From: a virus
Virus record (IMG/VR): IMGVR_UViG_3300033143_001671
Coordinates: 1 to 31,156 of that record
Reading direction: 5' to 3' (one strand)
DNA length: 31,156 bases
A program made the translations under genes and the position numbers. The stretch's first letter is position 1, and each line of letters starts with the position of its first letter. The notes beneath the pieces are model-generated. The model did not search any database and was not told where the DNA came from. It saw nothing but the letters and a program-made list of their open reading frames with translations. Positions 1 to 31,156 of this stretch are shown one piece after another.

Positions 1-363
1 CAGAGCTTCAAGGTTGCTGTCAGTTAGCTTGTATTCAAGCTCTATGAAGTCCAATTCCTTGAAGGTGAGAGGTTGGTTGATTGCCAAGGTACATTTCATA
101 CCCATCAGCATACAGGCCGCATACGACCCGGAATAATTCTGGATTACTCCATTCACATCCCTTCGAGTACCACCATTGAAGGCGTATAACCCGGCCTTGC
201 TGTTAAGCGTCTGTGCTGCCGTAACCGCCGCTGCGATATCGGTTGCCAAGACTCCCGTCTTCCACGGAGCCCCTACAAGGAACTGCCGTTCTTTCCGTCC
301 GGTCACTGCGCTCATTGCCTCACAATGGGTTTTGATAGGCGCGTGTACCGCCGCCAGCGGGTC
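1..363 (-). CDS. Tail sheath protein, continuation in the +1 frame (3' end beyond window)
   Basis: From 363 down to 1 the minus strand is open for 121 codons in a frame shifted +1 from the upstream sheath reading frame. There is no start codon close to the junction, so this is a continuation rather than a separate gene. The translation begins DPLAAVHAPIKTH and includes GRKERQFLVGAPW, followed by an alternating alpha/beta region and ending KLTDSNLEAL at the window edge. A GR(K)ER.(F/I).VG stretch is what sheath proteins usually carry in the middle of the chain, soon after the segment where the upstream frame stops. Joined, the two parts give at least 431 residues, still short of a normal sheath C-terminus. 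The continuation is clear from the sequence; whether the frame change is biological or an error is not. Confidence 0.75.
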
Positions 364-370
364 AGGTGTC
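361..370 (-). other. Frame change inside the sheath gene (candidate +1 frameshift site ACC-UGA-C)
   Basis: The sheath frame reads ATG GAC ACC TGA C at the junction. Skipping one base at the UGA gives ACC then GAC CCG CTG, which continues the sheath. UGA followed by C is the weak stop context used in the release factor 2 +1 frameshift, and the Listeria phage PSA +1 shift also uses a stop after a CC-ending codon. The slip from ACC to CCU would mispair at the first base, so it is not an ideal site. A single-base sequencing or assembly error, or a real inactivating mutation, explains the sequence equally well. Confidence 0.5.
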
Positions 371-1294
371 CATCTGCAACAAGGCCGCTGTCCACTGGGT
401 CGTATCATAGTCACCCTCAACCGCTCCAACAAGGAACTCTGCGACACTGTTGTCCACGATTTCTACATTGGTTGCGAGGTTTCCCGCCGCCGCTGATACT
501 CTCGCAGACTGCGCGTTGATAACATCAAGCATCGCGTACATTGAAGATTCTGCTTCAACGGCTGCGGCGTTGATGTCCGCTGCGGTTACTCCGTCCAGTT
601 CCAGTGGGCTATCATTCTCACTGCCCGCAATCGCAAAACAGGTATAGCCAGTCTGGGCGTTGATGTACGTCGCCAATTCGCCGATAGTGCCATAATCATT
701 CAAGTCGATACTCAGTGGATTCGTGACATCTGTATCGAGTGTTTGTGCTGCACTGGTATTCACGATGGTCATACTGGACGCGCCGCCCGTATTCTCAATC
801 GAAAAACTCTTCTTCCAGATGTTGTCAAACTCCTCAACCGGATCGCTCTGAAACTCTATGGTGACTTTTTTACCGAACGTGTCGGTACTGGTCGCCACAG
901 TCACTTTAATCTGATTCGTATAGAGACCGTAATCCCTACTGGCCAGATTGATCTTTGTGACTGCCGACGCAACCAAGGCGAGCGCTGCCTGTGTTGCGGC
1001 GTTTACACGCATCGCGAAGATGCGCTGGGGGCTTAGTCCTCCCCCCGGACTGAATGCAAGTCGAACAGCCTCCATCAAAGGTCCGCCACGAAGAGCGTCC
1101 ACTGCTTCGGCGATGGTATTGAACTGTAGAAGGGTAGCGGGCTGACCCCCCGTACATTGGCCCATAACCACGCCATTGTTAGCAGAGGCAAGCCCCGCAG
1201 CACCTTTCACCGAGTCGATACGTGAGTATGCTCCCGGTATGATGTGCGAACTGATCTGACCAGCACTTTGGAATGTGCGATAATTCAGACTCAT
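362..1294 (-). CDS. Contractile tail sheath protein, N-terminal part
   Basis: The 310-aa frame begins MSLNYRTFQSAGQISSHIIPGAYSR, the usual opening of a phage sheath: a short N-terminal arm followed by a PGAYSRID-type segment. The sheath polymer surrounds the tail tube and contracts to drive it through the host envelope. Residues 30-100 give the first alpha/beta part (GPLMEAVRLAFSPG); residues 110-235 look like a beta-rich inserted domain. The frame stops at UGA just after YDTTQWTAALLQMDT, in the middle of what should be the conserved core. ATG at 1294 overlaps the upstream stop as ATGA and has a GGAGGG ribosome site. Its position directly after neck and tail-terminator genes fits the standard myovirus order. 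Family assignment rests on pattern recognition, not a search. Confidence 0.8.
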   Translation of the reverse strand: MSLNYRTFQSAGQISSHIIPGAYSRIDSVKGAAGLASANNGVVMGQCTGGQPATLLQFNTIAEAVDALRGGPLMEAVRLAFSPGGGLSPQRIFAMRVNAATQAALALVASAVTKINLASRDYGLYTNQIKVTVATSTDTFGKKVTIEFQSDPVEEFDNIWKKSFSIENTGGASSMTIVNTSAAQTLDTDVTNPLSIDLNDYGTIGELATYINAQTGYTCFAIAGSENDSPLELDGVTAADINAAAVEAESSMYAMLDVINAQSARVSAAAGNLATNVEIVDNSVAEFLVGAVEGDYDTTQWTAALLQMDT

Positions 1295-1479
1295 TTGTTA
1301 CCCTCCAATACTGATTTTAAGGTTTTTGCCCACTCAGCTTTTGTTTTTAGTATACCACGATACTGCCCTTCAACATAGGCCCTCGTGTACGGATGTATAT
1401 CCGGTACTTCGAGTTCTATGTACTTAAAGGCAGGGTATTTCGGTTCTTTTTTAGTTCTGGTAGAACTTGTCTTAGCCAT
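1291..1479 (-). CDS. Small 62-aa protein before the sheath gene
   Basis: This 62-aa lysine-rich protein opens MAKTSSTRTKKEPKYPAF and has no signal peptide or membrane segment. It has a good ribosome site (GGGGG seven bases before ATG) and its stop overlaps the sheath start as ATGA, so the two are probably translationally coupled. Residues 30-60 (VEGQYRGILKTKAEWAKTL) look helical. The N-terminal MAKT plus Lys/Thr run resembles that of the 107-aa zinc-ribbon protein at 11472-11149. Small proteins at this spot in other phages are often unannotated. I do not recognise a family and give no function. Confidence 0.7.
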   Translation of the reverse strand: MAKTSSTRTKKEPKYPAFKYIELEVPDIHPYTRAYVEGQYRGILKTKAEWAKTLKSVLEGNK

Positions 1480-1487
1480 ATAACCCC

Positions 1488-2264
1488 CTATACAGCCCCC
1501 AACGTGAAATACGTCGGTAAGGTCTGTGTATCTATTGATGCGATACTCGTCAATGAGGTATCAAATACCGTTGCCCGATGGTTCATAGCGAGCGTCACAG
1601 TAATATTTGATCCATATAGAAGAGTCCCAAAATCGAGGTTTATATCCCCCGAACGTCGTCCTTGTATTCCTGACAGGTCATACCCATCCACATTGTGTAG
1701 ATCAATTCTCTTCTGAGTTACAAAGTGGGCAACCATATCAAACAGAAAACTCGTTACCTCTTTGCTCTCACTCCACACATTGAAATCGATGCTATGACTC
1801 GTATGATATTGCTTTGTTATCCCTACAATCGACCCGGTTGCTGCGACCCTTGCCAGAACCTTTGCCCAGCCTGCGTCAGAGCAGAACACTTCCTTCGCGT
1901 CCCGGTAACCGCCCATGTTTACAATATCTTCCTCACTCCAAATGGCCGCTGTGTATTCGTCGCCCATAACCTCAACATCTTCTTGCATTGTCGAGTCGAC
2001 CACGGTCACTGCCGGAAATACGTTCGTACTCTGACTCTGCCCCAGTACCTCCTGAGACAGAAGGATCGCGAACGGGTGGACCGTACCCACTCTGATATTG
2101 TCAAAGTTGGGGAACAGTTGAGAATATCCAACCGTCTGAAGAAAGTCCCTGACCTCTCGGGCCAGCTTGATCTCTGGATTCTCAGACTCCAACAAATAGA
2201 TGAATCGATCATTTGCAGCTACGGGTCTGACCTCTGCTCTGGATGTCTTGTAAATATTTCCCAT
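1488..2264 (-). CDS. Probable tail terminator / tail completion protein
   Basis: This 258-aa protein lies between an HK97 gp10-like gene and the tail sheath, the place where contractile phages encode the protein that caps the tail and joins it to the neck. It has no transmembrane or signal segment and looks like a mixed alpha/beta fold (IKLAREVRDFLQTVG near the N-terminus, GSNITVTLAMNHRA near the C-terminus). The ATG at 2264 shares its A with the upstream stop (TGATG); a GTG one codon earlier is the alternative. An AGGA lies nine bases upstream. The assignment comes from gene order and size; a neck protein of another type cannot be excluded. Confidence 0.55.
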   Translation of the reverse strand: MGNIYKTSRAEVRPVAANDRFIYLLESENPEIKLAREVRDFLQTVGYSQLFPNFDNIRVGTVHPFAILLSQEVLGQSQSTNVFPAVTVVDSTMQEDVEVMGDEYTAAIWSEEDIVNMGGYRDAKEVFCSDAGWAKVLARVAATGSIVGITKQYHTSHSIDFNVWSESKEVTSFLFDMVAHFVTQKRIDLHNVDGYDLSGIQGRRSGDINLDFGTLLYGSNITVTLAMNHRATVFDTSLTSIASIDTQTLPTYFTLGAV

Positions 2265-3142
2265 CACTTCATATCCTGTTCGAGCGCACGCTGTAGAATC
2301 TCTTCAGCATACGGTCGCATGTAATCTACTACCGCCTGACGCACGGGCCATGGCGGTTGCTCAGGTACGATCCACGACATCGGGTCACTCCCAGCCGATA
2401 CGACCCTGAAGGTAAGGTAGCTTGATGACTTCGCTTTCTGAGTCGACGCCTGCATTGCTACCATACCCGCATATCGTCCAGCCTTCTGAGTGTATTCACC
2501 CATCGTCTTGCCGCCCTTGGTTATGGTCTTTTTCTGGATTCCCCGCTTAGACTTCCTATCAAACCGAGTCCCCCATGAATAATCCCGTCCTCCCTGACTA
2601 TTGTTATCCACTGTGGACCGTCCCCCGGTAGGTGACGCCCCGGCTGCTTTCTTCTGATCCGCATCCTTAACCTGTGAACTGAAACTCTTATATACAGATA
2701 TCGGCATAGGGTTATTCCTGAACTGATCGCTTCCCGGAGTCCCGTGCCTGAATGCCACTATGTTATATCGGCCTTTCTTACCTACCTTACTCTTCGGACC
2801 CTTCAACAGTCCTTCCTTCAGATCAATCAGACCGTGCCCTCTTTCCAGAAGGTCTGTGACTGACATACCGTTCTTTGTCGTATACGATGTGAAAACTTCC
2901 CATGATGTCGGGCTGATCTGCCTCCGTTCAATAGTCCTGTGATACTGCTTTGAGTTGACCACAAACGGCAATCCGGGAAGGTGCCCACCGGCAGCTACCC
3001 TCATCCACGCTTCCTGATACATCGTACTGAGCTTTTCGACTGCCAGCATCGTAGTGCTGAGTACCAGATTCCCTTTGCCCTTCGACATGAGTTGAACGAA
3101 CTCGGGAACGATCTCTTGTGCTGTTACAGTCAGGGTCTTCAT
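2264..3142 (-). CDS. HK97 gp10-like head-tail/tail completion protein
   Basis: This 292-aa basic protein resembles HK97 gp10-type neck or tail-completion proteins, which sit between the connector and the tail. The C-terminus carries the recognisable part: TFRVVSAGSDPMSWIVPEQ followed by a helix (VVDYMRPYAEEILQRAL), typical of this family. The middle (residues 165-225) is rich in Gly, Lys, Ser and Arg and looks disordered, making the protein longer than the usual 120-170 residues of the family. It starts at an ATG sharing a base with the upstream stop (TGATG) and its own stop overlaps the next start. Neighbouring connector-like and terminator-like genes support the role. Confidence 0.6.
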   Translation of the reverse strand: MKTLTVTAQEIVPEFVQLMSKGKGNLVLSTTMLAVEKLSTMYQEAWMRVAAGGHLPGLPFVVNSKQYHRTIERRQISPTSWEVFTSYTTKNGMSVTDLLERGHGLIDLKEGLLKGPKSKVGKKGRYNIVAFRHGTPGSDQFRNNPMPISVYKSFSSQVKDADQKKAAGASPTGGRSTVDNNSQGGRDYSWGTRFDRKSKRGIQKKTITKGGKTMGEYTQKAGRYAGMVAMQASTQKAKSSSYLTFRVVSAGSDPMSWIVPEQPPWPVRQAVVDYMRPYAEEILQRALEQDMK

Positions 3143-4260
3143 CAGTATATCACCTTATCATGGAGCCGGTCCTTCAGTTTAACACTGACACGGTTCACGA
3201 ACGCTTTATTCTCTGAGTTCCGCAGCGTATGAAGGTTGGTCAAGGCTGTGAACGTCGGATGGTAGGTAAACTGGGCCGTATATGGAATTGCAGGCTTCGT
3301 AACGTTCCATTTTAGTTCATTTCGACCAAAAACCTCTACATCGTTGCCCGGACCGGTCGTATAATCGGTTCCGTCCTTCGTGATCACCCTCAAAACCCTA
3401 CTCAGATCATAATAGGCTGTCACCACGTCGTTTCCTGCCACTAACGAGGGTTGAATTACCACCGAACCGATCTGCTCCTGCGAGAGGGCTGTGAATAGGT
3501 CCTCTGGCGCTGGTTGAGCCCAGTAAGGAACCACAAGTATTGCATCCGCATCTTCAAGGACATACGGCTGCTCGTACCTGATTCTCCCGGAGACGCCGGT
3601 AAGCATGAAGTCAAACGGCTTCACATACGTATAATCCACTTCTAAAACGTCACCAACTTCCCATGTACCCATAGCAGTGAGGGTGATATATTCCTTTGTA
3701 GCACTCGCAACCGTATAGGTCTCTGTCTTGGTCGTATTATATACTCGGGTTACCTCATCAACAGATCCCTCATATGATTTGCCCTTCTCTATGAACCGGG
3801 CGGCCACTACTCTCAACACGTTGGTAGCGTAGACATCAGAGTTCTCGTCGGTCACGGCTACCAGTGGTGAATAGGTATAGGTTGTAGTCAGAAGCCGGTG
3901 CAATGCTGGATAAGGTGGGTCGAGTTGAATATAGGACCCATCAGCCGGTTGCGATACAGCCAGCACAAGCGGCACATCCTTATGAAAGACTTGCGGCGTT
4001 CCTATTACAGGTATGTACTTTGGATATACTCGACCGGTGCTGCTATGCCTTGCCACCTCATCAAGAATCTGAAAGCTGTCCGGGTTCCTATAAATCGAAC
4101 CACGTCCCGCACATACGGTACAATTCGGATCGGGTCTCATCGTGTCAGGGTTCAGACAGGAACATTTGACAGCCTGCGTCCACCGGAGCCACTGTCCGTG
4201 TCGGGCGAGAGCTTCTTCATATCTGCGAACGGTTTGAAATGTCCTGAAGGCGTCAGCCAT
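3142..4260 (-). CDS. Neck / head-completion structural protein with N-terminal Cys4 cluster
   Basis: The 372-aa protein begins with a helical segment and then a compact Cys motif at residues 33-54: CSC, then PDPNCTVCAGRG, four cysteines spaced like a zinc ribbon or DnaJ-type knuckle. Phage neck proteins with a C.C...PDP.C..C.G.G signature are familiar from virion modules, but I cannot name one precisely. The rest is beta-rich (repeated YTVASATKEYITLT and DVLEVDYTYVKP stretches) with no membrane segment. GGGGAGAGGAT directly before ATG is a strong ribosome site. Position between the connector-like gene and the gp10-like gene suggests a role in closing the head or joining it to the tail. The cluster is seen; metal binding is inferred. 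Confidence 0.6.
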   Translation of the reverse strand: MADAFRTFQTVRRYEEALARHGQWLRWTQAVKCSCLNPDTMRPDPNCTVCAGRGSIYRNPDSFQILDEVARHSSTGRVYPKYIPVIGTPQVFHKDVPLVLAVSQPADGSYIQLDPPYPALHRLLTTTYTYSPLVAVTDENSDVYATNVLRVVAARFIEKGKSYEGSVDEVTRVYNTTKTETYTVASATKEYITLTAMGTWEVGDVLEVDYTYVKPFDFMLTGVSGRIRYEQPYVLEDADAILVVPYWAQPAPEDLFTALSQEQIGSVVIQPSLVAGNDVVTAYYDLSRVLRVITKDGTDYTTGPGNDVEVFGRNELKWNVTKPAIPYTAQFTYHPTFTALTNLHTLRNSENKAFVNRVSVKLKDRLHDKVIY

Positions 4261-4270
4261 ATCCTCTCCC

Positions 4271-5401
4271 CTACGTTATGATGCTGATCGGTATCGGTGC
4301 AAACTTGTACCGGTTCTTTTCCAACCATGAAGTAATTTCATCTGAATACTGTTTGATCCTCGCTCCAAAATAGGCGCTCGTTGCACTTTGAGTTGAGCTA
4401 AAGCTCTCACTGAGCCCATCCAGACTGACCGACTGGCTTGAGAATCCTGCCAGCAGCCCATCACCGATGACCGAGAGACACTTAATTGTAGCATATTTAG
4501 CTATCACACTTCTAAGCCCGTCCGGTACGAGGTCGGCATTCTTGTATCCGGTCTCATAATCGAACTCGAAAGCGTCAGGGTACTTGGCTCCATTATTTCT
4601 TGTCCATAAGGGACCATACACAGAGTACGGACCATAACTGAAACCGCCCTGCGGGAACATATGAACCTGTCCGAGTTGCTTCTCTACCCTGAGCCAGTCA
4701 TTCGCGATCATGTCCATAATCTCACCGCCGACCGGAGAGTTCCACTTCGCTCGGGTGACCTTGATGATCGGAAAATGCCTGAACTGAATGAAGCCATACT
4801 TGGTCCACAGTTGTGGATCGAACTCATAAGGCTCATCCTCATTGGTATAATCCACACCTTCTCGCCAGAGCCTCGACTGTACCAGTGAATCCGCTGGTCG
4901 TGTGACCCATGACTTTCGTCGGATGTCCATAGTCAAAAGGGATTCGAACTCGCTCACGGCTTCCCGTGCAATCTGCCGGAACTGCTCATCCTCCCATTCA
5001 CTCTGCGCAATGTCAGAACCGATACTATCGATTCCCCACATCATGGTATATCGTAAATCGTCAGGGGTGTAGATGTCTCCCCACTCTCCCGGAGGTGGTT
5101 TGTAATTTCCAAAGGTGTACCCGATCTTATCGACCTCTGTCCCACCCTGAATCGCTGCGGACTGATCACTCTCCGCCCCCGCCGGTTCTTTAAAATAGGA
5201 GGTCTTATACCACTTCGTACTGTCGCCTGCCGCATCATCATAATAGTATTTTGTCTGTTCAGGAATAAGCGGAAGCCGTGTATTTACATCAGTAATCTCA
5301 ACATACGCACCACCCTCAGTATCAGATCGATATATCTTGATCCGGTCATAGTATTCCAAAACATGAGAGATGTTATTTACGTCTACTAATAGTCTTACCA
5401 T
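4271..5401 (-). CDS. Head-tail connector (adaptor)-like protein
   Basis: The 376-aa protein has two parts. Residues 1-85 look like a fibronectin type III-like beta domain (RIKIYRSDTEGGAYVEI, then YYYDDAAGDSTKWYKTSYF). From about residue 108 it resembles phage connector proteins: YTPDDLRYTMMWGIDSI, a helix with REAVSEFESLLTMDIRRKSW, a beta region, and a C-terminal helix with DGLSESFSSTQSATSAYFGA, a stretch I associate with neck or connector proteins of many phages. Such proteins bind below the portal and form the surface to which the tail attaches. ATG at 5401 shares a base with the upstream stop (TGATG). The connector call fits the downstream neck, terminator and sheath order. Confidence 0.65.
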   Translation of the reverse strand: MVRLLVDVNNISHVLEYYDRIKIYRSDTEGGAYVEITDVNTRLPLIPEQTKYYYDDAAGDSTKWYKTSYFKEPAGAESDQSAAIQGGTEVDKIGYTFGNYKPPPGEWGDIYTPDDLRYTMMWGIDSIGSDIAQSEWEDEQFRQIAREAVSEFESLLTMDIRRKSWVTRPADSLVQSRLWREGVDYTNEDEPYEFDPQLWTKYGFIQFRHFPIIKVTRAKWNSPVGGEIMDMIANDWLRVEKQLGQVHMFPQGGFSYGPYSVYGPLWTRNNGAKYPDAFEFDYETGYKNADLVPDGLRSVIAKYATIKCLSVIGDGLLAGFSSQSVSLDGLSESFSSTQSATSAYFGARIKQYSDEITSWLEKNRYKFAPIPISIIT

Positions 5402-5586
5402 CAGTTTCCTCCTGTCAGGGCGCTCGTTATTTCAGGGGCAACAATCTTCGCCCCTGCTGCATCGGGTTCACCCGTAACCTCTGCCTCCGCTATCTCCGGC
5501 TCTTTGGGAATACTCGCCCCTGCCACACTGGGAGACCCCGGAAGTGACGCAATCGTCAACGGTGTGAATGCCGGATCAGTAGCCAT
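5401..5586 (-). CDS. 61-aa Pro/Ala/Glu protein with 11-residue tandem repeats
   Basis: This small acidic protein consists mostly of four consecutive 11-residue units at residues 14-57: SLPGSPSVAGA, SIPKEPEIAEA, EVTGEPDAAGA and KIVAPEITSAL. The common pattern is hydrophobic at position 2, Pro at position 6 and Ala at the last position. It overlaps the end of the upstream 70-aa gene by 11 bases and has AAGGGG before its ATG, so it is probably expressed by coupling. The adjacent 70-aa protein contains a similar unit (ALPGGPELVKA). I know no family. An extended spacer or assembly peptide is possible, but this is only inference. Confidence 0.6.
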   Translation of the reverse strand: MATDPAFTPLTIASLPGSPSVAGASIPKEPEIAEAEVTGEPDAAGAKIVAPEITSALTGGN

Positions 5587-5788
5587 AAACCAAACCCCTT
5601 ATTATCAATTGTAACACACGATATACAGATGTCGGAGTGTGGGCCTTAACAAGCTCGGGACCTCCCGGAAGTGCCGCCCTTTCCAAGCTCGGAGTGAATG
5701 TGGGTAGAATACCCGCTCCCACACCCTCACCAAACCCATCCGTAATAATAAGATTGCTGTCTCCATACCCTTCAAGAATCAAACTCAC
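5576..5788 (-). CDS. 70-aa protein of unknown function after the fibre gene
   Basis: The gene starts at GTG, overlapping the stop of the 749-aa fibre gene as GTGA, with GAGAGGG at ribosome-site distance. Its product is Gly-rich at the N-terminus (GYGDSNLIITDGFGEGVGAG), then has a Pro/Ala segment with one ALPGGPELVKA unit like those repeated in the following 61-aa protein, and ends in a short hydrophobic stretch (VLQLIIRGLVYGY) too short to be a sure membrane helix. Tight coupling on both sides supports a real gene. The GYGD..LI.DG.G opening looks like a turn of beta structure and may associate with the fibre. No family recognised. Confidence 0.55.
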   Translation of the reverse strand: MSLILEGYGDSNLIITDGFGEGVGAGILPTFTPSLERAALPGGPELVKAHTPTSVYRVLQLIIRGLVYGY

Positions 5789-8034
5789 ACCCGAACCCTC
5801 TCAAAAACATTCTGATAGGCAGGGTTACCATCTACATCCAATAAATTAAAACGCATGACCTCAGTCACATTATCAGCCTTATAGAAAATCTCTTGATTGG
5901 CGTCCTCATCTATGAGCCTTCGTCCACCAGCCTGATCCCACAATAGGACCATAAACTCACCCATGCTTCCAGATATCGGAGTACCCGGAACAAGGTCCCA
6001 CACCGCCGCAGATATGGTATTCAGAGACTTAATGGTATCTATCACTGTCATCCCGGCTGAGTTGTCAGTCACGATTCCTGTACCTTTGATTATTGCCAAA
6101 CCACCTGTACAGGAAGCATCCAGTATGATAGTTACCTCACGGGCGCTTATATCAACAACACATCCCGCCACCGCATTCACTATCTGAACAGTTCCCGCAT
6201 CGGCTATTAAAGAAACTGTCGAAGCTACACCGTTGAAGTCGATGATCGTCGGCACGCTTCCAAATGATACATTCCGTCCACTGACAAGACTCCCTGCTCC
6301 GAGCGTTATGGTATTGTACAGTCCACAACCCTCCATCAGGAGACTTGCCGTCACGGTGATCCCGTCAACGAGACAATCAATAAACTGACAGTTGACCAGT
6401 GCGGCAGCCCCGGCGATATACAGTCTTTCAAATCCACAATTGGTATACGTATCAGCAACCCCGAGCGTGAATACATCCGAGACTACTGCCCCGGCTCCGA
6501 AGAAACTGTACCCGCTAAACGATTGTCCCGGCGTAACCGCTCCTTTGACTGAATACCTATACAGGTTGTAGTTGGCAGCTATCAAGATCGCATCAGCAAA
6601 GTCATCTACCGGAGCGCTTATCGTACCGAACGGAAATACCGTTCCTGAATCGCCACTACCAGAATCATAATAAACCTGATCCCACGTCGGAATCGTAATG
6701 CTCTCAGGATTGATCAACTCGTTATCGACCGTCGCACCGTTAGAATTATCAGTGAGTTTCGCAGTACCTCGACAAACAATCGTTCCACCGGTCACCGTCG
6801 ATTCCAAGATGATCTGCCCTGTAGCCATATCAATACTGACCGCATCGGCTCCTGTCTTGTTGATGAGTCTAATCCCACCATTGTACCCACGAAGTGCCAG
6901 CGGTTGACCTGCTCCACCGCAATCTATTGTCGGAGTCGCTTGTCCCGGCACACCACTGAAACAGTTCAGGATATGAGCAACTGCTGACCCACCTAACGTG
7001 ATTATTCCAAGAAGAATAGAGTCGTGAATCTCTCCGTTGACATAGTTCAGCGTACCTACATGACAATGCTCTATCGTCGTCCCACCATCCAGCACCCCTG
7101 AAACGGTACAGTCTCGTATCTCACAGTTGAGAGTTAGTGCATTTGTACCTATAACCAAAGCAGTCTGGGTAGCATTCCTGCCGATCAGCGTGAAGTTCGC
7201 TACGTTGTCTCCCGATCCTAATGTGATATTGGACAACATCTGTAGCGTATCAAATCCTTTCACGTTAGCAATCAGAACCGCATCAGGTATGTTGTCCACC
7301 GGAAACTCTCTCGTACCTATTGGATAACCAATACCAGAGATTCCAGAACCGGTATCCACCCACACCGCATTCTGATAACTACTGTACTGGATTGCTTCAA
7401 GTTCCTGCGTGGTACCCGATGATGATGATTCCTTCGAGACTGTGGTAAACGCGGTTGATATGAGCGCCGGTATCGGGTCGCCTACGTCATCAACCGCTAC
7501 CAGATTCCCAGATTTAATATCGCACTCTACCACATGATAAAAGCTATACCCGTCTCCCGATTCCCACGTATCATCTGACCCACCCGTTAGTGGGTAGGTT
7601 TTCACGTGGGTCGCGTCTATCCGCTCAATGACTGTCGCCAGTGAACCATCGGTGTTGTTGAAAGCGACATCCCCCGGCTCGATCAGATCTGAAACGAAGT
7701 CAGCCAAACCATCGGTAAGGATAACGCCGGGGAGTCCATTTGTTGTTTCTCCTGCTGTGGTGGTCCCTGTAGAGGAAACGGTAACCCGTTGCTCAAACGC
7801 CAGTTGAGCATTCTGCAACGTAGCGGTGATACTTACTAACGAAGCCCCACCAAGCGCTTCCTTTCCACCAGCATCGAGTAATGGTTTATCGTCAAGGCTT
7901 TCCTGTGCTGGCTCAAGTATACCGCGAATGGTATCCACCAAATCTTGAACTGAGATGGTAATGGACGGAGCCTCGACTACTATTACCCGAGGACTCCTCC
8001 ACCATTCTACATGAACATCTGACCGTTCAGCCAC
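5785..8034 (-). CDS. Fibre/decoration protein with two tandem beta-helix units
   Basis: The 749-aa protein has an N-terminal segment (1-60, with an SLDDKPLLDAGGKEAL helix), a beta region, and then the same unit of about 220 residues twice: residues 222-444 and 452-672. Each starts VWVDTGSGISG or VYYDSGSGDSG, runs through a PVDN(I)PDA(V)LIA helix, then short beta strands with Cys/Asn-containing turns typical of a right-handed beta-helix, and ends GTAKLTDNSNGATV or GTGIVTDNSAGMTV. The C-terminal 70 residues (DEDANQEIFYKADNVTEVMRF) form a separate domain. Beta-helices of this kind build phage fibres and tailspikes. There is no visible catalytic motif. GTG start with GGGAGAAAGT before it; it lies ten bases after the 1033-aa gene and is probably cotranscribed. 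Confidence 0.7.
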   Translation of the reverse strand: MAERSDVHVEWWRSPRVIVVEAPSITISVQDLVDTIRGILEPAQESLDDKPLLDAGGKEALGGASLVSITATLQNAQLAFEQRVTVSSTGTTTAGETTNGLPGVILTDGLADFVSDLIEPGDVAFNNTDGSLATVIERIDATHVKTYPLTGGSDDTWESGDGYSFYHVVECDIKSGNLVAVDDVGDPIPALISTAFTTVSKESSSSGTTQELEAIQYSSYQNAVWVDTGSGISGIGYPIGTREFPVDNIPDAVLIANVKGFDTLQMLSNITLGSGDNVANFTLIGRNATQTALVIGTNALTLNCEIRDCTVSGVLDGGTTIEHCHVGTLNYVNGEIHDSILLGIITLGGSAVAHILNCFSGVPGQATPTIDCGGAGQPLALRGYNGGIRLINKTGADAVSIDMATGQIILESTVTGGTIVCRGTAKLTDNSNGATVDNELINPESITIPTWDQVYYDSGSGDSGTVFPFGTISAPVDDFADAILIAANYNLYRYSVKGAVTPGQSFSGYSFFGAGAVVSDVFTLGVADTYTNCGFERLYIAGAAALVNCQFIDCLVDGITVTASLLMEGCGLYNTITLGAGSLVSGRNVSFGSVPTIIDFNGVASTVSLIADAGTVQIVNAVAGCVVDISAREVTIILDASCTGGLAIIKGTGIVTDNSAGMTVIDTIKSLNTISAAVWDLVPGTPISGSMGEFMVLLWDQAGGRRLIDEDANQEIFYKADNVTEVMRFNLLDVDGNPAYQNVFERVRV
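6019..7371 (-). repeat. Tandem duplication inside the 749-aa fibre gene
   Basis: Two consecutive units of about 665 bases (7371-6703 and 6681-6019) encode homologous beta-helix domains. Conserved markers in both copies are the D(S/T)GSG entry, the P(V)D(N/D)...DA(V/I)LIA helix, the ITLG(G/A)S(A/L)V turn and the TDNS(N/A)G exit. The protein similarity is obvious, but the units have diverged, so the duplication is not recent. Confidence 0.7.
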
Positions 8035-8043
8035 ACTTTCTCC

Positions 8044-11000
8044 CTACGGTAGATTTACTACCGAGTCAGTATTCAATACCGCACCTATGGACACTCCCGC
8101 CTCACCGAAGATAGCGTCCGTTTCGAACGGTTCCTTTCCCTTAACCCTCGCTACCGCAACAAGATTGATCGGCGCTACATACTGGATCAGATTACTCAAG
8201 CTCGCGCCACCCGCAGTTGTCTCGATAAACACGACGTGTGCATTATCGGTAGGTGTAAGATCCACACCTCCGGTGATATCTCCAATGGTTCCCGAGGCCA
8301 ACGTGTAAATGTTGGTTACCCGGTCCACTGAACTATAGATAAAACTTAGATAGTTTCCCGTGTCGTTCGGGTCCAAAATCCTTATGACCCCTGAATCAGG
8401 TACGTCATTCGGTGTTGGAGATACCGAGCGGGTTCCAAGCGCCAGCAAGATTGTCGCGTCTCCCAGCCTATTATTCGGGTTCAATGTTCCGACTGTAAAC
8501 TCACCGCGCAGGATAGCTCTACTTCCTACTCCATCAGATCGATATGCCGCTGCCTTAACCCCAGAAGTCAAACCAATAATCGCCAAGGTCTGAAGGTTCG
8601 GTGGATCGTAGGTGTCACCAGCATTGTCGATAAGCTGGATATTCCTAACATCTGCCGTAGCAAGGTAACCCTTCTCGATGTACACACCCTGAGCGCCCTG
8701 AACCAGTGTACCGGCTCTTGCACCCATCTGAGATGCACCACGCACCTCTGTAAAGGTAGACCATGCCCGCCTGTAGATTCTGCCCTCGGTATAATCGGCA
8801 TCCGTCAGACCGGCCACATTTACCTGATAAACCGATTCCTTCATTAAGATGAACTTCCAGTACTCATACACGGCCTTGACCGCCTGAGCGTTTACCGGGG
8901 TTCCAGCAACCGTTCGAGTAATATCACCCGAAACAACTATCTTGTAGTTCTTGTCGCCCACACCCCCACCGATGTCTTTCGGTGCGCCATCAGCCGCCGC
9001 CGCATCACCCCAATCTGCCACCACTGAGGGGGTAAAAGTTCCACCGGAACCGGCCCCTGTCACAAGGTTTACAGCGTTGAACGGAGTAGCATTTGCCATC
9101 TCAACATAAACGTAGGTGTCATCGTACTCCATGAAATATCCCTGAGCCCCCGAAGTGGCCTGAGTCAAAAGCTCGCCAAGAACAAGGGCAATCGAGGGGG
9201 TCGCAGAGGTGAGACGCTTCTGAACCATCATGACCCGAATATCGGTATCGTATCCAGCTACCTCATCAGCGACCGCATTCACGGTACTGGTAGCGCCAGA
9301 AACTACTCCGGTGATTGTATCAGTGTTGACAAGGTTCGTAGCGCCCTTATTGTTCCAATAAATTGTTCCTGTTCCACCGACCGTAGCCTCAGTAACTACA
9401 ACCCGTTTCGTAATAACCCCCGCGCCATCAACTATGATCGCCTCTTCACCGGCTTCGAAGGTTCCTGTTCCACCACTCTGCGTGGATGAATACTGCGCGG
9501 TATTGTTGTTCAAACTATCAGAACCGTTCGAGATGAATACTGCATTCTGACCACCAGCAGGGGTGTTAACCTGTGCGGAGTCATAGGTACTGAAGTATGG
9601 CCGCAAGTGCCATGTCAGCGATCCCGCGTTGATCAACTGTCCCAGTGCTGGAACGGTCGGGTTGATATATCTCGGATTTGTAGATGTCTTGATTTTCACC
9701 AGCGCATCCACATGACCTTCCAACCACCACGAGTCCTGAACCTCTTCGTCCTGCTCTAAGAATAGATCCGGCTGCGGAGTCGGGTTCGAAATACTGTAGA
9801 AGAATCCATGATCCCCGATAGCGTTGACAACTCCCGCTGACTGGTAGTTTCCGATGAGGTTGTTTCCAGCACTATCCTTGAAAGCTCCCTTTTCAATGAA
9901 CCTGAAAGAAAGGTCCGGGATAAGATAGTCATTCAGAATCGTATACAACTGGTCTCGTACATCACCATCAAGGGCCGGTTTGTCATCCAACTGCCCAAGC
10001 TCTTGAAATAGCTCAACCGCGTATGTGTAAAAGGCATTCGCACTTCTCACAAGGTTCAAACTGAGAGTGGGGAAGATACCTCCCTGATTCACTCTCTGTT
10101 GTTTCCGTGAACCGTCCGGGATGTTTACCAGTGCCCCGGTATCCAGATAGAAGTTCTGAGCATTCTCAACCTCTGCAACTTTAAGCCATGTATCATCGGA
10201 CTGAAGCACTTCGATGTCTGCCGCGTCGTTCCAGTTTGCTCCTGTCTTTCCAGCAAGTATAAGTTTTCCACTGGCGTCACCGTCGTCGATCACCGCAAGG
10301 ACACGTCCCTGAATGGTATTGGCAACCGAATCCTGTATGACATCCCCTACCGAGAAAACCGAACCGGCAACAAGGTTGTCGTAATACACAACATCTTGAA
10401 TGTAGAGCGCATTGTTATTGATCCATGCTGCCGCTGAAACGTCCGAGTCGATCACACGTATGGACCCAAGTAGCGCTGTCCCGAACACTTTCTGAGCGTA
10501 CCCTTGAGCCCCTGTCACTCCTGTAGTATCAGATATACGTGCATCGTCCGGTACAATGAGCGTTCCAGCATCATCGTAGTGGATGATCTCACAGTTGTTC
10601 GTATCTGTCGCTCCCGGAACTTCAAGAATCCCAGCAACCTGAGTGGTCCCGAGTTTCACACTATTATCCGTCTCAGTTCCGTCTGCCGCACATACGTTTG
10701 TGGCACTGATATCCAGAGTCTCATCATTCACAAAACCCGTTGTCAGTGTGTCTCCGTAGAATGTACCATGCCCTGCTACCCCATCAATATTGTACTCGAT
10801 GAACCGGATCGTCATGATCCCGGTCGCGCCCGATATCACAGCCCCGATCCTGATCAGGTCCTTTCCAGCTTCGATCACTCCATCAAAATCAAGTGTGCTT
10901 AGGACTTCGATGAGTTCGTTGTCCTCGAATTGTCCAAGTACGTTGGTGAGGGCCAACACACCGGTAACAATCGGAGTTCCACCGGTTACCGACAAAATCT

Positions 11001-11145
11001 TTCCAAGCGCCCCGCTGTCTGCTCCCCGAACGTAGTCGCCGACTTCAGGGGCATTCGATGTACCAATATCATAGGTCAGGAGACCGTCGATATGTGATAT
11101 AACTTTAGCACTGTAATTAAAATCCCAACAATCTGATATAGCCAT
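8044..11145 (-). CDS. Large virion fibre/structural protein, 1033 aa
   Basis: This beta-rich protein is the longest in the fibre cluster. Residues 1-290 and 555-680 hold scattered copies of a short beta module with the core SGA.G and flanking strands: SGALGKILSV near 44, SGATGIMTI near 105, TGAQGYAQ near 211, SGATSTVNAV near 616 and SGAQGYFMEY near 665. Such modules are common in phage surface proteins. Residues 370-480 (FYTYAVELFQELGQLDDKPA, then FIEKGAF) resemble a domain of phage structural proteins with a helical D-rich segment. There is no signal peptide, membrane helix or enzyme motif. It ends in VNLP like the 754-aa protein. AAGGAG six bases before ATG is an ideal ribosome site. A fibre or decoration role is inferred from composition and neighbours. 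Confidence 0.65.
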   Translation of the reverse strand: MAISDCWDFNYSAKVISHIDGLLTYDIGTSNAPEVGDYVRGADSGALGKILSVTGGTPIVTGVLALTNVLGQFEDNELIEVLSTLDFDGVIEAGKDLIRIGAVISGATGIMTIRFIEYNIDGVAGHGTFYGDTLTTGFVNDETLDISATNVCAADGTETDNSVKLGTTQVAGILEVPGATDTNNCEIIHYDDAGTLIVPDDARISDTTGVTGAQGYAQKVFGTALLGSIRVIDSDVSAAAWINNNALYIQDVVYYDNLVAGSVFSVGDVIQDSVANTIQGRVLAVIDDGDASGKLILAGKTGANWNDAADIEVLQSDDTWLKVAEVENAQNFYLDTGALVNIPDGSRKQQRVNQGGIFPTLSLNLVRSANAFYTYAVELFQELGQLDDKPALDGDVRDQLYTILNDYLIPDLSFRFIEKGAFKDSAGNNLIGNYQSAGVVNAIGDHGFFYSISNPTPQPDLFLEQDEEVQDSWWLEGHVDALVKIKTSTNPRYINPTVPALGQLINAGSLTWHLRPYFSTYDSAQVNTPAGGQNAVFISNGSDSLNNNTAQYSSTQSGGTGTFEAGEEAIIVDGAGVITKRVVVTEATVGGTGTIYWNNKGATNLVNTDTITGVVSGATSTVNAVADEVAGYDTDIRVMMVQKRLTSATPSIALVLGELLTQATSGAQGYFMEYDDTYVYVEMANATPFNAVNLVTGAGSGGTFTPSVVADWGDAAAADGAPKDIGGGVGDKNYKIVVSGDITRTVAGTPVNAQAVKAVYEYWKFILMKESVYQVNVAGLTDADYTEGRIYRRAWSTFTEVRGASQMGARAGTLVQGAQGVYIEKGYLATADVRNIQLIDNAGDTYDPPNLQTLAIIGLTSGVKAAAYRSDGVGSRAILRGEFTVGTLNPNNRLGDATILLALGTRSVSPTPNDVPDSGVIRILDPNDTGNYLSFIYSSVDRVTNIYTLASGTIGDITGGVDLTPTDNAHVVFIETTAGGASLSNLIQYVAPINLVAVARVKGKEPFETDAIFGEAGVSIGAVLNTDSVVNLP

Positions 11146-11148
11146 AGT

Positions 11149-11472
11149 TTACTCCTTAAACTCTTTGGGCCACTCGTCTTCAGGTATGCCCCACTGCTTC
11201 GCCATCTCTACGAAGGCTTGCTTTTCGTCATGGAACGCCTTTATGAGCCTGCCATTACGCATCCAGATAAGATTCCCAGACACGGTATTTACTGTTTTCA
11301 CAGCGCCGCACAAGCGACATCTGTGACCATCTATGAATACACCACAGGAGGGGCATATGGCATTAGCCCGTCCCTCCTCAGTAGATAGATCGGTACTTAC
11401 TTCAACTTCGACCTCTCCTGAACCGTCCATGGCTCGTAAAGTTTCCTTCTTTGTAGTCTTCGTCTTAGCCAT
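11149..11472 (-). CDS. 107-aa zinc-ribbon protein
   Basis: The protein has a Lys/Thr-rich, then acidic N-terminus (MAKTKTTKKETLRAM), a four-Cys ribbon at residues 40-55 (ICPSCG ... HRCRLCGAV, CxxC spaced ten residues from CxxC), and a C-terminal part predicted helical (EKQAFVEMAKQWGIPEDEW). No other domain is visible. AGGAGGG before ATG is a strong site, and the gene sits between two large fibre genes with only 3 and 9 bases on either side. Such a ribbon could be structural, bind nucleic acid or help fold a fibre as a chaperone; nothing in the sequence decides between these. Confidence 0.65.
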   Translation of the reverse strand: MAKTKTTKKETLRAMDGSGEVEVEVSTDLSTEEGRANAICPSCGVFIDGHRCRLCGAVKTVNTVSGNLIWMRNGRLIKAFHDEKQAFVEMAKQWGIPEDEWPKEFKE

Positions 11473-11481
11473 AAAACCCTC

Positions 11482-13746
11482 CTATGGTAAATTGACTGAC
11501 TTATCTCTGATCATCGTAAAGGGAACACTGAAGGTTCCCGTTATGGTATCACTTGCTGCGTTGAACTTGAAGCCTTTCTTTCTGGCAATCACGCTCACAG
11601 CTTGACTTCCTTCATAATTATAGTTGTCCGTAAAGATGCCGCTCGCGTTCGTGACACCCTCCGTGATCAACACCCCTACATCAGTCTCAATTCTTACATT
11701 AACATCGGACACTGCCAACCCTGCTTCGTTTTTACAGGTCACTGTGAGAGACACCGTATTGACGATTATCACCGCGCCTTGAGGACTGCCCGTAAAGTAA
11801 TCGCTTCCGGGATTCGATGTTCCCGAAGCGTTGATTTTCACAATACCGTCCCGGTTGACCTGAAATCGGCAGTCATAGGTTTGTGATCCCCATGTTCCAG
11901 TATAGGTATTACACGTCTCGCTTCCTGAACCGGCAGCAAGGTACTCAACCTCCAACCTATTGGTAGCATCCCCGCCTGAGTACTCGATAGCTATATGATA
12001 TTCGGTCGCGGCGACTAAGGTATACTCGTCCTCGAACTCAAAAGATACATCTGCAAAAGAGGTTAGCAGTGTGGATATATCGAGCGTGTTGCTCGTTGCC
12101 AACGCGGTCCCGGTAGGCGCACCACCTGAATTGGCGTACAGCTTGCAAACTACATTTCCGGTCGGAGAGTTCTGCTTGCGGATACTCCAAATAGCCCGCG
12201 ATAGACTTCCCGCCGTTCCTGTGAACTGCTGAGCTACTCGGGTTATCGAGCCTGAGTAGACATCAACATCCCCATCCTCTGTAGGTTGGTAGGAATCGAC
12301 CAACGTCGCGTTCGTCGAGTTCTCGATATCTCCGGTCACCGATCCGGTGAAGACCATATCGTCGTATCCGAAGGTTCCAACAACAGAATGATGAGCGCCT
12401 ATAGTACACGCAACAAAGGAACAATCCTTTACATTGTGCGACGTGGACGCGAGCCGGACCGCTCTGCCCGGTGAATTGATAAACTGGCAGTATTGAACAA
12501 GCAAGGTAGATACAAGAATCTCAGCGCAGTTTTCAAAGGTGGATGAGAGTACCTTCTTGTCTATGTTCTCCACCGGTAGTGTGATTGTCGATAGATTCTG
12601 AAATATACAACCTCGAACACCGAACTTATCGACGTTCGTATCCGAAACATCCAACAACACGCCCACTGATCCTGCGTCTTTGACGGTGAACCCTGAAATA
12701 CCCCGTCCACCAGTTTCAGTTCCCATATAGATTTCGGTCGTACCTGTCCCATTGCCTACGAAATTGAGTTCGTAGAAGTCGGCCGGGAATGCGGTGTCTT
12801 TGAAAACCAGAATCTGGGACTCATCCTCAAAGAACGTGTTATCCGTCCCTACGTTATCCCCGATAATGATCTTCCCTTGAATGAAATAAACTCCCTCTTT
12901 TTTTTCTATGATCCCGAACTTCTTGAGGTCCTCCCCATTGGAGGCATCGGTCATGAAGTCATCAAACGTAGCAGGAGCGCCAGAGGTGCCTTGCTCTAAG
13001 GTCAGACCTGTCCCATAGTACATAACATCCCACCAGCAGTTGATCTTTGAACCAAGAGCGGTAACCGTGAAGGACCAGCCCACATAATCGATATCTTCTG
13101 GATGCGGACCTATCGTGTAGGATGCTTCGATATTGTCATAGGCCGCATCCACGTGCATGGCAAACGGCACCCATCCACCATCGTAACCCTGATCAGACCC
13201 GGCAAGCTCCCACTCCCCGTAGTTGTTGGTCGTGATCGTAGTAACTGAGTTAGTGGTCCCCGCTCCGGTCCCGGTTGGAATAGCCATCACGGAGCCTGAG
13301 ACAATCTGTGTGGCACTCTCCACATACCACGTATTGGTCCCGTTATCATAGGACAACAGTTGCCCAATCTGAACACCGTCATCAGTGACTTGTTTACCAA
13401 CGTCAGAGGCCACACAGTTGATGTATCCCGCAGAAGATAGCGTGAACCATCTAACCTCGGCCTCGACCCTCATAATGATCCCACCATTGGCCTTGAGGTC
13501 AAACTGAGAGGGGGTAGCACCGAGCATCCATCCGACAATCAATCCCCCGCTCATATCAGTATGTGTGCCATCACCCGCTGACAGTAAATCGTAGAGATGG
13601 ACGGAGGTCGTCTTGGATACCTTCTTGGAGAGCGAACCTGTTCCTTCGACATAGACCTCCTCATCCAGCGTGGGCGAACCACTCCAATCGGTGGTTGCGT
13701 CTGCTGCTGAGATTAAGGTCATATTAGGGACGACTACGCCTGCCAT
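11482..13746 (-). CDS. Multidomain fibre protein (beta-helix, jelly-roll-like and Ig-like domains), 754 aa
   Basis: Residues 1-245 form a beta-sandwich-like region opening with a DWSGSPTLDEEVYVEGTGSL pattern of carbohydrate-binding-like folds. Residues 265-480 have the short, regularly turning strands of a pectate-lyase-like beta-helix (GCIFQNLS, SSTFENCAEI, YCQFINSPGRAV, DCSFVACTIG). Residues 500-635 resemble a jelly-roll domain (QQFTGTAGSLSRAIWSIRKQ, AATEYHIAIEYSGGD). Residues 660-745 look like an Ig/CnaB-type domain (VSLTVTCKNEAGLAVSDVNV, GVTNASGIFTDNY). The domain order suggests a fibre with surface- or glycan-binding ability; I see no hydrolase residues that I can assert. ATG at 13746 overlaps the YkgJ-like gene by 13 bases. 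Confidence 0.65.
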   Translation of the reverse strand: MAGVVVPNMTLISAADATTDWSGSPTLDEEVYVEGTGSLSKKVSKTTSVHLYDLLSAGDGTHTDMSGGLIVGWMLGATPSQFDLKANGGIIMRVEAEVRWFTLSSAGYINCVASDVGKQVTDDGVQIGQLLSYDNGTNTWYVESATQIVSGSVMAIPTGTGAGTTNSVTTITTNNYGEWELAGSDQGYDGGWVPFAMHVDAAYDNIEASYTIGPHPEDIDYVGWSFTVTALGSKINCWWDVMYYGTGLTLEQGTSGAPATFDDFMTDASNGEDLKKFGIIEKKEGVYFIQGKIIIGDNVGTDNTFFEDESQILVFKDTAFPADFYELNFVGNGTGTTEIYMGTETGGRGISGFTVKDAGSVGVLLDVSDTNVDKFGVRGCIFQNLSTITLPVENIDKKVLSSTFENCAEILVSTLLVQYCQFINSPGRAVRLASTSHNVKDCSFVACTIGAHHSVVGTFGYDDMVFTGSVTGDIENSTNATLVDSYQPTEDGDVDVYSGSITRVAQQFTGTAGSLSRAIWSIRKQNSPTGNVVCKLYANSGGAPTGTALATSNTLDISTLLTSFADVSFEFEDEYTLVAATEYHIAIEYSGGDATNRLEVEYLAAGSGSETCNTYTGTWGSQTYDCRFQVNRDGIVKINASGTSNPGSDYFTGSPQGAVIIVNTVSLTVTCKNEAGLAVSDVNVRIETDVGVLITEGVTNASGIFTDNYNYEGSQAVSVIARKKGFKFNAASDTITGTFSVPFTMIRDKSVNLP

Positions 13747-14150
13747 TCAGCCTCCCTCTTCTTTGCAAACTCGGCGATCTCTACACGGTCGTCTCCCCGG
13801 CAGTCATAGGACAAGCACGAGGCTGGTGGGTTCGGCCATACAGAACATTTCCCATCGATATGATAAGGACACCCTTTATGGGGATCGACCGCCAAGGTAG
13901 CGAGATGAGTAGGCCGACCTGTTTTCTCTTTGAGCCAGTCAGGTGTATCGATATAGTGCATCTTGAACTTTCGGTTCAGGAACTCATCTCGATTCATGAC
14001 GGGGAATAGACTCCCTTTGCAACACGGAGCCTCACACCCTTCACACATGGATGGTTGACGCGGACCTTGCTCTATGGTCGCTACTTTGAGTTTGTCGCCG
14101 TTAGCGGCTATCGTGATGTTCCACACTTGAACAAGGTGTTTATCTTCCAT
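13734..14150 (-). CDS. YkgJ-like eight-cysteine metal/iron-sulphur-binding protein
   Basis: This 138-aa protein has eight cysteines in the arrangement of YkgJ-family proteins (UPF0153, zinc/iron-chelating): C36, C39, C43 and C44 in MCEGCEAPCCKGSLFPV, then C94 in GCPYHIDGKC, C102, and C112 and C117 in PASCLSYDCRG. The GCPYH.DGKCSV...PASC.SYDC end is the family hallmark. Bacterial members probably coordinate iron or zinc, but their reaction is unknown. It is complete at the family's usual size, with AGGAAAACAGG before ATG. It is odd here because its neighbours are fibre genes and it overlaps the next one. It could be a virion component, a fibre-folding aid or a host-modifying protein. Family call good, role unknown. 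Confidence 0.7.
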   Translation of the reverse strand: MEDKHLVQVWNITIAANGDKLKVATIEQGPRQPSMCEGCEAPCCKGSLFPVMNRDEFLNRKFKMHYIDTPDWLKEKTGRPTHLATLAVDPHKGCPYHIDGKCSVWPNPPASCLSYDCRGDDRVEIAEFAKKREAEWQA

Positions 14151-14159
14151 CCTGTTTTC

Positions 14160-14936
14160 CTACGGTATCTGATCAAGTGTCAGATACGCAATTCCACCCG
14201 ACGGGGCAGCTATAAGTTCAACCTCATGTACTGCCATCCGTACTTCAATCTGCTCCGTCAACCTTGAAGCCGCAGTAACTATAACGAACGTGGTGTTATT
14301 CAACCTCACAGAGTATGAGCCCTCTGTGGTCCCTGTTACAATAATACTAACTACGGGAGCGGGAACACCTTCGATCACACCCCCACTGCTAACTTCAAGC
14401 AACTCAATAACACCGTCGGCATTTCTTCTTACAAATATCACGTTATACTTTGCATAAAACGCCGCGTTGTAACTATCCAAAGCCGTAGTGGGTACACCAT
14501 ACGGATCAGGAAGAGAACTTTGACCGGTCAGAGTTACACGTCTAAGGCCACCCGTGGTAGCCTCATCATAATTGTTAGTAGCAGCACATTGAACTACTAT
14601 CCAATAAGTAGCTCCGGCAACTAATGGAAAAGCTGCGATAACAGCAGAGTACCAACCCACCGTATTTAATATCGTTGTACCCCTTCCGATGGCACTTACA
14701 ATATTTCCGGGTCGATCATTTCCAGAATCATGATCATATAGAGCTATTTCAAAATCTTCAGAGGTATTCGACGCCAATGATTGATACCAGCCAAGTTCCT
14801 TAATTTCGTTTACACCCGCCGGGGCCGTGACCTTTATACCAATGGCGCTGTCACCCAAAGATTCACTTGTTCCAACGGGATCAACTGTAGGCGCAGTTAA
14901 TACAAACCCCGCATTGGTTCCTGTTACTATAGCCAT
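14160..14936 (-). CDS. 258-aa surface protein: jelly-roll-like domain plus duplicated C-terminal domain
   Basis: Residues 1-165 look like a beta-sandwich: ELGWYQSLASNTSEDFEIAL, a YDHDSGNDRPGNIV turn, then VGWYSAVIAAFPLVAGATYW. This is the pattern of binding modules found in phage and secreted proteins and resembles the 500-635 region of the 754-aa protein. Residues 168-258 are a near copy of the whole upstream 95-aa protein (shared GSYSVRLNNTTFVI and GGIAYLTLDQ). ATG at 14936 is preceded by GGGGGACG. The stop lies nine bases before the YkgJ-like gene. A fibre or decoration role is inferred. No catalytic residues seen. Confidence 0.6.
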   Translation of the reverse strand: MAIVTGTNAGFVLTAPTVDPVGTSESLGDSAIGIKVTAPAGVNEIKELGWYQSLASNTSEDFEIALYDHDSGNDRPGNIVSAIGRGTTILNTVGWYSAVIAAFPLVAGATYWIVVQCAATNNYDEATTGGLRRVTLTGQSSLPDPYGVPTTALDSYNAAFYAKYNVIFVRRNADGVIELLEVSSGGVIEGVPAPVVSIIVTGTTEGSYSVRLNNTTFVIVTAASRLTEQIEVRMAVHEVELIAAPSGGIAYLTLDQIP

Positions 14937-15227
14937 CTATTCGTCCCCCGCTTACGGCATCTGATCGAGAGTGAGATATGCAATTCCGCCTGCCGGTACA
15001 GCTACAAGTTCAACCTCGTTCACTGACATTCTAACAAAAATCTGCTTGGTCAACTGAGCCGCCGCCGTGAGTATCACAAACGTGGTATTGTTCAACCGAA
15101 CAGAATACGATCCCGCTGTAGCCCCGGATACAATGATACTTGTTACCGGAGCCGGAATGCCGTCAAGAGGTGTAGCATCACTGTTCGTGGCATTCATCTC
15201 AATGATACCGTCTGCCCTTCTTAAAAT
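14163..15227 (-). repeat. Gene-level duplication of a 90-residue domain
   Basis: Bases 15227-14955 and 14435-14163 encode homologous domains, one as a free protein and one fused behind a beta-sandwich. Both run from R(R)xADGxIE to the C-terminal LDQ(M/I)P. The nucleotide sequences remain visibly alike, including the shared stretch that encodes GGIAYLTLDQ, pointing to a tandem duplication followed by fusion or loss of the first domain. Confidence 0.7.
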
Positions 15228-15239
15228 TGCTAAAGCCAT
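14952..15239 (-). CDS. 95-aa protein, stand-alone copy of the next gene's C-terminal domain
   Basis: The product is almost entirely one beta-rich domain (TSIIVSGATAGSYSVRLNN, VRMSVNEVELVAVPAGGIAY) that reappears at residues 168-258 of the following 258-aa protein with conservative changes throughout. GAGGAG lies six to eight bases before ATG. A TGCTATAAT sequence overlapping the stop of the preceding gene could be an extended -10 promoter. The free domain may trimerise with, or cap, the larger protein, or be a decoration subunit on its own. The Ig-like or bacteroidetes-type beta fold cannot be determined by eye. Confidence 0.65.
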   Translation of the reverse strand: MALAILRRADGIIEMNATNSDATPLDGIPAPVTSIIVSGATAGSYSVRLNNTTFVILTAAAQLTKQIFVRMSVNEVELVAVPAGGIAYLTLDQMP

Positions 15240-15258
15240 TTGTTACTCCTCATGCTTA

Positions 15259-15267
15259 ATTATAGCA
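15259..15267 (-). promoter_or_regulatory. Possible extended -10 promoter (TGCTATAAT)
   Basis: The minus strand carries a perfect extended -10 sequence overlapping the TAA stop of the 124-aa gene. No good -35 at 17 bases is evident; TTGGGA lies only about 14 bases away. Initiation would fall almost on the ribosome site of the 95-aa gene, leaving a very short leader. The hairpin with U-rich tail upstream at 15680-15660 would make a new promoter in this region sensible, but the evidence is weak. Confidence 0.25.
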
Positions 15268-15634
15268 CGTTCCGCCACTCCCAAAGAGTGCCGGTCTTGT
15301 CTGCTTCTATCAATAGAACCTTATCCTCATCCACGCACCGTAACCCGATGAGCCACACATGACTTCTGCTTGTGGACCCTCCACTTACGGATACCTGAAC
15401 TGAGGTTCTTTTCCTGTATTCAATTTTAGTCTTTCCCATCTCGGGGAACTTGATACGACGCCCACCGTGTATGATGAACGTGTTACTCACGCAATCCACA
15501 TAAATGGAGTTCGCATTCCATAGGAACATGATCGACTTGATCTGATCCTTGATAGCGAATAGGTCTTCGAACTTTACTTCGTGAGGGCTGGGTTCATTCT
15601 CAACCGACACGATTATTTCCAGTTTATCTTCCAC
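15260..15634 (-). CDS. 124-aa virion-module protein of unknown function
   Basis: The gene starts at GTG (reading GTG GAA GAT) with AGGAG upstream and ends just before the 95-aa gene. The protein is alpha/beta in character: an N-terminal strand (MEDKLEIIVSVENEP), a helix (VKFEDLFAIKDQIKSIMF), then strands (SIYVDCVSNTFIIHGGRRIK) and a C-terminal strand pair (KVLLIEADKTGTLWEWRN). No signal peptide, membrane helix, cysteine cluster or enzyme motif is visible. Its place after the capsid and hairpin, and before the fibre-like genes, suggests a small structural or assembly protein. I do not recognise the family. Confidence 0.6.
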   Translation of the reverse strand: MEDKLEIIVSVENEPSPHEVKFEDLFAIKDQIKSIMFLWNANSIYVDCVSNTFIIHGGRRIKFPEMGKTKIEYRKRTSVQVSVSGGSTSRSHVWLIGLRCVDEDKVLLIEADKTGTLWEWRNVL

Positions 15635-15659
15635 TTCTCTCTTCTCCTGAGAAAATGCA

Positions 15660-15680
15660 CAAACCCCCGATTAAGGGGGT
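15660..15680 (-). terminator. Probable intrinsic terminator after the 177-aa gene
   Basis: The minus strand reads ACCCCC TTAATC GGGGGT, a six-base-pair GC-rich stem with a six-base loop, followed by TTTGTGCATTTT. It begins five bases after the TAA of the 177-aa gene. The U-run is short and interrupted, so termination may be partial and the downstream fibre genes could still be reached by readthrough. Confidence 0.5.
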
Positions 15681-15685
15681 AGCGC

Positions 15686-16219
15686 TTACTGTTCGTCGTA
15701 CTGGAAAGTGATCGTTTTTTGGTTGAGCCCTCCTGCGGGAGTGTTCTCGGTCACATCCAGTTGCAGAACTATCCAATCGCTGTACGCCGGGGCCGCAGTG
15801 ATCTGGCCCGAAAGCCCGCCGCCTATCCCGATGTTGGCGCTGGCCGGTTCTACTTCAGGCATGACTTGATCCGCATCTGCCGAGTCCGCTTCAATAGGCC
15901 CACCTACAAGGTAGGACGCTGCTGAGTAACCCGATATACGTAGATTTGTAGACATGCCCTCTTCTGTTAGCCATCCACCACCGAGATTCGACAACCATAT
16001 TTTGATGTTGTCCACGATGGTGGACCCACCCATATCAGACACGAATAACCGGAGCCACTTCTCGAAAGCGTGACCGTCGGCTTGCGCGGTTATAGGGTAA
16101 GTTGCAGGGACCAACTCCGAAGAGTCATCGGACCCCATATTGATATTGTTCGGATCGACCGTTTCTACGGAACCGGCCTGCGGACCATTTGTCTCCGCTA
16201 TGACGACTGTGGCAGCCAT
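15686..16219 (-). CDS. 177-aa probable virion (capsid-associated) protein
   Basis: This acidic, beta-rich protein lacks signal or membrane segments and ends in SDWIVLQLDVTENTPAGG and KTITFQYDEQ, a style of C-terminal strands I associate with phage structural proteins. Residues 45-80 (QADGHAFEKWLRLFVSDMGG) form an amphipathic strand-helix. It follows the capsid-type genes by three bases and has no clear ribosome site, so it probably relies on coupling to the preceding gene. A partial terminator follows it. A decoration, stabilisation or minor head protein is likely by position; not identified further. Confidence 0.6.
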   Translation of the reverse strand: MAATVVIAETNGPQAGSVETVDPNNINMGSDDSSELVPATYPITAQADGHAFEKWLRLFVSDMGGSTIVDNIKIWLSNLGGGWLTEEGMSTNLRISGYSAASYLVGGPIEADSADADQVMPEVEPASANIGIGGGLSGQITAAPAYSDWIVLQLDVTENTPAGGLNQKTITFQYDEQ

Positions 16220-16222
16220 GGG

Positions 16223-16546
16223 TTATTCAGCCCACGCAAGCCATGTCACGATCAGAGCATCCCCGGAGGTATCAGTTCCGCCTGTATTGTCAATTTCAGC
16301 GTCCACTCGGATCAACTGACCCTCATCAGTATTCAAAACAAACTCTGCGGTCCTATCTACCAGTGCAGCGGTTGTGGTTGTCACCTCAATAACGCTCACA
16401 AGCTGATCGCCCTTCTTGATGTCAGCAACAGTAAAAATACCTGCGGTGGAACCATCAATAGGTGCCTGACGTACAAAAGGCGTCGGACGCTCAAGCATCT
16501 GTCGCCATATTGGAATAGCTCTCTGGATTCTTTCTTTAAAACTCAT
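16223..16546 (-). CDS. 107-aa probable head decoration/stabilisation protein
   Basis: I chose the ATG at 16546 (MSFKERIQRAIPIWRQ) because GAGGAG lies at the right distance; a start at 16585 would place translation inside the hairpin downstream of the capsid gene. After a short helix the protein is beta-rich (AGIFTVADIKKGDQLVSVIE, AEFVLNTDEGQLIRVDAEID) and ends TSGDALIVTWLAWAE. The size, beta composition and position directly behind the major capsid gene match small head-decoration proteins in other phages. This is a positional inference without a recognised family signature. Confidence 0.6.
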   Translation of the reverse strand: MSFKERIQRAIPIWRQMLERPTPFVRQAPIDGSTAGIFTVADIKKGDQLVSVIEVTTTTAALVDRTAEFVLNTDEGQLIRVDAEIDNTGGTDTSGDALIVTWLAWAE

Positions 16547-16573
16547 TTCATTTTCTCCTCGATCAAGATAACC

Positions 16574-16596
16574 GGGAGCCCTCATTGAGGACCCCC
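16574..16596 (-). other. Strong hairpin between capsid and decoration genes
   Basis: The minus strand reads GGGGGTCCTC AAT GAGGGCTCCC, a ten-base-pair stem with two G-U pairs and a three-base loop. There is no U-run after it, so it is more likely an RNA-stabilising, processing or translation-limiting structure than a terminator. It ends about 27 bases before the chosen start of the next gene. Confidence 0.45.
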
Positions 16597-16618
16597 GTTA
16601 TGAATAATCTCAATTCAA

Positions 16619-16633
16619 AAGGTCAACGACCTT
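16619..16633 (-). terminator. Weak terminator-like hairpin overlapping the capsid stop
   Basis: The minus strand reads AAGGTC GTT GACCTT followed by TTGAATTG. The six-base-pair stem overlaps the TAA of the capsid gene and the U-tract is short. With the larger hairpin 23 bases further on, it may lower expression beyond the capsid gene or protect the capsid mRNA 3' end. Confidence 0.35.
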
Positions 16634-18026
16634 AGAACCAACCGAGATTAGCTGGACTGACATTTTTGATGTAAGCGTGCTGCTCTTCTTTCTTCAGCGC
16701 CAAGGCACCAAATAAGAGCATGAGGAAAGGATACACGGCTTCATTTGTGGGATACAAATCGAATTTCATTAATGGCAAAAATTGAAACCACTCTATCGCA
16801 TCGTATATCTCATCCATGGTAAGGATGAAGATGTCAGATGTTCCGGGGAGGCTCGCATTGTCGTCAACGATTGCATCTGCATCGCCGTCCACATAGGTTG
16901 AAAAATATCCCATGAAACGAACATCGCTGCCGTCGGCTGCACCCACTTTGGACCTGTATACCGCATAAGCGGTGATCGAGGCGTCAGGGGTAACCGATAC
17001 GGAAAATACGTTCGTATCGCCGACAGTCGTAATAGTATCAGAATCTTCAGTGGAGGCAAGGCCCTCACCATATCGATTCACTGCGGAAACTTTATAGTGA
17101 TACTCACCAAGGTCCCCTGCTGCAAAGTACGAATCGCCGGTTGCTGTTCTGGTAATGCTGTTGATGGTGACCTGTGCAGGTCGAAGCGCTGTCAGGGTTG
17201 AAGCTACGGGAGCCACACCCTCATTGATGAATACGTCATCAAGCATTTCCAGTTTCCCGAATGGAGTCGGATACTCATTGAATATGGCAGCACCAACATC
17301 CTGACCTGACTGAAACCGCACGCGATCTCTGATCAAGTTCTGAAGATCCTGATGGACCATGGTGGAAGAAAGCAGCAAGCTACCTTTTCCATACTGATCA
17401 CGAATCTGGCGTGAGCCATCATTGATCAGTTTTTCTACCGATGAACCGGAAGCAGTCGCCCCACGTGCATCAAGCACATTGGATGTAGCCTGCTGTTTGA
17501 TTCCTTTCGGCTGTTCGGGAAAGATTGTGTCATTCCCGTTAAACATTGCCTTCTCAACTTCGCGGATTACCCACAAAGCTCCGGCATTCTGTTCAATGGT
17601 CAGGGCATTCTCGATCATGTTCGAGAGAGTCGCCTGCAAAGTCGCCTTTCGGAGAGTCTGCAAGTACTTGGCTGTCTCATACACACGAGCAATGGTCTGG
17701 TCAGCTTCCTGACTCTGGCCACCTTCAGGCACCCATGCTCCATCGCTGGAACCTACTGCCGTACGCTTGTCCCACTGGTGAACAGGGCTGGCTATGGGTT
17801 TCTTTTTCACCCGCTGGAAGAGGCGAGCCTCATCCTGCGACCACAACACGTTTACGAGCGTGTTTTCAAGGGATTCCGGGATCAATGCACGGCCACCAGC
17901 AAACCCGCTGGCGTCTACACCTGATCCGGCTTCTAACGCTTTAGTGAGTTCCTGTAGGACCTCAACGTTACCGAAGTCTCCGTGTCCCACGAAGTTCTGA
18001 GGGAATAGTTCAGGATTTATGTTCAT
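16632..18026 (-). CDS. Major capsid protein with an FN3-like insertion
   Basis: The 464-aa protein has HK97-fold capsid features: an N-terminal arm (1-45), GGRALIPESLENTL, a spine-helix region around 60-160 (LFQRVKKKPIASPVHQW, RKATLQATLSNMIENALTIEQ), and P-domain features such as STMVHQDLQNLIRDRVRF and LEMLDDVFINEG. Residues 278-395 look like an inserted fibronectin type III-like domain (YHYKVSAVNRYGEGLAST, ITAYAVYRSKVGAADGSD). The C-terminus ends in a hydrophobic helix (VYPFLMLLFGALALKK), a normal capsid element. Residues 28-53 match residues 172-197 of the protease, suggesting maturation cleavage near there. AGGAGGG eight bases before ATG is one of the strongest ribosome sites here, matching the need for many copies. 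Gene order with protease and scaffold is classic. Confidence 0.85.
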   Translation of the reverse strand: MNINPELFPQNFVGHGDFGNVEVLQELTKALEAGSGVDASGFAGGRALIPESLENTLVNVLWSQDEARLFQRVKKKPIASPVHQWDKRTAVGSSDGAWVPEGGQSQEADQTIARVYETAKYLQTLRKATLQATLSNMIENALTIEQNAGALWVIREVEKAMFNGNDTIFPEQPKGIKQQATSNVLDARGATASGSSVEKLINDGSRQIRDQYGKGSLLLSSTMVHQDLQNLIRDRVRFQSGQDVGAAIFNEYPTPFGKLEMLDDVFINEGVAPVASTLTALRPAQVTINSITRTATGDSYFAAGDLGEYHYKVSAVNRYGEGLASTEDSDTITTVGDTNVFSVSVTPDASITAYAVYRSKVGAADGSDVRFMGYFSTYVDGDADAIVDDNASLPGTSDIFILTMDEIYDAIEWFQFLPLMKFDLYPTNEAVYPFLMLLFGALALKKEEQHAYIKNVSPANLGWF

Positions 18027-18707
18027 TTAATTACCCTCCTTCATGAGCGCTTCAACCTTCTGGTCTACCCGGTCATTCCGGTTTCCCAGTTGGTTCTTGT
18101 TGATGCGTCCCTCGATCATACCGGCCTCAGTGAGGTCGATCTTCCCGGCGCGGACCCATTCTCGTGATTTCTGAAGCACGGTCATATTGTCGTACTCCAC
18201 TTTCCCGCCTTCAAATCGGCTCTTATTCAGAACCTTGACGGACTGGCTTCGAACCGGAGTGCCCCCGATCTGACGGATCATATCGGCTGTACTTTTTTCG
18301 AGTTTGGCAGTCATCAGGAGAACTTCTCCCTGACTCTTCACCATTTTCTCTACCCGGTTGAACTTTGCCTGCATGGACTTGCTTAGCTGCATGATGGTTT
18401 CATCCATCGCTTTAGTAAGCTGGCGCAGGAAAGGTTCGACATCAATTGCCGCAGCCGCGTTCGGATCTTCGGCAAGGATTTCAGAGATGGACTTTTCGTA
18501 ATCCATATCCTCTTCTTCCTCTTCCTCAGACTCGTCTTCGTCTTCGGCATCTTTTGACTTGCCCTTGGGCTCGTCGTCATCTTTGGCCTTCCGAAGTGAT
18601 TCTTCCGAATCGGATTCCAACGACTTCTGGAGGTCGGTCAAGGCGTCGTTGAAATCCTTTTCGATGAGTTCATCATCCAGAAGAACTTCTTGTATTGCTT
18701 CACTCAT
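18027..18707 (-). CDS. Scaffold-like capsid assembly protein
   Basis: The 226-aa protein lies between the prohead protease and the capsid gene. It has an acidic low-complexity region (residues 35-70, with DEDESEEEEEEDMDYEKS), then a long helical coiled-coil-like stretch (FLRQLTKAMDETIMQLSKSM, VEKMVKSQGEVLLMTAKLEK) and a basic C-terminal helix region (NDRVDQKVEALMKEGN). An acidic body with a basic helical C-terminus is typical of scaffolds, which line the growing shell and are removed by the protease. Several L-x-K-S/A motifs (DLQKS, SLRKA, QLTKA, QLSKS, VLQKS) could be cut sites. GGAGGG precedes ATG. The stop TAA is immediately followed by the capsid ATG. Confidence 0.75.
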   Translation of the reverse strand: MSEAIQEVLLDDELIEKDFNDALTDLQKSLESDSEESLRKAKDDDEPKGKSKDAEDEDESEEEEEEDMDYEKSISEILAEDPNAAAAIDVEPFLRQLTKAMDETIMQLSKSMQAKFNRVEKMVKSQGEVLLMTAKLEKSTADMIRQIGGTPVRSQSVKVLNKSRFEGGKVEYDNMTVLQKSREWVRAGKIDLTEAGMIEGRINKNQLGNRNDRVDQKVEALMKEGN

Positions 18708-18733
18708 ACTGTGAAACCCTCCAAGTGATATTT

Positions 18734-19531
18734 TTACCTTCCCGCCCCAACAACGTTAGGGATTTTCCGGGATAGGTAGTTGATAATTTTAGCTGCTGAA
18801 TTGCCTTCATATCCTCTATCGTATACGAAGTTAAGCATGTCATTATAGCTACCAATCTTATTATCTCTGACTGCTTTTAAAAGGTCACCAAACATTCCCC
18901 GTAGTTCTTCCGGGGGAACCATATTGTCGACCGTTGATCCCTGAAGACTCTCAGGACTGAGGGCACGACCGCCTGTAAATACAGACGCATCTACTCCACC
19001 ACCCGCCATGAGTGCTTTAGCGAAAGCGGCGAACGGTACCATCTGAACACCACCAAGAGTCCCATCATTGACGGGCCTATGTGTGATCGCGGTTTCGTCC
19101 CATATAACTTGCTTGATTGCATTCTCGCTCTTTTGGAGAATACCACCACCGATTGAAGCGCCGAGGCGCTTTGCCCCACTCTGGATATTCTTCCAAACCT
19201 TCTGTGCGATGTCGTTGGCCTGATACAGATAACCTTTTACAAGGGTCCTGTGATCTTTAGTGAACTTCACTTCCAACGGTTCGCCGATGATGAATCCCGG
19301 ATCATGTGTCGCTTTATGCTTGTGATCCCACGATAGAACACCGTGCGAGAGGAAGTAGTCGGCGGCTTTCTGTAAGGCCGCCATGTCTACGGTCTCTCCG
19401 TCCTGATCTTTCATCTCGTTAGAGGCTTGGAGATAGACTATCCACTGCCCATTTTCTTCGGCGCCCTTGATAAGGACATCGCTGAATGGGCTGTAGAATG
19501 GGTTGCTAAGCTGTGCAATTCCCTGTCTCAT
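18734..19531 (-). CDS. Prohead protease (XkdF/S78-type)
   Basis: The 265-aa protein matches phage prohead proteases of the S78-like, XkdF type that cleave scaffold and capsid N-termini. Seen in order: an N-terminal strand region ending in DQDGETVDMAALQKAADYFL; the catalytic histidine motif SWDHKH (H70); VKGYLYQAND; the catalytic serine in GASIGGG (S126); and WDETAITHRPVN (144-155), all hallmarks of the fold. The third catalytic residue cannot be assigned by eye. Residues 172-197 carry a stretch matching the capsid N-terminal region. A C-terminal helical tail (200-265) follows and may act as scaffold or targeting domain. ATG has GGGAG upstream. A strong hairpin with U-run lies only about 18 bases before the start, which is unusual for the head of an operon. 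Confidence 0.85.
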   Translation of the reverse strand: MRQGIAQLSNPFYSPFSDVLIKGAEENGQWIVYLQASNEMKDQDGETVDMAALQKAADYFLSHGVLSWDHKHKATHDPGFIIGEPLEVKFTKDHRTLVKGYLYQANDIAQKVWKNIQSGAKRLGASIGGGILQKSENAIKQVIWDETAITHRPVNDGTLGGVQMVPFAAFAKALMAGGGVDASVFTGGRALSPESLQGSTVDNMVPPEELRGMFGDLLKAVRDNKIGSYNDMLNFVYDRGYEGNSAAKIINYLSRKIPNVVGAGR

Positions 19532-19548
19532 CGTTTCACTCTCCCATT

Positions 19549-19593
19549 AAAAAAACCCATCTCACCTGATATTGCAATATCAGCCAAGATGGG
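19549..19593 (-). terminator. Strong intrinsic terminator just before the protease gene
   Basis: On the minus strand CCCATCT, a 3-base internal loop, the perfect 18-base palindrome CTGATATTGCAATATCAG, a second 3-base loop and AGATGGG are followed directly by seven U. This is the best terminator in the window, in the 128-base gap between the zinc-ribbon gene and the protease gene. A second small hairpin (CAAATGG, 12-base loop, CCATTTG, at 19648-19623) precedes it. I see no convincing promoter between the U-run and the protease start. It may act as an attenuator or as a 5' stabiliser of the capsid-operon mRNA. Confidence 0.75.
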
Positions 19594-19659
19594 GCTTCAA
19601 TGAGCCTCTTTTAGTAAAGGTCCAAATGGTCACTCGGGAATCCATTTGCCTTAATTAAA

Positions 19660-20058
19660 CTATACCACAGGATGGCCGTTTGAAACAAGTGCTTTGCAGT
19701 GGCGACATTTCACCTCCACAAGTGCCTTCTCTAACCCTCGACCTTTCAACAGAAGAGCGCCGCAATCAGGACACCGAAACTCATCAAGGTCCCCTCCAAT
19801 CACAAGATTGAAACTCTTCTTGACTGTTTTCTTCCAATCCTTCTTGCCGCCCTTCCACTCATCCACTGTTTGCTTCTTCTTCGCTCGTTCCTTACTGAAC
19901 TTCGGTTTGAACTCACCCGTCCGGGCCATACGTTTATAGATTCCTACAATGTACTCGTAGTCCTCACCGTGACCTTGTTCTTCGGCGCGTTCTTTGGCGA
20001 GCTTCCACTTCTCTTCGTCGAAGGGCTCACCATGTACCGTCTTCCAGTTAGGAGGCAT
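19660..20058 (-). CDS. 132-aa protein with C-terminal Com-like zinc ribbon
   Basis: Residues 1-45 contain FDEEKWKLAKERAEEQG and DYEYIVGIYKRMARTGEF, a helix pair also seen in other phage head-module proteins. Residues 50-85 are very basic. Residues 95-126 (FRCPDCGALLLKGRGLEKAL, then VEVKCRHCKALVSNG) form a CxxC...CxxC ribbon whose RC..C..LL.KG....VE.KC..CK pattern matches the Com family of phage Mu, where Com activates translation of the mom DNA-modification gene by binding its mRNA. Here the ribbon is fused to another part, and no mom-like gene is adjacent, so RNA or DNA binding is inferred but the target is unknown. It starts six bases after the previous stop, with a weak ribosome site. Confidence 0.6.
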   Translation of the reverse strand: MPPNWKTVHGEPFDEEKWKLAKERAEEQGHGEDYEYIVGIYKRMARTGEFKPKFSKERAKKKQTVDEWKGGKKDWKKTVKKSFNLVIGGDLDEFRCPDCGALLLKGRGLEKALVEVKCRHCKALVSNGHPVV

Positions 20059-20063
20059 TTGAT

Positions 20064-20375
20064 TTATTCGCCGAATACTTTCGGAAAGCTCTTCACCAAA
20101 AGGTCTAACTCCACGGCGGAAAGAGAGCGGGCTGCAAGTCTTTTCATTGCAACGCGAAGGTCTTCCACATCCAACGGTTTCACTTTCTTCGCTTTCGCTT
20201 TGGGTGCTTTCACAACTTCTGCTTCACTGGTTTTCTCAACCGCTCCCTCATCAGGCTCGGTTGCCGGGGTCTCAACGGTGGGAGTATCTGCTCCGGTTTC
20301 GTTGATCTCTTCGTCCTTAGATTTTTCGTCTCCTGCTGTCAGCACATCGGCCTCCTTGTCTTTGTCTCTTGCCAT
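20064..20375 (-). CDS. 103-aa charged head-module protein
   Basis: The ATG at 20375 (MARDKDKEADVL) has AAGGAGAC at ideal distance and is preferred over an in-frame GTG at 20402, which lacks one. The first 65 residues are acidic, Pro/Thr/Glu-rich and probably disordered; residues 66-80 are Lys-rich; residues 80-103 form an amphipathic helix pair (DLRVAMKRLAARSLSAVELD). The layout is like small scaffold or linker proteins. It sits between the MuF-like gene and the zinc-ribbon gene. No family recognised. Confidence 0.6.
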   Translation of the reverse strand: MARDKDKEADVLTAGDEKSKDEEINETGADTPTVETPATEPDEGAVEKTSEAEVVKAPKAKAKKVKPLDVEDLRVAMKRLAARSLSAVELDLLVKSFPKVFGE

Positions 20376-20470
20376 CGGTTTGTCTCCTTGCCCGCTCTTC
20401 ACGGGTTATTTAATACTCTAAGTATATCACAGGTCCAACGGACCTCAAAACCTTGTTCTGCTATAATTGT
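20376..20470 (-). promoter_or_regulatory. Intergenic region after MuF with hairpin and weak promoter-like sequence
   Basis: This gap holds a perfect AGGTCC GTT GGACCT hairpin (20445-20431) without a following U-run. TTGGAC within it, 17 bases before TATTAA, could be a poor sigma-70 type promoter for the downstream head genes. It is one of only two gaps near 100 bases in the window, so a control site is plausible, but the match to consensus is weak. Confidence 0.25.
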
Positions 20471-21634
20471 CTAATTCCACGGGGTCGGTTTGATCAATTT
20501 TTCAGGATCGTCTATAGGCTTCTGAAGCCTTGCGCCCTCCCGCATAGCCGCCTCCATAGACGCTCTGAACTTCGCATCGATGTCCTCAAACCCCTGAATG
20601 TACTTCACCCACGTACATCGACAGTGCGGGTGCTGAGTCCCAGCAGCTACCCACCAGTCAGCACGTCGGCGGCCATAGTTGTCTTTCCCCGGCCAGATCG
20701 CAGTGTACATTGTACCATCTATCATTACCTGATCGCCACTGTCAGGGGGTTCCGGCAATAGGACCACGACCCTATCATTCACTTGACCCACACAAAACGG
20801 GCACGCCTCCGATGAGGATATGCCCTTCATGAATATCGTTTCATCCGGTCGCGCCCGGTCCATCTCTGTAATGAGTTGACCGTTGTTCATGGAGTTTCCG
20901 ATCTCGGTCTCAGCTATACGCCGCCAGTCCCGATTCATCTCTCCGAACTTATCGAATAGATTCTCCCGGAGTTCCCGGTGACTCTGCCGATTCTTGATAC
21001 CAGTTTGTAGGGTGTCATGGATCTTTTTGTACTGGTTCTGCTTCAGGTCCACAATCAACTCACCAGCGTGTTGCTGAGCAAAAGCTACGGTGTTCTGCCA
21101 TAGCGGACCCTTCAGTTTGTTCATAGTGTCATCTACTGCATCCCGGACACTCAGATATCCGGCAGACAGAGAATCGTCAATGCTCATACCTTTGAGCAGC
21201 TTCCCCAGCGCAAGAGCGTGAGATGCGATCCGTTCCTCTTCTGGTGCATAGATATAATTGAATACCTTCAGGATGTCCCGCTTGATGATCTTCCACTGGC
21301 CTTTTGTCAACGGCTTCCCACTCTTTGGATCTATGAATATTCGGTTGTTCAACAGGAAGGGATCAGTCGAGGCTTTCGCCATGCCGATCCACTTCGAGGA
21401 TATGACATTGTACATCTTGATCAGGTGCCGCTCGATACGGTCCTTGCTGAATGCTTCCAGTTCCCGGACAGATCGAAACGGGGAGACCTCTTTCTGCTGT
21501 CTCTCAGAGTCGTATCCCAGCGCCTTGGTCAGCGCTGTTATTGCTTTGTCAAACTTCAATTCGGGATGGTGATGAAGGTTCTTGAGTTCAAGTACTATAT
21601 GTGATTCACGAGTTTGAGAGCAAAGTTCACACAC
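20471..21634 (-). CDS. MuF / SPP1 gp7-like minor head protein
   Basis: The C-terminal half has the signature of Mu gpF / SPP1 gp7 minor capsid proteins, which ride inside the head near the portal and help DNA packaging or ejection: WRRIAETEIGNSMNNGQL, then EACPFCVGQVNDR, and finally HPHCRCTW. The two C-containing motifs together probably bind zinc. The N-terminal 200 residues are helical. I prefer the GTG at 21634, which has AGGGAGGGG upstream and overlaps the end of the 69-aa gene; a TTG at 21655 is the other option. With GTG the protein is 387 aa and opens with a CxxC (CELCSQ) followed by HHH, an unusual extra metal-site candidate. The family call is firm; the start is not. Confidence 0.8.
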   Translation of the reverse strand: MCELCSQTRESHIVLELKNLHHHPELKFDKAITALTKALGYDSERQQKEVSPFRSVRELEAFSKDRIERHLIKMYNVISSKWIGMAKASTDPFLLNNRIFIDPKSGKPLTKGQWKIIKRDILKVFNYIYAPEEERIASHALALGKLLKGMSIDDSLSAGYLSVRDAVDDTMNKLKGPLWQNTVAFAQQHAGELIVDLKQNQYKKIHDTLQTGIKNRQSHRELRENLFDKFGEMNRDWRRIAETEIGNSMNNGQLITEMDRARPDETIFMKGISSSEACPFCVGQVNDRVVVLLPEPPDSGDQVMIDGTMYTAIWPGKDNYGRRRADWWVAAGTQHPHCRCTWVKYIQGFEDIDAKFRASMEAAMREGARLQKPIDDPEKLIKPTPWN

Positions 21635-21836
21635 GTCCGTGGCCCCTCCCTGCAAGGAAGGAACAATAGTTCAACCAGATCGAGGTATCCGTGGTCAGGT
21701 AGTCTTTTATCATTCTGCTACCCTCATCCATACTCCGATTCAGTGCGGCTTTAATATTTTTAGGGGGAGCTTTCCGGCCCATGTACTTACACCACTTTGC
21801 GAACCTGTCACCGGTTCTTAATGCTTCTGATCTCAT
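21627..21836 (-). CDS. 69-aa protein overlapping the MuF start
   Basis: ATG overlaps the stop of the 300-aa gene as ATGA, and the end overlaps the MuF start, so the three are likely coupled. The protein is basic, with a helix around KAALNRSMDEGSRMIKDYL and a C-terminal segment with one Cys and a GRGHGRV tail. No membrane helix or family signature. Genuine by spacing, unknown in function. It might be an accessory to the minor head protein, which it directly precedes. Confidence 0.55.
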   Translation of the reverse strand: MRSEALRTGDRFAKWCKYMGRKAPPKNIKAALNRSMDEGSRMIKDYLTTDTSIWLNYCSFLAGRGHGRV

Positions 21837-22735
21837 GCTCCATACCTCTCCATATAGTTCCGATACCCTGACGAATGCTCCATCCTGAAGATGAAGTTAT
21901 TCCGGGTACGCTTACTCGCGATCTGGTTCAGTAGGAATGCCTTGGCGAACGAATATGGAATCTTGATCTCCGCCTTCGCTGTCGCCCGTGTACGTTCCTT
22001 CTTTTTAACAATCTGCTTCACTCGGATCGTGAGGCTATCACCTTTATATTTCAGGTCCATGTCCTCAGCTTTCTTCGGGAGAATCCATTTCTTCTTCCCA
22101 TTCGGTAACCCGGCTGTCAGCTTCGCAACCTTGGTTTTTATCATAGCACGAATATGAGAAGTAGACAGGTCCCCGGTCACTGACCAGCCGCCCATCCTCT
22201 TCTTTTCAGTCTTCACTCGGGACGCTTTCATAACCGGCAGCGCCGTGTCGTGCTTGCCTTCCTCATAGGTCCTGTATTCCTTGCCTTTCTTCGAGGTCTT
22301 TGTAATCGTCAGCTTGACCTTGGGCTTGGTAGAAAATCGTTCCTTCAATTGAATCAGTGACCGACCGATCAGGTCCACAACTGCTTTCTTGTCACCAACA
22401 GGTGCGGGGGTTGATTTTACCCGGTCGACCACATCCTTATAGATTTGATGGGCCGTATCCGCTGGACCGTTCTTGATCGCTTCTACCAGACCCTCGAATC
22501 CTTTGATGTTCCGGGCCTGCATAACAGCGTCAACCTCGCTGCCAAGGTTGGTTGTCATTGCATAGTTGAAATATTCCCGGCCACGTCGCCACGAGTCAGC
22601 GAGTACCTGCTTTTCACCTTTCTGACCGCCCTCTACGACAACCCATTTCTTGCCGACCTTCTTACGGGTTGTCCCGTCGGCCCATGTGTGGGTTTCGCCC
22701 TGTGCGGCTGCCTTAGCTTTCAGTATCAGGTTCAT
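21833..22735 (-). CDS. Basic 300-aa head-module protein of unknown function
   Basis: I start at the ATG at 22735 (MNLILKAKAAAQGETHTW), which has AGGA before it and overlaps the previous gene by 23 bases; a start 22 codons upstream would overlap far more and lacks a site. It opens with a short hydrophobic leader ending in an LxKA motif, then a THTWADGTTRKKVGKKWVVV linker like those in the neighbouring cargo proteins. The body is strongly basic with mixed helix (EGLVEAIKNGPADTAHQI) and strands (KVKLTITKTSKKGKEYRTYE). The C-terminus ends in SYRN-like RNYMERYGA. A DNA-contacting internal head protein is plausible from charge, but this is inference. Confidence 0.6.
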   Translation of the reverse strand: MNLILKAKAAAQGETHTWADGTTRKKVGKKWVVVEGGQKGEKQVLADSWRRGREYFNYAMTTNLGSEVDAVMQARNIKGFEGLVEAIKNGPADTAHQIYKDVVDRVKSTPAPVGDKKAVVDLIGRSLIQLKERFSTKPKVKLTITKTSKKGKEYRTYEEGKHDTALPVMKASRVKTEKKRMGGWSVTGDLSTSHIRAMIKTKVAKLTAGLPNGKKKWILPKKAEDMDLKYKGDSLTIRVKQIVKKKERTRATAKAEIKIPYSFAKAFLLNQIASKRTRNNFIFRMEHSSGYRNYMERYGA

Positions 22736-24491
22736 CTTTCTTCCTATGAAGCGGTTCGTCGAAGATGGATTCCATTCTCGCGATCCGGTCGTCGAATGCA
22801 TTCTGCATAGCCTTCAGCAAAGCCATCTCAGATACGGTGGCATATACCATATTATAAACGCCCTGCGTCTCAACCTTGGTGATCGTGATAGAGGGGGCCC
22901 TCACTATAAACTCATGCTCATGTGCATGTTCAGATATGCCACTGGCCTCAGCCGCGCTATAGTTGACTTCGTTCACATCCTCAATCAGTTCGTCAATATC
23001 AATACCTTTGATCTTCTTGCTCTCACTGGTAAAGTCGTTGGCCAGAACAATGACAGTTCCTCCGGCATTCGCGAATCCTTTTGCTGTTGACTCCTGAGTA
23101 GAAAATGAAGCCATGCCTACAGGAATCACATCCCCTACCTTCGCTACCTTCCAGTCATCATTACCTGTTCCCCTGTACAGTTCATTATGAGTAGCGGTCA
23201 TCATTTTAGCCAAGACCACATCCCCTGTATTGTTGTAAGCTACTGACCCCGGATCGAGCCCGTCCCGTCGTTTGGTATCCGCTTCCTTTACAATAGATCG
23301 AGTTTCCCTAACATTATTTCCACGGACCCATTCACCAATAGTATTCAGATCGTCAGCGTCCCATTCAAGATCACTACGATCAGTCATGGTAAAATCTTCA
23401 AGGTCACCTCCGGCCTCTTCCTCAGCCTCATCCAATACTTTTTGTACCCAGTCCTCAGTACCAGATATGCTCATACCATTATTGATCATCATGGAAAGCG
23501 CTTCACCTTCCTCAACTTCTATATAATCATTCGAATCTGAAAAGCTCCATACATCACTATCGGACAAAATCGGATTTCCTTGATGCTCCCACCAATCCTT
23601 GATTTGATCTATATCCACCTCGCCATACTCATCAGTAGCATTATTATTGATATACGCAAAAGCCTCAGATGTAGCTACAGCATCATCCCAATCAAGATCC
23701 CCTTCCATAGCAAGGCCCATTTCAAACCATTGACTATCATTGGAGTTATCGATAAAACCTTGAATATCCTCATTCGTTTTCAGGTGTTCACGAATCCATG
23801 TCCGAGCATCCAATCGGAGACCTTCGTTGCCGTAGTCCTCATCCTCATCTTCCCGGTCCATAACCGTGTTAATGATATGAATGGTTGCTCGTTTGATATC
23901 GTCTTCAGTAATCGGTTTTGGTGCTTCTTTCATATCGAAGTCAGCCGTATCCTCAAACCAACTCTCGGCCTTGTCCTGAATGAGTCCCGCCTTGCCGATT
24001 ATATCATTCATCTTGTCTTCGCCATGCGTATCCAATGTATTTATCGCACGCTCTTTGAGATCCGCCGCAGATTCCCCGGACCCGCCGGTTACTACTTTCA
24101 GACCGGTGGATACCTCAGTCACCACCACGTCAGGGCCTACGCTGTTGTTTCTCTCAATCTCCCGGTGAACCACAAACGACTTACCGAACTTATCGAATCT
24201 CTCCACAATAGCTTTGTCAGGTATTCGTATCGCCTCTTTAACAACATTAGTGGAACCCTCGTCCGGCTGCTTGTCCCGGAGAACGTACACACGGTTATCG
24301 CCCTTCGGTCCTTTCGGTACCGGAGCCGGGAGCATAACAAGGTCTTGATGGTTGATGATCGTGGGATTCTTTGGGGCCTGATCAGGGCGCACATAGAATG
24401 TCTGGATAAAAGGCTTTCCCTTCCTTGAGACCATTCGTTTTACTGGCACGAGCCCTTTCCGACTCATGGTTGCCTTGATCAGTAGTCGCAT
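22713..24491 (-). CDS. 592-aa probable head cargo with C-terminal ADP-ribosyltransferase-like domain
   Basis: Residues 1-36 hold a short hydrophobic leader (MRLLIKATMSRKGLVPVKRM) followed by KGKPFIQTFYVRP, a linker-like pattern. Residues 150-420 are strongly acidic (for example VMDREDEDEDYGNEG), with low similarity to anything I know. Residues 430-570 look like an R-S-ExE class ADP-ribosyltransferase: ELYRGTG (R440), ASFSTQESTAKGFA (S-x-S at 462-464) and HEHEFIV (E525-H-E527), in correct order and spacing. Members transfer ADP-ribose from NAD to a protein or nucleic acid; several phages eject such enzymes (T4 Alt, in a different architecture). It is flanked by polyvalent-type and head genes. 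The enzyme call rests on three motifs, so activity and target are unproven. GGGGG upstream supports ATG at 24491. Confidence 0.7.
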   Translation of the reverse strand: MRLLIKATMSRKGLVPVKRMVSRKGKPFIQTFYVRPDQAPKNPTIINHQDLVMLPAPVPKGPKGDNRVYVLRDKQPDEGSTNVVKEAIRIPDKAIVERFDKFGKSFVVHREIERNNSVGPDVVVTEVSTGLKVVTGGSGESAADLKERAINTLDTHGEDKMNDIIGKAGLIQDKAESWFEDTADFDMKEAPKPITEDDIKRATIHIINTVMDREDEDEDYGNEGLRLDARTWIREHLKTNEDIQGFIDNSNDSQWFEMGLAMEGDLDWDDAVATSEAFAYINNNATDEYGEVDIDQIKDWWEHQGNPILSDSDVWSFSDSNDYIEVEEGEALSMMINNGMSISGTEDWVQKVLDEAEEEAGGDLEDFTMTDRSDLEWDADDLNTIGEWVRGNNVRETRSIVKEADTKRRDGLDPGSVAYNNTGDVVLAKMMTATHNELYRGTGNDDWKVAKVGDVIPVGMASFSTQESTAKGFANAGGTVIVLANDFTSESKKIKGIDIDELIEDVNEVNYSAAEASGISEHAHEHEFIVRAPSITITKVETQGVYNMVYATVSEMALLKAMQNAFDDRIARMESIFDEPLHRKKDEPDTES

Positions 24492-24494
24492 CTG

Positions 24495-24923
24495 TTACCC
24501 CCTGAAGTATGTTATTATGACTATGAGGACCATACACACAGCCATAAACCCAGACAGAACTTCAACCCGGTGAGTCTTGAGCCATCTCTTTTCAGATTGT
24601 ATCTTCATCTCCCGCTCATCCATCTTCCGATGGACAATGTTCTCAATCTGGTTCTGGTCCACTCCTCCACGCTGATACATTTCTTTAACTGTCGTGGCTA
24701 TCTCAGTCACCCGTTCATTGGTATTGCTGATCTTTGTATCGTATCCGTCAAATAGTTTCTCACGGACCTCTCCCACCTTTTCAGAAATCTCTTTCTGGTG
24801 GTTGTTTTGATTATGTTCCATTCTGTCCAACCGTTTATCCATAGCCGTCAATAACACCTCATGCTGTGATATTAAATTAGCATTGTATAGGCACTGTTTA
24901 CTTGCGCCGGGCGTATCACTCAT
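24495..24923 (-). CDS. 142-aa coiled-coil protein with C-terminal membrane helix
   Basis: Residues 20-115 are heptad-like and charged (TAMDKRLDRMEHNQNNHQKE, KISNTNERVTEIATTVKEM), and residues about 120-140 form one hydrophobic helix (VEVLSGFMAVCMVLIVIITY) ending in FRG. The layout (cytoplasmic coiled coil plus a tail anchor) resembles XhlA-type holin-associated proteins but is not diagnostic. It shares a base with the preceding stop (TGATG). In the cargo block it could be a membrane-inserting ejection factor, or a lysis-related protein in an odd position. No signal peptide. Confidence 0.65.
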   Translation of the reverse strand: MSDTPGASKQCLYNANLISQHEVLLTAMDKRLDRMEHNQNNHQKEISEKVGEVREKLFDGYDTKISNTNERVTEIATTVKEMYQRGGVDQNQIENIVHRKMDEREMKIQSEKRWLKTHRVEVLSGFMAVCMVLIVIITYFRG

Positions 24924-25261
24924 CAGTACTCACTCCTATCAAACTCTCCCGGAATTACGTTCAACTTCGCTGCGGAGATGCTTTCCTCTGCCATGATGCG
25001 GGCCTTCTGTAACGAGTCCCGCTCCCCCAACTTGTTTACATAGCGATCTTTCAGATCGTGGTACACTTCATCGTACGGTCCTTCCTTTTTCTGATCGAGC
25101 CGTTTTCGTAAAGCATCCATATCAGAGTTCAGTCGGTCGATCCCTTTATTGGCCGCTTCGATAACCTGTTCCTGTTCGCGAACAATGATAGCAGCTTTCG
25201 TATCCAGTTTTACCTTGACCGCATCGAGTTGGTCTGCGCTCTTCTCCGCCTGATTACGCAC
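24923..25261 (-). CDS. 112-aa coiled-coil protein
   Basis: The gene begins at GTG eight bases after GGAGG, inside the end of the 1657-aa gene, so it is translationally coupled. The product is nearly all helix with heptads (IIVREQEQVIEAANKGIDRL, LKDRYVNKLGERDSLQKARI) and no cysteine, membrane or enzyme signature. It ends VIPGEFDRSEY. It is probably a partner of the following membrane-anchored coiled-coil protein or of the large cargo protein. Function unknown. Confidence 0.6.
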   Translation of the reverse strand: MRNQAEKSADQLDAVKVKLDTKAAIIVREQEQVIEAANKGIDRLNSDMDALRKRLDQKKEGPYDEVYHDLKDRYVNKLGERDSLQKARIMAEESISAAKLNVIPGEFDRSEY

Positions 25262-28200
25262 TTCGGGCCTCCTCTTCGTATTTGTTCAGCATACCGATAA
25301 ATCCCTTATCATCCAATGCCGTTACCGACCGAGGATTGCCGATGATATTCATTTCTTTCCGCTTCGTGGCCATCAAGTCTTCAGACCGCATATCCATAGG
25401 GTTCACACCGGACAGAACATAGGTCGAAGTATCCCTATCCTGACCCTTCCTGAATATCCGGGCGTTCCGCTGATCAAATGCGGCTGCGCTGTCCGGTATA
25501 TCCAAGTGAAAAGTGACCGATCCCCCAGCCTGTAAGTTATGGCCGGATTCGAGAGTCTTAGTCCCTACAATGAACCTGAGCGGATTGCCCGGATCATTAA
25601 ATGCGGCCTTAGTCTTTGCCATCTCTCCGGGACCGGTCTCACCGTGAATCATCGCAACGGACCCTACACCAAACTCTTTCTCAAGTCTCTTCTGAGCCGT
25701 TCGCATAGCCTTCAGTACGGGTTTACCCGGCTGGGATACGTGAACAACTGCCTTCTCTCCGGGATGGTTATTCTTCATCGTGTCGATAATCGTATCGACC
25801 TTAGCATTACTCTCGGTATAGCCGTCAGATAGAATCGAATAGTTTCTGGAATCTCTACGAGCCGAAGCTCCGGGAAGTTTCTGTTCCCGCTCATCCCTAT
25901 ATTGCCTCTCACTTGCCGCATACGCTTTCCGCTGTGGAGCAGACATTGGAATACGGAGTGTATTGACCTTGTTCTCAACCGGTAGTTGATTCTTCTGCGT
26001 GTAAACCCAGTCTCCGGTCTCTTTCCTGAACGCATCGTTGGCAGCGTCCTGAAATATGCCGGTACCTTGGTTGAGTCCCTTATATCGCTTCTCAAAATCA
26101 GCCATTGAACCCATACCATGTTCAGGATCAATGAAGTTGATCTTCCTGTAGAGTTCCTTCTTTGACGTTTTGATGTTCGTACCTGACATAGCCATCTTCA
26201 GAGGAACGTCTGCGAGTTGATCTAAAGCCTTATATCTCCCAGCCGCACCAGTACCGGCAGTCATTTCATGAATCTCATCTAAAACAACCATATCGTATCC
26301 GGCATCTTTCAGGATCGAAGCGTCTTCCCTGAGTGCATCCTGTGAAACGATATGAATACCGTCCTGTTCAAGGTGTCGGCGGTGACGTTCAGTCTTCGAA
26401 GTGTTGGAGGTCGACTGCCTGACGAGCTTCTGCATATCCTTATCAAGGAAAGTCTCGCGTTGTTTGTGGAAGTCGCCACGAGTACCTGACGGAGTTACTA
26501 CCAGAATCTTCTTAGCTCCCTTATTAGCCATAGCATCCATGATCCCCGCATAGGCAATTCCTGTCTTTCCAATACCCGCTTCAAAGTCTAACAGAACCCT
26601 ACCCTTCTCATTGAAGAAACGGAGTCCGGCTTCCTGTGCTGCATCGAACTTGATACTGTCCTTAATACCCGGTGGTTTATATCCGGTATTTGATTCATGA
26701 GCCTTGATAGCTGCAAGATTATCCTTCTCTGCCGACTTGTCAGCAGCACCCTGAAAGAAGTTGTTCAGAGACTCTTTCGGAATCTCCATGACCAGCCGCT
26801 TAGCGCGCCCTTTCTTAACGGTTCGTATCGAATAGGTACCTTTCTTCAAACCGGCATTCTTAGCCCTGTCACGAGCCCGTGCAAGGTCCTTACCCATATC
26901 TACCTGTACAACATCAGCCGGTGGATCTTCCAGCGCGTTGATCATATGCGCGGCTGCTCTCAGAGAACCTACAGCCGTACCCAGTGCGCGCTGTGCTGCG
27001 GTGATCTGCTTCAGAGCATGACCATTAGCTGAGGCCATGGACAGGATTGCTTCGGCATCGTCTTTGTCCCGCGCCAGTCCCCTAATATCATCAGCGTTGG
27101 CCAGTCGTTTCTTGGTTTCCTTCAATGCACGGTCAACGACTTTCTCACGTTCTGTGGCTACATACTCTTCAAGGGCCTTACGCACGACTTCGCCCTTACC
27201 ATCCAATTGGATCTTTGCGGTGACCGCTCGGGCCACAGCTTCAATCCCCAGTTCCTTTACAGTGTCAGTCGTGAAAGTAGCACCGGAACCGTACACATCT
27301 CCGATCAATCCGTTCAATGCGGAGATTGCACCTTGGTCAACATGCCCGTTGATCGCCTGACTCTGAGCATTGAGGATGTCATACATCTGAATATTCTTTG
27401 CTGTCTCGGCCTGATCCTTGACCTGTCTCTGGATCTCATCCATTTCACTGGTCGTGGCTGCGGCAAACACCGCTCCAACCTTCAGGTCGGAAGGAATGTC
27501 AGCACTCTCCGCACCGATGGCCTTAATCGCTTTCCTGAACTGCTTTCTGGCTGCCAGTACTTCAAGAGCCTTGTCCTTATCGAGTAAGGTCTTCAGTTCC
27601 GGTGCTGCGTTAGGGTCCTCGGGCATATAGTCTTTCATCAGGGTGTTGAGCGCTTCCCGCTCCACATTCTTGACTTGCTTCTGGACCGCTTTCTTGAGTT
27701 CCTTCTCAGACTGCTTATCAACTTCGTTTTCAATAGCCTTCTCATCCATGGTCTTAAACGCCTTTCGCGCTTCAACCATCTTCCGGGCCTTGTCCTCAAG
27801 TTCTTTCATCTGCTTAGCACTAATATTATCTCTGATCTCATCAGGGGTAACACCCAGAATATCTGTAACCACCTCAGTATAGGCGGCTCGGGCTGTCTTT
27901 CGTGCTGCGTGCTGAACTTTACGGGTTGCTGCGGCCTCGCTGATCTCTTCCTTGGTCAGCGCCTTCGTTTCTTCTTTTTTCTTAGCCTCGATCCGTTTCC
28001 GCTTCACAGTATAGTCTTCACGGCTCATGATATTGTCAATCTTCAGGTGATTCAGTTTCCCACCGGCCCCGCCGACCACGACATAGCCGCCGTCACTGGT
28101 TCCCTGCAACAGGACCCTTGCACCCCGGATCGTAACCCAGCGCATTCCACGAGCTTTCACTTCATCGGCTGAGTAATATTTCTTACCCTCGCCGTTTGCT

Positions 28201-30227
28201 TTCATAAGATCACCCAGCCAGAAGAACTTGATCAGCTTATGATTGCGATGGAGAAACCATTGTCCGCTATCGCTCTTGAGCAAGTCCCCTTCTCCGAATG
28301 ATTTGTTCACTCCGAACCTGTCTACCAGATTCGTAATTCTCTGTTCCATAATTCGCCTCAGTTTCGGGTCTTCAATACCCGCAAGGATTACGCCTTTCTT
28401 AGACAGTACGTTTGTCAGTTGTTCACGGATATCATTATCACTCACGAGGCCGAACACCGAGGAAGCCGAACGGGAGGGATCTCGAAGACTCTCGACTTCG
28501 GTAACATCCCCACCAAATGAATCGCCTTTCGGAGCGCCCTGTGCCCTGTAGCGTAATGATCCACCATTGTCGATTCTCCATGCTCTCGCACCGTCCCATA
28601 TAACATTATCATTATCCATACCCAGAACATCCCAGTTACTCACCAACGCGTCGGCCAGAAACCCATCCCGAAGCTGCTTCATAGCCTCAGACTGTTCATC
28701 TCCATAGAGGTCGGAAAGTGGTACGCCCTCAATATAGTCGGCAACCTGTACGAGCTTCCCCTCACTGTCGTGTGAAAGTTGAACATCAGGGACCGCCACA
28801 CCGAGCGTTTTGTAGATTCGGTTCGCCATGTATTCATCTTTGAGATGACCTTCACCGGTTGAACGTTTCAGGACCTTCTCTTCACCATTGGCCAGCCTGA
28901 CATGGGCTGCGCCTCCGGTAGTCCCTCCAAGATTCTTGAGGGTGGCATAATGTCCCATACCTCTGGGCCGCTTCCCACCATTATCAGGATATGTATAATG
29001 CCATCGACCGTTCTTGAAGTACTTATTGATATACTTTGACTTCTGTAGCTTCATCGATTCTTTAATCTCATCAGGTCCGAACAGGTGCATAGCGTATTTC
29101 AAGGAAAGCTCTTCGAATGCGGTTGTCATGCCTTCTGACTTACTCTTCATAACCTTCGCCGGGTTCAATTTCATATAGTTGACATTCGGCCTTCCATGCG
29201 CTTTATAGTCCCAAGCCTTCGGCGCGTACTGGTCATCCCATGCCACGGTCTCAGTCACCTCGAATCCATATTTCGAATATATCTTAGGTAACACGTCACC
29301 CAGACAATCCAATGACTTCGCTCCATTCTTTATAGCCGTCTTCATGATTGAAGCGCCTTCATGGGCACCCGGTTCAGAGAAAACAGATATAAGGTCTCCG
29401 TCACCGGTAACCGCATAGCCGCTCTTACCTGTCTCGGAGATATACGCCTTGGCACGCTTGCCCTCATATTCTTTCGCAGTGTAGGAAGTAACAAACGCAT
29501 CGAACTCTTTTGGAGTCTTTGCGTCTCGAACAGGTACAAACTCAGCTAAGGGAACATTGGAATAAGTTGTGACCAGTTTGATAGCGTCCTTCTTATCCAC
29601 GAAGGTCGCCAGTTCTTTTTTAGCTGGCTTACGCCCTTTCTTGTCACCGGGGTATTCATAGTACCAGCGTCCATCCTTGCCCCGCCATCGTTTGGTATAC
29701 TTTGCCTTCTCCAAGTGACCGATACTGTCATTATCCGCAGTCAGAATGTATGTTTTAGACTTCCGTAATTTCTTAGGCGGCTTCAGAGTCAACCCTTTCC
29801 GGTCCTTCAACATCTGTTTGAAGGTTGCCATATCTACCTGATCACAGGACCCGTAATAATCTGATCGGTCATACTGTCTCTGGTATGCTGCCTTGGCTTC
29901 TACCTGACTGTTGAACCCGAGCATACACTTGTCTTCATCATAGTTACCGGTATATGGATCATTTTGGTGTACGATATATACCTTATCGGAGAACTTGCTG
30001 GGTCCCATATATACATCCACATGATCACCGTCGACACCGAGAGTAAGACGCACATAGCCATAAGCAATATGCATAAAAGTACGCCACATATTCCCATGAT
30101 CGTCCTCCCCCTGCCTGTAAGTTCCTCGTTCATTCTCAATTGAGATGGGTAATCCCTGAAATGTGCATTTGCCTTGGAGCTTGCGACTGCGCCAGTCTAC
30201 TGCATTAGTAATAATGCCTCGTTTCAT
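25254..30227 (-). CDS. 1657-aa polyvalent protein: InPase-like, GNAT-like, kinase-like and SNF2 helicase domains
   Basis: Domains by residue: 15-150, an inorganic-pyrophosphatase-like domain of the polyvalent type (YGYVRLTLGVDGDHVDVYMG, with D66, D68, D71; then DEDKCMLGFN); 225-355, GNAT-like (AVTGDGDLISVFSEPG, SLDCLGDVLPKIYSKYGF, GRPNVNYMKL); 425-640, kinase-like (K454 in KVLKRS, NWDVLGMDNDNVIW with D533 and N541, RIDNGG with D553); 740-1170, long charged helical region; 1195-1640, SF2/SNF2 helicase with GIGKT (1218-1222), DEIH (1317-1320), SGT (1348-1350) and QRNARIFRKGQ (1586-1596). Polyvalent proteins in phages and conjugative elements are proposed to enter the cell with the DNA and disarm host defences. 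Aromatic linkers follow [LI]xK[AS] motifs at 172-175, 394-397, 649-652 and 674-677, between domains. ATG overlaps the previous stop as ATGA with GGAGGG upstream. The helicase is certain; the GNAT and kinase calls are moderate. Confidence 0.85.
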   Translation of the reverse strand: MKRGIITNAVDWRSRKLQGKCTFQGLPISIENERGTYRQGEDDHGNMWRTFMHIAYGYVRLTLGVDGDHVDVYMGPSKFSDKVYIVHQNDPYTGNYDEDKCMLGFNSQVEAKAAYQRQYDRSDYYGSCDQVDMATFKQMLKDRKGLTLKPPKKLRKSKTYILTADNDSIGHLEKAKYTKRWRGKDGRWYYEYPGDKKGRKPAKKELATFVDKKDAIKLVTTYSNVPLAEFVPVRDAKTPKEFDAFVTSYTAKEYEGKRAKAYISETGKSGYAVTGDGDLISVFSEPGAHEGASIMKTAIKNGAKSLDCLGDVLPKIYSKYGFEVTETVAWDDQYAPKAWDYKAHGRPNVNYMKLNPAKVMKSKSEGMTTAFEELSLKYAMHLFGPDEIKESMKLQKSKYINKYFKNGRWHYTYPDNGGKRPRGMGHYATLKNLGGTTGGAAHVRLANGEEKVLKRSTGEGHLKDEYMANRIYKTLGVAVPDVQLSHDSEGKLVQVADYIEGVPLSDLYGDEQSEAMKQLRDGFLADALVSNWDVLGMDNDNVIWDGARAWRIDNGGSLRYRAQGAPKGDSFGGDVTEVESLRDPSRSASSVFGLVSDNDIREQLTNVLSKKGVILAGIEDPKLRRIMEQRITNLVDRFGVNKSFGEGDLLKSDSGQWFLHRNHKLIKFFWLGDLMKANGEGKKYYSADEVKARGMRWVTIRGARVLLQGTSDGGYVVVGGAGGKLNHLKIDNIMSREDYTVKRKRIEAKKKEETKALTKEEISEAAATRKVQHAARKTARAAYTEVVTDILGVTPDEIRDNISAKQMKELEDKARKMVEARKAFKTMDEKAIENEVDKQSEKELKKAVQKQVKNVEREALNTLMKDYMPEDPNAAPELKTLLDKDKALEVLAARKQFRKAIKAIGAESADIPSDLKVGAVFAAATTSEMDEIQRQVKDQAETAKNIQMYDILNAQSQAINGHVDQGAISALNGLIGDVYGSGATFTTDTVKELGIEAVARAVTAKIQLDGKGEVVRKALEEYVATEREKVVDRALKETKKRLANADDIRGLARDKDDAEAILSMASANGHALKQITAAQRALGTAVGSLRAAAHMINALEDPPADVVQVDMGKDLARARDRAKNAGLKKGTYSIRTVKKGRAKRLVMEIPKESLNNFFQGAADKSAEKDNLAAIKAHESNTGYKPPGIKDSIKFDAAQEAGLRFFNEKGRVLLDFEAGIGKTGIAYAGIMDAMANKGAKKILVVTPSGTRGDFHKQRETFLDKDMQKLVRQSTSNTSKTERHRRHLEQDGIHIVSQDALREDASILKDAGYDMVVLDEIHEMTAGTGAAGRYKALDQLADVPLKMAMSGTNIKTSKKELYRKINFIDPEHGMGSMADFEKRYKGLNQGTGIFQDAANDAFRKETGDWVYTQKNQLPVENKVNTLRIPMSAPQRKAYAASERQYRDEREQKLPGASARRDSRNYSILSDGYTESNAKVDTIIDTMKNNHPGEKAVVHVSQPGKPVLKAMRTAQKRLEKEFGVGSVAMIHGETGPGEMAKTKAAFNDPGNPLRFIVGTKTLESGHNLQAGGSVTFHLDIPDSAAAFDQRNARIFRKGQDRDTSTYVLSGVNPMDMRSEDLMATKRKEMNIIGNPRSVTALDDKGFIGMLNKYEEEARSA

Positions 30228-30718
30228 TCGACACCCTCCAACATCTTATTCGAATAGGTGGTCTTCCTCTTAGCGCTCCAATCTTTCCAGACTCCATTCA
30301 GACCGTAACCATATTTAAAATCCCCCGGAGCTAACGGGTTACTGGGTAGGCTGTTCTTGACATTGAACGTCACCTCCCCAAAGTCGGCATACATCACCAC
30401 GTACTTACCCGGATACTTCCTGCTCATAGCCGCACCGTACTTCTTAGCATCGGCGACCTTCCAGCCTTTCTTATTAGCGTCAATCCTCACGGATACATTG
30501 CCGGTGGTCCCACTACTCGAAGGTTTACCGGAGATTTCTAAAGGCATAGGCTTCTTATGCGCGGATTCACGCCGCTTCGTTGGTGGGGGAGACTTAGGTC
30601 GGGGCGCGCTCTTTTTCTTCTTAGCCCCGTAGTAGTACTTATAGTTCCCCGGCGTGCCAGTCCGTTTCGTGTAATTAGACTTCAACAACTCGATGGGATC
30701 AACAATTATAATTCTCAT
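30224..30718 (-). CDS. 164-aa basic protein with cargo-type N-terminus
   Basis: The N-terminus MRIIIVDPIELLKS is a short hydrophobic stretch ending in an LxKS motif, immediately followed by NYTKRTGTPGNYKYYYG, the same kind of aromatic linker found twice inside the following 1657-aa protein. Residues 32-65 are Lys/Pro/Ser-rich and likely disordered; residues 68-164 (VSVRIDANKKGWKVADAKKY, KYVVMYADFGEVTFNVKN) form a small alpha/beta domain that I do not recognise. AAAGGTGAGG before ATG is a good site and the stop overlaps the next start. The shared leader-plus-linker suggests it is another packaged head protein. Confidence 0.65.
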   Translation of the reverse strand: MRIIIVDPIELLKSNYTKRTGTPGNYKYYYGAKKKKSAPRPKSPPPTKRRESAHKKPMPLEISGKPSSSGTTGNVSVRIDANKKGWKVADAKKYGAAMSRKYPGKYVVMYADFGEVTFNVKNSLPSNPLAPGDFKYGYGLNGVWKDWSAKRKTTYSNKMLEGVE

Positions 30719-30742
30719 CTACACCTCACCTTTATGAACGGT

Positions 30743-31156
30743 TTAGCTCCGTGGCTTTTTTACATTCTTAACCGGTGTGTGTTTTGTGGTTGACTCAGGT
30801 TTGCTCGACCCTATCTCTTCGGGTTTCACAATGATGGTCCTGCGACCAAAATTGTCATGAGCGCGGCTGCCTGAACCTGACGCACTGGCATTGTAGTTTT
30901 TGTGAGGTGCTTTCGCGCCCTTCACTCGACCCTTGCCATCAACACGTTTGGTGTCGGCGTACTTGCCCTCATCTTCGGGCTTGCTTGAGCCGATCATCCT
31001 TTCCGCTGCCATCTTCGCGAACTTCATTCGTTCGGCATGACCTTCGTAGGGAATCTTGCTCTTAGTCTTACCACTCACATTTGAGAGGCTTGCCGGATGG
31101 TCTGCTTTCTCCAAAGGTTCAATCTCTCCGGGAACCAGAATCAGTGCAAATCTTGT
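30743..31156 (-). CDS. C-terminal end of an unidentified head-module protein (5' end beyond window)
   Basis: The frame is open to the window edge (138 codons), so the start is outside; the TTG at 31114 is not a likely start. The visible part begins TRFALILVPGEIEPLEKADH and is otherwise basic, Gly/Ser/Lys-rich and disordered, with GSSKPE twice (near 55 and 117) and a TIIVKPEEIG strand near the end. By position before the cargo and MuF genes it could be the tail of a portal protein, but no portal feature is visible here, so I leave it unnamed. Confidence 0.6.
   Translation of the reverse strand, partial: TRFALILVPGEIEPLEKADHPASLSNVSGKTKSKIPYEGHAERMKFAKMAAERMIGSSKPEDEGKYADTKRVDGKGRVKGAKAPHKNYNASASGSGSRAHDNFGRRTIIVKPEEIGSSKPESTTKHTPVKNVKKPRS

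Follow-up and report, generated by a model that had tools for sequence, protein, structure and literature searches.

A stretch of 31,156 nucleotides from a virus (positions 1 to 31,156 of IMG/VR record IMGVR_UViG_3300033143_001671; hereafter, the window) encodes on its minus strand a protein of 1657 residues (25254..30227) that probably serves a tailed phage as a polyvalent effector early in infection and consists of a carrier into which exchangeable enzyme cassettes are set. From the N- to the C-terminus, the chain consists of an InPase domain, a short tag, a GNAT domain, another tag, a HipA-like kinase, a module with the motif GGAGGKLN, a long helical stretch and an SNF2-type motor; all features of the window listed below with positions in the form start..end lie on the same strand. 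The open reading frame (ORF) begins with ATG, contains no internal stop codons and lies exactly where an earlier sequence-only reading had placed it without naming the strand. Its overlap is 4 bases with the upstream gene (30224..30718) and 8 bases with the downstream gene (24923..25261), and the giant gene is thus tightly coupled to both. Two longer IMG/VR contigs (L002 and L003) encode the same protein at 100% identity. A third contig (L004) encodes a relative at 83% identity, with one extra domain after the InPase, followed by GNAT and kinase domains. This identity and conservation rule out chance or an assembly artefact as the source of the giant ORF.

The four domains that had previously been assigned by eye (InPase, GNAT, kinase and SNF2) were all upheld by independent tests with Pfam, PHROG and predicted folds. 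The constant N-terminal end is the InPase domain (residues 18-141; 29805..30176), which matched Pfam PF18823 with an E-value of 1.3e-39 and with 135.6 bits, above the curated cut-off of 26.8. Its acidic active-site residues E31, D66, D71, D97 and D99, some of which presumably coordinate metal, were kept in all five relatives. Polyvalent InPases as a group are distinguished from other type I InPases by the lack of an extra beta hairpin. One match to this domain, in Sinorhizobium phage PBC5, is annotated as 'DarB-like antirestriction', and in Pa193 the domain matches the C-terminus of the portal protein. The same InPase family likewise ends a virion protein, the portal, in BcepF1 (as reported in PMC5512222) and in PB1-like phages. 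In these fusions the InPase forms the tail of the portal, whereas in the giant protein it heads a separate effector chain. Density for the InPase-bearing end of the Pa193 portal is absent from the reported structure (PMC11042391), and Pa193 therefore gives no placement of the InPase in a solved virion.

The constant C-terminal end starts with the GGAGGKLN module (residues 690-760; 27948..28160), which matched the N-terminal part of phrog_62 (E-value 3.7e-7) and whose motif residues were kept in 5 of 5 relatives. It is followed by a long stretch (residues 761-1190; 26658..27947) that is helical as judged from its sequence and has homologues in L218, L223 and L205. The chain ends in the SNF2-type motor (residues 1196-1657; 25257..26642), in which Pfam detected SNF2-rel_dom (residues 1212-1438, E-value 1.4e-12) and Helicase_C (residues 1476-1595, E-value 8.3e-7). 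The motifs GxGKT, DExH, SGT and QxxxRxxR are all present in this motor, and they were kept in 4 of 4 relatives. Among 70 records of named phages, the nearest SNF2 matches were for the most part helicases not known to be virion proteins, from phages of Staphylococcus and Gordonia; Morganella phage Mecenats66, where the match directly follows a minor head protein, was the sole such case among the phage records inspected.

Two enzyme cassettes lie between the constant ends. The GNAT domain (cassette 1, about residues 217-355; 29163..29579) had no match in Pfam, and its assignment is borne out by phrog_2563 (E-value 1.6e-13) and by a structure model of its L004 orthologue, which is 69% identical to the GNAT of the window. 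This model matched the GNAT enzymes PA4794 (Z 12.7 over 129 residues) and RimI (Z 12.5), and its pLDDT exceeded 90 in 12 of 14 blocks of ten residues within the GNAT part. The canonical acetyl-CoA loop of GNAT enzymes follows the rule Q/RxxGxG/A; the CoA-binding loop of the giant protein reads GAHEGA and appears non-canonical, while some homologues come nearer to the rule. Of 14 scanned ORFs, 8 joined the GNAT to a portal, MuF or minor capsid protein.

The second cassette (about residues 425-645; 28293..28955) matched no Pfam or PHROG family and gave no significant match to PDB sequences. Its AlphaFold2 model (pLDDT 89.7, pTM 0.85) matched CtkA of Helicobacter pylori (Z 16.1, rmsd 3.1 Å over 204 residues) and HipA (Z 11.8), by which the kinase fold recognized by eye is refined to a HipA/CtkA-like kinase; CtkA itself we take to be HipA-like. 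A profile of the kinase family ranked CtkA first among PDB sequences, at an E-value of only 0.018. The conserved columns comprise G435 (79 of 80 aligned rows), K454 (79 of 81), E465 (78 of 81), D533 and N541 (80 of 81 each) and D553 (81 of 81), presumably representing the glycine loop, the lysine, the glutamate, the catalytic aspartate, the asparagine and the metal aspartate, respectively. CtkA and HipA are bacterial proteins, HipA being a toxin-antitoxin partner according to PDB titles, whereas the kinase described here is a cassette in a phage chain. No histidine was found among the columns with more than 70% conservation. The polyvalent kinases of Iyer et al. 2017, as described in the available sections of PMC5512222, have a conserved histidine before the catalytic aspartate and no C-terminal subdomain, and by this histidine the present kinase falls outside their group; the word 'hipa' is absent from the available text of that paper.

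Of 41 kinase ORFs scanned, 18 matched ADPrib_exo_Tox, 7 Phage_Mu_F, 3 Phage_portal_3 and 1 Phage_portal_2. Judged by these matches, the predicted kinase is a widespread head-gene module that is fused to ADP-ribosyltransferases, portals and MuF proteins, and most members of the family lack a Pfam match. A HipA-like kinase is also reported to be encoded between the portal and MCP genes of 'Gratiaviridae' gut phages (PMC8008677), where the authors read it as a possible immunity gene; by this description it resembles our kinase.

Relatives of the giant protein retain both ends, with the InPase at one end and the GGAGGKLN module, followed by the helical stretch and the SNF2 motor, at the other, and vary in the middle. 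The middle holds either nothing, or GNAT and kinase, or an extra domain with GNAT and kinase, or DUF5661 with a Zeta-type domain and a HipA-like kinase. The spacing between the InPase and the GGAGGKLN module amounts to about 15 residues in L205, about 15-25 in L213, about 530 in the window, about 650 in L004 and about 1420 in L225. As for DUF5661, three phage populations carry it as a separate gene nearby, a fourth (L223) has it fused, and it was not found in two further records. Zeta_toxin occurred only in the L223 frame and NUDIX only in the L218 frame (each in 1 of 7 records). These enzymes, swapped between kept ends in related phages, suggest an interchangeable toolkit. The family has few members, and in L218 the sequence is divided between two overlapping frames. 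The extra domain of L004 carries the motif IEDGNHRY, by which it is a tentative ParB/Srx candidate; Pfam ParB_N matched in 0 of 7 records, and the structure model is poor in that region. A JAB-like stretch suspected by eye in L218 was dropped, with Prok-JAB matching in 0 of 7 records.

Pattern scans for the architecture matched exact short peptides only. When the query peptides came from the whole protein, the kinase pair or the extra domain of L004, the only records matched were L002/L003 and L004, or L004 alone, and the five loci found in a scan of genome contigs each matched the giant protein in the GNAT part only. The suggestion of an undescribed domain order holds to the extent that, in these exact-peptide scans, InPase-GNAT-kinase-SNF2 was confined to this population and to L004, where the extra domain is added; however, InPase and SNF2 also share one frame in L205, L223 and L004, and their pairing is not private to the giant protein.

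The giant gene lies among head genes. Directly upstream is a free gene of 164 residues (30224..30718) with a GTPGNY-type tag at residues 14-35, and beyond it the C-terminal part of a DUF5661 gene (30743..31156; Pfam E-value 1.8e-11), which is cut by the end of the window and is whole in L002 (8607-9485). The portal gene lies further upstream, outside the window (L002 5644-7257; Pfam E-value 3.8e-17), and a tagged type IB topoisomerase gene is located between the portal and the giant gene in this population, in L004 and in L223. Downstream follow the coupled gene of 112 residues (24923..25261), which has relatives beside the giant gene in L004 (84%) and L224 (47%), a gene of 142 residues with a hydrophobic C-terminal stretch (24495..24923), and a gene of 592 residues (22713..24491) whose N-terminus weakly resembles the post-InPase linker in L218 (E-value 0.0067, with the next match at 5.2). 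The head genes beyond these encode a weakly matched MuF-like head morphogenesis protein (20471..21655; phrog_115 E-value 2.2e-4, Pfam Phage_Mu_F E-value 0.056), a head maturation protease (18734..19531; phrog_1028 E-value 1.1e-21), a weakly matched scaffold-like protein (18027..18707; phrog_15087 E-value 2.3e-5) and the major head protein (16632..18026; phrog_752 E-value 2.7e-58).

The giant protein accordingly fits the polyvalent class to which the sequence-only reading had assigned it. It joins at least two unrelated activities in one polypeptide (InPase, GNAT fold, kinase fold and SNF2) near late virion genes, the portal upstream and the protease and major head protein downstream, as do the phage polyvalent proteins of Iyer et al. 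2017, which are reported to combine several unrelated enzyme domains per chain among late head genes (PMC5512222). InPase, GNAT, kinase and SWI2/SNF2 domains are all listed as polyvalent building blocks in that paper, which also suggests cassette-like recombination for kinase loci of Verrucomicrobium spinosum. While the class itself is known, the variable middle on constant ends, the shared basic-aromatic tags and the kinase as a head-gene module are new here. The layout of constant ends and variable middle with shared short tags is not described in the available sections of PMC5512222, which, judged by title, was the only paper clearly on the subject among open-licence full texts with the cassette-family names. 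The giant protein, which is known from sequence, can also be compared with P1 DarB, a very large protein of the virion head that contains an SNF2-type module, is proposed to act on incoming DNA and whose N-terminal 30 residues are reported to direct a reporter into the capsid (PMC9024508). In DarB the SNF2 module is coupled to a DNA methylase (reported in PMC5512222), whereas the giant protein contained no DNA methylase among Pfam matches up to an E-value of 1 and in this respect is not DarB-like; proteins of that type are marked by a DNA adenine methylase fused to their SNF2 module.

Short basic-aromatic tags of about 20-30 residues border the cassettes at domain joints and also occur at the N-terminus of free genes next to the giant gene. 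Type A reads KAKYxKRwxGKDGKWxYxY and type B KAKRmpiGtvsxGrkKVAEGKWVxV. The giant protein has two type-A tags, one between InPase and GNAT (tag 1, residues 172-196; 29640..29714) and one between GNAT and kinase (tag 2, residues 394-419; 28971..29048), which a model trained only on L213, L218 and L223 detected with E-values of 1.5e-12 and 3.7e-10, respectively. When tag models were reciprocally trained and tested between phages, only matches in the portal-to-giant gene cluster scored above reversed decoys. In L224, three tag copies are identical in 18 of 18 residues and differ at 8, 11 and 13 of 54 bases by silent changes only, an outcome that was obtained in 0 of 200,000 random trials for each. 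It is thus the peptide that is conserved and not the DNA, which makes DNA recombination hot spots a less likely reason for the tags.

A GTPGNY model trained on 35 tags from other contigs recovered the 164-residue gene and a 196-residue gene of L004, and it was rejected as a universal tag finder after missing both internal tags of the giant protein in six rounds. The tag of the 164-residue gene was not recovered by a type-A model trained without its L004 orthologue, and the type-B variants of L218 and L223, used as single queries, missed a gene of 322 residues (21833-22801) and reached the topoisomerase only at E-values of at least 6. In leave-one-out tests on the mixed tag set, scored by E-value, tag 2 reached 3.4e-5 (its L004 orthologue 0.17), tag 1 0.019 (tag 1 of L004 0.19), the 196-residue gene 1.2, the topoisomerase 1.7-1.8 and the type-B tag of L004 4.2, worse than decoys, while the 164-residue gene was not listed. 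From these scores the tag groups are close, not proven to be one family, and the apparent link between the GTPGNY and KWxYxY tags is weak. An enrichment of polyvalent domains in GTPGNY-tagged ORFs was not clean, neighbours also carrying LPD1, LPD3, NUDIX and InPase among the first 25 families listed. The string GTPGNY was absent from the open-licence full-text literature.

We propose that the giant protein and its tagged neighbours would be produced late, along with the head proteins, would be taken up by the prohead and would be ejected when the DNA is, the giant protein itself probably being loaded into the particle and injected. On the incoming DNA, its SNF2 part may then bind and translocate, by analogy with the proposal for P1 DarB; the cassettes would immediately modify host proteins or nucleotides in a predicted anti-defence role. 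The same kinds of tags mark the nearby topoisomerase gene and, less surely, the 164-residue gene, and in a related phage the neighbouring DUF5661 gene appears to have joined the giant chain. It is unlikely that the late-made protein instead acts inside the producing cell, in superinfection exclusion or DNA handling during packaging, and is never injected, with its kinase guarding the infected cell against other phages. A late-gene context alone does not prove packaging, and the 'Gratiaviridae' authors are reported to argue that the HipA-like kinase is unlikely to be early and might confer immunity (PMC8008677); yet other phages fuse kinases and GNATs of the same families to proteins that the particle is expected to contain, namely portal, MuF and minor capsid proteins. 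Still less likely is a machine mainly for DNA handling, in which the SNF2 translocase and the topoisomerase would work on packaged or incoming DNA, the InPase would remove pyrophosphate, and kinase and GNAT would be passive or decayed passengers. Although it is SNF2 and InPase that persist across the relatives compared, and the topoisomerase gene recurs in its place, the active-site residues K454, E465, D533, N541 and D553 are retained by all three close relatives and in at least 78 of up to 81 aligned rows, which indicates that the kinase is not decayed.

As for the tags, there is a fair chance, though short of even, that they are plain beta-hairpin linkers or sites at which the head protease frees separate enzymes, with no part in loading. 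Their position at the domain joints of the giant protein agrees with this, as does the occurrence of phrog_1028 head maturation proteases, the family of this phage's own protease, near GTPGNY-tagged ORFs (8 of 135 neighbours scanned), and polyvalent proteins are proposed to be processed, in that case by zincin-like peptidases (PMC5512222). However, free neighbouring genes also carry the tags at their N-terminus, a position in which a pure linker is not needed, and no cut motif was identified. With a similar probability, the tags of the proposed effector could be portable capsid-loading signals common to the giant carrier and the free effector genes, such that any enzyme gaining a tag might become injected cargo.

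Injected proteins of phages are hard to identify without virion proteomics. If the tags do load cargo, the injected effectors of uncultured phages would become readable from sequence through a tag search, and the same peptides would offer a delivery tag for phage particles. The widespread HipA-like kinase family, tied to virion structural proteins and ADP-ribosyltransferases, leads to the testable prediction of an injected kinase.

In the window, a virus record of 31,156 bases, the giant ORF (25254-30227, minus strand) begins with an ATG, encodes the 1657 amino acids expected from the sequence-only reading and overlaps each of its two neighbours by a few bases. The predicted protein is 100% identical in two contigs of the same population (L002, 53 kb; L003, 81 kb) and 83% identical to the 1783-aa protein of a related contig, L004. 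The proposed head-gene setting was likewise confirmed: downstream in the window, phrog_1028 (head maturation protease) and phrog_752 (major head protein) are represented, together with weak matches to a MuF-like and a scaffold-like protein; a tail sheath match is located at 362-1294. Upstream, beyond the window edge, L002 carries genes for the portal, a type IB topoisomerase (L002 7612-8502; E = 7.3e-20) and a DUF5661 protein, followed by a 164-aa gene (window 30224-30718) that adjoins the giant gene. The topoisomerase gene is also present in L004 and in the relative L223, where the match contains one in-frame TGA, and was not found in the records of three other relatives (L218, L205 and L213).

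Several further features of these phages were observed. The head protease (18734-19531, residues 172-197) and the major head protein (16632-18026, residues 29-54) have a 26-residue segment in common (KALxAGxGVDASxFxGGRALxPESL; 77% identical, E = 1.4e-9), which may represent a processing or assembly site. Two adjacent genes (14160-14936 and 14952-15239, corresponding to 17075-17851 and 17867-18154 of contig L009) both encode a 90-residue C-terminal module (68% identical). Three large proteins are encoded at 5785-8034 (749 aa), 8044-11145 (1033 aa) and 11482-13746 (754 aa), the first two without a clear PHROG match and the third without a clear Pfam match. Two neighbouring genes of contig L008 (6198-8780 and 8804-12997) encode long proteins with a similar N-terminal part of 160 residues (45% identical, E = 1.2e-30).

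All four domains proposed for the giant protein were recovered. The InPase and SNF2 domains are clear by Pfam. The GNAT domain has no Pfam match and belongs to phrog_2563; for its fold, a structure prediction was made from the L004 orthologue, aligned with 23 other rows. Divided into ten-residue blocks, the GNAT part of this model scored above 90 in 12 of 14, the whole 357-residue model averaging only 65.5, and comparison with known structures retrieved PA4794 (Z = 12.7), RimI (Z = 12.5) and many further GNATs; Foldseek alone gave a best E-value of 3.2e-3. A model of the kinase built from 62 sequences (pLDDT 89.7) resembles CtkA of Helicobacter pylori most closely (Z = 16.1, rmsd 3.1 Å over 204 residues), followed by CotH (13.8), PI4KII-alpha (12.8) and HipA (11.8). 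Foldseek ranked RioK1 (4.1e-6) and CtkA (4.4e-6) together, and CtkA was again first when the kinase profile was compared with PDB sequences, with an E-value of only 0.018. A glycine loop, lysine, glutamate, aspartate, asparagine and second aspartate are conserved in 78 to 81 rows of the kinase alignment (up to 81 rows), the two aspartates being the catalytic and the metal-binding one.

These domains also occur in other phage proteins, frequently joined to head components. InPase matches 462 phage records, with minor head protein a frequent annotation among the 60 listed, in PB1-like phages, and a further match covers residues 637-755 at the end of the Pa193 portal (E = 6.3e-21). Since this portal end lacks density in the Pa193 map (PMC11042391), InPase is placed there by fusion and not by structure. 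Nine of 14 GNAT-bearing ORFs scanned (out of 25) are fusions, with Portal_Mu (5), Phage_portal (1; 38.7 bits, slightly below the cut-off of 39.1), MuF (1), the VG15 family (1; Microbacterium phage Caron gp4, annotated as minor capsid protein) or LPD38 (1), and no fusion partner was seen in the remaining 5. For the SNF2 part, 70 phage records match, most of them helicases of Staphylococcus (42) and Gordonia (15) phages; these do not speak for a virion role. The matching helicase of Morganella phage Mecenats66 is encoded directly after a minor head gene.

A DNA-pattern scan for the kinase motif DxGGxxxxYRA(K/Q)G returned at least 120 stretches, 80 of which (one from the window population) were analyzed. 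The iterated kinase model detected the kinase in an ORF of 67 of these 80 and in none of the other 13. Pfam domains in a size-limited random choice of 41 of the 67 ORFs were ADPrib_exo_Tox (18), NUDIX (9), Phage_Mu_F (7), Phage_portal_3 (3), Phage_portal_2 (1), the anti-CBASS protein Acb1 (1) and HipA_C (1). Head morphogenesis, minor head, portal and Alt-like ADP-ribosyltransferase families were among the 25 of 63 PHROG families listed, and 4 of the 19 named-phage records that match the kinase are annotated as ADP-ribosyltransferase. None of the other 66 kinase ORFs, as far as their available sequence extends, resembles the giant protein in its InPase, helical or SNF2 part. The kinase is a widespread head-gene module.

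The giant protein itself has constant ends and a variable middle. The motif VGGAGGKLNxL was found in 22 stretches, 2 of them from the window population, and InPase (PF18823) in 9 of 10 searched records of these relatives. L218, L223 and L205 match the giant protein both along its helical stretch (E = 3.5e-166 to 8.2e-105) and in its SNF2 part (2.5e-213 to 1.2e-155). L213 encodes InPase and the GGAGGKLN module up to the contig end; more distant versions of both are present in L208/L214/L221, L216 and L211, the last also with weak SNF2 matches, and L207/L217, L220 and L215 combine the module with weak SNF2 matches, without InPase in the same frame. The gap between InPase and GGAGGKLN ranges from about 15 residues in L205 and 15-25 in L213 to about 530 in the window (GNAT, kinase), 650 in L004 (extra domain, GNAT, kinase) and 1420 in L225, a fuller copy of L223, where it holds DUF5661 (E = 1.0e-15), Zeta_toxin (1.2e-22) and the HipA-like kinase. 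In L218 the kinase is accompanied by a NUDIX domain (1.3e-13). The L218 giant gene is spread over two overlapping frames on one strand (4763-7162 and 64-4881), with InPase separate from these domains; this may be a real split or a sequence error, and the two frames were kept unjoined in the comparison. The checked residues of InPase, kinase and SNF2 are kept across relatives, except InPase E33 and D68 in L226 or L213. The extra domain of L004 (10448-10975; about 125 residues, motif IEDGNHRYF) lies between InPase and GNAT; it matches no Pfam model and by eye looks ParB/Srx-like. A search of seven records placed DUF5661 in a free gene of the window population (two records), L004 and L213 and within the giant frame of L223, and did not find it in L218 and L205; a gene that neighbours the giant gene in some phages is thus a cassette in another.

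Short basic-aromatic tags mark the cassette borders. The domain joints of the window protein carry the type-A tags KAKYTKRWRGKDGRWYYEY and KSKYINKYFKNGRWHYTYP, a joint of the L004 protein carries the type-B tag KAKRMPIGTVSRGRRKVSEGKWV, and one tag of each type borders the L004 extra domain. Tag models were built from certain phages and applied to different ones, reversed sequences serving as decoys; the training tags were chosen by eye, which is a weakness, and the test sets were other phages. Against 124 window-population proteins, a type-A model from seven tags of L213, L218 and L223 retrieved only the two internal tags (1.5e-12 and 3.7e-10; next match a decoy, 0.92), and a type-B model from four L218 and L223 tags retrieved the topoisomerase N-terminus alone (3.6e-4; decoy 0.63). 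Conversely, a type-A model from the window and L004 found nine segments in eight of 96 proteins of L224, L225, L226 and L213 (1.5e-11 to 6.3e-4; decoy 0.21), and none in L226, whose giant protein lacks cassettes. Two of these segments are in giant proteins and seven in six free genes, all located between the portal and giant genes or directly downstream of the latter, in loci whose portals are 45 to 67% identical to that of L002. The corresponding type-B model gave two strong segments, in giant proteins (1.3e-14 and 6.8e-10), and a third below significance (0.29). The 164-aa neighbour scored 5.6e-6 with its L004 orthologue in the training set and was not found without it. Three tag copies in L224 are identical at 18 of 18 residues, although their DNA differs by 8, 11 and 13 bases out of 54; when as many bases were changed at random, none of the 200,000 trials run for each number gave silent changes only. 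It is thus selection, and not recent copying, that maintains the peptide.

The 164-aa gene carries a related tag, GTPGNYxYxY, and this pattern is present in 41 IMG/VR stretches (two from the window population). It is located at the beginning of free genes or within giant proteins, one of which (1894 aa) has it twice. Omitting the window population, one collagen-like match, four exact duplicates, L194 (a truncated near-duplicate) and the second entry for the protein with two copies left 33 ORFs, which contained ART-PolyVal (3), LPD1 (2) and, as single cases, ddrB-ParB, Zeta toxin, NUDIX, DUF5661, PI3/4 kinase, GNAT, SNF2 and others. Among the 25 of 103 families listed for 135 scanned neighbours (of 193 in 38 loci), phrog_1028 head maturation protease was found in 8, phrog_752 major head protein in 7, and several portal families were present too. 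As the neighbours also carry polyvalent domains, these data provide context and not a clean enrichment.

The most likely course would be that the giant protein is loaded into the prohead and ejected with the DNA, whereupon the SNF2 part would act on the incoming DNA and the cassettes immediately on host proteins or nucleotides; packaging, injection and an anti-defence role are inferences. The closest tested precedent that we found is the Dar system of P1, whose proteins are reported to be packaged and to leave the particle together with the DNA; 30 N-terminal residues of DarB (250 kDa) were enough to bring TetR-mCherry into the capsid (PMC9024508, PMC12810830). By analogy with DarB, the tags may serve to load both the carrier and the free effectors, or they may be linkers or cutting sites. 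For the kinase, a study on gut phages places a HipA-like kinase between the portal and MCP genes, which its authors regard as a possible immunity gene (PMC8008677). The fusions found in our analysis favour cargo as the more probable role, an immunity gene being less likely.

With four unrelated domains in one chain, the giant protein is a polyvalent protein, as the sequence-only reading had classed it, and thus of a known kind. What is new are its fixed InPase and SNF2 ends, its exchangeable cassettes, the HipA-like kinase family, and the conserved tags that are also found on free neighbouring genes.
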